Assembly: GCA_015143295.1 (NCBI GenBank)
Contig: CM026551.1
Span: 15,735,827-15,799,826 of the forward strand
Direction of reading: 5' to 3'
Source: Tetracentron sinense
Lineage: Eukaryota; Streptophyta; Magnoliopsida; Trochodendrales; Trochodendraceae
DNA length: 64,000 nt
In this document: positions 1 to 64,000 of the stretch, piece after piece
Position numbering within the stretch: the first letter of the stretch is position 1
Layout of the letters: each line of letters begins with the position of its first letter
The notes under the pieces: generated by a model
The model's database searches: none
Seen by the model: the letters and a program-made list of their open reading frames with translations, nothing else
What the model was told of the DNA's origin: nothing
Made by a program: the position numbers and the translations under genes

Positions 1-450
1 GGTTTTGTATAGAGTATTGCAAGATAGATGAATATGATGAATTGTTTGGGGTGTATAGGACTTTTGAGATTGGGGTGGAGGGCTGAGAATGGAGGTAAAG
101 GCATTGGAGAAAGTTTTCATGGCTTGAGTTCGAAATTGCCCATGAAAATGAGAACAAAAGGGTTGAAAGTAGTGAAAATAATGCAAAGCTTGATGTTTTC
201 ATTTCTTGTTACTCTTTTTTTTGTGTCTAGAGGAGAGTATGAGCTCCTTTATTTATAGAGTCCCTTGAAGAAACTTCAAATGGGTTTGAGAGAATGTGAA
301 CGTTGGAAATTTCTAATGAAGGCAATTGTTTGAATTTTCTCTGTTGAAAATTCAAAGCTCAAAAAATGAACAACCTACTTGGATGGCAGTTGACATTGGA
401 AGTTGGAAGTTGCCCTTGAATTTCCTATAGCCGGCCCATAGCTTTCTTCT
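1..450. other. Gene-free stretch, possible LTR edge
   Basis: I recognise no protein here; the short open frame at 28-258 matches no family I know. A TATA-like sequence reading CTATAAATAA on the minus strand lies near 250-260. A similar TATA occurs in the minus-strand LTR near 57.4 kb, so this could be the edge of an LTR, but no terminus or target duplication is visible. Confidence 0.25.
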
Positions 451-815
451 GAGGCTAGCAATGGGTCGTGTCGGGTTTGGGTCAGGTCAGATTCGGGTTG
501 GATATGATCAGCCTCGAGTTGAACTGATCAACCCGTTTATAAAATTATTGTTAACGACAAACCCGAATCAAAACCAATAAGGGAGCCCTCGAATCGAACC
601 TGATTCTCTAACCTGCATAAAATAAGTACATATGTTAATAAGTAGTTAAATTATAAAAATATTTAAGCATACATATAAATTCAATAAACATATATTTTAA
701 TTCTTTTAAACCTGTCGGGTCTAGGAAGCAAAGCTCAAACCTAAAAATGCTTGTTGGTTTTAGAAAGAAAAAAAAAAGGTCAAACCTATCCCAATTATAA
801 ATAATAAATAGGGAA

Positions 816-964
816 AAGGTAATGAGACCGGAAAGGGCCGAGACCACACCGAGACCGTGCATGTGATGCACGGATCTCAAAATTTCAAAAACTGATTTAA
901 TAAAATTTTGAAATTCATGCATCACATGCATGGTCTTGGTGTGGTCTGAGTACCAAAGTCCTTA
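816..964. repeat. Foldback MITE, GAGACC family, copy 1
   Basis: Two inverted arms flank a short AT-rich centre. The left arm contains GGGCCGAGACCACACCGAGA and a GTGCATGTGATGCAC block; the right arm repeats these in reverse and ends in ACCAAAGTCC. The same arm motifs and a related end occur twice at 13.07-13.41 kb, so this is a dispersed family. No coding capacity. The left boundary is approximate. Confidence 0.55.
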
Positions 965-976
965 TAAGTAAATAAA

Positions 977-1020
977 GTCAAACCCAAACCCAAACCCAAA
1001 CCCAAACCCAAACCCAAAAC
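977..1020. repeat. (AACCCA)n microsatellite
   Basis: About seven perfect copies of a CCCAAA hexamer. It resembles plant telomere DNA but lacks the T of the CCCTAAA heptamer, so it is not an interstitial telomere. It lies in a stretch of degenerate GGGTTGGGT-like sequence, typical of plant hAT-type MITE ends. Confidence 0.7.
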
Positions 1021-1782
1021 CTCAACCCAAATCCAACAAAAAGGCTTGTTTGGCCGGGTTGTCGGTTGGGTCCGAAATTTTACCCCTACTTTTAGCCATA
1101 TTGAATAGTTCAAAACATCCGAGTGCGAGGCTGTTTTCTTGGAAGCCAAGATAACAGGTGAAATACTTTACAATATTGCACAGGAGGACAATCCGCGTTG
1201 TTTCACTGCCACATGTCAATTTGCAATTGGGTGGTCAGTTTGGAAGAGGACCCTGTGGTCCGTTTTCCATTTTCCATCCTTCATTCTATCAAAGGCACAC
1301 CGAAACAGAGTCCCCAGAATGGAAGGAGTCCTATAAGGGAAAGAGTTTCCAAATGGGATACATTCTTAGAAGATTTATACTTCTTAGAAGGGTGCTCTCA
1401 TCAAGGATTGATTTCAGAGTCAATGGTTGTGTCCTTGAAATTTCATTCATCAAAGATGGAAAACTCTTCATGTCCAATAAAATCTCTTCTGTTGTTCCAA
1501 ACTTGCAATAGTTTTTCAAGTTTTCATTTCGTATGTAAAGGTTCTTTTTACATGGTAGTCTTCTCGAAGATGGAAAATTCTACAAGTTCTGAAAAAGCTG
1601 TTTTTTCCCTGGAGCTCTGCTTTATGGGGAGCCCCCTTTTTACACTAAGGGGGGCAAATGTGTAATTATTGTAGAGCTCCGCTTCATGAGGCAGAGCTCC
1701 GCTTCATATTTAAAACTGTTCCTTGTTCTACCATGCAAAGAGATTTCAAGTTTTTGTTTAAAATTTAGAACTTCTTTTTACA

Positions 1783-1816
1783 CACACACTCACTCACTCA
1801 CACACACACACACACA

Positions 1817-1861
<45 letters not shown>
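1783..1861. repeat. Compound microsatellite (ACTC)n(AC)n(CT)n
   Basis: A run of CACTCA units passes into (AC)n and then into a CT tract of more than twenty dinucleotides. The flanks from about 1100 to 2130 contain no recognisable gene. Confidence 0.85.
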
Positions 1862-1863
<2 letters not shown>

Positions 1864-2136
1864 GAACCTTTGGATGAGAGAGGAAGCCGTCGGGCTGATT
1901 TAAAATGATCCATGGTTCACGAGTGTTGGATTATATACTGTAACTAGAGGGAGGGACGTTGTCAACGGGCCAGGCTAGGGTCTTTCCAAGAGTCCTAGCT
2001 TGGCCCAGGCCAGACCGAGCTTGAACAACCCCAACCCAAGCCCAAGCCCAATCCCAAACCCTACCTCTAACTCGGACCAAGATAGGCTCATACAAATTCG
2101 GTTTTGATATCACATCTATTTCTACTCTTTTTTTTG

Positions 2137-2349
2137 AGTCAGTCTATAGGTACTCCCAAATATACTCCCAAATCTACTCCCTAATCCTAACCGTTTATAA
2201 CCAACCACTAAAGGCCAAGATTTGAGTTGCGTTATTTTGTCTTTTCTAATGCCACATCAGCTCTAATCCTAACCGTTTAATAACCAGATAAACGGTTAGG
2301 ATTTGGGAGTATATTTGGGAGTACACCTTGGGAGTATCCCTAGACTATT
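2137..2349. repeat. Foldback MITE with TACTCCCAA ends
   Basis: The left end reads AGTCTATAGGTACTCCCAAA; the right end is its approximate reverse complement. The CCTAACCGTTT block appears on both arms in opposite orientation. A second diverged copy with the same ends and the same AACCGTTTAT block lies at about 50.51-50.73 kb. There is no coding capacity. The superfamily is unclear because no target duplication is certain. Confidence 0.6.
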
Positions 2350-2365
2350 TCCTTTTTTTAATGTA

Positions 2366-2400
2366 CTAGTAAAAATGCACGTGCGTTGCATGTAAAATAT
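2366..2400 (-). mobile_element. Possible Helitron 3' terminus (minus strand)
   Basis: Read on the minus strand, a short hairpin (GCACGTGC with flanking TGCAACGCA) is followed after a few bases by CTAG and then T. That is the layout of a Helitron 3' end. I could not place the matching 5' TC end, so only the terminus is claimed. From 2400 to 4157 there is only AT-rich sequence, an (AT)n run near 2825-2847 and no recognisable gene. Confidence 0.35.
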
Positions 2401-4166
2401 TTTAATGATTAATTTGTTTTAAATTTACAAAATAAATATATTCTTGTCATTAATGACTAAGAATTACATCAAATATATACTATGTAATATAAAAAAAAAT
2501 ATTTACAGTACAATATATTAAAAAATTGAATGCAAGTGAGTTTTCGGATCTTAGTTATATTGAAAAATAAAACCAAAAAAAAGAAATGTGGAACATAAAA
2601 TCGGAGCCCCATGTGAAAGGCTGATCTTGGTTAGATTGAAAAATAAAACTAAAACTGCATGAAATGGGGAACGCAAAATCTAAGCTCCATGTGAAAGGTT
2701 GTTACTAGGACTTACTTACCTACCATTATACTAATATACTCATAATATGGTACTATGGTAAATCATTGGATAATACTATTTCTACGTACAATAGAAAATT
2801 AATGTATAAAACCAACTCCAACATATATATATATATATATATATATACCTCTCCCCATAAATATAGAACCTATACCAATATACATAGTTCTCAAATTTAA
2901 TCTTAATCCCAATTAACAAAGTTAGTGCTATGTGCAAACAAACATCTCTATTGATAGTGGCTATGGGCAACATTTCAATGCATTCTTCAACCATCTTCTC
3001 GAATCTATGAATCACTTTCCCCTCCAAGTCCATAAAGGATAGGTGAAGAATTGTAATGATTAGAAATAGAGAAGAGGGTTTTGCATGCAGGTTTAATAGG
3101 TATGTGTGTGTAGGGCATTATTTTGCTAGGTTAATGGCCACACGCATGCACGCACGCACACACACATATGTGTGTGTACACGTACGTGCCACATACAATT
3201 ATCTTTTCCCGCCATGTCTGAATAGATCTGTAAAGAACAAAGTCCTAGAAAGATTCACAAACCTCTTGAGGGGGAGTAATAACCATTTAAACAATTTAAA
3301 GCAATGATCTTGAATTGTCTCACCGATACTAAACATGGCAACGCTAGCTCGTCCCAGTTCTTCATCATATTATCTTCCAGGATCTTGTAACTATATATGT
3401 TGCACAAAGCTATCAAATTTGAAAATAGTTTTCAAAGGCCATCAAGAGTTTAGCTATAAAAATACTCGGAAAGCTTGGTATTTATTATAATAAGACACGT
3501 AATATATTTAACTTAACTTCTGTAAATGATTTATTAATTAGATAACTGATTTGCATCTAACAATTGTATCTAGCGTATCTTAATATATTAGATACGAAAT
3601 TTTAGAAAAAGAATTGATCTATTTCGGAATTCCTTCATAAATTAAAGTATCAAAATATTTCGGTCCAATACATAAAATATTCTGAAAAATTAAAGAAGAA
3701 TCGTGACATATCTTGAAGAGAGACACCTTAGTGAGAGACGTTTGTAATTATAAAGAAGCTTTTTAATTCTAATCAAACTATAATTTAATTTATAATGTTT
3801 TTATATAACACAACAATATTAAGGGTAATTATGTCCACCAATTTCTACTAAGATAGAGTATAGTGAGAAATATAGTTCCACTACATCTTCTCAATTTTCA
3901 CATGGAACAAATTGCATGATTCTTAACTATTTTAACATTGATAAAACAATTAACTGAAAAATGCAAGGATCCATGATACCTCCCTTATGTTTATCAGAAA
4001 ACAATTAACTGAAATTGCGAGGATATGGATATATGATAACTGTTTATAAGTTTCCCACATCAAAGCTTAAGATTCACCAACTTGGTAATGTTTCGCACAA
4101 AGCAACGCCTCACATTAGATCAGCTTTAGATTCACCAAATTGATAGTAGTGTGATCAAATAAATAA

Positions 4167-4557
4167 GGCTCAGGATCCTCTCGAGTTCAACTCGAGAGAA
4201 TCTCTCGAGTTGGAACCCCCGGAGGTCGCCACGTGTCTCCTTTGACCCCCCTTAACCATGGGTAAGGTTCACCCACCCCTAGGGTTCACTCACCCATCCT
4301 TGGTTTTTTTTTTTTTTTTATTAATTATTATTTTTTAAATTAAAAAAATATTTTTAATATTAAAAAACTCTAAAAACAGTTTTTTTAATTTAAAAAATAA
4401 TAATTAATAAAAAAAAAAACCAAAGATGGGTTAGTGAACCCTAGGGGTGGGTGAACCTTACCCATGGTTAAGGGGTGTCAAAGGAGACACGTGGCGACCT
4501 CTAGGGGTTCCAACTCGAGAGGATTCTCTCGAGTTGAACTCGAGAGAATCCTGTGCC
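4167..4557. mobile_element. MULE-like foldback element with 9-bp TSD
   Basis: This 391-bp element is almost wholly two inverted arms around an A/T-rich loop. It is flanked by identical 9-bp direct repeats AATAAATAA (4158-4166 and 4558-4566), the duplication size typical of Mutator-like elements. Each terminus is itself a small hairpin, CTCTCGAGTTCAACTCGAGA. The inner arms share a block containing GGTCGCCACGTGTCTCC and ACCTTACCCATGGTTAAGG with the element at 6.67-7.00 kb. It has no coding capacity and must depend on a transposase elsewhere. Confidence 0.8.
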
Positions 4558-5490
4558 AATAAATAAATGGGGAAACAAAATAAGTCCACATAACCATATT
4601 CTAATGGTTGATATGTAAATGTTGGCAGAGATAGTGATTTGATTCATAAGGTATGCAATCAAATAGGTTACCCCTTGAAATGCACTATGTGTCTCAATTC
4701 TGATTCTCAGAGCAAGTCGTCGGATGTTAAAGGGCTCAACATCATTGTCGCAGTCTATCAAGTTTTGGTTGCACGATACTCGCCTATCTCAGATCCTTTC
4801 TAGAGTCACTGTTCCATCGTCTATAGGCCTCCATTACTGTAAAGGCTTGTTCGACTATGCAGAACACGATATACAGATAACCATCCCTTTACTCAGATAG
4901 CCATCCCTTTACTGATATCCAGAGAATACCTCCAGCAACCGAGGTTGTGAAGTTTGAACTTCTCTGTCGTGAAGAGTGCATCAGACAGTTCAAGGACCTA
5001 CATGGAGATTTAGAGGAACACATACGGGCTGGGGATTTGGATGAACACATGGAAGATAAGGCGTGCATTTTGAAAGAAAAAGATACGTATGTTTGAAATA
5101 GATCAAAGAAAATAGGAAGAAATGTTTTGTAATTTTTTTTTTGCAGTGGGTCCTACATATTAAAAAAAAATTAAAATTTTTCTAAGAATTATAAAGATAC
5201 TATACTTCCATTAATATTTTTATTAGTACCTTAGGTTAAGAAGTTAATATTCTTAATTAAAAGTTATTTACGTCGAAGTAAAGTTTTGCATACTTCTTAT
5301 ACTTTTATTAGTAGATTGATATGTATATTGGGGGTTTTATACATCAGATTGGGCTAAGATGTATTGGGTCCCTCCTATCCAACCCGCCCAAGTTGCACCC
5401 CTAGGCCCTGGCCCTGTTAGGTTCTTACAAGAAAAATTGCCAAAAATAAAAAAGACTACATAGGTCGTCTCTATAACGCCTTGATTTTAA

Positions 5491-5640
5491 TATGCGCGTG
5501 GTCACCCCTTCTAACTCTAGTTAACCTTATTCAACTTAAAGTTAATATTTTTCTATTTTTCTATTTCTTTAATATGCTCGTGGTCACCCCTTCTAACTAT
5601 AGTTAACCTTATTCAACTTAAAGTTAATATTTTTCTACTT
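5491..5640. repeat. Direct repeat of about 80 bp, two copies
   Basis: Two adjacent near-identical copies, each containing GTGGTCACCCCTTCTAACT followed by AGTTAACCTTATTCAAC. They differ by a few substitutions (GCGCG against GCTCG at the start). There is no coding potential. Confidence 0.75.
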
Positions 5641-5857
5641 CTTAAAACTATAGTTAACCTTATTCCCTTGTATTTGCCTTCAGTCATTGCCTTGTGGTAT
5701 GATTGAGTTTACCAAAAAAATTCTTAACCACAATTGGTGAGTATTAACAGGACACATGGTGGCCGGTTGTAGATGCGTGTATGACGTGTTTCTTTTATCA
5801 CTCACCCTTATGTATGACTTAGGTTTTTTTTATATATATAATAAAAAGGTAAGGGAT

Positions 5858-6035
5858 TAAAAATTGTTGATAGTACCTAGTAACCTATTATCGAGAGTTG
5901 GGCTGTCTGATTGAAAATCCAACGATTGCCAAGGTGCCCATGTACTATTAAATGGCGGGCCTAGATTATGCTTGACCCGTTGGATTTCCAATTAAACAGC
6001 CCAGATAGTAGGCACTATCAAGAGTTTGAAATCAC
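5858..6035. repeat. Small foldback MITE
   Basis: The left arm contains TTGATAGTACCTAGTAAC and GGGCTGTCTGATTG; the right arm carries their approximate reverse complements (CAATTAAACAGCCC, GGCACTATCAAGAG). The centre is about 60 bp. No coding capacity; the family is not recognised. Confidence 0.5.
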
Positions 6036-6289
6036 TTCCCTTTAGAAAAATAACTTTTAATAAAATATTTATCTTAGAATGGTTAAACCTAACCGTAGTT
6101 AAAGGGGGTGAAAGGACATGTGGCCCCCTGTAGAAAAAACCAAGAAAAATTGGGTGTATAGACGTGTTTAATTATTAAAATTTTATTTTAATAATTATTA
6201 TTATCTTAAAAAAGAAAATGAAATAACAGTTAGTTCTACCTGTCAAAAGCCAGAAAAATAGTCTTGGACTTCCACACATCATCCAACAT

Positions 6290-7100
6290 GTGGCCATAAA
6301 AAATGGAGATGTCATTTCATTTTCTCCCAATGTTTTTTACTTCTTCCCACTTGATATCGGTCTCGGATTGTCTCTGCCAGAAAACCGTCTCGGGCAACCA
6401 TAGAATATGCGACAGTTGGCCAAAATAATGGGAGAAATCATTTCATTTTCTCCCCCATGGTTTTGACTTCTCCATAATTGATGTCTCTCCCCCTTTTTCT
6501 CACGTACTTATCATCACATGTTTCATTATGTGTGGAAAAGTCAAAATCATGGGCCCCATGATTTTAACTTTCCCACCACATGTCCCATGCTCTATGGTTG
6601 CCTGAAACAAGCCCTTTCTGGTTTCGCGACAATCCGAGGCTCTTGATATCTCCCTTTTATCACCCTCCATATCCTCTACGGTGATAACCGGATTTGGCAA
6701 ATCCGGTTATCCCCCCTAGAGGTCGCCACATGTCTCCTTTGACACCCCTTAATCGTGGGTAAGTTTCACCCACCTATTTTTGGTTTTTTTAAAAATTATT
6801 ATTTCCTTTTTTAAAATAAAATTTTTTTTTAATATTAAAAAACTCTAAAAAAAAAATTTTAATTTTAAAAAAAGAATTAATATTAAAAAAAAAAAACCAA
6901 AAATAGGTGGGTGAACCTTACCCATGATTAAGGGCTGTCAAAGGAGACACGTGGTGACCTCTAGGGGTGATAACTGGATTTGCCAAATCCTGTTATCACC
7001 GCCTAGATGATTTGGCTCCTTTATCACCACATGTCTGATGGCTGGAGCCCAATAACATCTTTCTGGCATCTGTAATAGACAATCCGTCAATCCGATGCCT
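6290..7100. mobile_element. Nested foldback elements
   Basis: An outer degenerate foldback has left arm blocks (CTCTGCCAGAAA, CCATATCC) that find weak inverted partners near 7020-7090. It is interrupted at about 6670-7004 by a copy of the MULE-like foldback seen at 4.17-4.56 kb. The inner copy shares the GTCGCCACATGTCTCC and CTTACCCATGATTAAGG blocks, but its terminal hairpin is a different sequence, GATAACCGGATTTGGCAAAT. No clean target duplication is visible for the inner copy. No gene is seen from here to about 8600. Confidence 0.5.
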
Positions 7101-8611
7101 CCTCCCCCCGGGGGCAGCACATCTACGAACCTTGCACGTCGTATGAAAAGTTTTCCATGCGTCATGCAAACCGAATCAAGGGATTGTGAGGCTCGCTAGC
7201 ACCCGGTCTGTATCGAACTTCAATGTGCTTTACCGGTAGCGATTGAGGCTGACTTAATTACTAAACGATTAAAATGAGTTTATGTGGCATTAAAAAAAAT
7301 CAAATAAGCCAAGTTAAATCCTAGTCGTTAGTGATTAGTTATAACCGGTTCAGATTAGGGGTCTCCGTTAAATTTACCGTGAAAGATTTCGAGAAAATAC
7401 TGTTTAAGTGCATACGTTAATTAATAATCGCCGCCTGCTGCGTTAGACTTAAAATGTGGCCTCACGAACGGTTTTTTCTCAACTGTTTAGCGAGCGTGGC
7501 GGCCCTACGGAACGGTTTTTTCTTAACTGCTCCACATGCGCCGTTTAACTTAAAAGGCGGCTCACGAACGGTTTCTTCGATTGACAAAGCAACATCACGT
7601 GCTCAAGCAACAATAGCAACGGGTTTTATAGGCAGCGATTAGCCCACGGTACATTTGTCTTGTAGTCAAATGTTGTGTTCATCTATCCTTTTTAACACTT
7701 CTTTAATTTTGATTAAGTTAAAAAAAATTAAAATAGATTTCTTTTTAATAATCAAGATTAGATTACTTAACTTTAAAAGTGAGTGAATCTTAACCACAGT
7801 TGATGATCATTGAAAAATAGATATAGATCAATGAGGAAGTCATATGTGCAGCGGTAAGTTAAGCATTTTCCCTAATTTAATGACAAACATATTCTAGTAG
7901 CGCAAATACTATTGGGCCATAACCCGGTTAGCTGTGTTACTATTTTACTTTCTTTTATGATAATATAGGGTGTCCTCAACTTGTTTAGGTTGGATTAATT
8001 TCAGAATATGGGCGGGCTCGAACTCGAAATTGATCAGTGGATTAGAAAATTTAGCATTTCAAGTTGAACCAGATAGTAGACATATCAAACTTGCACTACA
8101 ATTTATGAGAATGATCCCAACCATAATTTTAGTTTTATATAGTTTTCCAACATATGTAAATAAGAGAATGTAATATTTTGTCCGGACAAAAACAGGCTTT
8201 CTTTACTATTATAAGAGAATGACAGTTAAAGAACCTTGATTCTATTTTATTATAATTACAAATTAAATTATCCTTGCGTTTATCTTCTATGGTATTATAA
8301 CGGGAATGATAAAATTATCCTCCCTTTTATATTTTCTCTATCTCTATTATTATAATGTTTATAGGACACTCATAACTGTTAATTAAACAAAATTGTTCTT
8401 ACAATTATAACTTTACTATTATAACGAAAGTGGCTATTATAATGAAGATTCTAACATTAAAAACGTACATTAAATATTTCAAAATAACAAAATTATTCTA
8501 ACTCAAAATGTTTTTTATACAGATTTATAGGTAATTTTATCTTCTTACAAAACCCTCTATCCACTATACACTTCTTCCATACTTTTCCAGGTCTCTCTCC
8601 ATCTTATACAT

Positions 8612-10844
8612 TGTTGTTTTTAATTAACAGTATTTGAATTAAATAATCCTGTATTCAATCTTTATTAAGTGAAATAGAACAATACTATTCAGTGTACAGA
8701 ATATGAATTTGATTGAATATATATTCTGTTCATATAACAATAAATAGAAACTACAGAATAGAATGAACTCACTGATTTAGAAACTGAGAATCAACAGATC
8801 AAGTCGAGTAGTAACTCTTTCCTTAAGACAGATTTCGTCCCTCACACTGGTGCTTTTGATATACGGACGTCTGCCTCCCAGGATAAATTGATCTTTACAC
8901 AAACAGAAGAAGCACAGCAATCTGTTTGTCCAACGAACCAGAAACTATGCTATCTCTCTCTCTCTTGGATTAACAGAGACTTATAAATATGCAGAAGGAA
9001 TGCAGAGACTTGGGAGTAGAAGAAGGAATTTCGTTCTTAAGAATATGCACCAGAAAAGCCTTAAATAGTAGGCAATGGAGACTGTCCAGAATAGTCATGT
9101 CTCTTGGGTTTCAAATTTAAATCCAACAGACATGACTGTTGGATTAAAAGAGCTGTTGGAATAACTATATAAGTTGAAACGGGCTCTGGCCCAGCAAAAC
9201 AAAAAATAAATATAGGGGCCAGGCTTTAGGCCCACTAGAACCAAAGCAAGCCAAGCCAGCCAGCCAGCCGGCCGGACCGGACTCGGACACGGGTCGGGTC
9301 GGGGCGGGGCGGCGGCGCGCGCGTGTGTGTTGGTTCCACCTTGGAGCAAGTGCTCACTCCTTCGCAAAATTTGGGTGCCCCAAGGGCCCACCCTTTACTC
9401 CAAGGTAATGGTATTTAAACCACACTATAGTTTCAATAGTTTTCCAATGTGGGACTATTAAACTACACCATTCTTCAACTTATAATTTATGTTCAAGTGG
9501 CCCACTTTGAGATGAATTTCTCATTCACCACTTCACTGTTTTGGACAAGTGAATACACTACGTTGATCTCCTCATGGAGGAGAACATGAATCCACTTGGA
9601 CCCGCCTCATAACCTTTGTGGGTCCCACTTTTATTTTGGGTCAAACAGAAAAGCCTTAAATAGTAGGCAATGGAGACTGTCCAGAATAGTCATGTCTCTT
9701 GGGTTTCAAATTTAAATCCAACAGACATGACTGTTGGATTAAAAGAGCTGTTGGAATAACTATATAAGTTGAAACGGGCTCTGGCCCAGCAAAACAAAAA
9801 ATAAATATAGGGGCCAGGCTTTAGGCCCACTAGAACCAAAGCAACGGACCGGACTCGGACACGGGTCGGGTCGGGGCGGGGCGGCGGCGCGCGCGTGTGT
9901 GTTGGTTCCACCTTGGAGCAAGTGCTCACTCCTTCGCAAAATTTGGGTGCCCCAAGGGCCCACCCTTTACTCCAAGGTAATGGTATTTAAACCACACTAT
10001 AGTTTCAATAGTTTTCCAATGTGGGACTATTAAACTACACCATTCTTCAACTTATAATTTATGTTCAAGTGGCCCACTTTGAGATGAATTTCTCATTCAC
10101 CACTTCACTGTTTTGGACAAGTGAATACACTACGTTGATCTCCTCATGGAGGAGAACATGAATCCACTTGGACCCGCCTCATAACCTTTGTGGGTCCCAC
10201 TTTTATTTTGGGTCAAACAGAAAAGCCTTAAATAGTAGGCAATGGAGACTGTCCAGAATAGTCATGTCTCTTGGGTTTCAAATTTAAATCCAACAGACAT
10301 GACTGTTGGATTAAAAGAGCTGTTGGAATAACTATATAAGTTGAAACGGGCTCTGGCCCAGCAAAACAAAAAATAAATATAGGGGCCAGGCTTTAGGCCC
10401 ACTAGAACCAAAGCAAGCCAAGCCAAGCCAGCCAGACCGGACCGGGTCGGGGCGGGGCGGCGGCGCGCGCGTGTGTGTTGGTTCCACCTTGGAGCAAGTG
10501 CTCACTCCTTCGCAAAATTTGGGTGCCCCAAGGGCCCACCCTTTACTCCAAGGTAATGGTATTTAAACCACACTATAGTTTCAATAGTTTTCCAATGTGG
10601 GACTATTAAACTACACCATTCTTCAACTTATAATTTATGTTCAAGTGGCCCACTTTGAGATGAATTTCTCATTCACCACTTCACTGTTTTGGACAAGTGA
10701 ATACACTACGTTGATCTCCTCATGGAGGAGAACATGAATCCACTTGGACCCGCCTCATAACCTTTGTGGGTCCCACTTTTATTTTGGGTCAAAGTTTGTA
10801 AAAAACTGTTTTCCCAGATTTTCCAAAACAGAATTTTTCCAACA
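8612..10844 (-). mobile_element. Probable solo LTR with enlarged U3 (minus strand)
   Basis: Read on the minus strand it starts TGTTGGAAAAATTCTG and ends AAAACAACA, a TGTTG/CAACA inverted terminus as in copia LTRs. A TATA-like TATTTATAAG lies near 8979-8990, followed downstream by a 350-bp R-U5-like leader. The U3 is very long because a 570-595-bp block is present three times (9051-10793). No polypurine tract borders one end and no primer site the other, so it is probably solo. A convincing 5-bp target duplication was not found. Confidence 0.5.
9051..10793. repeat. Three tandem copies of a ~580-bp block
   Basis: Units begin with CAGAAAAGCCTTAAATAG at 9051, 9646 and 10218 and end with TTTTATTTTGGGTCAAA, the last ending at 10793. 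The copies look almost identical except for a GC-rich spacer after ACCAAAGCAA, where the number of GCCA/CCGG units changes; this explains the 595-, 572- and 576-bp lengths. Short minus-strand open frames repeat in each copy only because the DNA repeats; they look non-coding. Confidence 0.9.
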
Positions 10845-11299
10845 TGTGAATCACGTGCGTCTTACTAGGACTCATCTTCTCACTCTCTCCCCCTTATCTC
10901 TCTATGTGCAGCCCACTAGTTATTATAATCATAATAAATAATGGCATAATACACACTAGTGTTGGATTGGATTGTATTATGGTGGGGTAAGAATACCCAC
11001 AACCTCGACCTAGCTCATTGTAAACGAGTTTTTTTTTTATTTTTTGTTCATACGCTATATACGAGTTTTTTTTTTTCTTTTGGTTCAAACGCTATAAACG
11101 AGTTAAGTAAACCAAACACAAACCCAAACCTAAACCCAACTCAATAATAGATCCCTCAACCCACATATATAAGTACATTAGTTATATGTTAAATTATAAT
11201 AATATTTGAATTTAATTAATATTATAAAATATATTTATTTAAAAAATTTATGGTATGTATATATATAAGGAAGGTAGTATATGTATGATGCATAAGCAA

Positions 11300-11928
11300 C
11301 CTTTTTATGCATCATGTAGTTAAATGACATGTGGCATTCCAATGGCCTACCAAAAATTTAGTGAATGGGGTTCTCCTTCACTAACACATGTCAAAAAATA
11401 ATCAAATTAGAGAGTCTAGGTTGTCTGATCGGACAGTGAAAACTATAAACTAAGTTGGGTCGTATTAACCTAGAGGTCTAGGGTTAACAACAGACATTTT
11501 TTATGTCCGATTAAACAGCTTATATATCTTTAATAGGGCTAATTTTTTTGTCACGTCTTTGAGAATGGGGGTTACGCATAATGTGCCCTCCTAAAAACTT
11601 AACATGGCAGGTTGTTTTCGATTCTTACTGTTGGTTGTTAATGTGGATTTCTTGGGAGACGTGACAAAAAATCAGCCTGATCAAACGATTCTAAACAATC
11701 CAATTGAATGTCAAAAAATTAGAGTTCCTATATCATAAGATTAATGCTGACCAATTCAGTTGAATCAGATTATCTAAGAATACCTAAATCGCATTATTAT
11801 TTTGCCATGTGTTTCCAAAGGAATCCACCTTGACATTCAACGATTAATTTTTTTAAGAAACATGTTATGTGAGAAGGTTTTAGAGGGGGCGCTCATTGGA
11901 GGCTCTAATGACTATCCATTGGAACTCT

Positions 11929-11986
<58 letters not shown>

Positions 11987-12130
11987 CATTTTAGTAAGTC
12001 ATGCTCATTAAAGCTTTTAATGAGTGGCTCCTAATAACACAATAGATTATTTTAGAATCCGACTTTTGGATGTCAAGATGAGCCTTCCAAGAGACGTGTG
12101 GCAAAAAATTAGCTCGATCGAACATTATAT
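11300..12130. repeat. MITE cluster
   Basis: Several arms share blocks with elements at about 18.3-18.65 kb and 48.76-49.01 kb: CATGTGTTTCCAAAGGAATCCACCTT-type sequence on one side and GACGTGTGGCAAAAAATTAGCTC on the other. The clearest copy, about 11795-12125, is a foldback whose loop contains (CT)n(AT)n at 11930-11983. No coding capacity; boundaries approximate. Confidence 0.45.
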
Positions 12131-12367
12131 ACTATCCGATCGATGATAAGAAAATCAGTCATTTCTATAGCCTAATTAGAGTCTAGTAAACCATAGGGGA
12201 TTAATACGGTCAAACTATGGTCTAATCATTTAGACTTTGTTTGTTTGTAAGGAAAATGTTGTGGAAAAGAAAATTTTTTTGAAAAACAATTTCTCATTTT
12301 TAAAAGAAAATTTCTCTCAAACACAAAGTAAATTAAACTAGAGAATTATTTGCAATAAAAAAACTTA

Positions 12368-12739
12368 TCTTTACTATTATAATGCGAGAGCCTTGCGTAG
12401 ATGAATTTTTTGAAATTCCCAAATTACCCTTATATAAAAACAAAACATTGATTTAATGTTTTATTTTAATTCCCAAACTACCCCTTGCTCATCTATCTAT
12501 TTAGAATCATAGCCAATCGTGATTGAACTCGAGGAGAGTTCAATCGCACCCGCAGGTTAACATGTGTCCCTTTTAACTCCTATTAACTATGGTTAACTCC
12601 TTCCCCTCGCGCTCACATGCATCGCACGTGCCACTAACGAGTTCAATCGCACTCACGGGTTAACACCCTTTTAACTCCTATTCACTGTGGTTAACTCCTT
12701 CCCCTCACTCTCACGTGCATCGCACGTGCCACCCGCTAG
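12368..12739 (+). mobile_element. Non-autonomous Helitron
   Basis: It starts TCTTTACTATTATAATGCGA immediately after an A and ends CTAG immediately before a T, the A/T insertion site expected of Helitrons. A short hairpin (ACGTGC-ATC-GCACGT) lies about ten bases before the CTAG end. There is no inverted terminus, target duplication or Rep/helicase coding, so it is a small passive copy. Its interior holds two tandem ~115-bp copies of the 3'-end region (from about 12525 and 12640), and the first starts with a hairpin like those of the foldback family at 4.17 kb. Confidence 0.7.
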
Positions 12740-12816
12740 TTTCCATAATGCCAAACACAAAAATTAAATTTTCTTCAAAGAAATAATTTTGTACACCTAT
12801 TTACCTCCAAATAAAT

Positions 12817-13027
12817 GGGATGGGATTTGATCTGGCGATAGCCAAACCAAAACCATCCGATGATGGTTCTGGTCCGACATGTGACGATAAAAAGGGGAGA
12901 GCCCCCCCCCCCTTTTTTGACTTCTCTCCGTTTGATATCTTCCCCCCTTTTTATGACCACATGTCCCACATCAACCCCATCACCGGATGGTTTTGATCTA
13001 GCTATTGCCAGATCAAATCTCATTCCC
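12817..13027. mobile_element. Foldback element with ~8-bp TSD
   Basis: Inverted arms begin GGGATGGGATTTGATCTGGC and end with the approximate reverse complement. Flanks AAATAAAT (12809-12816) and AAATAAAC (13028-13035) match at seven of eight bases. The arms carry internal hairpins (AAACCATCCGATGATGGTT) and a GACATGTG block, a design like the foldback at 4.17 kb. No coding capacity. Confidence 0.6.
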
Positions 13028-13071
13028 AAATAAACATAGCCTTAAGAGGAAAAAAAATATGACAGTTTTAT

Positions 13072-13411
13072 AAGGACTTTGCTACTTAGACCCTCTTAGG
13101 GCCGAGACCATGCTCTAAGAGCACATGGTTTCAGGTGGGACCCATTTAACATGGTGGGCTCCACCTGAAATCACGTGCTCTTAAAGCACTTTCTCGATGG
13201 TCTCGGCCCTAACAGGATCTCAGAAGCTTTATCCGTTTTGTAATTATCAAGGGTAGGGCTTTTGAGACAGTGGAAGGCTGAGACCGTGCATCCATGCATG
13301 GGATTTCAGGTGGGGCCTATCATGTGACCGTGGACCCCACCTGAAATCCCGTGCATGGATGCACGGTCTCAGTGGTCTCGGCCCTTTTGCAGTCTCGGTA
13401 GCAAAGTCCAA
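13072..13411. repeat. Two adjacent foldback MITEs, GAGACC family
   Basis: The copies are about 13072-13232 and 13255-13411. Each is a near-perfect hairpin: arms with GGGCCGAGACCATGC and TTTCAGGTGGGACCCA in the first, GGCTGAGACCGTGCAT and TTTCAGGTGGGGCC in the second. The element starts with GGACTTTGCTAC and the second ends GTAGCAAAGTCC. Both belong to the family of the element at 816-964. They lie just upstream of the bHLH gene leader. Confidence 0.65.
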
Positions 13412-13672
13412 TTATCAAGAAAGGAATGGGGGTACAATTTAGCAAAATTTATTTATCAATAATTACAACGCTGCCATTGACTGGTGCAACAACCCAAGTT
13501 TCACTCAGTGGAGCAGAGAGAAGGTTAGTAGCCGCCATCCAAAAGGGAATTGTAAGCATCTTAGTGAATTAACAAGAGAGGGGAAACCACGTGGCATCCT
13601 GGTTCCTCGGAGGTCGTCAACCGTTTCGAACCTCATCTCCTCCGATTCATCTACCAAAAGTAACTCCCACGT

Positions 13673-13675
<3 letters not shown>

Positions 13676-13704
<29 letters not shown>

Positions 13705-13827
13705 GGAAGATCAGGAGTCGGTTTATATAGTTTTGTAAGGTTTGTGTTGTTGTTGGGTCCATTTTGATCATTCAAACAGATAAACGACAGAGGATTTTCT
13801 TTGACAGTATCTACTCAGGTATCTCTC

Positions 13828-13862
<35 letters not shown>

Positions 13863-13893
13863 GGGTCTCTTTGCCTTTTAATTTCATAGCTAG

Positions 13894-13927
<34 letters not shown>

Positions 13928-14344
13928 ATAGATTTCCTCACTCCCTTGCTTTGTTAAATTCATGGCAACTTGGCACTCAAATTCATGCTTCCTTTTAGTT
14001 CCTTTCTCTGCTTCAAATGGTTTTTTCTACAGAATACTAGTGAAGCATAGATTCATCGACTTAAACTTGAAAATGGGTTATAAGAGAGGTTTTTTTTTTA
14101 GTTTACTTTTTCTACTAATGTTGAAGATTGTAGCAAATAATCTGAAAATGGTAGCCAGCTTAGTTGGTAATGTCAACTGTTGGGAAATTTCTCTGCTCTA
14201 TTTTTCTTATAATCATGTTGCAGGCATAAAAAAGGTGAATTCATGGTCATAATCCAACATTAATTTTCTACTAAATCACAATTTTTTTCCCCAATTTATA
14301 ATTTGGCCATTCTATTTGATTTGTGTCTACCATTTCTTCTTCAG
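13676..14344 (+). promoter_or_regulatory. CT-rich leader with likely 5'UTR intron
   Basis: Three CT tracts (13676-13703, 13832-13858, 13900-13926) precede the bHLH gene, as is common in plant leaders. A good donor, CTCAG|GTATCTCT at 13819, and an acceptor after a pyrimidine stretch, TTCTTCAG at 14344, would remove a 5'UTR intron and join the leader 12 bases before the start codon. This is inferred from splice signals only. An open frame at 13962-14252 lies inside this intron and is not treated as a gene. Confidence 0.4.
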
Positions 14345-14356
14345 ATTCCAGACTCC

Positions 14357-15319
14357 ATGGCAATGAGTTTTTGCTCCAACTGGGGGACACTTCAGCATTT
14401 AAACCCAGAAATGATTAGCTTTCAACAGAGAGAAGCAGAGCTAGCAAGAGAGCTTCTTGGCCTCCATGACAATATTACTCCTCAAAACAACTTCATTGAT
14501 CCCTTCTTAGAGCCTGACGATTTCTTATACTCAGAAAATTATACACATCTTCTACCCTACTTCTCTTCTCCAGATGATCCTCTAGTCTCCCTCTCATCCG
14601 AGATCTTTCCATCTGTTGATGATTTCGAGTGCTACCAATACCCAAAACGCCAGAAGAGCTATGGAGATCTATATTACTCAGATTTTGTACCCAGTTGCTT
14701 TGATGGGTATGTTCCAAATTCCTGTCAAGTTCCCGAGTTCTTTCCGGCCGAAGTCTTACTTCCATGGACGACAGAGCTTAAACTTCCGGCGGTCTATTCG
14801 GGCGGCGATGTCGAGAGTGTGAGGAAACCTGGTAATGGATGTTTGTCAGTGCAAAGCATTGCTGCTAGGCAGAGGAGGAGGAAGATCACTGAGAAGACTC
14901 AAGAGCTTGGGAAGCTTATTCCTGGTGGGAATAAGATGAACACAGCTGAGATGTTCCAGGCTGCTTTCAAATATGTCAAGTATTTGCAGGCCCAAGTTGG
15001 AATTCTTGAATTAATGGGGTCAATTCAGGTCAATTTAATCTCTTGCTAGTTTTTTTTTATTATTATCATTATTATAGTAAAATTATGAGTTTTTTGTTAT
15101 AACATGAACCATGTGTTGGTGTGTTGAGTGCAGGAAAGCAAGGAAGCACTCCATGTAGAAGAACTCCAAGTTCTTCTTGCATCTACACCAATTCAAGAGA
15201 AGCTGTACTCAGAGGAGAAGTGCTTGGTTCCAAAAGAATTTGTTGAAACCCTAGGAAGAGATCATGAGATCCAATCACACCCTTTGATTTCTAAAGACCT
15301 CAGTCGGTTTATCCAATAG
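14357..15319 (+). CDS. Atypical bHLH transcription factor (bHLH52/53-like)
   Basis: Exons 14357-15028 and 15134-15319 join in phase 0 (CAG|GT donor, GTGCAG acceptor) to encode 285 residues. The N-terminal half is acidic and unrecognised. Residues ~165-218 form a basic helix-loop-helix: QSIAARQRRRKITEKTQEL, the loop IPGGNKMNT, then AEMFQAAFKYVKYLQAQV. The usual His and Glu of the basic region, which contact the E-box, are Gln166 and Ala170. As I recall, the Arabidopsis bHLH52/53 group has the same change, so DNA binding may be altered or need a partner. It would act in the nucleus. The start was chosen because it lies just after the probable leader acceptor; an in-frame codon further upstream is intronic. 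Confidence 0.85.
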
Positions 15320-15540
15320 GAGGATTGACAGGGAATGCAATGCAGGCCAAACCATGAGAGGTTTTTGTTGTTTCTTTTGTTTTAACTTTTTTTTTTTTTT
15401 GCTTCAATGTATGTTCATGATCTCCTAAATCAAGGTAAGTTATAGTTACTGCCAGTGTCACTGCTTATTTGTCAATATCCCCTTGTTACCATTGAGTGAA
15501 CTTCACAAACAAAAAAGGGATCAATAAGATTCTGACACTT

Positions 15541-15728
15541 AGGGTTGGTGCAGTTGGCTAGCTTCTCGGGTTTGCTACATGTGGTTCTGTGTTTAATTCC
15601 CACTCCTCGACTTATCCTGGTGTCATAGGGAATTTCTGAGTGAGTCGGTGCAGAAACCTGAAGAGACTAGTCCTTGCCTCGAAGGGTCTGGGATACCCTC
15701 CATTAGCCAAAAAAAAAAAAAACATATA
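15541..15728 (+). mobile_element. tRNA-derived SINE with 9-bp TSD
   Basis: This 188-bp insertion lies about 220 bp past the bHLH stop. It starts AGGGTTGGTGCAGTTGGCTA, resembling a Pol III A box. A degenerate B box (GTTTAATTCCC, for GTTCGAATCCC) lies about 40 bases further on, and the element ends in a run of A. Identical CTGACACTT repeats flank it (15532-15540 and 15729-15737). I believe it is of the widespread plant Au-SINE type, but that assignment is from memory. It may lie in or just past the bHLH 3' UTR. Confidence 0.75.
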
Positions 15729-16062
15729 CTGACACTTTCCTTCAGATATGTACAATTTTCAAATACCTCACATCTATTTTTGTTATGTAAAAAATTTGTA
15801 TTCCCAGTATGCTAGCATCTCTGTTCCTTGTAAGCACAGCTGATTGAGGTCAATCCTCTGTTAAAAGACCTTTAGATTCGTTTCATATTTAAATTCTAAA
15901 GAAAAGGGGTGAGATTAGTACATGGATCCACTGTTTTTAACCGATTGTTAGTAAATCATATATTGCATTATTTCAATTGTAATAAGTACCTTTGGTCTTG
16001 GGTAGTGTAGGCACTCCATTTTGCTATGATTCTTCTTTAAGTCTTCAAGTCGAGACCCACCC

Positions 16063-16291
16063 AAAAAACGCAAAATCCGCTTAGTCGGCTGGGTGATATT
16101 GTCCCCCTATTAGTGCCACATCAATTGGGTACTAGACTTTGCATGGGTGTATAATGATCCAACAGTCCTCCATTAATCTGGCCCTTTCGGAGTGATTGAG
16201 TAGGTTTACTCTTATGACACATTGGCAATAACCTTAGGTCTGAATGTGTGTGTTTAGGTGTTACTTACCTCCTTTACCAAAAAAAAAAATG
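16063..16291 (+). mobile_element. Poly(A)-tailed retroposon with 11-bp TSD
   Basis: The insertion is bounded by identical GAGACCCACCC repeats (16052-16062 and 16292-16302) and ends with CTCCTTTACC plus an A run. This is the signature of target-primed reverse transcription. I see no clear Pol III A or B box, so it is a SINE of another type or a 5'-truncated copy. The rest of 15.73-17.3 kb holds no recognisable gene. Confidence 0.65.
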
Positions 16292-17359
16292 GAGACCCAC
16301 CCGATTAGGAACAACTTTTGGAGCCTCCATTACTATTTAAAAAATCTTTAGATACCTTATGTAGCATTTTTAGAACCTCTAAATATTCAATCAAGACGAA
16401 GTAGGGATCTTATGGTTATTTTAGTACTTTAAGGTAGGACCCGAGCCTACAAAACACATCTACAAACCTTTTGTAAACTCTAATAACAACATTGCATAGA
16501 CTTTAATTGTCCCAATGGCTGTGTAGTACACCACACCTTGATCCGGGTATATCTACTCGTTTCACTAACCTAGAACAGATAACTCCCCAACTGTATATCT
16601 TGACAAAAAAAAATAGTGGCGTTTTTAATTTTATAAAATTGTGGACAAGATTAGAATTCTGCCCATTCCCTTTGTAGTTTGTACCTTTTTTTTTTCTGTT
16701 TTTTTTTTTGGTACGAGATATACGTTTAGCCCGGCCGAATACAGCCCTACTTTGTACCTTACTACAGCCAATGAACAGTACTAATTCTTGTGACGGTGAT
16801 TTAACTACCTCCACCCACATTTGTGCTTTAATAGTAAACTATAACCTTATCACTCCATCACAATCACAAGTATCAAAGCTAGGTAAGGAACTAAAAAACC
16901 TCTATCAAAGGTACGCATTCCTAGCTTTGGCAAGCTTAATAAAGTTAAAATTTGAATCAATTCTTTTATTTATTTTTTCAAGTTTTTGTATGCAAAAATA
17001 TGATGATTTCAATGTTGTTGACTTGCCCAACCATAGACAAAGAGGGCCAACTATAAACACTTCATTTTTGCACCCCTATTTCTCTTCCTCTCTCTTCTTC
17101 AAGGATCCAAGGGACCCAAACCCAGAAGCCTATGTTCGAACTCAAAGTCCAATTCAAACCCAAAATGCCTAAAGTTGGTGGATGTTAAAAAGGGGAAATG
17201 GACCAATGAGGACGGGCATTACAATGCGTGGTCCGCCAAACATATCCCTTATTAAAGATCAGATTAGTCTATAGTTTGTTTGTAGGTGTTAACATAATAA
17301 GGATAATACCTTATTCTAAAAATAATAATAATGACATTACCTTACCTAAAAGAAGAGGA

Positions 17360-17730
17360 GACCTTAACTAAGGCCCATTTGACATCAATTCTCGTAATTC
17401 TATAATTCTGAAAATAATCAATTATTGATTACCAAAAAAAAAAATCAATTATTAAATCCTTAAAGTCTAAGAATAATTTTTTTTGGAGAATAGAAACAAT
17501 CGTGATAGATAGGAAAAATAAAATGAGAATCATTGTAAACCATTAAAAATGGGGTTTGGATTGGAATTTTTTTTTTTTCTTTTTAAATAACGACGACAAC
17601 TTAACTATGACACGTTTGGCATCAATTCTCGTAATTCTATTATTCTGAGAACGATTTAATTATCAAATCCCTAAAGTGTAAGAATAATTTTTTTGAAGAA
17701 TAGAAGCAACAATGAGAAGGAAAGTGGACT
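17360..17730. repeat. Diverged direct repeat of ~150 bp
   Basis: Two copies, about 17365-17510 and 17600-17720, share GACATCAATTCTCGTAATTC (GGCATC in the second) and TAAGAATAATTTTTTT followed by GAATAGAA. They are separated by a T-rich stretch. No coding function; origin not recognised. Confidence 0.55.
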
Positions 17731-18284
17731 TGACATCATCATAAAGTGGCGGACTGGTAAGGAATGTGGAGTTCCTCCTTGGGTTGCTTTGGGTTTGATT
17801 TTTCAACCTTTCGGGGTTCAGGTGGTAAATCGCAGCTGTTATTACAATCCAACCCAACCTATAGACCCCCCTAAGTATAAAGCAACTGTGACTAAGGTTT
17901 GAAATGGCGTTTATATGGTAATTTTGGTCCGCCAATCTGAATCCAAATTTTGAGAATTTCGGATTTTTTTAGTGAAAATTAGGAAGTTTTTTTTTTAATT
18001 CTTTAATTTTTGTAAAATTTTGATAAATATATTTTGAAATATTTCATAATATAATCATATATTAAAACTAATTTTAAAAGTATTTAAAATAAAATTCCAA
18101 AACTTTGACCAAAATTCTAAAATGTCCAAATTCCGAAATTTCACCCGAAATTTTGAAATTTCGGCCTAAGTGAATCCGAAATATTACTCGTTTCGGTGTC
18201 AGATGGTAGGAACAAAACCGAAATTTTGTGAAATTTCAATTACCAATCATACCCAACCAGTTACCATATATACAGGAAAGGGTT

Positions 18285-18660
18285 ATAATTGGTGACACTC
18301 ACTCGAGTTTCAAGTGAGCGTCCATTCTAGAGAAATGACATGTGGCATGCGTTTTGAAAATCCAATTGTTGTATGATGTTAAGATGGGTTCATTGGGAGA
18401 CATGTGGCAAAAAATTAGCTCAATCGATGCATTTTTTAGACCATCTAATTAGACCCTAGTTGGTCCGCATTAGCCTCTTAGGATTCATTTAGAAATCCCT
18501 TATTTTCCAAATGAGATGGTCTAAAAACGTCCAATCATTCTGATTTTTAGTCATGTGTCTCACAAGAGATCCACTTTGACATCCAATGGTTGGGTTCAAA
18601 AACAATATGCACGGGTCGAAATATTAGTGTGGGGGGGGGGGGGGGGTCAAGTGAGCATCG
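18285..18660. repeat. MITE remnant and G17 homopolymer
   Basis: Blocks ACATGTGGCAAAAAATTAGCTC and TTTTAGTCATGTGTCTC are shared, partly inverted, with the MITEs at 11.8-12.1 and 48.8-49.0 kb. A run of about 17 G at 18630-18647 interrupts the right arm; its length should not be trusted in an assembly. From 17.9 to 18.25 kb there are many degenerate CCGAAATTT motifs but no gene. Confidence 0.45.
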
Positions 18661-18838
18661 CCCATTAACTAAGATCAGGGCTTTCATCCAAAAACCAACA
18701 CGCCGGGTTGGTTTTAGGCTGGAGTAGAAGATGCCTGAGAGTAAGGATAGCACGCCTCATATATAGAGAACTCTTATGCCACCCCCCAACCGTTAAACTT
18801 TTCAGAATTTGAATTGTATCGATAATAATAACTTCTCC

Positions 18839-20836
18839 ATGGATTCTGCAACTTTTATTTTCTTCTGCTCGCTAATTTCAATCTGGGTTTCTCAAATCCT
18901 CCCTGCATCGGTCATAGAAGATCTCAATAACCTACATCCCCCACCAGATTTCAACACAACAATCTCAAACAACTGTTTCAAAACCCCATCTCAAAGGTAC
19001 TGTAATTCATCACCCATAGATCTCCCTGACATATTTAAATCCACAATTGTTGCTTCCCATCTCTGCAATGAATCAAAGAACTCTAATTGCATCGATTCTT
19101 TTTTAAAGATCGATCTTCGTAACCGCTCGAAGATTGCTAGACTTTACTTATCTTTCACCTTCTTTTGGAAGTACTGCCCCTTAACCATCCTCACTATCGA
19201 TCTCTCCAACAATTCTATCGAGGGCGCTTTCCCTTCTGACATCCTCCATTGTTCCCAAATCGAAGCTCTTGATCTAAGCCATAACAACCTCATCGGGGAT
19301 ATCCCGTTACAAGGTTTCTCTCCTCTGACCAACCTCACACTTCTAAACCTCTCTTACAACCATTTCTCCGAAAGTAAAATCTCAGACAAACATTTCTTCG
19401 AACGGTTTAATTCTTCAAGTTTCCTTCACTCTGGTCTCCTCCCCAACCACCAGAAATTCCAGATCAAGGCGGTAATCTTATTAATTGGTTTTCCAGTATT
19501 TGTTCTTCTGATAGTGGGTTTTTTAGGATGGCTTTGTTTCCGCCGGACAGATTTTTTACCGTCGTTGTTCCTAGGAGAGCATAAATTTACACAGGACAAT
19601 GCTAAAGGCAGCAACAGATGGTTTCTCAGAAGGGAATTTGGTGGGCAAGAGTGAGGGAGTCGATATCTATAGAGGACTGATGAGAGAGGGAACTGATGTG
19701 CGGATCGAGGTATATACAGAGAAGATTTCAGGTGAAGTCCACAAGAAATTTGTGGAAGAATGTAGGATTCTTGTTCAGATGAACCACAAGAACTTGGTGC
19801 GAGTGTTGGGATGGTGTAATAATAGAAGAACAAGGGCCATTGTAACAGAATGGACAGATGGAATGAACATTGAGACATGGCTATCATCAGAATCCCCACC
19901 ATGGAAGCACAGGTTGAAAATCTTGATGGGAGTTTTAGAAGGGATGTGCTATCTGCAGGAGCAATGGGCTCAAGTTGGCTATGATCTCAGGACATGTAGC
20001 GTGTTGTTGTCTCGGGATCTAGAGCCATTGATTTCAAGGTTTAGGATTGGAGATCGCAACAGTAGCACAAAGAGTAAGCTGATTTTAATCTTTGTTTTGG
20101 TTTCTACTCCAATTGCTTTATCATCATCCTACATAAGAAGATAACCTTGATCATGAAACTTTTCTTTATTTTTGATATTAGAGCCATTAAGGGCTTTGTT
20201 TGATAATTAATGCAAAATTGCTTAGCCCTTTTTCAAACAATTAGCACACTAACGAAGTTGAGAAAAAAATTAATTAATTTTCCCTTCTGGGGAGCAAGAC
20301 TACAAGTGGCAACATTATCTTTATTACCAAACAACATCAGCTAAACATCCAAACAGAATAGATTTTATAATCATCTGATTTGATCAACTTTTGCACTGAG
20401 GAAATACCCTTTGAGGGATCTATCAAATGGTAATGCGGGTATATTCTAAATCTCTTTTCTGTTCTGAGGATATTCCATTTTTCTTGGTTTTCCAGATGTT
20501 TACAGGTTTGGATTGTTTCTATTGGAGTTGGTAGCAAACAGGAGGCCTCAAGAAGAGTTCGAGAAGGGTGAGATGGGTTTTCTTGAGTGGATAAAGATGC
20601 ATTATCCTAGAAATGTTGAGAAGGTGATGGACGATAGAATGAAGAAGAAGGGAATTGCATTTGAGCAAGCGACACAAGGAATAGGCCTAGCATTGATGTG
20701 CACCGATCTCTCAAGTGGTAGCCAGCCAAGTTTGTTTCAGATATCTGACATGATAACCAGAATCTATGAGTCTTCTCTGGTTTCGGCATCTCCCATCCAT
20801 AAGAGATCGCATGGGAAAGGAGGTGAAGGACACTGA
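18839..20836 (+). CDS. LRR receptor-like pseudokinase, one frameshift
   Basis: Two exons, 18839-20073 and 20496-20836, join at AGA|GTAAGC and TTCCAG. The product has a signal peptide (residues 1-~24), about three leucine-rich repeats with LDLSHNNLIGDIPL, a transmembrane helix at ~211-234, and a kinase-like domain. The kinase lacks catalytic residues: the beta-3 Lys position reads VRIEVY, the HRD loop reads YDLRT, and DFG is RIG, so it is probably a signalling scaffold at the plasma membrane. It resembles what I remember of Arabidopsis MEE62/At5g45800. The frame breaks once, near 19596-19600 (ACAGGACAATGCTAAAGG), where one extra A shifts the juxtamembrane into the kinase frame; all else is open. 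The gene is either recently broken or mis-assembled. It ends 1.2 kb from the convergent methyltransferase gene. Confidence 0.75.
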
Positions 20837-22040
20837 CGCTTCCATTCAAGATGGACTTTGATTATACAGAAACTTCTGCAAATTCATATCAGAAAATGAT
20901 AGATCAACTAAAAATCGTCCATGCATCAAGCAAAGGAATGGTCTAGAGTACTGTATGGTTCATGTTGGAATATCTTGACAGGTGAGGGTGCATCAGTCAT
21001 TGTAAACACAAATGTTCTGTTTGTTATTTCACATCAAAGATTGGAATTCACTGAGTAAACTATTTCCCAGTTACTCAAAATTTCTCATTAATCAAGTAAG
21101 AAATCATGTCATATAACAGCTATTAGATGGATCAAGTTTTATCTATACAGCTGCTAAGAGTATATCATCATTTCCTCCTAAATGAAGAAGCTAGACTGTT
21201 GGCAAAAGCTTCTTTTTGATGGAAGCTTTCATGGAGACACTGGGTAAACCAGAGAATTCAAAGTGAGGAAAATTAGCTACGTATTTTCTGGTCCTACTAG
21301 AGCTTCTGATTCCAATAGGCCCAAGATTGGGAGGTTGTTGCAAGGCCTTTCAACTTTCAAAGAAACTTGGAGACCATAGAAGACAATTTGACCAATCCTA
21401 AATGAAAAGGATAGAAGCTATAGAGGTTGGCAAGCATTGTGGATAACACTTTCAAGTTATGCGGTAGCATCTCGGAGTTTTTAGTCATAAGCTAGCGATT
21501 CTGACCATCTTGCTGACGTTTCAAGCTAATTTGAGGTGTAAATAGTGGTTAATTGCATTTCCAGAACACTATTCCCTAAAATATAAATGTACTCTTTTTC
21601 AATTTTTGGGTGGTCAAGTGTTAATTAGTACAACTAATAAAACTTATTGACATTTACCAAGAAAAACATTATACAACTTTTGGAATTTTCTCAGCTGGCG
21701 GAGTATATAACCATAATATCCATTAAAAATCCCATATATGTAACTGATGCTTCTAGAAAGTTCATTTACATCAATGAAAGAAACGATAAGTTTCAGACTA
21801 AAAACATGTAAACATTTCTGTGGAAGAATTACAAGATGGTTACTAAATAAAATTGGGACGAGGGGATGGGAAAAATGAGGAAGAAGACAGCTCACAAGAT
21901 TCCAGAAGCCATGAAATTTGCAGCAAGATGCAAATCAATGATCTTTCATGTTCGGGTCAGGAACATGAAATCTCCATTAGAAGTTTTTCTGACCGGAAAA
22001 GTGCGGTTACTTCTGTTAAGAGTCCTAGATAGAAGATTCA
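20837..22040. other. Intergenic region between convergent genes
   Basis: This should contain the 3' UTRs of the receptor-like gene (plus strand) and the methyltransferase gene (minus strand). Short open frames occur but none resembles a known protein, and no transposon terminus was recognised. Confidence 0.4.
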
Positions 22041-24705
22041 TCATTGGATGATGACACATTTATTGGAGTGCAGCCTTGGTTTGCTCCCATGAATTCTCTT
22101 TGGCATATCACTTATTAATGCGTACATCTTCACTGCAAATAATTCCTCAGGAAATCCCTTCTGATCCTGATATAAAGCAAAGGCACTCTTAAAAGAAGAA
22201 AAAGAAAGGAGATGAAGAAGAAAATAAAATAGCACAGAAAAGTGGCAGAGTTATTCTTGGTCCTCTCCAACAAAGAGGCTCTAATGCTCTGATTGACAGG
22301 CTGTGGGTCTTAGAAGGTGAGACCCCTACTTGAGGGAAGGACTTGCTTAACACAGTTAGATCAGATGGGCATCAAGGAAGGAGCAGCCAATGAGGTTGAT
22401 CCTCATCAATCTCAGATATGCTGGGCATTCTGTGCATCTCCCATGCTTATTGTAGGCTTATTTTGTGTGAGAAAAGATGCTCCTTTGTGGATTCAATCTT
22501 TATACTTCTCTTCGCGTTCTTCTTAATCAAAATACTAATCAACAAAATAAAATAAAGAAACAATTTCGCAGATCAACTTAGGAAACTGGGTCCAATGGCC
22601 AATAAGTAAAAATTGGAGCATACCTTTGATTTGTAGAGATACAGCCCACACAGTTTGAAGAGCTCCTTAAAGTATAAATCAGACCGGGTAATACTTCGAT
22701 CCTCCTTGTCCAACACAAATCCTGTAGGCATGCATCTTTTAGCTCAAACGTATTCAGCTTCCCTTGTATTAATATATCATTATTCTTTTCATTTTCATAA
22801 TGTTTACAGAGCGTGATTAAGCCAGCATCAAAATTGGTTCAACGCCGGTATACTGCAGAGTGCAGACATTATGACTGTTACCATGGATCACCATGGACTT
22901 TCTGAGTCCAACTTCAGTTCTTCCAAAATGAAACTGAATCAAATCCACCAGCCTACACAAATATGTTTTAATGCACCACAAGATAACTGACTACAAATTG
23001 TTTTGTAGATATACTGTGAAAAGTGGCAAGATCTCTACCAAGAATAGTAATGAATTTCTATTAATTTTTGGAAGAAAGAGCTGTACGTCGAAAGAGGGGG
23101 CTGTTTTTTCAGAACCACAGCAGGAAAAGAAAGTGGCTACTTGTGGGCGCGAAAGGGTTTAAGTCAACAATCTGAAAAGTTTTCTAAACCAAATAAGTCA
23201 GAGATCTAGCTTAAATTCAATGCTTTACAAGCTATCTTTTCCTTCTTACTTATTTTGAGATCTCGTCAGCTAACAGGCATCTGGCAAGATACAAGTGGGA
23301 AGAATGCATGAAATTGCAATAAATCTAACTTGTAAGGGAGGAAGGTCGAGGTCCAGCAAGAGAGAGAGAGATATACCAGATTTTGCGATGTTCTCCTTCA
23401 GGACAAAAAAACCATCAGGTTTGAGGCCAGCCTAAGAAATGAGAAGCAAAAAGCATTAATATTGTAAACCAAAGTCAAATGTTTCTTAGAATCAAAGTAC
23501 AAGATTTTCTTTCAAGAATGCAGAATATCAATCAAAGAATAAAAATCTTAGAACAACAATGCAATGTGACTGGGAAAAAAGAAACGAGTTTAGGATCTTC
23601 AAAAACAAATGAAGACCATGTGAATATCCAAAGTCTCATATAAGTTGTTGAATTGAATTTACATTAAGATTCTTGCAATTTCTTTTCCTAAATGAAATAG
23701 ATTGGATGGTTGACATAAAGATCAATTCAATACTTGGCAAGCACGTCTCTTAGCTTAGAGCTATATCATGGTGGGTTGACTGCTATGCATGTGCACCATG
23801 TCTACGGCAAACACATTCATATCTGTTATTTCCCTCCAAAAAGATGTGCACCAAGTCTACGGACTACGGGACATGCAGGTCCAAAGAAGCATTTCAAACA
23901 TGGATACCCTGATCCAAAAATTCCTCCATTTATATAGTTCTGTTAGGTGCTATTTGACCCTATTGTGAACATGTTAGTCATTTAGTCCAAGAATGATACG
24001 ATTCAGAGGATTTTCTTTACACTTATAAGGGTACAAACATGTAATCTTGGAGCCATTAGTTATATTAAACTCCCTAACCATAGATCATCTAATGATGTAA
24101 AAGGAAGGGTAAAGTAAAGAAAAGAAAAAGAAATGCTGAAAGAACTAATAAGTGATGAGAGGTCAAAGAAAAATATAAAGTATTGAACACTGCAATTGTA
24201 TGTTAGTCAAAGGGCTTCAGAAACCTAATGCTAGCCGCTAAATCCATTTTTTCTATCTTCATTGTTGAACCTTGCACAATCTAAACTAAATACGTTGTCT
24301 TTGCTTCTCAAGAGTTGATATAATCCCTGTAAACATCTAGTAGTAAGTGTCATTTTGATTTTACCTTTGCCCGCTTAAAGAATGATACAAAGTCATCATC
24401 AGCGAGATGCCCAATACACCACTGAACCCATATAACATCATACCTTCTTTCTTCTGGAGTGAATTCCTACAAGGCATGAAAAGTTCACTCAAAATGATGC
24501 AACAGAAATATACATAAGGTAAGGTGTGTATTTGGACATTAGAAATATTGAAGTTTATCCCAGCCTATGCCAGACACTTGAAAAAGATGCAGGGCTAGAT
24601 GCTAGAACCATGGTTCAAATACCCAAAAACTCAGACTTGAATCGAAAGTAAACCAGGTCGAGTAACTCGGAAAACTCGAAAAAAAACTCAACTCGGTCCA
24701 ACTTG

Positions 24706-24747
<42 letters not shown>

Positions 24748-27700
24748 ATTAGGCAATTACCAATTTCTTGACATTTTAAGTCTTTCAAACTTCGTGTACA
24801 AAGTACTTGAAGCCTAGCTAGAGGAATTTGCCACATGTTTTTGAATTTAAAAGGTTGTGGGCACGCTCTCCTAATGCTAGATTCCAACAATATGGGAGTG
24901 TGGTTGGACAAAAATCTGGGGAGGGCACACGAGATTGCACTCGGAAACTTATCATCCCAACTATTACTCACAAGAAATCTATCCAGCTTACTCAAGATGG
25001 CTCTAAGTGAAAATTTAACCATGTAAATTATGCGTCATTAAGGAAGTGATGTAGCCCAGAATGGGGGTCATTTGAGGAAAAAATCCTTAAGTTAACAATT
25101 TCAATATTCAAACTCAATCTCCACTTCAAAGTATCAAATCAATCCCAAAAATTTTCAATTCAATTTCAAGTAAATCAACCAATCCCCAATTCAGTAGATA
25201 GGGTTTCTACAATTTTGGGGAAAACCTTAATTCCTTGGATATCAAATAAGTGAGTCACAACAACTCAAATCCCCTATCTAATATGCTGTCCAAAATAACC
25301 CTGAGCTTTAGGGTTTCAAAAATTGATTTATATTAACAATTGTCAATTTCGGTTAAAGAGGAAATTGATCTTATTGAAAAATCAGCAATAGAACAAACTA
25401 ACAATTCAATAAGATCAACTAGTAGGCTATGATTAACCAAACTAGAGTGAAAAATATAGAAAATGCGAAGTAAAATTACCTCGGTTGATGGATGGAGTGA
25501 AAACAATGACTACTTCTAGGAGAAATTAAAAATCTCTTCCTAAGATAATAAGATGTAAACTTCTCTTCTAATCCAACATTAGAAAGCTTTGAGAAAAATT
25601 CTCTGCAGAAATTTATTCAATAATCAAAACTTATATCTTCAATGAGTTACATAACTATTCATAGGGAAAGAAAGCTAACACCCTAATTAGAAATAACTAG
25701 AATAAGGAAACTACCAATCCTAATAGCAATCTAACTCTAATAGTAATAGAATAAGTCAACATGACTTATTTCCATTAACTACTTAACTCTAATAGGAAAG
25801 TAAATCAATTACTAATTGCTGGAAATTCTGGAAATCTTGTAAAAAAACCAGAATTTACCAAAATACCCCTAAGAAAGAGATTTGGCATATCTCCATAACT
25901 AATGACCTGACTGGAGCCATAGGGGTGTCGTACCACTTGGGAAGTGGTCACCTAGCTTGCCGTTGGGTTTGTTGGACTAGGGTGGGTCCATGTGGGACCC
26001 ACGTGCATTTCTTTATTTTGACTTTTCACCCTCTCGGGTCTTCGGACTCTTGTAGAACTTTAATAAGGCTTCTTTTCTTTTTTCTTCTCTTAGATTCACC
26101 TGGAGGTTGATCTAGAGGCCAAGCCCAACAGATGTGGGTTGGTTGGAATGCAGAACTGTTGTATTTAAGGGTTCGAATAATTTCAAGTAATATTTTTGAA
26201 TAATCACCAATCAAAAGGTATGATTTATTTTTCCTCAACAATCTATAAGTCGATGCTGGGAGATAAAAATTTAAAATTCTCTCATTTTATTGGGGATGGA
26301 TATTCGCCCCAATTTCTTAGGCTTCTAAGTCAGCATCCCTAGACAGACCATATACTACGGTGAAAATCCAAGTGAATTCCCCCAAATAGAATGGCACTGA
26401 TAGAAATGGAGAAAGAACTCACTTCTGATTCTAGGATTTCCACCACCTAATTCCAAACCAGAGGAATACCCCCTAAAGCCCCAAATGAAGTCAAAGCTAA
26501 CCAATTCGAACAAGAATATCCTCACCACATCACCAGACTCATGAACCCACCAAAAGGCAAACCCTTAGAACTTGAGTCGACCGGAGAAGAACTCTGAATC
26601 AAGGAGGAAGTAGCCAAAGATTCTGGCTCATAATCCACTAACTTGACCTCAACACCAATCTCACCTGGCCCAGTTGTCGCTCTGAGACAGAACGGCAGAA
26701 CGGCCTCCTCTCATCTAATAAAGGTGAAAAGGACCCATGCCAGAATCAATCGAATGATCTGAACGAACGTAGCAATATGAGTCTTCAATGCGTAATAGGG
26801 ACCCCTGAGCCCTCTTTGAACAGAGTTCGATATCAAGACCACCATTACAAATTGTGGTAGCCTTAGACACATATCTAGCCTTTGAAGGAGGGGAGGAAAT
26901 TACATGTTTGGAGCCATAGGATTCTTTCGACCCAACCAATGGATCCACTGATGCCACCTTGAAGTTCAACCCTATTTATGGGGCTAGTGGAATAGCGATT
27001 ACAGACAGGAGAGCTACATCCCCAACACAAGTGTTTGAACTTTGAAGAGCTGGTCTTCGGCCCAGCCATAGCCGAACCAATTGGTCCCACAAAAGCCTGA
27101 TCTACTAAAGCTTCTTGTAGAGACATCAACGTATTCTTCTCACTCAAACCCCCTGCAACCGAAGCCACGTCCCCCATTGTAGCTAACTATCTCTGAGCGT
27201 CTCAAAACACTAATTTCCTACAGGACCTGACGGCTACAGAAGGGTCAGGGCAAAAGACCCCTCCCTTAGATGAATTAAGTTGACCGAAGGCCCCAATAAA
27301 TTTTTTTTCCTGTTTCTTTCAACGGTTTCTGCTTTTTTTCCTAGGAGCTCTACCCGCAAAGTACCTAAATTGGCACCTAATGTACAGCTCCATGAAAGTT
27401 CACTTTATTTTTACCTTTTTGCGATCTCGGAAGTTGCACCCGTTACCAGAGCTTGTGGAACCCCCAAGCCCCAAAGGCTACCTCCCTCAATGAAATGTGG
27501 CATTGGCCTTGCCACCTCATTGTCTTCAACCTTGGAACCAACTGTAGAACTCCGGCATACCTCAGAAGACCTCGACTCTACCTCTGCTACCTCAACCAAA
27601 CTTATGCTTATCTCCACTGGACAAAGAACAGATCGGTGTTGAACTATAAATCTGTAATAACTCTTGGGATTGATAGAATACCCCCACATGCACTTGGATT

Positions 27701-30700
27701 TTGGTATAATTGAGGGAGGTCAAGTTAACGGTGTAATGGTGAATTTCAGCTAACCCACCACAGAACTCCCCTATCGTATTAAAGATGTCTTCCTGCCATA
27801 AGTGGAATTGGAGTCCATGTCAAGCAATCCATCTAGATTTAGAGAGACCCGCAAACAATAGCATATTAACCTCAAGTTACCATTTGTAAAACTCCCATGG
27901 AAGGGCCACCACGGATTTGAATAAGGATTCTTGTACTAAGTTCACAATTTAGATCCTTAGAACTGGTGTTGTCAAAAATAATAGCCCTCCCTAAATCAAA
28001 AGAAAGTAGGGTGATTCCAAACAACGATGAGCTTAGATTTTGTATATACTCTTCCATCGATTTCATTCCACTCGAATAGACGAGACCGAAGCCACCATGG
28101 CTGAACCCCACCTCTTTGAAGCCCCAAAATCATGATAAACCTTGATGTGAGATTGACCGCCAACTCCATGATGGAAAAAATAACACTACCGACACCACCT
28201 CTCGTCAAATCGGACACCAGTAAGGAAGAGTCGGCCTTAAAAGTATCTGGGGAGGAGCCACTAATCCAACTGAAAGGAGTGGGGGTAGCGAGAGCAGAAT
28301 GTCTGTGATGGTCTATATTAATACAGAATGTCCTAGGGGTATAGCAATGCAACGGCTACATTGAATCCTAAAGTGGTTACGAACTTTCGAACGAAATCAA
28401 AGAGGTATTCTTTATTTTATTCTTTCTATTGGAGATCGTCAACCACACAAGGGAGGGAGGGGGTGTAACGACCCGGAATTTTAATAGAATAAAATTATGC
28501 ATTTATGGGTCCTTAACTGAGGTTGATTAGTTAAGTGTTTGATAAATTTGTGAAAAATCAGGTTTGAAGGCGAGAAGCTTCACTTTGGGCGTTGATCTTT
28601 TTCCCGAATGCGTTGACAGTGCCTGTTTTGTCCCTAGACGTCTCGAAAAGCGTGAAAGAAGTAAAATCCCTCTCCATCTCTTCTTTTTTCCCTTATTTAA
28701 GCTACTTTATTTATGTAGAATGGTTTGGTAATATTATGTGTAGATGGAAAAAGGTCAGAGACCTTATGAATGATGTATGGATGGGATGGATGGGCGTGAA
28801 AATGGAGCAGAGGGACGGAGCCCTCGGTTTCGGGCTGTTTCTAGCTCGGAATTTAGGCTCAGTGTGATTTGTGATAGATCGCAAGGAAAGTACGATCGAT
28901 CGCAAGAAGTTATGAGAGCCTGACTGAGTTTCTATATGTGTGGTGTGATGTGATGTGATTTTGACATTGTAAGACAATGGTAGGGTCCATTGGCCTGGTT
29001 ATGTTCCCTATCGGAATAACTGTGTGATGTTGTGTTGTTTGAACATGGTAAGGCGATGAAATAGTTCATCGGCCGGGTAATATTCTACACCGGAACGGTA
29101 TACCATCGGACTTGGTCCATGGGCGTGAAGCCTAACTGGTTCAATTATTCAAGCAGGACTTGAATAATTGGGGATTTCCTATGGTTAGAAAACCTAACCT
29201 ACGTGAAATGTTGTCTGTGGTCCCTCTTTGGCTAGGTCTGGAGAGGCGGTATTTATTATGAGCTCGGGTTCCTCTGTGACTGATAGTCGGGAGAGTTACG
29301 ACGGCATTGGGCCATGGGCTCAAGGTTGGATTAGGGTCTATGGACCCAGTGATTACAAACTCAATGATGTTACCTTGAGGGGGCATTAGCCTACGTCGGT
29401 AGGTATGCACCCAACAAAGATTGTAATGATATATGATGGTAGCTGTCAGATGTGTTGTGTCTGGCATGGGTTAATGTCAGAGGTGTTTTGCCTGGCAGGA
29501 TTTGATGTCAGAGGTATTGGACAGGATTTGATGTCAGAGGTTTTTGTCTGGCAAGGTTAAATTGTCAGAGGTGTTTCCTAGTTATTAGATGGGTGTTCCT
29601 GGTATGTCAGATGTGTTGTTCCTGGTAATCAGATGTGTTTCCTGACAAAGGTGTCATGTCAGAGGTGTTATGCCTGACAGAGAGATATGTCAGATGTGTA
29701 GCAATCAGATGTATATCTTGGCGATCAGATGTGTTTCCTGATAAGGGTGTCATGTCAGAGGTGTTATGCCTGACAGAGTAATATGTCAGATGTGTACCTG
29801 ATAGACAGGTGTTTCCTGATGGTCAGGTGTTTCCTGTTGGTCAGGTGTTTCCTGTTAGTCAGATGTGCGTCTTTGACTTGTCAGATGAGTTTCATTTTCC
29901 TGACAGGTTGGATGGGTTTCCTGGCTATCAGATGTGTATCCTGACTGATCAAATGTGTATCCTAGCAATCAGATGTTTATCTTGGAGATCGGATGTGTTT
30001 CCTGACAAATGTGGTTGTGTGTGTGTGTCTGTGTTCCCATAGAGGGAAAATATAAAGTAATTGTCAGACGTGTTGTTCCTGACAGAGTGATATGTCAGAG
30101 GTGTTCCTGACAGAGTGTGATGTGTCAGAAGTATTAAACCTGACAATTATCGGGTGAAGACTCGGGTTATGTATAGAATATGATGATTTAAGGATTAATT
30201 GAGTCAACATACCCAATGATTGGTTATAATCGGGAGAAGTCCCGATTGGTTGATAATTGAGTCTGTGGACTCAAGGATAGAGGTTATACACGGGTGAAGG
30301 CCCAGTCGATTTAGTCTATGGACTCAAGGATAAAGCATGAGTGGTTATCTGAAACGATAACCTGGTGTCGTGGACAATGACTAGATGAATTTGACAACTT
30401 GGAGGTTGGGAACCTCGAATAGGGTGCAATAGCCCTGAGTGACCTCGGGTCACGAATTACGACATTATTATAAATATGAGCATTGTACTGTACTAATATA
30501 TCATTATTGATGAATATTAACATGTGGAAAATAGTTTAGATGGACTGTGAATTTTTGTTGGGCTTTATAGCTCACTCCTTCATCTTATGTCTTCAGATTC
30601 TGGAGCGATTGTAGATTGGCAAGAAGCTACGCTTGATAGAGTCTGGAAAGTGTTCCGGCGCAGTTGCGGCGCCAAAGTAAGGACTACTGTAGCCAGTGAA

Positions 30701-33700
30701 GTATCGCATTTGCTTATGATGGGTTATTGTGATGACCAGTTGTTATTGCTTATGTAAGCTCATAAGAAAAATTCAAAATTCCCGCATTTTCGCGGGTAAA
30801 GTCTTCCGCATTCGTGGTTATGACGAATGGGCACGCGTTTCGGAACTTGATTCCTTAGGCGCGGATTCAGGGTGTGACAAGGGGCCTAACGATTATCACA
30901 TATCGTCACTAACACCTAAGTCGACAACCTGGTTAGCCACCAGAGTTAGTACGGTTCCACTTGTTCATATATGTTAAATAAATAATTCAAACTCTTTGGT
31001 TGATTTGTATGTATCCAAACAATAAAATTGGAATTCCCAGATAACTGGAATTCCCCAGCAAAATTATAGTCTAAGCAAACGACAAAATTTTAATACAGAG
31101 ATTTTCCAATTCATAGATATTGAATTGCTTTACCGAGCCCCAAATAGTGAGGGTCAGGGACTAACGGTGAAGACAATAGATATTGAATGCCCTATGTATA
31201 AGATTTCTCACATTTCCATTCCCCAACAAAATTCTCATTAATTAAGAGTGTGTGAGTGTCGGTGTGTGGGACTTGGGTACATATGTATAGATAGTCATAC
31301 TATTTTACCTGAAGTGGGGTGCAATAGAAATTGGCAGCCTTATGCGAGTCTGAGATCATACCATTCTCAGGGGCTAAACTTTCACGGGCAGCCTCCAAAA
31401 AATGTGAGCCAGGCTCAACAAGATCAACCTGAAACCAAATGTAATACATTAAGACAAAAATCAGTCATAGAAAATACGAGTTGAATTGCATATCTCAAAT
31501 TGCGAACAGGGATATAGCAGAGTAAGCTTCATTCAAATTTTAAGAAACAAAGTTGTGTTCAAAAATATCATGTAACAAAAGATACAAAAACATAACGTGG
31601 TTCACTAGGGAAATAGAAAATGACATCAATATGTTTCCTTTCAAGTGCCTCACACAAGCTTAATTAAAGCAAATAAAATAGAATAGAAACATAAAGAAAA
31701 GCTTTTGGTTCCGAGAGAAAGTATGTGCCTATTTCATCTTTATGTTCAAACAATCCATATTATAATTTTCCTGGTTCAAAATGTTGGTCGTGAGTCGATT
31801 TTGAAATTAAAAATTTCACAAGACATTTTAGGAGAAAATTATGAAATGGTGTAATAATTCACAGTTAGAGGGAAATTGAGGGAAATAAGAAAAATGGAGT
31901 TTTTAGCGAAACGTAAATAAATGTTAAAATATCATGATTACCAACTAAGACCCGAAAATATATAAAAAGCGAAAAAAAAAAACAATCATGTGCATTAAGA
32001 AAACAAGATTACAGGGCAAAACTATCACTATGGGCACCTCTTCGTGACCTTGATACAATTCAGAGATCAATTTTAGAGACATTGTGTTATTACAGACATT
32101 GTATTCTTCACTTGCCCTAAATGCAGAGACATTGTATTCTTCACTTGCCCTAAATGCTCTTTACAGACATTGTATTCTTCACTGTCCCGTTGCTTTTGAG
32201 ATTTGAGGATAATTGCTCTCTCAGTTAGGAGTGGCCTGGGTCTTACCTATTTTCTTCCGAAACTTTTTATCTTACTGGTCTCGAGTAGGTGCGAATGGTG
32301 ACCAAACGACAATTTGGTTGGTTCTTCCTGGGGCCATAGCCTGGGCAATATGAAAAGAGAGAAATTCTATACTATTCGAGAACTCCCCTTCTTCCATTCC
32401 ACGCATTCGTGGGCGAATTCGGCAATCAATCTTGGAACAGTTATCAATTTGTCGTTCGTCTTCGAATTTGGGAATGCTGATTTAAGTGCTTTGCTACTAT
32501 TATTATCTTGTTTTCCTGGCTCTTGTTTTCGGTTTAGATATGTAGCTAGTTTTGTGCTGGTGTAGTTGTGATTGTTACTAGGCTGTCAATGGATCGGATC
32601 AGGATCCGGATCCGATTAGCCGGACTTTGGACCCTATATGTGATTCGTCGGATCAGATTCAGATTGGTGGAATCCGATTATAATTGGATTGGATCCGGAT
32701 ATAGGGTGATCCGATTCGATTAAAATCCAATCCAATTATAATAACTTTTTAAAATCATTTTAAATAAAATTACATGGATTTTCTATGCATAAAGTATTAA
32801 TTTTAAAAAAATTAACATTAATTAAGGTACTATTAGATTTTAATATTATTAAAATAAAGTTTTTTTTATAAATTAACCTTAATCGGATCGCATTGGATTC
32901 GGATCTTACAAATATAATCGGATTTGGATTCGGATTGATTAATTCATGATCTGACGGATCTCGGATCGGATTCGGATATGTCGGATTCTTAATCAGATCG
33001 GATTTGGATCTAGGCAGATCCGGTCCGAATCCAACCCGTTGACATCCCTAATGATTACTCCTCAGAACCTACTTAGCTATGCGGGCTTTCACTTCTGTAA
33101 CTAGTATTTCTTTGTTATATATATACATACAATTAAGAAATTTATATTTTTCATATTCAAGTCACGAAGAGGTGTTGCTACCAGAATACGATTCAATGGG
33201 ACTCGCATTATAACAGATCTGTTACAACCCGAATCCAATACAACTTTTATTAAAAAACTTTATTTTCCTTTTTTGTTTTATATTGCTTCTTCTAAAAGTT
33301 CTTTTAGGGTCTCCTTGGGCATTTTTCAATAGTTTAGTGAGAGAATTAAAAAGATTTGTGGATTTTGGAGTGTCTTCCAACCAAAAACACTAGAGTGGAG
33401 ATTTTAAATTTGCCACTTCGACGTCGAACGGAATTCAATTACGTCTTTTGCGTTCTATATTGAAGATTGAGCAAAAGAGTGTAAGAAACTTTACTTTTGG
33501 GGAAGGTAGAATGTTGTTCACAATCTATCTCAAGCAAGTCACAAAGTAACTCGTTTTTTTTTATTGCTTTTCAATTAGTGGTTGGGTTTTGATTGTTTGA
33601 GTTGAAAATGGTAGGAAATAAAGAATACTATATGGGAGCATTGCACCATGGTCCATCCCAATAACAAATTTTACTTAGATGTATTATTATGAGGATGAGG

Positions 33701-36700
33701 ACGATGGTGGTGTTTTCCGGATAAAACACCATCTTGGTAGGACTTGGAAGAATGCAAAAGAATATACCAAAAATCTTGAAGAAGTTACCAACAAGAAGAC
33801 TGATTGATCTTGAAAGAGGGGGACATATAACAGGGAAGAGGAAAGGAACTATGAATGATTATGTGAATTTAGGTGGGTGGGGGGCTACAAACCACCCCTA
33901 AACCAAATATGGAAGAAGCGGAATAGAAATAAAGTGTGCCAAATTATAGCGTGTCTTTTATCTGCCAATGCTATTTCCTTCAATGTAGTAAAGAGACCTT
34001 TTATAGAGATCGTCAAGGCCATCTCCACCTTTGGTCCTAGGCTTAAGTTTCCTAATTTTCATAAGTTAAGAAATACATTTTTACAAATTGAAGTTGAGAA
34101 TGTTCATGCTCAAATGGAAGATTACAGGAAGGAGTGTAAGTGGAGACGGGATGCAACATTATGTCAGATGGTTGGACATATGGTACGAAGAGGACACTTT
34201 GTACATTTTTGGAAAATAGTCCAATGGAAACCTTTTTTAAGATCAGTTAATGTTTTGAATATCGTGAAGAGTGCGGGCAACCTCTTTCATCTTCTTAATT
34301 GTGTTGTTGAAGAAGTTGGTGAAGACAATATTGTCCAAGCAATGACGGATGGGGCTTCAAATCGATGTCAATGTTGGGGCTCTTGATGAGAAAATGAAGA
34401 AGCTATATAGCCCATATTGGTCCCCATGTGCCACACATTGCTTGGATGGACCTAATGCTTGAACATATTGGTGAGCTTCCCATTCATTTAGATACAGTTG
34501 GTAAATGTTAAGCTCTTATCACTTACATTTACAAGCAGTGTTGGGTACTAAACTTGATGTCCATATTGTGCCTCCTCTCGCTCAAAAAGAATTTGCATAA
34601 TGCATAATATCAGAAGTGAGTTGGCTGAAAGACCCAAAAGTCCAGCCGATCATTGTGGGTATAATGGTAGATGCCTCGGACCAAATTACTATTATTTCTT
34701 TTTCCGCCCAAGGCAGAAGGAATGCCCTTCTTTCTTACGGCTCGTTACCGCATCTATATCAAAAGAGCCATCCCATCAATCATCAGCTCTTCACAAACAA
34801 CAGCATTTTCTTTACTAGGGCATCGCTCCACCAAGCTAGTCCAAATTCAGTTAGAGGTTGAGTAGGGACCAGTACCATTCCTAGTCCGTTGCTAATAGCC
34901 TAATACGACTATAATGCCATGGGAGGCCTCGGCTTTAAGAGTGGGGTTTCTGGGGTATGGGCTTACTCGCCAAAACAAAACCATTAATAAAGATTATGTG
35001 CAAATACAAAAGAACGTGAATTAATTTTTCCTACAGTTACCCATTTTGCTACATGCTTCTTGACGTAAAAGAGTGTTTATCAACAGAAGACTAGTTTGAT
35101 TACTATGTTTGAGTCTGAAGAATGGCACAACAATCCATATGCAAAAAGACCTGATGGGGTCTGTGTTAGAGACATTGTGTTAGCTGATGCAGAATGTTGG
35201 CCTGCTATAAATATTGTAAAAAGAGCACAGCTCCTCCTATTAAGGTGTTCAGATTGGTTGACTCATATGAGAAGCCTGCCATGGGATACATTTACAAAAC
35301 AATGGAGCCAGCTAAAGAGACAATTGCATAGAATTTAGGGGAGTGAAGAAGAGGTGCAAGCTAATTTGGGACATCATTGATAGGCATTGGGACCTCCATG
35401 TGCACAGATCACTACATACAGCATGCTTTTTGAACCCCCGAGAACACTATGATACTAAGTTTAAAGTGGGCATAAAAATAAAGCAAGTTTTATGTAATTG
35501 CATTGAGAGGATGATCACATCTTCACAAGAGTGGTTTACTATTGATGAGCAGATGGATTTGTTCAAGGGTGTCAAGGGTCTATTTGAAAGAGAGCTATAT
35601 TGACATGGAAATCCAAACAAGTAAGTATTTGAAGGTTTTTTAGATTATTTATTAATTATTATTACATTATTATTTTTAATATCTTATTACTTGAATATCT
35701 AAATGCTTTGCACAAAATTTATAGCATTTTGGTGAGAGAGTTACAGGTTAAGTACCCCAAATTTACAGAGGCTCCTCTACGTATACTTAGCCTTACATGA
35801 GAACAAAATTGGAGCATTTTGAGCATGTAGGTTCAAATGTTATGTTTTGACCTTTTAAATTTATAACCTACATTCCTTCTAGTATTACAATATGCTTTAT
35901 GTCCTTACTCTTTGCTTATTGTATGTAAATCCACTCTAGGAGAACGAACATATTAGAGCAAAAGAGGCTCAATGCACTTGTTTTTGTTAAATACCAATTG
36001 AAGCTTTGGCAAGAGATGAGGGTAGATATTGTTGTAAGGGTAGACTAGTCATTTTCTCTTCTTATATATGTTTGTCTCTATTTCTATTTAATAAGGGTTT
36101 TTATCGAAATGCAAAATACAACATAACAAAAGAGCAATTAGGGAACATGAGAGGATCTTCACATTTTTTTCCTTTTTCCTCTCATTCTTCTCTTATTTCT
36201 TCTTCCTTCTCTTTTATCCTAACCTTCAAGGTATTAGATTTCTACTTGAAATCAGAGCCTAAGGGTTATCAAGAAACATCAAAGGAGTCTCAAATGGTCG
36301 AAGAAGACAAAGACAACCAAAAGGGGTGCTGACATCAGCACCCGTGCGGATGCACCAAACCTGAGTTTGGTGATACTAATATAGGGTAAGAGATCTTTAT
36401 TTTTTGAAATTACTTGTGAATTTTTCTGGATTTGTTTAGCACTTTATGGTGATCTTTTTAGCACTTAAGGTTGGTTAACTTCTAACACTTTAGTGTAGAT
36501 TTTGTTTTCCTTCTATTATTTATTTTGCTTTTGAATGGGAGTTTATAATTTATACATGAGAAGGTGGGGCTTTTGGCTATAGAGTAAATTTGTATGAGAT
36601 GGTGTGAATGTGATGATTGATTTCATTATAATATATCATGTCATGATAATTTTGGTTAGAACTAAGCTTGCACAATTTAGTATATAATTTTAATTTCCAC

Positions 36701-39700
36701 TTAATGTCAAATTCGGTTTAAGGATGATAATCTGATGGGGATTGCCTCAAATCTATTCTCTGGACCTGATTTCAACCAGGGAATGGATTTGTCTATATTG
36801 ATATCCAATCAAACAAAAATCCACTGTTGATCACACCCCGGTTTGCGTGCAAAATTTGCATGGTTTGATCAAGGCCTTACTGAATTTGAAATTAAATAAA
36901 ATTGATATCTAGAGTCTAGACTAATCTGAACCCCAGAAATATGAATGAGTTTGGATTTCAATTATGAAATCAGAATCTCATACCTGTAGTGCAAACCCGA
37001 GCCACTTTGGCTGCCGGGTCATCCTCCCAATAGACTTTTGTTTTCCAATTTTTTATATGTTAATCTAAGCTAAATTTGGAGAATGTGATTAAAAAAAAAC
37101 CAACTGAATTGGAGTCCGGGAGCCCTTGTTATGGACTAGACAAGTTGCTGGTCTGTGGCAGGTTCTGTTATAGTGAAAAAATCAGGGTTCGGGAATAATT
37201 CGGCGAGGGTCAAGTTCGGAAAATTTTGAGAAATTTTGGGAAAATAATAATTATTATAAAAAGATATCCAACAATTTGATTAGATAATATACAAAATAAT
37301 CAGTTTACTTTGTCGAACTAAACGAATTATTGCAAAATTCGGAAATAATTCGTGGAATTTGGGAATAATTCACAAAAACCGCAAATAATTCGGCAAACCT
37401 AAAATTTGCGAATAATTCAGGGCACCTAAAATTCATGATTTTTTCAAAAATTCAGAGAACTTTGTTACTATGGTTTATGTGCAATCTGCAACACCAAAAC
37501 CATGGCATATTGGCGGCAAATGGATTACCGCCGCAACTATTTGCAGGCATATTCATCCTTGTTGGTAATCCATTCACCGCCAGAGTTAATTTTAGTCTAT
37601 TTTCAAACTGGTAATAGACCTTCTACCGCCAGTACAGACTCTGTTCCAAAATAGAAAACTGTTTCTTCACTTTTGTGTAAAAACGGCTACTGTTATGGAC
37701 ATTTTTCCCCTCTTCTGGATTTTTCAGATTCTGACTTTTCTTGCCTTAGTTTGGTTTTGACCTTAGGTTAAGGTTAGACTTACCTTTTTCCCATGCTCTA
37801 TTCTTGCAAGAGCTTAGATGGCATAGGCCATTAAAAATCCAAAAACTAAACCAAAAAAATCCAAAAAATTATAAACATATCAGAAAACTCAAAAAAATCA
37901 TAAACAATCAGTCAGCATACTTTGGAACTACGTGTGGCTTCATTCCATGAAGATGGTTACATAGGCATCCGCTTTGTCGGTCCAACTCCCCTAAGTTAGA
38001 AATTTAGTATAGTTTGTTTTTGTTAATTTTCTGTTATTTGTATAACTCTGATTTTTTAGTAAATTGTTTTGAGTTAGCAAGATTAGTGTTATTAGCATGT
38101 TTCCATCTTTGTTTTGTTGTTATTTCCATGATATGCCTTGTTTAGCATGATTATTCAAATAGCATGATCTTAAATTTGAAGATTCTATTATAGTTTTCAA
38201 TTGCCTAATTAGGATTTAGGGAGTTGGTAACCACCTTTGGTGGGAGTTGCCTAAAACCTTCCCTTAATTCAACTGAATCTCTTACCTAGATCTTGGTTCT
38301 AGACCTTGCCTTATCCCTTAGATTTAGGGTTCCTATTTTCCCTTAGAATTTAAATAGGTGGCAACTCATGTTTTGGTTATTTATCATTATTCCTTATCGA
38401 GGTTTTTTTAAATTTGGAACGATGCTAAATTTTCGAGTCCACGCTATTCAATGTTTTTGCAGGAATAAGGAGGGCCGGAAGAGGGTACAGTGGTACAATG
38501 GTGTTGATGATACTATTATAGTACAACTAGAAGAAGTCCAGGAATCGCAAATTGGTGAGGAAAAGGGTATAGGCAGGATCTCTGATCAGGGCCATGCAGA
38601 ATATGATCCCACTCCATGGGGCCTCTTGCTCTTCCTGCAAGTTGCCACATCACATCAAGGGAGTTAGGTGTATTAAGACGGGTGATGTCAAGAGTATAGG
38701 TCATGAGAGTCACACAACCAAGGGACATGAGAAAATTGGGTCTATTCATTATTGAGATGGGTAGATGGTTGTTAGTAAGGTGGAGTTTGGAAAGTTCCTT
38801 GGGCTATCTTTTGTTGGGATCAAAGAGGCAATCAAAGCCTTATTTCAGGTGATTGAGAGGGACAATTGTATGAATTCAGGGGTAAGAACAGAGTAGCGTA
38901 AGAAGGTGGAGAGAAAGAAGTTGGCAAAGGAGTTAACGAATCTAGCCATTGGTATTAACTAAGAGGGAAGTCAGCGGGTGATGGGAATGGAAGTTCAAGG
39001 AAGGTAAGGGGTGGTGTTCAAGGTCATCAATGACAATTGAAAAATCTTTTGTTGAATATCAGAGGTATAGGTAATAGAGATAAAAGAAGATTAAAGCTAG
39101 TAAACCAGCCATTATGTGCTTGCAATAAACTGAAAATGGAAAAGATTTAAGGATTTTGTGTTATTGGAGATCTGGGGGTTAAATATGGTTGAGTGAGAGA
39201 CTCCCCTCCACCAATGCCTCGATTGGGATTTTGAGCATTTGAGACCAGGATGAGGTCGAGGTGGTAGGCTCATAGGTAGGGCCATAGGGGTACATACTTT
39301 GTCCTTCTCACGTCAGAACGTCTGCACTATTTCAAAGGGGTTTTTCGGTGGGGGTATGAACCAAACGATGGTAATCAGTTTTCTATCATCTTGGCAAGAG
39401 TTGGACGAAATGGGGGCCTTCCTTCTTCGTGCCTAGGTGGGCATTTCAATACGCTCATATTCACTTATAAGAAGAAAGAAGGGTGTAGGAGAAATAATAA
39501 AATATTAGGTTTAGGATGGATTGTGCATAGAAATAATCTAATCTATAGCCCATTGAATAGCGCCCAATTCATATGGTAGATATATCATGAAACGTCACAA
39601 CATCCATTCTGAGTCGAGCATATCAATCAAACTCCAAGGAAATTGCTTGCTTAGTAACTTCGGAGGATATATACCATGAGAAATTATAACAAGAGAAACG

Positions 39701-42700
39701 AAAAAATTCTTACCTCATTAAAGTATCTTAAAAGAAGATTCTTAGTGACCCTCCCTATTCCAGAACCACAATCTGCAACAGTTTTGATTATTGATAAGAA
39801 TTCATAATGCCATTATATCCACAAATAAAGTAGCTTGTTTGATAAATTATTAAACATGTTCTCCAACTATAATTTAAACTAAGAAAAAGTGGATATAATT
39901 TCTCCCACTTAGAGAATTATTATTCAAGATCAAAGTTCAGAATCTCCAACCAGGTTGCATTGGGATCATATATTACATTGTGACAGTGTCATTTACACAA
40001 AAAGTAAAAAATGAAACACTTATTTTTTGGAAATGTTCTTCATAACTAGTCTCCAGAATGGCAGAATGATATAGACGGGTAAATATAGCCTGCTTGCCAA
40101 CCAATTTGTTACAATGCAAGCAGTGTAATGCAATAAGCCACTAAAATACCGTTTGTGCATCTAAAATATAATCCAGCACCCAGTACATTCATGCTGCAAT
40201 CCACTTATAGATAAATTCTATTATCAATCTTCTAAGTTGGAACCACATCATAATTCATAAATATATAATTAAACAAATTAGCTGTCTAGCTGAGTAATAA
40301 ATTGTTATCTAAAAATATGTGCATCAAGACAGGGACTCATACTTTCAAAAGCCCATTACAAAATTTTGTATGCAGTACAACTTTTGACATTTCTACAGTA
40401 CAACTTTTGACATTGTCAAAAATCCTTTCCTCGGAGAATGGGAGATCGGGTATGTCCTCTTATATGTATAGGTGACAATGTATAAGCAATGATTAGTAAA
40501 TTAAGATGAGCAATTTCCTTGGTTTTTCCTCCTTTCATTATTATAACAGCAATTTCTTCTTTCTTTCTCCTAAGAGAGCTTTGTTATTTATCCATAGAAA
40601 AAGAAGCCATGTCCTAGTTATTGTGGTCAGCTACACGAATCCTATTCTGCCATTGCACTAAATCAAGGGCCATAACTTTTGATAAAACACTAGTCTTCAA
40701 ATATTTTCATGGCCAACTCAATCCATATTATTTTGAATTTCCATGTGCCATTTAGAGCCTTCTTTTCTTTTAAATTTCCACGTGTCATTTAGAGCCTACT
40801 TTTACTTAATTTTTACATCTATTAGTGGGTTAGTAGTTAGTCGTAAGGGGACTTACAAGACTATCGCCTCACTGCATACGAACTCGAGCCCTGGCCTCCC
40901 AAAATAGGATTATGCTACTTGCCATCCGAACGGCATGGCACTCCTCACTACCTCCTTCATTAGTCTTTGTTGCCCTTGCACATGACCTAACCATCTTAGT
41001 CAACTCTCCTTTGTTTTACCACTTAATTGAGCTACTCCTAGGATATTCTCATGCTCTAATTTCCGAGTATCTTTCCAAATCTAGCAGCTCATTCGTTTCA
41101 AGTTTCAACATCCTTATCTCGGCTCCGCTTATTCTATGAGCATGTTTCTTGGATGTCCAAATTTCTGCTCCATAAATGTGGTGCAGTCTTATCAGAAATT
41201 CAGAATATAATGAGTTAAATGGTGATGCTCCTGCAATTTTGGATTTTCTTGCTAAAAACGTGACGAATGTCGTCATAAGACACTTGAAACATGATAAACA
41301 GGAATATGTTGCCCAAGACAGACATTCGATTTGTAACACCTAGATAGTCTGATATCTATTGAACACTTACTTATTCCACCATTAGTTTATGTTGTTAGTA
41401 TATTCTAATTGTATAGAGAGATCGTAGGGATTCTAATTTAGGATCCGAATATTTAGTTTCCTTATTTAATTCTTGATTGTAATCTATATATTGATACCTC
41501 CTTGAGAGAAGAATATACAACTTTTCTAATTCTTCCTAAATACCCTTCTGTCATGGTATCAGAGCGGTAAAATCCTGTGCTTTTTTTTTTTTTTTTTTTT
41601 TCTCCTCTGCCACCGATCTGTTGTTGAGGAACACAGCCACTGATCTGTTGTTATAGTCACACTCGGGGCATCTCGTCATCTCAGCACCACCGTCTACCTC
41701 TCGGCTCCACCACCAGTCCCTCTCGGCATCTCTCGTTCATATCGGCATCTCTCGTCCAGCCCCTCGACATCTCAGTTATATCGTGAATATTTTTCTCGTG
41801 CATTTCTCATCTTTTTTTAATACCATGGGAGACAAATCTGAACCCAAGGATTCTCTTTTTTCCGGGTCAATGACTAGTATCAAATTGAAGGGCCCCAATT
41901 ACCTTCAATGGTCTCGAGCTGTCTCCGTTTTTCTGAAAGCTCGTAGCAAGGCCTCTTATCTTACGGCCACCAAACCTTCTGATGTCACCAAAGTTCCTAC
42001 ATGGGAACAAGAGGATGCACAGATTATGACTTGGCTATGGAACAGCTTGGAACCCGAGGTCTTTAATAATGTCTCTTGTTTGGAATCCTCTAAGGATATT
42101 TGGAACACTCTGAAAGAGATGTATTCTTCAGATCAGAATATTTCTCGTCTCTACCAGTTATATCAGGATATGTTTTCTCTCCAACAGGGAGATCGCTCGG
42201 TTGAAGAGTATTTTTCTGCTCTCAAAGGTATGTGGCATGAAATTAATGTCTATCAGCCATTGTCTACAGATTTGAAGAAACAACAACAGCATCGGGAGGA
42301 ATTTCGAGTCGCCAAATTTCTATCAGGTCTTAAACCAGAACTTGCTCCAATCAGCTCTCAGATTCTATCCGGTAAAGACATACCAACTGTTAGTGAAACT
42401 TTTGCTCGAGTTCGGCGAGCATCTATCCATCCTTCTGCTCAAGAGAAGGATGATCGTTCTACTCTTACTGCCCCTGTTGGGCGATATGATACTCCTCATA
42501 GGGAGCATGGAGGCCGTGCTCCTCTCGATACTCGCGGTCGTGATCGTGGTGGTCGTAGTGGTAATAGTGGACGCGGTACTAGGAAATGTTCTCATTGTGG
42601 CCGCCATAATCACTCTACTGATTTTTGCTGGAAACTTCATGGCAAGCCGGCTTGGGCTAATCAGGCTACAGTTGAGGGGGAGCACTTTGGTTCTATCTCT

Positions 42701-45700
42701 GATGAACAAGTTCTTCTTTCAAAAACAGAGTATGATTCAATTCTCCAGCGCGCCAATGCCTCGTCATCCTCCACAACCCATTTGGTAGCTTCAGGTAACA
42801 CCTGTCTTCATTCTTCCTCTAGTACCCCTTGGGTTATTGATTCAGGGGCCTCCGATCATATGACAGGTAATCCATCTCTTCTTTCTAAAATTTCTCGTAC
42901 CTCATCTCCTTCGTTTGTTACTATCGCTAATGGGACTAAAACTCCTGTTCAAGGGATAGGCACCGTTAGTACTCCTGATCTTACTTTTTCCACTGTTCTC
43001 TATTTGCCTCAATTTCCTTTTAATCTGCTGTCTGTGCGCAAACTTACTCATGCTTTAAACTGTTCAATAATTTTTTATCCCACTCATTGTGTCTTTCAGG
43101 ATCTAAAGACGAAGAAGGTGATTGGAGGGGGATTTGAGCAGGATGGACTTTACTACTATCAGCCGTCTTGCACTTCGGGTCAATCTGCTCTTCATTCTAC
43201 AGCTTCTCCATATCAGTGGCACTGTCGTCTTGGACACCCATCATCGTTCAATCTTCGGCATTTAGTTCCTTCTTTACCTTCTTTTTCTAGTTTTAATTGT
43301 GAGACTTGTGAACTTAGTAAACATCATCGGGCTACTTTTCAACTTCGACATGATGAACCTTGTTTACAACCTTTTGAACTGGTCCACTCTGATGTTTGGG
43401 GTCCAGCTCGCACCACTGGTTTATGTGGTGCTCGGTACTTTGTCACTTTTATTGATGATCATTCTCGTTTAACATGGGTATATGTACTTAAAGATAGATC
43501 TCAAGTGTTTACAGCTTTTCAATCATTTTATGCTGAAATTTCAAATCAATTTAATGCCAAACTTCTTGCTTTTCGGACTGATAATGCTCTTGAATATAAA
43601 GAACGTTCGTTTGAACAATTTCTTGAGTCCAGGGGTATTATACATCAAACATCTTGTGTTCATACTCCTCAACAAAATGACATTGCTGAGAGAAAGAATG
43701 GGCCTATTCTCTCTATTGCTCGTGCTCTGATAATCCAAATGCATGTTCCTAAGCTTTTTTGGGGCGAAGCAGTTCTTACTGCTGCATTTCTTCTAAATAG
43801 AATGCCTTCACGTGTTCTTAAAGGTAAATCTCCGTTTCAGATGCTATTCCCTGGTAAAAACCCATTTCCTCTGCCCCCAAAAGTCTTTGGCTGTGTTTCT
43901 TTTACTCATAATCTAAATCCTGGTCGTGACAAACTTGACCCTCGGGCCCACAAGTGTATCTTTCTTGGTTATTCTCGTACTCAAAAGGGATACCGGTGCT
44001 ATAGTCCTACCTTATGTAAGTACTTTGTTAGTGCTGATATGACCTTCTTTGAGAATGTGCCATATTATTCTCCCGAAGGAGGTGAGTTCCAGGACCCTCT
44101 ACTTTCTGCTCCTGTTATCCCTACTATTGTTCCTGCTCTCTCTCCTATCTCTCAAGTTTATGTTCCTCGTCGGCCACGGAGCGCATCTCTTGCTCGAGTT
44201 CCTGCCCATGTGGGGTCCTCTCTACCGCTTCCCCCATCCACCTCGACGTCTGCAGATCCATCTCTCCCTCTTTCTGACTCGGACCTTGATCTTCCTATTG
44301 CAGTTCGTAAAGGTACGCGCACATGTACTGATCATCCTATCTCTAACTTTGTCTCATTTGATCATTTGTCTCCTTCCTTTAAAGCTTTTTCTTTATCCGT
44401 ATCATCTCTCGATATTCCTAAGTCCTACAGGGAAGCTCTTTCTCACCCGGGTTGGAGGAAAGCAATGGAGGAGGAAATGCATGCTTTAGATTTGAACCAA
44501 ACTTGGGATCTTATTCCTACACCTGCAGACGCTCCGATTGTTGGTTGTCGTTGGGTTTTCACCGTCAAACAGAATCCTGACGATACTGTAGACCGCTTAA
44601 AGGCTCGCCTTGTGGCTAAGGGCTTTACTCAGACATATGGCATTGATTACACTGAGACCTTCTCTCCAGTTGCCAAACTAAACTCTGTTCGTATTATTAT
44701 CTCTCTTGCTGCGAATCTTGCTTGGCCTCTTCATCAACTAGACGTCAAAAATGTCTTTTTACATGGTGATCTTACTGAGACTATTTATATGGCTCAACCA
44801 CCTGGGTTTGAGTCCAAGGGGGAGTGTGTTTGTCACCTTAAGAAGTCTATTTATGGCCTCAAACAGTCCTCACGTGCTTGGTTTGACAAATTCAGTAAGG
44901 CGGTAGTTTCTCATGGCATGACTCGAAGCCAAGCTGATCATTCAGTGTTCTTTAAGAAGACAAGAATTGGTATTGTGATATTAGTTGTCTATGTGGAAGA
45001 TATCGTCATCACTGGGAGTGACAAGGAAGGTATTCAGACCTTGATTCATCATCTCAACTCAAGTTTTCTCACTAAAGACTTGGGTAAGCTTCGTTATTTT
45101 CTCGGTATTGAAGTTGCAAGGTCCAAAGAAGGCATCAGTTTATCTCAAAGAAAATACACTCTCGATATTCTAAAAGACACAGGTTATCTTGGCTGCAAAC
45201 ATGTAGCTACTCCCATGGAAACTAATATAAAATTAATGCCGGATATGGGTGACTTGATTGATGACCCAGAAATGTATCGGAGACTTGTGAGTAAGCTTAT
45301 TTACCTAACCATTACTCGGCCTGACATTTCTTATGCAGTTAGTATTGTGAGCCAGTTCATGACTAGTCCTCGAGTTCCTCATATGGATGCAGTAATACGC
45401 ATCTTGAAGTATCTTAAGAGTGCCCCAGGCCGGGGCCTTCTATATCGGTCATCTGGACACCTTCGCATTGAAGGATATACTGATGCTGATTGGGCAGGAT
45501 CACCTTCAGACCGAAAATCCACCACTGGCTTTTGTACCTTTATAGGAGGCAATTTAGTCACTTGGAAAAGTAAGAAACAGTCAGTTGTGGCTCGTTCCAG
45601 TGCCGAAGCAGAATATCGTGCAATGGCTCATACCGTTTGTGAGCTTACTTGGTTGAGAACTTTTTTACAAGAATTCGGAATTTCAGCACAAGGTCCCACA

Positions 45701-46522
45701 CCGCTCTATTGTGACAATCAAGCAGCTATTCATATTGCTAGCAATCCTGTCTTTCACGAAAGAACCAAGCACATCGACTCTATTTGTAGCAAGCTGGGAG
45801 TTATTGATATCTACTCTCCAGCTTGAGGGGGAGTGTTGTTAGTATATTCTAATTCTATAGAGAGATCGTAGGGATTCTAATTTAGGATCCGAATATTTAG
45901 TTTCCTTATTTAATTCTTGATTGTAATCTATATATTGATACCTCCTTGAGAGAAGAATATACAACTTTTCTAATTCTTCCTAAATACCCTTCTGTCAGTT
46001 TATAACCACATTATTTCAAGAGACTGGAAATAACATGTAATCATCTATCTCTTTCTAGCTTCATCTAGCATCAATATGAAAAGAAATACTGATTAGCTGA
46101 TACTGTAACTTCCAATAACGTAACTGCGGGAAAGAGTGAGAGAGAGAGAGATGTACCGAGAGCAACGAGATGACGATTTGAAGCAGCGTCAGGAAAGCGA
46201 TCAGAGAGGAGGAATTTGAGAAAAGCTTCGCTGCCCTTCACGTCTGCGTCATTAACATGCCCATACCCACCCAATACCCCATCTAAGGACGCCTCAACAC
46301 CCTTTTCGCAATCACACAAAGAACAGAGATGAATCAGCTTTATTTTTTCAAAATGAATCATCATTTTGTAAATTTGAGGCAAAAAGAGGAGCTCACTTCC
46401 CAGTATCCGACGCCATTCCGGTACCATTCTTTCTTCTTTTGATCGTCTCCGATCTCTTCCCTCCACATCTCCTCTGCGTTCTTGAATTCACGACCGTCGT
46501 TATCTGACCCACCGGCCTCCAT
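22041..46522 (-). CDS. NTM1: Alpha-N-terminal protein methyltransferase (NTM1-like)
   Basis: Eight exons on the minus strand: 46522-46397, 46301-46157, 39772-39714, 31428-31309, 24466-24365, 23431-23377, 22721-22624, 22166-22041. Every junction is GT-AG and the phases (0,1,0,0,0,1,0) join cleanly into 276 residues, the usual length of this family. The enzyme uses S-adenosylmethionine to methylate the alpha-amino group of proteins whose N terminus, after Met removal, begins X-Pro-Lys/Arg. Visible motifs: NGVGYWEGVEAS-type opening, SAM motif LDCGSGIGR (residues 90-98), acidic VDLVEP (111-116), [12 protein letters not shown], and GFFVLKENI. An in-frame ATG 24 bases upstream is possible; I chose 46522 to match the family N terminus. 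Introns 2 (6.4 kb), 3 (8.3 kb) and 4 (6.8 kb) are full of transposons, yet no exon is damaged. Likely cytosolic or nuclear. Confidence 0.93.
24600..25045 (-). pseudogene. LINE endonuclease remnant in intron 4
   Basis: Minus-strand codons from about 25020 to 24790 include [17 protein letters not shown] followed by [10 protein letters not shown], typical of the C-terminal part of a plant L1 endonuclease. A frameshift is needed just upstream to join FTWLNF. A long (TA)n run at 24709-24746 disrupts the lower end. The 5' part lies beyond the solo LTR at 25053-26130. Confidence 0.65.
25053..26130 (-). mobile_element. Solo LTR nested in LINE
   Basis: GATGT flanks both sides (25048-25052 and 26131-26135). 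On the minus strand the LTR starts TGTTGGGCTTGGCC; its far end reads CTGGGCT rather than a clean CA, so that terminus is mutated or slightly misplaced. The middle looks like an LTR leader and no internal coding remains. It splits the LINE remnant on either side, so it is younger than that LINE. Confidence 0.5.
26136..28440 (-). pseudogene. Degenerate LINE ORF1-like region in intron 4
   Basis: Minus-strand reading gives broken segments such as a tryptophan-rich GGPWEFYKW-like stretch near 27.9 kb and [21 protein letters not shown] near 27.8 kb. They recall the N-terminal domain of plant LINE ORF1 (DUF4283-like). [10 protein letters not shown] stretch near 27.0 kb could be the remains of a zinc knuckle. 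Many frameshifts and stops. The order, ORF1-like then endonuclease, fits one minus-strand LINE. Confidence 0.45.
28464..30879 (+). mobile_element. Ty3/gypsy-type solo LTR in intron 4
   Basis: It begins TGTAACGACCCGGAATTTTA and ends GGTGTGACA, termini typical of del/Tekay-type gypsy LTRs. AGGGG follows at 30880-30884, and the same five bases occur at 28458-28462, one G before the LTR start; this suggests a duplication with one base of uncertainty. No internal region remains, so it is a 2.4-kb solo LTR. It contains a degenerate minisatellite (about 29440-30150). Confidence 0.7.
29440..30150. repeat. Degenerate minisatellite in the solo LTR
   Basis: Roughly 20-30 bp units of the type TGTCAGAGGTGTT followed by CCTGACAG are repeated with many variants. 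Both TGTCAG and its reverse complement CTGACA occur in each unit, so each unit can form a small hairpin. Confidence 0.7.
32085..32185. repeat. Three tandem ~35-40-bp repeats
   Basis: Copies of AGACATTGTATTCTTCACTT with CCCTAAATGC follow one another in intron 3 of the methyltransferase gene. No further function is visible. Confidence 0.7.
32580..33052. mobile_element. Non-autonomous hAT-like element
   Basis: The left end AGGCTGTCAATGGATCGG and right end CCCGTTGACATCCCT are inverted, and match the CAGGG-TGTCAA-type ends of plant hAT elements. The interior is AT-rich with repeated CGGATCGGATTCGGAT motifs near each end. An 8-bp target duplication (TTGTTACT against TGATTACT) is only approximate. 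Confidence 0.5.
33600..35610 (+). pseudogene. Relic hAT transposase in intron 3
   Basis: In order: a BED zinc-finger-like start (WEHCTMV near 33630, RIKHHL-like near 33730), a DUF659-type segment at 33877-34380 with [15 protein letters not shown] and [20 protein letters not shown], a [15 protein letters not shown] stretch near 34430, FATCFLT near 35040, and [19 protein letters not shown] with FLNPREHYD at 35360-35450. Several frameshifts and stops separate these parts, and about 440 bp of unrelated DNA interrupts it near 34.57-35.00 kb. It cannot encode an active transposase. It lies antisense to the host gene. Confidence 0.75.
34565..35005. other. Foreign insert within the hAT relic
   Basis: The transposase reading stops near 34565 and resumes near 35005. 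The sequence between looks richer in G+C than its surroundings and holds overlapping short open frames I do not recognise. It has no visible transposon termini. An organelle-derived insert is possible but unproven. Confidence 0.35.
36000..38700. other. Intron sequence, nothing recognised
   Basis: AT-rich intron 3 sequence. A cluster of AATAATTCG motifs near 37.2-37.44 kb is repetitive. Short open frames at 36006-36332 and 38368-38667 match no family I know. Confidence 0.4.
38880..39580 (+). pseudogene. LINE fragment
   Basis: The plus strand reads [16 protein letters not shown] near 38.9 kb, like the ORF1/ORF2 boundary of plant L1 elements. [20 protein letters not shown] near 39.43 kb resembles the GDFN motif region of an L1 endonuclease with Asp changed to His. 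Stops and gaps make it a relic. It ends about 130 bp before exon 3 of the methyltransferase. Confidence 0.45.
41390..41553 (+). repeat. 5' LTR of the copia element
   Basis: 164 bp, beginning TGTTGTTAGTATATTC and ending CCCTTCTGTCA. Identical to the 3' LTR except for one G/C difference near its start. Confidence 0.95.
41554..41565 (+). other. Primer binding site (tRNA-iMet type)
   Basis: TGGTATCAGAGC lies directly after the 5' LTR and is the usual plant copia priming site for initiator methionine tRNA. Confidence 0.9.
41825..45826 (+). CDS. Copia Gag-Pol polyprotein (1333 residues)
   Basis: Single open frame in copia order. The gag domain (~1-240) has [18 protein letters not shown]; the CCHC knuckle is at ~255 ([14 protein letters not shown]). 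The protease DSGA motif is near 339. The integrase has an HHCC region from ~465 and catalytic positions near 522 (Asp), 584 (Asp) and 621 (Glu). The reverse transcriptase (~890-1130) has LDVKNVF near 971, and RNase H starts near 1218 (TDADWAG). Two oddities: the RT box reads YVED at 1056-1059 where the family has YVDD, and the C-terminus jumps from HERTKHID directly to [15 protein letters not shown], so the stretch normally between them is missing in frame. The frame is intact but activity is doubtful. The start is the first ATG; the frame opens 14 codons earlier without one. Confidence 0.92.
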   Translation: MGDKSEPKDSLFSGSMTSIKLKGPNYLQWSRAVSVFLKARSKASYLTATKPSDVTKVPTWEQEDAQIMTWLWNSLEPEVFNNVSCLESSKDIWNTLKEMYSSDQNISRLYQLYQDMFSLQQGDRSVEEYFSALKGMWHEINVYQPLSTDLKKQQQHREEFRVAKFLSGLKPELAPISSQILSGKDIPTVSETFARVRRASIHPSAQEKDDRSTLTAPVGRYDTPHREHGGRAPLDTRGRDRGGRSGNSGRGTRKCSHCGRHNHSTDFCWKLHGKPAWANQATVEGEHFGSISDEQVLLSKTEYDSILQRANASSSSTTHLVASGNTCLHSSSSTPWVIDSGASDHMTGNPSLLSKISRTSSPSFVTIANGTKTPVQGIGTVSTPDLTFSTVLYLPQFPFNLLSVRKLTHALNCSIIFYPTHCVFQDLKTKKVIGGGFEQDGLYYYQPSCTSGQSALHSTASPYQWHCRLGHPSSFNLRHLVPSLPSFSSFNCETCELSKHHRATFQLRHDEPCLQPFELVHSDVWGPARTTGLCGARYFVTFIDDHSRLTWVYVLKDRSQVFTAFQSFYAEISNQFNAKLLAFRTDNALEYKERSFEQFLESRGIIHQTSCVHTPQQNDIAERKNGPILSIARALIIQMHVPKLFWGEAVLTAAFLLNRMPSRVLKGKSPFQMLFPGKNPFPLPPKVFGCVSFTHNLNPGRDKLDPRAHKCIFLGYSRTQKGYRCYSPTLCKYFVSADMTFFENVPYYSPEGGEFQDPLLSAPVIPTIVPALSPISQVYVPRRPRSASLARVPAHVGSSLPLPPSTSTSADPSLPLSDSDLDLPIAVRKGTRTCTDHPISNFVSFDHLSPSFKAFSLSVSSLDIPKSYREALSHPGWRKAMEEEMHALDLNQTWDLIPTPADAPIVGCRWVFTVKQNPDDTVDRLKARLVAKGFTQTYGIDYTETFSPVAKLNSVRIIISLAANLAWPLHQLDVKNVFLHGDLTETIYMAQPPGFESKGECVCHLKKSIYGLKQSSRAWFDKFSKAVVSHGMTRSQADHSVFFKKTRIGIVILVVYVEDIVITGSDKEGIQTLIHHLNSSFLTKDLGKLRYFLGIEVARSKEGISLSQRKYTLDILKDTGYLGCKHVATPMETNIKLMPDMGDLIDDPEMYRRLVSKLIYLTITRPDISYAVSIVSQFMTSPRVPHMDAVIRILKYLKSAPGRGLLYRSSGHLRIEGYTDADWAGSPSDRKSTTGFCTFIGGNLVTWKSKKQSVVARSSAEAEYRAMAHTVCELTWLRTFLQEFGISAQGPTPLYCDNQAAIHIASNPVFHERTKHIDSICSKLGVIDIYSPA
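45824..45833 (+). other. Polypurine tract of the copia element
   Basis: A purine run, GAGGGGGAG, overlaps the polyprotein stop and ends directly before the 3' LTR, the usual site for plus-strand priming. Confidence 0.8.
45834..45997 (+). repeat. 3' LTR of the copia element
   Basis: 164 bp, with one mismatch to the 5' LTR, and followed directly by the GTTTA target duplication. Confidence 0.95.
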
Positions 46523-46922
46523 CTCCACTCTTTTCTTAATTTTCACTCTTTGTTCAGCTTCAGATCGAATTGGAGGAGGAAAACTAGGGTTGTAAATGGG
46601 CCGGGTGCCCGGGCAGAAAGCCCTATTCTTTCTTTTGACTCTTGAACAAGGCAGTCAATTTGTCCAAGTCCAGCTCTCACTTGTAAGGGTCTGACCCAAA
46701 CCTTTCAAGAAAAAAACAATTATCCAATTGCTTTTGAACTTGGGAGAGTTCAATCACACTCATAAAGCCCGGTTTAACTAGCCTTTTAACTCTAGTTAAC
46801 AAGTGTAAATTCTTATTTTGTATTTTGCATCGGCGAATTCCGATGTCAAAGTTGTATCTAAGTGTGTCTAGAGTCTGTTGTCCACTCACGCATTTAGGAC
46901 GGCTAGGTGACTATACAAGCTT

Positions 46923-48110
46923 TGTTGGGTTTTGGGAATTCAAAATTAAAATTCTGAATCTGTGTTGAAAATCTGATCGAACGGTTTTCCAAACCGGTCG
47001 ACCGACCTCAAAAAATCTTGATCGGCAATTTTCAAGTAGCCAATTTAGCCAAATCGGTCGAACGGTTTGCGTAATTTTAGTGGTTTATAAACAATGAACT
47101 TCTTTTCTTGGCTACACAGATATAATCAATTGATTTCCTAGAATTGAGGCTATCAAGATCAATCTAGGGCTTCTCAACTGTCTTTAGTTGATCCCCATTG
47201 AACCTCCTCTCAAGTTCTCATTAGAGATGCAAAGTCAATTGATTCTATCCTAGACTTGCATGTGTGATTCTCATGTTCTAGAAATTCCTCTACTTTTAGT
47301 AAAATGATTTAAAATCCCTTATACTCAAGTGTAAAAAATTAGTTGGCGTGAGCCAAAGTCGTCGTGACGAAGATCGATCTTGCGAGATAGTGGTTAGCAT
47401 TCCTTTGAGAAAGCCTTGGTCAATGAGGAGCCGAAGCCTCTGTGGTGGAGATCGAACTTGTAGGTTCGTGATGTTACAAGAGCAAGCAACTTGTTACTAT
47501 GGAGCCCCGCGTTGGGTTGTCTTGTTGGGTAAAGTTTTGAGTCTTGTATTTGTGCTTTTCTCTTAGTAAAGTATTTGTGATGTACTATGTCCCGTAGTTT
47601 TTCCCATAAGGGTTTTTACGTATAAAACTATTTTTGTCCTTGTGGTTTGTTCATGTGTTTATCTATTCTAATTTAATTAACTAGTAATTCAAAGATAGGC
47701 AAAGAATTTAAAAAGGGAGCCTATTTTCACAATCCTCAAGGTCTTGAATCATAAGTAAATGAAAATTCCAATTGGTATTAGAGCAGGTTTACTAATAAGG
47801 GTAATTTTTTAAGTTCGATCTTGGTCAAATTAATGGACTATGATTTTAATGAAAAAGGTTGGAGTCATCGCTCGTCCCCCATTATTTGATGGGAGTAACT
47901 ATGCTTGTTAAAAAGCTCGAAGGAGAGCCTTTCTAAGATCATTGGACGAGCAAGTGTGGATGACGGTTGACCCTAACCAACAGACTTTGTCCAACCACAG
48001 GAGAAACATGTGATGGGTCCATTTAGGGATAAGCTTTCGTAAGTGTGTGATGATGCATTTGAATGATTATAAGAATGTTGTGTTGGAGATTTTCAGGGTG
48101 AAAATGCTTT
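46923..48110 (+). mobile_element. Truncated second copia element: LTR, PBS, gag relic
   Basis: The LTR (46923-47770, ~848 bp) begins TGTTGGGTTTTGGG and ends TTCCA. It has a CCCGTAGTTTTTCCC block like the R/U5 of many plant copia LTRs. Two bases after its end, TGGTATTAGAGC matches the tRNA-iMet primer site with one change. A broken gag follows (ARPPLFDGSNYA near 47870, FLRSLDEQVWMTV near 47935) with stops. The rest of the element is lost. The LTR starts about 400 bp upstream of the methyltransferase start codon, pointing away from it. Confidence 0.7.
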
Positions 48111-48759
48111 TGTATTAGATATTATTAATTATATTTTTTTTTCGTTCAATGATATCTCATGTGTATACATATGATCAAGAATTGTAGTCTTTTCGCATAG
48201 TCATATTTTATTTTTTTAAATAGAAAGACCTACAATGAGCAAAAATGTAGACCTACTATGTGGGCTCCATTTCTTCTAACCCTAAACTATTGATTGTCAA
48301 TATTATCATGCAAGTTACAATATGGAAATAATCATATTGATGATGGTAGCATACACTAAGCAATCAAAAGTCGTTATTTGCAAGTACAAAACGCAAATTG
48401 TGACTTATGTGTTTTAAGAGGTTACTTCTCATGTGTGCAAACCAAACTTCGTTTTGTTGTTATAATGACTTCTACATATTTCTTTAATATTATATTTCTC
48501 AAAAGTTCTATTGAAGAAGTCTTTCTTTTCTTAGAAAAGTTTATCCAAATGCGACAGATAAGTTGAACAACACTGATTGCTAGATGAAGTACCTATCTTC
48601 ATCTTTTTTGGCAAATTACACAGACCTCCTATGAGTTTTGCCAAAATTCCAGAAACCTCTCATTTTGCTTCTGAAATTACACAACCCAGGGCTACTTCTG
48701 CTCTTGGTAACGGATTTCTCATTTTGTTAGTACATTGAACTTCATATTATTTATCAAAC

Positions 48760-49010
48760 AGACTATAATGTCCGATTGAACTGATTTTTTACCATGTGTC
48801 CCTTGAGACATCCATATTGACATCTAATGATTGGATTTTAGAATAACTCGTCATGAGTCACATCATTAGGGGGCACTCATTGAAGACTTTAATAAGCATG
48901 ACTCACTTATAAATGTATGATCGAGCTAATATTTTGTCACGCATCTTTCGGGAGACCCGTCTTGACATCCAACGGTCGAATCCTGGTACTACTTTTCACG
49001 TGTCACGTTA
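48760..49010. repeat. MITE remnant
   Basis: Blocks such as TTTTTACCATGTGTCCCTTG and CTTGACATCCAACGGTCGAA are shared in part and inverted with the MITEs at 11.8-12.1 kb and 18.3-18.65 kb. It adjoins the LINE fragment that follows. Confidence 0.4.
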
Positions 49011-49600
49011 TTAGGGTTGAGTGCGGGTGATGGAGATATTATCCGTGATCGCATGGGAAATACGATTGTTGGATTCTATTCTTCCTATGGTTCTCGCTCT
49101 AATTATATCACTGAATCTCATGCCATGCTTAATGGCCTTTGTATTAGTCTTGGTGACCTTCTAGTGAATGTGGAATCTAACTCTAAAACTCTTGTTGATG
49201 CTTGGAATGGTAAGAGCACACACACTTGGGATGCTTGGTACTGGTACTGGAACAAATAAATTAGCGACCTGATGAATCTTTGCTCCTCTATTAGTCATGT
49301 TTTTAGATAAAACAAATGTGGTTACGGACTCCCTTGCTAATTATGATTGTGATATGCTCAACTAAAGAGTTTTTTATTCGAATCAAGAGTGTCTTTCTAA
49401 ATCTATTATTTTCTTAGATAAGGTTGGGGTGGGTAATGTAAGAATGGTCCACAATTAAGTTTTGTATTTTGATTTCTTAGTGTCCATGCAGAAGTAAGGC
49501 TTTTATGTCTCCCCCATAGCTTTTATTATTAATAAATTTGTAAGGGTCTAACAAACCCCCACTCCCTCTGAGTGGCTTGTATTAAAATTCAACAACAAAA
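49010..49600 (+). pseudogene. 3' end of a LINE with RNase H domain
   Basis: A frame at 49017-49259 reads GDIIRDRMGNTIVGFYSSYG and SNYITESHAMLNGL, typical of the RNase H-like (RVT_3) tail of plant non-LTR elements. Frame breaks follow. The sequence then ends in an A-rich tract near 49596-49606, a LINE 3' end. The upstream body of the LINE is missing. Confidence 0.65.
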
Positions 49601-50149
49601 AAAAAGATATACTCTCCCCTCTTTGTTCTACAACGGGATATACTCTCCATCTTTTTATAACTCTTTGATTTCTATTAGTAAAGAGGGATTGATAGAGTTG
49701 CTGAGTTAGAGATTATCAATCGAAACCCTACCTCTTCCCACCAGCAGAAGCCAAATTTCAACTTTGATCTCTCATTTAAATTTTACTATATGTTTTAAGA
49801 TATACAATTACATTACAAATATGGATTTAAATATTGAATAGAGCATGGATTGGCCCCAACCCAACCCAAACTTACAATATCGTACTTGGACTGAATTTGG
49901 GCTTCATGTGTTGCAATGAGTTTGAGTTTGGACTGGGATAGACATTAAAATAAATAAGACAAACTTGGCCCAAATTGGCTCCAACCCAGCCAACTCGCCC
50001 ATTATACACCCCTAGTCTGGACAGAGGTTTTGGACCTTCCAGGTTGGGTTTGGAGTCGGGTTTGGATTTAGAGTTTTGAACTTATCTATAATTGAGTAGG
50101 GTTCAGGTTGGGATCCTGGTTATAAACATATGACTTGTGATTCTCTCCC

Positions 50150-50425
50150 GTTGTAATTGGACTCAGGGAAGTTCGGTTACGCCACTTATGCTGCTTTGTG
50201 TCCCTATTGATACCACCTATCCTTGTTTTTTAGAAAAAAAAATTTTAAAAAGAAATGTAACCCCAGTTTAAATTCACTAACTCTTAAGATTATTTTTCTT
50301 TTCAGATTTTTTTCTAAAAACCAAAGATGGGTGGGTGAAACTTAACCACAATTAATGAGTGTCAAAAGGGACATGTGGCAGTGTGATCAGTGGCGTAACC
50401 GGACTTCCCCGAGTCCTGTTACACC
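50150..50425. mobile_element. MULE-like foldback, copy 3
   Basis: Left terminal hairpin GTAATTGGACTCAGGGAAGT followed by TCGGTTAC; right hairpin GTAACCGGACTTCCCCGAGT followed by CCTGTTAC. Inner blocks (GGGTGGGTGAAACTTAACC, GGGACATGTGGC) match those at 4.17 and 6.67 kb. The outer hairpin again differs from those copies. No target duplication found. Confidence 0.6.
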
Positions 50426-50509
50426 TAAAGATGATTACGAGTCGAAACATATATAGTAGTACACCAGGAGATGATTACGAGTCGAAACATATATAGCAGT
50501 AAATGAATT

Positions 50510-50730
50510 AGTCTAGGGTTACTCCCAAAGTGTACTTCTATATATACTCCCAAATCCTAATCGTTTATCTCAACTATTAAATAGTTAGGAATAGAGTTGA
50601 TTTGACATTAGAAAAGGCAAAATAAGTCAACTCAAATCTTACCCCTTAGTGTTGCTTATAAACGGTTGAGATTATATAATATATTTAGGAGTATAATTAG
50701 TAGTACCCATCGACCGACTCACCGTAAATA
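50510..50730. repeat. Foldback MITE with TACTCCCAA ends, copy 2
   Basis: Starts AGTCTAGGGTTACTCCCAAA and carries CCTAATCGTTTAT with an inverted partner TATAAACGGTTGAG. This is a diverged copy of the element at 2137-2349; its right end is eroded. Confidence 0.5.
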
Positions 50731-50884
50731 TAACATAATATACAATAAAAATGAATTCCCACTACTACTTGCAAAGTGTTTATAGGAAAAGTATGTTCGG
50801 ATCGGAGGCATGGTCATTGCTCACCCAACCGGAAGTTGAGACGGCCGAACCCAGCCCAACTCGGTTGACAGCCACCGAAGTCCG

Positions 50885-51115
50885 GATCCTGTCCACTATG
50901 CACAACGCAACACGTGCCCCTTTATCTATGATAAAGAAGCTTTAATCCTTAAAGGTTAATATTTCTAATCTTAGTTTTTAGAATAAATTTTTAAAAAAAA
51001 TAAAAATAAACCTAAGTATTGAACATCTTAACCACAGTTAAAGCGAGACGTGTGGCGTTGTGCAGGTGCGCGAGTTGGATCAGAATTGAGTGTGATCCGA
51101 ACTCAGCACACTGGT
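50885..51115. mobile_element. Degenerate MULE-like foldback, copy 4
   Basis: The right part keeps TTAACCACAGTTAAAGCGAG, ACGTGTGGC, and a terminal hairpin GAGTTGGATC with partner GATCCGAACTC. The left arm (GCACAACGCAACACGTGCCC) is diverged, so the left boundary is uncertain. Confidence 0.4.
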
Positions 51116-52060
51116 GGTCTATCGTCATGCTGATTCAAGCATTGACGGATGGTGGATGATGATATTTTATGTCATTTAATTACACGTAGGTTTGTGGCGT
51201 CTTTCGAAGATGGAAGTCCACAAAGGGACAAACACTTTTCCTTCAGTCATGCAAGGATTAGGAATGTGTGACAGCCACCCGCACCAACACCAAAATAGTG
51301 AATAGTGTATTAAGACCTTCCCACTTGAAAGGGACCATCGCCGATAGCAAAGCCCACGCAATGCAATTTTTATTTTATTTTTGGGCGATATTAGCGGCCT
51401 GCAGTATCTTCAAGGGATACTTTTTCTCCGTGCAATGGTAGGGTTGGGTTAGGTTGGGTTGCTCGCCAAAATCACGCCTTATGAAGTGGAGGTTTTTGGT
51501 CACCCTTGAGATTTATCCTGACTTTTTTTTGTGCTTACCAAAAAAAGTTCTATTGATTTCACTATGTTCTTTATTTTTTTCTTAATTAAATTCAGATCCA
51601 AAGGTAGCACTCAATTTCGTATTCCTTGAATATTATTATTTGACAAAGTGATTATTTGACCATTAATTTTTACACAATCAACTTGTCACAATTGATTTTT
51701 GACTAATAAAATCCAATCCAAAACCCCAAAAAGGCTTTTTGTTAGATTTGTAAGAACAATCTAATGAGTGCAAGCTTTGACCTTTGGTATATGGGGCCGC
51801 TCAAGGGATGGATGACAATGTTTGGACGGCTCAGGTCAAGAAGCAAGTGCTGCATCCATGGTATATATCCGCATTATGAAGCTTCAATTCAGAAGGTTCT
51901 TCTACATTAGTCAAATATATGCACCCCAAAATAGAAAGCAATCTAAATGTCAAATGTCAACTCCAAGAACCGGTCTTCGTTTTTGCACTCTGAGTTTTCA
52001 ATGTATTCAAATCAGAAAATAGCAGTAAACTAGATGATAATACTATCATCCTGGCGGGGC

Positions 52061-52077
52061 TATATATAAATATAAGT
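52061..52077 (+). promoter_or_regulatory. TATA box of BBE-like gene 1
   Basis: TATATATAAATATAAG lies about 55 bp upstream of the start codon, a plausible distance for a short 5' UTR. The corresponding site in the inverted copy is altered (TTATATAACAATAAG). Confidence 0.6.
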
Positions 52078-52120
52078 AAGCGAAACCCTTTCATAGACAC
52101 AAAAAAGATAGACTAGAAAA

Positions 52121-53737
52121 ATGAGGACTTCAAGCTCTGCAATGATTTCCCTACTTTATATCCTTCTCTTCTCAGTTTCATTGGCAACTTCAAATACAGT
52201 TCATGAAAACTTTCTCCATTGCCTTTCCCTCCATTCTTCCCCCTCTGCACCGGTCTCCACCGTCATCTACACCCCCACTAATTCTTCATATGAATCTATC
52301 TTCGAATCTTCGGCACGAAACCTCCGATTCTTGTCGTCGTCTACCACCAAACAACCTAAGCTTATCTTTACACCGTCGCATGAATCCCAAATCCAAGCTA
52401 TTGTTATATGTTCTAGGAAACATGACATCCATATCAGAATCCGAAGTGGAGGCCATGACTATGAGGGCCTTTCATATGTATCTGATGTCTCATTTGCCAT
52501 TGTTGACCTCGTAAATATTCGATCCATCAGTGTCGACACACAAGATGAGAGTGCATGGGTTCAGGCGGGTGCAACTATTGGCGAAGTTTATTATAGAATC
52601 GCAGAGAAGAGCATGACCCTTGGCTTTCCCGCAGGGATTTGCCCTACTGTCGGCGTTGGTGGCCTATTCAGCGGAGGCGGTTATGGTAACATGGTGAGAA
52701 AATACGGCCTCGCAGGCGATAACATCATTGATGCTCACTTGGTTGATGTTAATGGCAGAATTCTCAACAGAGAATCCATGGGAGAAGATCTCTTTTGGGC
52801 CATCACAGGAGGAGGAGCAGCCAGCTTCGGAGTCGTCGTTTCTTGGAAAATCAAGTTGGTTCATGTTCCATCAACTGTGACTGTTTTCACAATTGCCAAG
52901 ACTTTAGAACAAGGGGCAACAGAACTTGTTCATAGGTGGCAATTCGTCGCAGATGAGATCCATGAAGACCTCTTCATCAGAGCTGTCCTAGAAGTTGCGA
53001 ACGCCAGTAGTACGGGGGAGAAGACAGGTAGAGCTTCATTTATCTCTTTGTTTCTTGGGAATACTGACAAACTTCTCCCACTGATGGAAAAGAGCTTCCC
53101 CGAATTGGGTTTAGAGCGCACGGACTGTATAGAGATGAGTTGGATCGAATCGGTCCTTTATTTTGGTGGCTTCTCAAATGAAGAATCAATGGATGTTTTA
53201 CTCAACAGAAGTTCTCCATCAAAGAACTTTTTCAAGGCAAAATCAGACTTTGTCAAAGAACCCATTTCTAAAATTGGTCTGGAGGGCATATGGAAAAGGT
53301 TTTTGGAAGAAGAGACACCTATAATGAGACTGAGTCCTTATGGTGGAAGGATGAATGAAATTTCAGAGTCAGAAACTCCTTTTCCACATAGATTGGGAAA
53401 CAAATACATAATTCAATACATGTTGATATGGGAAGAAGAAGGAATTGAAGCATCTGAAAGGCATATAGGTTGGATGAGAAGGCTTTACAGTTACATGGCT
53501 CCTTACGTTTCCAAGTCCCCAAGGGCTGCATATCTCAACTATAGGGATCTTGACTTGGGTACCAACAATAATGGAAATACAAGCTACTTACAAGCTAGCA
53601 TTTGGGGTACAAAGTATTTTAAGAACAACTTCAACAGGTTAGTACATGTGAAGACCAAAGTTGATCCAGGTAATTTCTTCAGAAATGAACAAAGCATCCC
53701 CTCTCTTCCATTGCGGAGGAAGAAAAAGAGGGAGTAA
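52121..53737 (+). CDS. Berberine bridge enzyme-like FAD oxidase
   Basis: Intronless, 538 residues, the usual length. A signal peptide (1-~24) sends it to the secretory route. The FAD-binding domain has RSGGHDYEG with His112 and GICPTVGVGG with Cys174, the two residues that attach FAD bicovalently in this family. The C-terminal BBE domain has SPYGGRM and [10 protein letters not shown], the latter being the catalytic-tyrosine region in cannabinoid-synthase-like members. Such enzymes oxidise alcohols, sugars, monolignols or alkaloids and release hydrogen peroxide; the substrate cannot be told here. After Cys174 the usual GGH is GGL (Leu182). The gene is the left arm of an inverted duplication with a broken partner downstream. 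Confidence 0.93.
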   Translation: MRTSSSAMISLLYILLFSVSLATSNTVHENFLHCLSLHSSPSAPVSTVIYTPTNSSYESIFESSARNLRFLSSSTTKQPKLIFTPSHESQIQAIVICSRKHDIHIRIRSGGHDYEGLSYVSDVSFAIVDLVNIRSISVDTQDESAWVQAGATIGEVYYRIAEKSMTLGFPAGICPTVGVGGLFSGGGYGNMVRKYGLAGDNIIDAHLVDVNGRILNRESMGEDLFWAITGGGAASFGVVVSWKIKLVHVPSTVTVFTIAKTLEQGATELVHRWQFVADEIHEDLFIRAVLEVANASSTGEKTGRASFISLFLGNTDKLLPLMEKSFPELGLERTDCIEMSWIESVLYFGGFSNEESMDVLLNRSSPSKNFFKAKSDFVKEPISKIGLEGIWKRFLEEETPIMRLSPYGGRMNEISESETPFPHRLGNKYIIQYMLIWEEEGIEASERHIGWMRRLYSYMAPYVSKSPRAAYLNYRDLDLGTNNNGNTSYLQASIWGTKYFKNNFNRLVHVKTKVDPGNFFRNEQSIPSLPLRRKKKRE

Positions 53738-53983
53738 AGATAGCATGGTTGTTTGATTGTAGAAAAAAAAAAGTTATTCATGGACATTACTAAATATATT
53801 TCTTATTATAGTGTTGACATAATAGAGGATGGTTTGTTAAAGATCTGTGTAGTGGTTCCCACTCAGTATTTATTTTATTTTTCTCCTTTTTCTTACTAAA
53901 TTAAAGCTTTTGTTTTGTTTATATTTCTTTCATTTTGTCTGTTTCTTAAATTCTTTTTAATCAGGTAAGAAAGAAAAGATTAA

Positions 53984-54534
53984 TTGGGAGATCCAGAAAA
54001 AAACAAATTCTAGTAGAAGCCTTGCCTAGAAATCTTTAATTAGGCACTTAAAACTTAGGAAAACTACCTAAATGACCCTATGGTATATTCCAAGTACATA
54101 AGTGACCTATGAAAATTCAACTTAACTTTTATAACCCCGACATGTGAAAACAGTTACATGTGAGGAAATTTCATTTTCTTTGGACCATATACCCCTAATA
54201 TGAGGTTAATAGGCAAAGGTAAAAGTGAATCAAATTGCAGAGATTCCCAAGCCACAATCATGATCAACAACATACCTAAGGTAGGTGCTTTCTTTCTCTC
54301 GTGCACTTTTTTTCCTTTGGAAGGAACAGACAGAGACAACTTTCCAGAAACATTAGCAAATCACGAAGATATCAATGACCACTCTTAAAGACCTCTATTT
54401 TTTTTTTAGATTTTCTCCGGATGTCCTAATCTTCAATACAACTAGATGAGAAAGGGATCCGGGCAAGCTTGTTGATTAAATCATCTACTAATTCAATAAT
54501 TCAAAGAAGAAGGTACATACTCTGGATCTCCTGT
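53984..54534. other. Spacer of the BBE inverted duplication
   Basis: Unique sequence between the two arms. Its centre (CTATGGTATATTCCAAGTAC and following) resembles common plant repeat sequence, but I recognise no gene or element ends. Confidence 0.4.
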
Positions 54535-54763
54535 TAATCTTTTCTTTCTTACCTAAGAAAGAAGGATTTAAGAAATAAACAAATTGAAAGAACTATAAAC
54601 AAAACAAAAGCTTTAATTTAATAAGAAAAAGGAAAAAAAATAAAATAAATATTGAGTGGGAACCACTACACGGATCTTTAACCAACCATCATTTTATATT
54701 TCAACACTATAATAAGAAATATATTTAGTAATATCCATGAAGAACTTATTTTTGTTTCTACAT

Positions 54764-56451
54764 TCAACCAACCATGCTACTCCCCTCTTTTCTTCCTCCA
54801 CAACAAGAAAAACCAGAACTCGCAAATTTTCCGTCGGTAATAGGCACTTTTTTTTTCCCTAGTGACAATGGAAGAGGAGGGATGCTTTGTCCATTTGTGA
54901 ATGTGAAGAAATTACCTGGATCAACCTTGGTCTTCACATTTACTAATCTGTTAAAGTTGTTCTTAAAATACTTAGTACCCCAAATGCTAGCTTGTAAGTA
55001 GCTTGTATTTCCATTATTGTTGGTACCCCAGTCAAGATCCCTATAGTTGAGATATGCAGCCCTTGGAGACTTGGAAACATAAGGAGACATGTAACTGTAA
55101 ATCCTTCTAATCCAACCAATATGCCTTTCAGATGCTTCAATTCCTTCTTCTCCACAGGCCACAATGTATTGAATTACGTATCTGTTCCCCCAATCTATGT
55201 GGAAAAGGAGTTTCTGACCCTGAAATTTCACTCATCCTTCCACCATAAGGACTCAGTCTAATTGCAGGTGTATTTTCTTCCAAAAGCCTTTTCCATATGC
55301 CTTCCAGACCAATTTTAGAAATAGGTTCTTTCACAAAGTCTGATTTTGCCTTGAAAAAGTAGCTTGATGGAGAACTTCTGTTTAGTAAAACATCCACTGA
55401 TTCTTCACTTGAGAAGCCACCAAAATAAAGGACCGATTTTATCCAACTCATCTCTATACAGTCCTTGCGGTCTAAACCCAATTCAGCGAAGCTCTTTTCC
55501 ATCAGTCGGAGAAGTTTGTCGGTATCCCCGATAAACAAAGAGGCAAATGAAGCTTTAATTGTCCTCTCTCCCGTACTACTGGCGTTTGATGAAAAAGCTC
55601 TGGTTCTCTACTACTGGAGTTGTCTTCATGGATCATATCTGCAATGAATTGCCACCTATGAACAAGTTCTGTTGCCCCTTGTTCTAAAGTCTTAGCAATT
55701 GTGAAAACAGTCATTGTTGGAGGAACAAGAACCAATTTGATTTTCCAAGAAATTACAACTCCAAAGCTAGCTGCTCCTCCTCTGATGGCCCAAAAGAGAT
55801 CTTCTCCCATGGATTCTCTGTCGAGGATTCTGCCATTAACATCAACTAAGTGAGCATCAATGATGTTATCGCCTGCGAGGCCATATTTTCTCAACATGTT
55901 ACCATAACCGCCTCCGCTGAATAGGCCACCAACGCCAACAGTAGTGCAAATCGCTGATGGAAAGCCAAGGGTCATGCTTTTTTCTGCAATCCTATAATAA
56001 ACTTCGCCAATAGTTGCACCGGCCTGAACCCATGCACTCTCATCTTGTGTGTCAACACGGATGAATCCAAGATTTACGAGGTCAACAATGGCGAATGGGA
56101 CATCAGATACATATGAAAGGCCCTCATAGTCATGGCCTCCACTTCGGATTCTGATATGGATGCCATGTTTCCTAGAGCATATAACAATAGCTTGGATTTG
56201 AGATTCATGCGATGGTGTGAAGATAAGCATAGGTTGTGGGGCGGTAGACCGTGACAAGAATCTGAGGTTTCGTACCGATGGATAGATTCATATGAAGAAT
56301 TATTGGGGGTGTAGATGACAGTGGAGATTGGTGCAGAGGGAGGAAAATGGAGGGAAAGGCAGGGGAGAAAGTTGTCATGAATTGAATTTGAAGTTGTCCA
56401 TGAAACTGAGAAGAGAAGGATATAAATTATTGCATAGCTTGAAATCCTCAT
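54764..56451 (-). pseudogene. BBE-like oxidase pseudogene, inverted copy
   Basis: Starts MRISSYAI at 56451 and follows gene 1 closely, keeping RSGGHDYEG and ICTTVGVGG. Three breaks are visible. A 7-bp deletion near 56280 falls just after SSYESI. A rearranged stretch near 55560-55640 falls after MIHED. One extra G in a G-run near 55186 lies in HRLG. The last piece restores the frame to KVDPGNFF and runs past the gene 1 stop. With these breaks no full-length enzyme is possible. It is convergent with gene 1. Confidence 0.9.
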
Positions 56452-56713
56452 GATTTTCTAGTCACTCTTTGTGTCTAGGACAGGGTATGAGCTTATTGTT
56501 ATATAACCCCTCGGATGATACTACTATCACTGTTCTCATAAATCTAACAAAAAGCCTTTGTTCTTTTGAAAAAAATGGAGAATAGCGTGAAATCAATATG
56601 CAACAATAGGTACGTTGATAATCACTGCGCGGAGAAAAGTATGCTTAGAAGAGATCAGATCACAGTCAATTGCGAGTTTAATAGCACCCATTGCTAAATT
56701 CAATCGCACCTGA

Positions 56714-56862
56714 AACCAAATCCTCTGTGTTGTTCCCTGTGGCCTCGGTGTTTAAAGGCTGAGATCACCTGTAAAGTGGTCTCTACAGCTGTTAAATCCG
56801 TACAAGGCAAATGATCTCAGCTTTCAAACACCCGAGGCACAGGAACAACACAGAGGCTATGG
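56714..56862. repeat. Foldback MITE
   Basis: Arms CCTCTGTGTTGTTCC and GGAACAACACAGAGG, continued by GGCTGAGATCA and TGATCTCAGC, form a long hairpin around a ~60-bp loop. No coding capacity. The next 200 bp are AT-rich and hold no gene. Confidence 0.65.
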
Positions 56863-57117
56863 TCCTATTGATTAAGCTTTATTAACTCTTAAGAGCATTC
56901 CTAGCAGCCTCACCAAATTTGCCTCATCAAAATAGCCAAAACTCACAAAAAGTCCTGCTCGTGAGCCACTTTTTTAAAACACTCCTATTAGGCTCTCCAA
57001 AATAGTTAAAACTATCATTATTTTATTATTTGTGTCACTTCCACAATTACAAAAAACAAAAGGAGAGTGAAACCTTTTGTAGGGGGTATTTTGATCTTTG
57101 AAGAAATGGGGTTTACT

Positions 57118-57640
57118 GCAACCTCAATCTAGCCTAAATCTGATATCCAGACCGTTCTAAATTGAGTTATTTTTGGAAGAAATGATTCAAAGAACACAAG
57201 AAAGAAAAAGGAGAAAATAAGGAAATGATTCAGAGGGAGAGAAGAAAGAACGATGAAGAAAAGTAGTGACAGAATGTTTTTTCTTGATGAATCCTTTACT
57301 TTCTCTCTCTGTAAATTCTTTTAAAAAAATCTGGTTGTTCTTGGGAAATCTTCTGGGAACTCAAGGAAAGTCTCTCCTCATCAACAAGGAGGGGTCACCT
57401 CTATTTATAGGTGATTATCAAAATTGTAACCAACTTGTACAGCTGTCATAACCGTTTTTGTAACCGACTTTTAGAGAGAAAATATTGGATTCCATCAAGA
57501 TAAAGGCGTTTTGTCACCATACCTCCTTTAAGCTTTTATGACCAAAGCTTTCAGATATTTTCTTCAAAGGTTAAAAGCGGTATTCATAATATCCATCTTT
57601 TAACAAATTCTATCTAAGCCCTCCAAACCACAACTCATCA
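57118..57640 (-). repeat. Probable 3' LTR of the gypsy element
   Basis: On the minus strand it starts TGATGAGTTGTGG right after the polypurine run GGGGGAGGA, and has a clear TATA box CTATAAATAG at 57410-57401. The end near 57118 is a guess from a TG/CA terminus. The second LTR lies outside the window, so it cannot be checked here. Confidence 0.55.
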
Positions 57641-57649
57641 TCCTCCCCC
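57641..57649 (-). other. Polypurine tract of the gypsy element
   Basis: GGGGGAGGA on the minus strand, directly before the TG that starts the LTR. Position and composition fit plus-strand priming. Confidence 0.6.
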
Positions 57650-57810
57650 AAAAGCAATTGGTAACTACACCGTGAAGGCGGGTCATACGCTTTCATGGTG
57701 TACTGTCCTGCTGAGGTAATATATTAGTGTTCAGACAGCAACACTCCTCTAGAGTAATAATCATGATAGTATTAATAATAACGATGATGATAATCATCTA
57801 ATAATCATCT

Positions 57811-58230
57811 CAAGTCCAATAGGGAAATCATAGGTGTTGGACGAGGACACCCTTCCCGTAACTCAGGTCCAATAGGGAAATCATAGGTGTTGGACGAGGA
57901 CACCCTTCCCGTAACTCAGGTCCAATAGGGAAATCATAGGTGTTGGACGAGGACACCCTTCCCGTAGCTCAGGTCCAATAGGGAAATCATAGGTGTTGGA
58001 CGAGGACACCCTTCCCGTAACTCAGGTCCAATAGGGAAATCATAGGTGTTGGACGAGGACACCCTTCCCGTAGCTCAGGTCCAATAGGGAAATCATAGGT
58101 GTTGGACGAGGACACCCTTCCCGTAACTCAGGTCCAATAGGGAAATCATAGGTGTTGGACGAGGACACCCTTCCCGTAGCTCAGGTCCAATAGGGAAATC
58201 ATAGGTGTTGGACGAGGACACCCTTCCCGT
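57811..58230. repeat. Eight 53-bp tandem repeats
   Basis: Units start at 57811, 57864, 57917, 57970, 58023, 58076, 58129 and 58182 and read nearly identically (AATAGGGAAATCATAGGTGT and so on). From unit 2 onward the junction alternates CGTAACTC and CGTAGCTC, so the array grew as 106-bp dimers. The last unit ends in CCCGTCAGG. It lies in the 3' untranslated part of the gypsy element. Confidence 0.95.
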
Positions 58231-58464
58231 CAGGCCTTAAGAGAAACTGAGGAAAAATCCATCCTCAATGCTTTCTCCCTGACTGTCAGCCCAGGAAGTA
58301 ATCCATGCTTCACTGGAATAGGTAATGAGGGGAAACAGCCACACTCATTCCCACGGGGAGGTACCAATCCATATCGTTCACCCCTGGCAAAACAAATCTC
58401 CTTTCTGGCAGAAGTCCTCAGAAAGGCATACAAGGAGGGTACAAATCTATACCACACCCATCAT

Positions 58465-58700
58465 CATAAGAAAGGCGTTGTAAACCAGAGCGAGGCACTG
58501 AAGTCATATAGAATATCCGAAGGCGTTGAAGTCTGAATCAACATCAAAGGCGTTAAAGCTTGAAACAATATCCAAAGGCGTTAGAGCCTGAAACAATATC
58601 CAAAGGCGTTAGAGCCTGAAATGATATCCGAAGGCGTTAGAGCCTGAAATGATATCCGAAGGCGTTAGAGCCTGAAACAATATCCAAAAAGCGTTAGGAC
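58465..58700. repeat. 28-bp tandem repeats
   Basis: Units of AGGCGTTAGAGCCTGAAACA followed by ATATCCAA recur every 28 bp (for example at 58576, 58604 and on), with more diverged units at both edges (GGCGTTGAAGTC, GGCGTTAAAGCT). The array is independent of the 53-bp array next to it. Confidence 0.85.
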
Positions 58701-59299
58701 TTGAATCTGTGCCAATAGCGTGAAAGGCGCAATAGTTTCATCTTTCATTAGTGACATAAGGGTAAAATTGTCATAAATGAGCAGAAAATCCTTTGTATGA
58801 ACTAAAAACATAAGAGCTTAAAATCATTGATCATTAATGACTAGAATCATTTTTATCAGATAAACATGGAATTCTGTTAACCAATTCCCGAAAGGATTTT
58901 AGTATGTGTAATATGCTAGAACGTCCTTTGAGCCACGTGTCATTATTTTATTGAATTATGAACAACGTTCTTAAATTCAAAATTTCACAAATCAAACTTT
59001 TCAATAACCATCATCAACATTTTAGCCCCCTGTCTGTGAAGGCGCTTTTAGGCCTAATCTTACTCTAAAAGCGTCTGAGCAGACAAACCATCATGACAAA
59101 AGGAGTTCATTAAATAATATACTATCATAAATTTGGCGTCTGAAAGAAACGTCTTTTCGGATCCTGCTTAAAATAGTTTTGCCACATTTATAGCCAATAA
59201 GATCATGTAGCCAGCCTGTCAAAGTCATTATGATCGTACCCCTTTTTTTTGAATTTTGAATCAAAACGTGCTCCTTGGAAACCGCATATCATAAATGTT

Positions 59300-59762
59300 T
59301 AATCATTATAAAAGCAAATAATCAGTTCTTTATTGTTTTACTGTTCATCTTCTTCTTCGTGCAAGCATACTTTGAGGTTTTTATCTTTCCTCTGTGCTCG
59401 TGTTTTCATTGATCTTATTGTGGTTTTCAAGGATCTTCAATCTTTATTTGGATTTCCAGGACATCTTCTTAGAATTCTGGTGAGTCTTTGCTTCCTTACT
59501 TTTTTGTTTATCATTTCTATTTGATTGCTCATACTTATGCTTGCTGTTTTTTTTTTATTATATTATTTTTCGTCATTGTAGAAATTTTGATCATCTGTAA
59601 ATTATGTCATTTTATCTACTTTTTATTCTTTTATTGTTGTTATTATATGTATGTTACTGTTTTTTTTTTTTTTGTTTCATCATTCATTTTCATCACCATT
59701 TTTTTTTTAGAATACACTGTAATTTATTTATTTTTATTTCTGCAACTTTTACGCTTTCAGCT
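59300..59762 (+). promoter_or_regulatory. Promoter and 5'UTR intron of the PMD gene
   Basis: A TATA-like TTATAAAAGC lies near 59305. A leader follows with a good donor (TTCTG|GTGAGTC at 59480) and an acceptor after a T-rich tract (CGCTTTCAG ending 59760), two bases before the start codon. This suggests a spliced Pol II gene with its own promoter. Inferred from signals only. Confidence 0.5.
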
Positions 59763-62700
59763 ATGGCATCTTCTTCTCAAAAAAATATTTTAAGTAACGA
59801 ATTTTGGGATTCAGCTATGCATCATTCCTGGGATACCGCTGTTCCTCCAGATGGATGGTCATTGCCCTATGGTGACATCGATGGAACTAAAGGATTTTGT
59901 CCACCTCCTTTTGCTACTACTATGTTCAGAATAGAAAGAAAAGATTTCACGCTTTCTCAGGTTAATTTTAGTTCTCACAGCGGTTGTACCAAGGAGTGGA
60001 CAGCTTGGTGTGATTATATACTCACTCACCCAGAGTATGGGCCAAAACTTCATGCAGCTGAGATTTTTAAAGCTATAGAGCTTTCGAAGGATTTTGAGAT
60101 TAGGAAAGATACAGATAGTTTATCTCAGTTAGTTACTAGGTGGAACAGTCAAACTCACACTTTTATTACTTCATGGGGAGAAATCACCCCTACTTTGGAA
60201 GATGTGATGGCGTTATGGAGATTACCCGTTTTCGGGAATAATGACATACAAGACATTGTTTTGAGTAGAGAAGAGATAAAAGCGTCAAGACTTTTGCATG
60301 CTCTGGTTTGGGAATCGAGAGTAAATCCAGTTTGGGGAGCTTCAAAGGAGTCTCATGCAAGGCGGCCAAATTTCTACGGCTGGGTACGCTATTTCTTCAG
60401 GGAGAAAGGTCCTGTGAACAAAGAGACAGGAGTCAGAGACTATCAATATGGAAAGGAGTACAAGTCTCCTTTAGAGTTGACAGCGTTCATCTGCATGTGG
60501 CTGTCTAGATATGTCTTTGAAGGCGCTCCTACTGACAAAGTTTTGGATAGATTATTTCCATTGGCTTTCCGCCTAGCTGACGGTCAGAGTTTCCCTCTTG
60601 GAATTTATTTTTTGGGAACTTTATACAAGAATTTAGATCAAATCCATAAGTGTCAGGCCTGGTCAGCAGGTTCTTTTCTCATAGAATCATTTGTTCATAC
60701 CGCTTTTCTTCAAATGTGGTTATGGGAACGTTTTCCCGGTTATGCGCCTTCAGCTAGGCAGTTTTCTCCTTTGCAACCTGATGATACCGCTGTTGAAGAT
60801 CTCCCAAGTCCAAGGGCATGGCGGTGGAGTAGTATTGCCAGAAAGAAAGATGCGTTGATCTTTGACTTTATTGACAAGGAGAAATGCTTCTGCTTCAGAC
60901 CTTACATTGAGCTTTCAAGAGGTATTGAAAGATTCTTTTATCATTCTGAGGAGCCTTTATCTTTCATAGGCATGAGTACTGAGGAGAGAGCAGAAGTTTC
61001 TTTGAAGGATCTTCACTGTTTTGCCATTTTGTCCAAGTGTCATTTGGTCGGTTTATACAGCGTTGATGGCGGTAAAACCAACAGTTTCTGCCTTGAATCT
61101 TACAATCCTGATCGGTGTCTGAGGCAGTTTGGGCTTGATCAAGGCGTTCCGGATGGTACAGCTGAATCTTTTTCTCTAAAGAGAACCATGAAGGCTTTCA
61201 TTCTGGAAAGTTGGTCCTTAAACTTAAGGCCATCTGTTGCTGGTTTTTACTTGGCTGGGGAGCATAGGACAGGTAGATGTACGAAGAACTACCAGCTTTT
61301 CTGGAAAGCTTGCATTGCTACCTTCAAAACCTTTGTTCAGGGTCCGCCAATGCTCAGTCAAACTGTTAACCTGGCTATGGACAAAGAGAAATGTCTGAAA
61401 GAGCCCCCTGGTGCAGGCAAGAAAAGGAAAGCGGTAGCTTCTCCTCACAAGAAATCTAAATCGAAACCCGCTGTTGGAGGTTCTTCAGAAATCCGAGAGG
61501 AAAACATTACTCCCCAACCTGTAATTATTACTGCTCCAAAGGCGGCTACTCCAAGAGCGCCTAGAATCAAAAAAATTGCAATAAAAAAGAAGGCACCTCC
61601 TTCTAAGAAACGAAAGAGCCAATCAGTAAGCAAACAATTTTATAATTAAAGCATTTTTCTTATTCATACGCTTTTCAATTTCTCATTTGCATAATTTTTG
61701 TTACTTATATATATTATTTTTTTTTATCTATCACAGGATCCTTCTTCTGATAGCGAAGATAACGAGCCTTTGATTGTGCGCAAGCAGAATCTTCAGACTT
61801 AACATGAGTTAGGAAGAACTGAGGCTTCTGTCACTCAGGAAAAAAGCACAGCACCGCTTTCGGATGTTGGTGCAGGGAGCTCTGGAACTCCAACTACTCC
61901 AGTGGGACTCAGCATCCCTGAAGATAATGTTGCCGATATTCCTTTCCCTCCATCGGCGGAAGCAAGAGTACAAGTTGAGAATTTGGCCAATGTTTGGCCT
62001 GAGAGTGAACCTAGTTCCTCTCCGCTTTCTAAAAAGAAAGATCAATCTGCTAAAGCTTCTGGTGTTCGGAAAACTGCAAATCCTGCCAGAACTATTGACA
62101 TAGCCAGAGCGTTAACATCTCTGAAGAGAATGAGATCGCAAGCTATCAAGGCGAAGTCGCTTCTTCAGCAAAGGACAGCGCAATCTTCATCACCTCTTAT
62201 GATTGACGCTATTGATGATTCTGAGAGCGTAGGTTAGTAGCAGTTTAAAAAGTATTTCATCAATATTCATGCTTATATGCTTATCATTACAATCATTATA
62301 GTGCTCTAACAGTATGTTTTATTTTGAAGGCCCTTCTGAAAGCGTTCAAGCTGAAATACCAGAAAACATTGCTCCTGCAACAGTTGAGGTCTTTTCTGAT
62401 GATCTTCCCAGAGACAAAAACGCTGTTGAGGCTGAAGTGCATAATTTTTTTGATGAAAGAGCTTCTGGAGTTGAAACCTCAGAACAGCTTATGGATGTGG
62501 ACCCTCCTTCAGCCAGTGAGATAGCCTTTTTCTCTTCTGTGGTTCAAAACTCTGAGCAGCAGCCTTCTGAAGATCTTCCTGTAATCATATCAGAAACTTC
62601 TACTCCTCTTGACAACACTTCTTCTGTTGGTAAAAGCGCTCACACACCGATATCTTCAACTGAGAACATCAATGTTCAAACGATTGCTTCTACTGAAAGC

Positions 62701-63510
62701 GTTATCATCGGCTTTCCAGAACAGTTTGTTGAGGAGGAGAATATTAATGCTGAAACTGAAGTTGCTCCAAGAAGTATTCATGAAGATACTTCAGTCATTG
62801 GTTCCAGTATGGAGACCGCTTCTTCAGAATTGTCCGCTTTTGTGGGAATTTTTGTGAGTGAGGATGCTATTACTCCTTCCACTTCAACTGCGCTGACACC
62901 AACTGATTCCTCGGATGAAATTTTAAGGCGTTATCCTGTATCTGAAAGCTCTCTTCCTTTATGGTCAGAAATAGTAAAGCGTTACAAGGATATAACTTCC
63001 TCTTGTTCTTTGAAGAACCCTATCATCAGGGCGGGCTGTATAGAAACAGTGTGCTCTATCATTCGGAACATCAGAGATATCAAGCCTCATCTTACGCCTT
63101 TGAGGATGAAGACCTTTGAGGATTGGGGGCAGGAGCTGAAGGAGTTAGAGGATATTAATGTTAATGTGAAATGGTTAACAGATTTTCTGAGTAGTCTATC
63201 TGTTACATTTTTTCAAGCCAAGAGCTTTGCCAGGCTGAATAGCTCCTACAAAAATAAAGTGGTCAAAGCGGAAGAAATCAAGAAAGCGATATCAAACGAT
63301 CAAGATAATATTCATATGATTCGTCAAGAGATTGCCCGCCATCAAGCCATATTGGAAGAAAAAGAAAAAGGAATAAAAGCTGCTCAAGATAGTCTGTCAG
63401 TTCTACAAGAAGAGATCAAAGCAGATCATGAAGAATATATTCGTTTAAAAGCTTCTGCTGAAAGACTTGTATATCTGAATGAGAGAGGCTTTACTGCTGA
63501 CATTTTGTAA
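59763..63510 (+). CDS. Plant mobile domain (PMD) protein, premature stop
   Basis: Exons 59763-61625, 61737-62232 and 62330-63510 (GT-AG, phases 0 and 1) would encode 1179 residues. Residues ~15-420 form an aminotransferase-like plant mobile domain (SNEFWDSAMHHSWD, WGEITPTLEDVMALWRLPVF, ELTAFICMWLSRYVF). A basic stretch with KKRKAV and KKSKSK follows, then a Ser/Thr/Glu-rich region and a coiled coil near the C-terminus. Despite the old domain name it is not an enzyme family; PMD proteins are linked to transposons and gene silencing. The 22nd codon of exon 2 is TAA (61800-61802); the frame then stays open, so one base change is the likely cause and a 642-residue product would keep the PMD. It lies antisense in the gypsy element, tail to tail with the integrase, 78 bp apart. 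Confidence 0.8.
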
Positions 63511-63587
63511 AAGCTTTTTCTTTATTCTTTTGTAACTCTTGTGAAATTTCATATGAATACAAAAGGAAAATTTTGTTACTTTTCTTA

Positions 63588-64000
63588 TTAAGCATAGTAC
63601 TTTTTTAACCATTTTACATTGATAGGATCATGTAATACTTCACCAGATAGTGTAGACAAAAGACAATAACCGCTGTCATAACTTTGTCTTATCAAAAATG
63701 GCCCTTCCCAATTAGGAGTAAACTTTGCCACTTTTGTACCATTCCTGATATGAATAGCTGTTCGAAGGACCAGGTCACCCTCCTTTAGAATTCTATGTCG
63801 TACTGCTTTGTCATACGCTTTAGCAACTCTTTTTTGATACGCTTTTGTCTTTATAGCTATAGCTTCACGCTTTTCATCCATAACTTCTAGCTGAGCTAAT
63901 CTAGTAGCTTGGAGGCATGCCTCTTCTCCATCAAATACTTCAATTCTTGTAGATGGTATCTTAACTTCCAGAGGTACAACGGCTTCTGTCCCATATACTA
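63588..64000 (-). CDS. Ty3/gypsy integrase C-terminus (partial)
   Basis: Open from the window edge to a TAA at 63588-63590. It reads VYGTEAVVPLEVKIPS, then EGDLVLRTA, NWEGPFLIRQSYDSGYCLL and VKWLKKYY, the typical end of gypsy integrase: the tail of the catalytic core and the GPY/F-like module. The catalytic triad itself lies outside the window. No stop is seen, so this part of pol may be intact. Confidence 0.85.
   Translation of the reverse strand, partial: VYGTEAVVPLEVKIPSTRIEVFDGEEACLQATRLAQLEVMDEKREAIAIKTKAYQKRVAKAYDKAVRHRILKEGDLVLRTAIHIRNGTKVAKFTPNWEGPFLIRQSYDSGYCLLSTLSGEVLHDPINVKWLKKYYA

Follow-up and report, generated by a model that had tools for sequence, protein, structure and literature searches.

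The right-hand end of the window, by which we mean the whole analyzed stretch of 64,000 nucleotides from Tetracentron sinense (contig CM026551.1), carries a plant mobile domain (PMD) gene on the plus strand beside tandem arrays and the tail of an integrase gene on the minus strand. This raises the question of whether the PMD gene is part of a retrotransposon and what its protein might do for such an element. Gypsy elements with antisense genes or PMD genes are already known. In Retand/Tat elements, antisense ORFs occupy the extended interval that separates pol from the 3' LTR, and approximately half of these elements have tandem arrays (Vicient, 2025; PMC11963269); antisense ORFs in the Tat lineage had also been mentioned in the preliminary description of this locus. 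PMD is present in 57% of Ogre elements (Neumann, 2019; PMC6317226), and gypsy-encoded PMDs (PMD-A) fall into clades separate from other PMDs (Ikeda, 2017; PMC5418596).

The window locus is the 3' part of a minus-strand, multicopy Ty3/gypsy retrotransposon of the Tat lineage, of which this copy is 5'-truncated. The integrase tail on the minus strand was confirmed as the 3' end of pol (63588..64000, stop at 63588), and the pol ORF (L009) runs on to position 66365 in window numbering, encoding RH, aRH, H2C2 and rve. The copy breaks off at approximately 67.9 kb in the same numbering, to the right of the window end. Extension in the 5' direction, proposed in the preliminary description, recovered minus-strand pol, but 25 kb of sequence to the right yielded no gag start, PBS or 5' LTR. 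The assignment to Ty3/gypsy, for which two LTRs, TSDs, a PPT and gag-pol with INT behind RT-RH served as criteria, was made through relatives in the genome, based on LTR pairs in seven of 10 copies, exact TSDs in six, and the gag and pol domains of copy c3. Intact relatives have two LTRs, 5-bp TSDs, gag with protease, and a pol in the order RT-RH-aRH-INT with two RNase H domains. The second RNase H (aRH), in the order RT_RNaseH, RVT_3, H2C2 and rve, places the element in the Tat lineage, for which an aRH between RH and INT is the criterion in angiosperm Ogre/Retand elements (PMC6317226).

The element resembles Retand/Tat elements in having antisense ORFs within an extended interval from pol to the 3' LTR, and in having tandem arrays (PMC11963269). 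However, 97% of Retand clusters encode TRP28, whereas this element encodes PMD, its arrays lie inside the LTR, and the LTRs of its family measure 1.6–1.9 kb compared to 315–1,194 bp in Retand (PMC11963269). No TRP28 match was found in the PMD protein P0001 at E 0.1, an antisense TRP28 ORF being a Retand trait. With Ogre the element shares PMD, and RH and aRH ahead of INT (PMC6317226). Ogre elements are distinguished by a gag-prot/pol spacer (intron), a tRNA-Arg PBS and RT phylogeny, the last of which also defines Retand. The spacer, 274 bp on average in Ogre (PMC6317226), is absent from copies c2, c3, and c8, in which the gag and pol ORFs share one frame and are separated by a single stop codon. 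Comparison of the PBS with 14 tRNA ends (from 14 of 20 fetched tRNA loci, including four Arg loci, three of which are tRNA-Arg(TCT)) gave at best 9 of 15 matching nucleotides, and an exact 22-nt match is no tRNA according to ARAGORN. Searches for relatives in viral_contigs and genome_contigs, and a sigma-70 promoter scan that is not designed for plants, yielded nothing useful.

The two tandem arrays had been correctly recognized, one of 53 bp (8 copies; 57809..58230) and one of 28 bp (6.6 copies; 58512..58697), but the LTR and PPT had been misplaced. Comparison of the left and right LTRs within other copies positions the 3' LTR at 57078..59019 (1942 bp, TG..CA, element sense minus), so that it encloses both arrays, which lie in U3. 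An LTR of approximately 520 bp (524 bp) is rejected on this comparison, as is a PPT near 57641, a site that falls within the real LTR. A putative polypurine tract adjoins the LTR at approximately 59020..59035 (minus strand), and the TATA box of the LTR promoter is found at 57404..57409 (minus strand). LTR pairs are 96.9–99.9% identical in seven copies (c1, c2, c3, and c5–c8), six of which (c1, c3, c5, c6, c7, and c8) have exact 5-bp TSDs while the end of c2 is shifted; left out of these statements are c0 and c4, which have no second LTR within the 10 kb taken, and c9, which has a partial LTR match.

Querying the genome for further copies with the PMD ORF, as had been suggested, returned 303 first-look candidates with the PMD exon, and the 40 that were scored are 96–100% identical. 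Each of the 10 other copies fetched has integrase and pol next to the PMD exons, encoded on the opposite strand, and in nine of them the LTR with its arrays lies on the other side of the PMD gene, c9 retaining the inner part only. These copies were picked via the PMD exon; viewed from the LTR, a PMD match is present between six of eight same-strand LTR pairs 12–16 kb apart among the matches listed, and the remaining two pairs have none among these matches. Together with the minus-strand pol in the flank, the arrangement in the 10 copies bears out the earlier proposal that the PMD gene belongs to the element. The host-gene capture that had also been proposed is not supported as a recent event: gypsy PMDs have separate clades (PMC5418596), and a divergent PMD element, L059, shares the antisense arrangement.

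Between pol and the 3' LTR sits a spliced accessory gene in antisense orientation that has a TATA promoter of its own, and its exons, TATA box and 5'UTR intron are as the preliminary description had them. On the plus strand, the TATA box (59307..59312) is followed by a 5'UTR intron (59480..59760, 58% T) and three coding exons (59763..61625, 61737..62232, and 62330..63510). TATAAA is found at a comparable distance in L052, L055, and L057, and the divergent L059 has a TATATA form only. The splice signals of the 5'UTR intron are present in all 10 other copies but were not seen in L059 with the same patterns. The coding introns are of the GT-AG type with matching phases, and their splice-site sequences are present in each of the 10 copies fetched. 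At 682 codons, the open frame greatly exceeds what chance would give, the longest among 1000 resampled sequences being 243 codons. In the window copy, exon 2 is interrupted by an in-frame TAA (61800..61802, plus strand), and none of the 10 other copies has a stop codon in that exon; in these, exon 1 is open in seven, exon 2 in all 10, and exon 3 spans 402–416 codons in eight. This stop codon, like the 5' truncation and the RAVRGCG motif described below, had been overlooked before.

The gene ends 77 bp before the pol stop, and its mRNA would therefore be complementary to the 3' portion of the genomic RNA and not to pol. Owing to the antisense orientation, the introns of the gene would be kept in the genomic RNA and survive retrotransposition, with splicing presumably confined to the mRNA from the gene's own promoter. 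A similar layout is described in a review for gene23 of Grande, which lies antisense in the interval from pol to the 3' LTR and has its own promoter and a nuclear protein product (PMC7264820). According to the review, proteins of this sort have no clear similarity to others (PMC7264820), whereas the protein described here has a PMD and a PEARLI-4-like tail.

The PMD (PF10536) is encoded in exon 1 (about 60063–61304, plus strand) and matches profile positions 2–346 of 347 with an E-value of 2.9e-47 (162 bits, cut-off 34.9). Exon 3 comprises a variable linker, a PEARLI-4-like segment (about 62929–63414, plus strand) and a C-terminal coiled coil. The coiled coil had been noted before, but the tail had gone unrecognized: it gives a partial match to the 234-position profile of PEARLI-4 (PF05278) with 32.5 bits (34.6 in copy c0; gathering score 29.9), and scored without the coiled coil the segment reaches 28.4, slightly under the gathering score. 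Basic stretches (KKRK/KKSK) are located in exon 1 at codons 553, 563, and 615. No Pfam domain other than PMD was found in P0001, and no DUF1985 at E 10 in P0001, L067, and L052. The search of solved structures gave no usable match (best E 0.72), and the fold model of the PMD was unusable (mean pLDDT 33.7). Another PMD protein of the genome, L068, has a sub-threshold DUF1985 match (E 0.0034).

Ratios of dN/dS are 0.06–0.08 in the PMD (five pairs with one subfamily, covering five of eight subfamily loci) and, within exon 3, 0.11–0.13 in the tail and 0.38–0.39 in the linker (three pairs; 3 of 10 copies). These values indicate that the antisense gene is under purifying selection at the protein level, and hence that the protein itself matters.

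The element also contains 44 dispersed sites of a short motif, RAVRGCG (57502..63874; 26 plus, 18 minus, seven within the 28-bp array), located in U3, the exons and pol, compared to nine in the remaining 57 kb of the window. Dinucleotide shuffles of the window predict approximately 3.3 in the element and 27 elsewhere; the motif is thus rarer outside the element than the shuffles predict, and setting the element against the remaining window makes the excess look larger than it is. When the element itself was resampled at third order, the mean was 13.2 and the maximum 23 in 500 rounds, against the 44 seen. All 13 LTR sites of the window copy lie upstream of the LTR TATA box. In coding sequence we counted 26 sites, compared to a mean of 6.4 and a maximum of 13 in 2000 synonymous shuffles, and this excess goes beyond amino-acid and codon effects.

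The motif was defined post hoc, with no prior hypothesis, a point that is answered by hold-outs and by a second family. Within the hold-out halves, the motif accounts for 34 of 53 and 20 of 23 GCGs, compared to 39/356 and 43/356 in the rest of the window. Pol beyond the discovery stretch has 9–10 sites against a mean of 2.0–2.2, reached by none of 1000 shuffles, and gag shows a weaker excess (7 sites, a number reached by 8–13 of 1000 shuffles, with null means of 2.4–2.6); as gag-pol is near-identical among c2, c3, and c8 (c3 vs. c8 100%, c3 vs. c2 99.5%), these results count as one test, not three. Motif sites are conserved in 93 of 112 cases against a median of 0.58, which ranks first of 35 patterns. 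As controls, copia has no site in 4.6 kb, a host-like PMD gene none in 2 kb, and the background 15 in 82 kb (0.18 per kb). Above this background are the genomic flanks of copies (approximately 0.7 per kb), a second PMD locus (approximately 1 per kb) and TRP28 loci (14 sites in 15.2 kb, approximately 0.9 per kb, from four of 23 listed places, which may or may not hold pol). RAVRGCG differs from the DOWN motif linked to MAIN/MAIL1, and this identification was rejected.

A related but shifted motif is found in a second PMD family at 34% protein identity, represented by L059 and L060, which are 80% identical in DNA and counted as one family (24 sites in L059 and 16 in L060, in 3.8 kb). Its coding sites exceed the synonymous null as well, with none of 1000 shuffles reaching the observed number in either of two pieces. 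The shift is family-specific at positions -1 (P 4e-7) and +3 (P 3e-4) in a comparison of two element families, unalignable to each other and both from one genome; as L060 belongs to the same family, the test was redone using only L059 and the stretch downstream of it.

Such a combination resembles VANDAL transposons, in which the accessory protein VANC acts in anti-silencing (Hosaka, 2017; PMC5735166). Both have an accessory protein gene, a short motif repeated in the element and within tandem arrays, and variation of the motif among related families (PMC5735166). VANDALs, however, are Mu-like DNA transposons and not LTR retrotransposons, VANC has a DUF1985 where our protein has a PMD, and VANC motifs are reported in non-coding parts (PMC5735166), whereas here the sites occupy coding sequence too and binding by the protein is what we infer.

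By analogy, we consider the chances about even that the antisense PMD-PEARLI-4-like protein, or a partner, binds RAVRGCG in its own element and keeps the element expressible. The protein would enter the nucleus and bind the motif directly or with a partner, and its coiled coil would cluster it over U3 and the antisense promoter; in a VANC-like way, this clustering may sustain expression by counteracting silencing or by controlling transcription. We know of no earlier VANC-like system in an LTR retrotransposon. More tentatively, PMD gypsy elements might possess a self-recognition system, in which PMD-PEARLI proteins act on RAVRGCG-type sites, including coding ones, for protection from silencing, and protein and motif drift together between families. 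If so, gypsy PMD proteins would gain a first molecular role. A common, conserved and family-specific cis motif offers a direct and cheap test of the function of these proteins. A link to host PMD proteins is also possible, as those of the PMD-C group silence transposons (PMC5418596). In the parts of the sources used here, no cis motif is reported for gypsy PMD-A or MAIN/MAIL1 (PMC5418596), and no dispersed motif is mentioned for Retand (PMC11963269).

A host transcription factor or chromatin protein could read the motif instead, with the PMD protein acting otherwise, for example against MAIN/MAIL1-PP7L silencing, in line with the role of host PMD proteins in silencing (PMC5418596, PMC7156037). 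In favor of this, sites crowd in U3 upstream of the TATA box and around the antisense promoter. To our knowledge, moreover, PMDs are not known to bind DNA. We nevertheless regard a host reader as unlikely, since exons and pol, away from the promoters, are full of the motif too, its density is lower in the TRP28 loci of this genome, and the two PMD families differ in it although they share a host. Reading by integrase or gag, in tethering, packaging or target choice, would account for sites that span the whole element including gag-pol, but it is improbable given that both strands are used (26 plus, 18 minus), which argues against an RNA signal, and that the TRP28 loci, with the above reservation about pol, have few sites. 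The preliminary description had favored host-gene capture, with antisense RNA from the captured gene acting against pol, a very improbable reading despite the antisense orientation, the gene's own TATA box and the roles of dsRNA discussed in a review (PMC7264820), as PMD-A clades are gypsy clades (PMC5418596). Selection acts on the protein, and the gene ends ahead of pol. That the motif density is a functionless by-product of mutation or composition, such as CpG decay with protected contexts, is most improbable: the motif does contain CpG, which methylated plant transposons lose, but GCG outside the motif is equally frequent in the element and elsewhere (5.7 vs. 6.1 per kb), so that motif sites are an addition and not survivors of decay, and they exceed synonymous shuffles and are conserved.

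In a block control, positions 7001–14000 of the window gave 2.1 bits for GAG/CTC, equal to the value for GCG in the element; unmasked CT microsatellites at 13679–13926 explain at least part of the signal in this block.

The window that holds the element, C1:15735827-15799826 of a 1.16-Gb genome, has genes and elements of the kind found in a flowering plant. As the preliminary description proposed, the end of the element's pol enters from the right edge on the minus strand, in an open reading frame (ORF; 63591–66365, window numbering) that encodes two RNase H domains, the second of the aRH type (RVT_3), followed by an H2C2 zinc finger and the core of integrase. The proposed order of arrays, PPT and LTR has to be revised: the 3′ LTR spans 57078–59019, and both tandem arrays lie inside its U3. 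These ends were assigned because the LTR pairs of other copies match up to them; left and right LTRs match over 1572–1856 bp in seven other copies, and the match ends in CATCAACA in six of these and two letters earlier in copy c2. Exact 5-bp target duplications flank six copies, and LTR pairs are 96.9–99.9% identical, so that several insertions are young. In three copies (c2, c3, and c8) a single stop codon (5132–5134 in L013, the c3 locus) separates two ORFs of the same frame, 802 codons long on the 5′ side and 1250 codons long on the 3′ side, as if pol were expressed by read-through; in c3 the ORFs encode gag and aspartic protease (5′) and RT-RH-aRH-INT (3′). The pol frame of the window copy is open only as far as 66365, the copy stops inside gag at approximately 67.9 kb, and a search of the 25 kb to its right revealed no 5′ LTR. 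A fragment of another gypsy pol, with 37% identity to that of the element, is present at approximately 87331–87723 in window numbering (L031).

The plus strand carries a plant mobile domain (PMD) gene, whose three exons, TATA-like box and 5′UTR intron, described earlier from the sequence alone, were all borne out, with fitting exon phases. The TATA is located at 59307, the 5′UTR intron at 59480–59760, and the coding exons at 59763–61625, 61737–62232, and 62330–63510. Introns of plants are usually T-rich; here T content is 42–58% in introns, 25–30% in coding exons and 49% in the 5′UTR exon. Exon 1 encodes a complete PMD followed by basic stretches, which we take to resemble nuclear localisation signals, and the product of exon 3 consists of a linker, then a PEARLI-4-like segment and a helical C-terminus. 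The coiled-coil tail, which the preliminary description did not recognise, does contain a long helical C-terminus (helix 298–384 in the predicted structure of the exon 3 protein, confidently helical with a mean pLDDT of 83–95 per block from 311 to 390), and a tail segment can now be placed as PEARLI-4-like (E 8.7e-8, or 1.6e-6 when the coiled coil is left out; for copy c0, 1.9e-8). Among the open-licence papers searched, we found none that mentions both the plant mobile domain and PEARLI.

A TAA at 61800 in exon 2 of the window copy is present in 0/10 other copies (c0–c9); if exon 2 is spliced as drawn, the product of the window copy would be the PMD and basic stretches without the tail. Among the ten copies the exon 2 frame is open in all, exon 1 in seven (a length change in c7, stops in c8 and c9), and the exon 3 frame has 402–416 codons in eight (380 in c7, 157 in c4). 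Between the window copy and a subfamily approximately 13% different in DNA, the PMD shows a dN of 0.045–0.056 and a dS of 0.66–0.72 (five pairs), and dN/dS is 0.11–0.13 in the tail and 0.38–0.39 in the linker (three pairs). The low dN/dS of PMD and tail therefore indicates that selection keeps the protein. Exon 3 of c0 and c3–c9 is only ~80–90% like that of the window (98–99% in c1 and c2), though the LTR or pol of c0, c3, and c8 is 99–100% alike; the copies appear to be mosaic elements, as if subfamilies had exchanged exon 3.

A k-mer scan of 58700–64000 returned AAAGCG 20 times on both strands, versus 4.4 expected. Of the trinucleotides that occur 20 times or more in the element, arrays left out, none has flanks as informative as those of GCG, counted together with its complement CGC (2.02 bits; median 0.21), because A occupies −3 in 60/76 cases and C never occupies −1 (0/76). 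The motif RAVRGCG has 44 sites in 57117–64000 (26 on the plus strand and 18 on the minus strand), 37 of them not in the 28-bp array; the remaining 57 kb has 9. When the element was resampled at third order, the mean was 13.2 and the maximum 23 in 500, and dinucleotide shuffles of the whole window gave 30.6 sites (~3.3 in the element, ~27 in the rest); the motif is therefore below expectation outside the element. That the sites are survivors of CpG loss is argued against by GCG outside the motif, which is equally frequent in the element and elsewhere (5.7 versus 6.1 per kb), so that motif sites were added. The coding sequence holds 26 sites (mean 6.4, maximum 13 in 2000 shuffles keeping amino acids and codon usage). 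When the motif was learned from one half and tested on the other, 34/53 and 20/23 GCGs fitted, versus 39/356 and 43/356 in the rest of the window. The 6.6 units of the 28-bp array contain 7 sites and the 53-bp array none; in the LTR of this copy, 13/13 sites lie upstream of the TATA box, with 0 in the 331 bp downstream.

Beyond the discovery stretch, pol of c2, c3, and c8 has 9–10 sites versus null means of 2.0–2.2 (reached by 0/1000), counts that amount to one test as these copies are 99.5–100% identical; their gag has 7 versus 2.4–2.6 (reached by 8–13/1000 shuffles). LTRs of four copies carry 5.4–7.3 sites per kb. Sites are kept between window and subfamily in 93/112 cases over seven comparisons, which involve one subfamily and hence are not independent; in this conservation RAVRGCG ranks first among 35 same-shape patterns (median 0.58).

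In a divergent PMD-bearing gypsy family (loci L059 and L060), the PMD has 34% identity to that of the window, and its DNA has no match to exon 1. RAVRGCG occurs 24 times in L059 and 16 times in L060 (3.8 kb each). In L059 pol is antisense to PMD, as in the window element, and the PMD and integrase pieces hold 11 sites each, versus 2.4 and 3.0 under a synonymous null (0/1000 each). When L059 was searched for the 5′UTR splice forms and the TATAAA box that characterise the window family, neither was found, which counts against a parallel between the families. The letter before GCG is G in 39 and A in 10 cases in L059 and its downstream stretch, versus 32 A and 12 G in the window family (P 4e-7), and A follows GCG in 18/53 versus 2/46 (P 3e-4).

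As controls, background sequence has 15 sites in 82 kb, four TRP28 loci have 14 in 15.2 kb, the genomic DNA to the left of seven copies has 8 in 11 kb, and L068, another PMD locus, has 2 in 2 kb; none was found in 2 kb of a host-like PMD gene (L067) or in the 4.6 kb of the copia element of the window. The TRP28 loci, flanks and L068 thus exceed background; the contrast with the 3–7 sites per kb of the elements is smaller as a result but persists. The copia element is a full-length Ty1/copia (41390–45997) with 164-bp terminal repeats 99% alike and one frame of 1389 codons with gag, integrase and RVT_2.

We infer that RAVRGCG sites are bound by the PMD-PEARLI protein, alone or within a complex, that its coiled coil would assemble it there, and that the bound protein may counter silencing or control the two promoters. 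This would resemble the VANC/VANDAL anti-silencing system, since a nuclear-looking, strongly selected element protein is accompanied by an element-wide motif that differs between families with different PMDs. One study reports that VANC21 binds YAGTATTAY, that VANC6 targets carry other motifs, and that target motifs form tandem repeats, with methylation lost over entire elements (PMC5735166). Ikeda et al. speculated that PMDs captured by MULEs serve TE anti-silencing, and describe gypsy-only PMD clades (PMC5418596); a 2026 study on sunflower suggests in general terms that retrotransposon ORFs might shape their own methylation, with VANDAL as example (PMC12844716). The main rival explanation is use of the motif by the host. 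PMD is reported in 57% of Ogre elements (PMC6317226) and in gypsy elements of ten plant species, a number that rises to 40 if no filter is applied (PMC9289625), and antisense genes with their own promoter are already known (PMC7264820). In the parts of the open-licence literature covered, we found no report of a motif scattered over gypsy elements that carry PMD.

L068 (C14:19197000-19198999) encodes, at 752–1423 on the minus strand, a PMD protein with a sub-threshold match (E 0.0034) to DUF1985, given as a domain of VANC (PMC5735166); a distant kinship of PMD and DUF1985 is possible. A first look yielded 558 DUF1985 candidates in this genome.

Elsewhere in the window, two berberine-bridge-type oxidase genes form an inverted repeat (52112–56287; arms 83–93% complementary), with the plus copy open (541 codons) and the minus copy in pieces; a third stretch, 74% similar, lies at 1–229. 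Degenerate tandem repeats of 18–96 bp with the theme TCAG-GTGTT-TCCTG occupy 29444–30004, and two MITE-like inverted repeats (4202–4521 and 6679–7001) have 112–116-bp arms that are 93–95% complementary.
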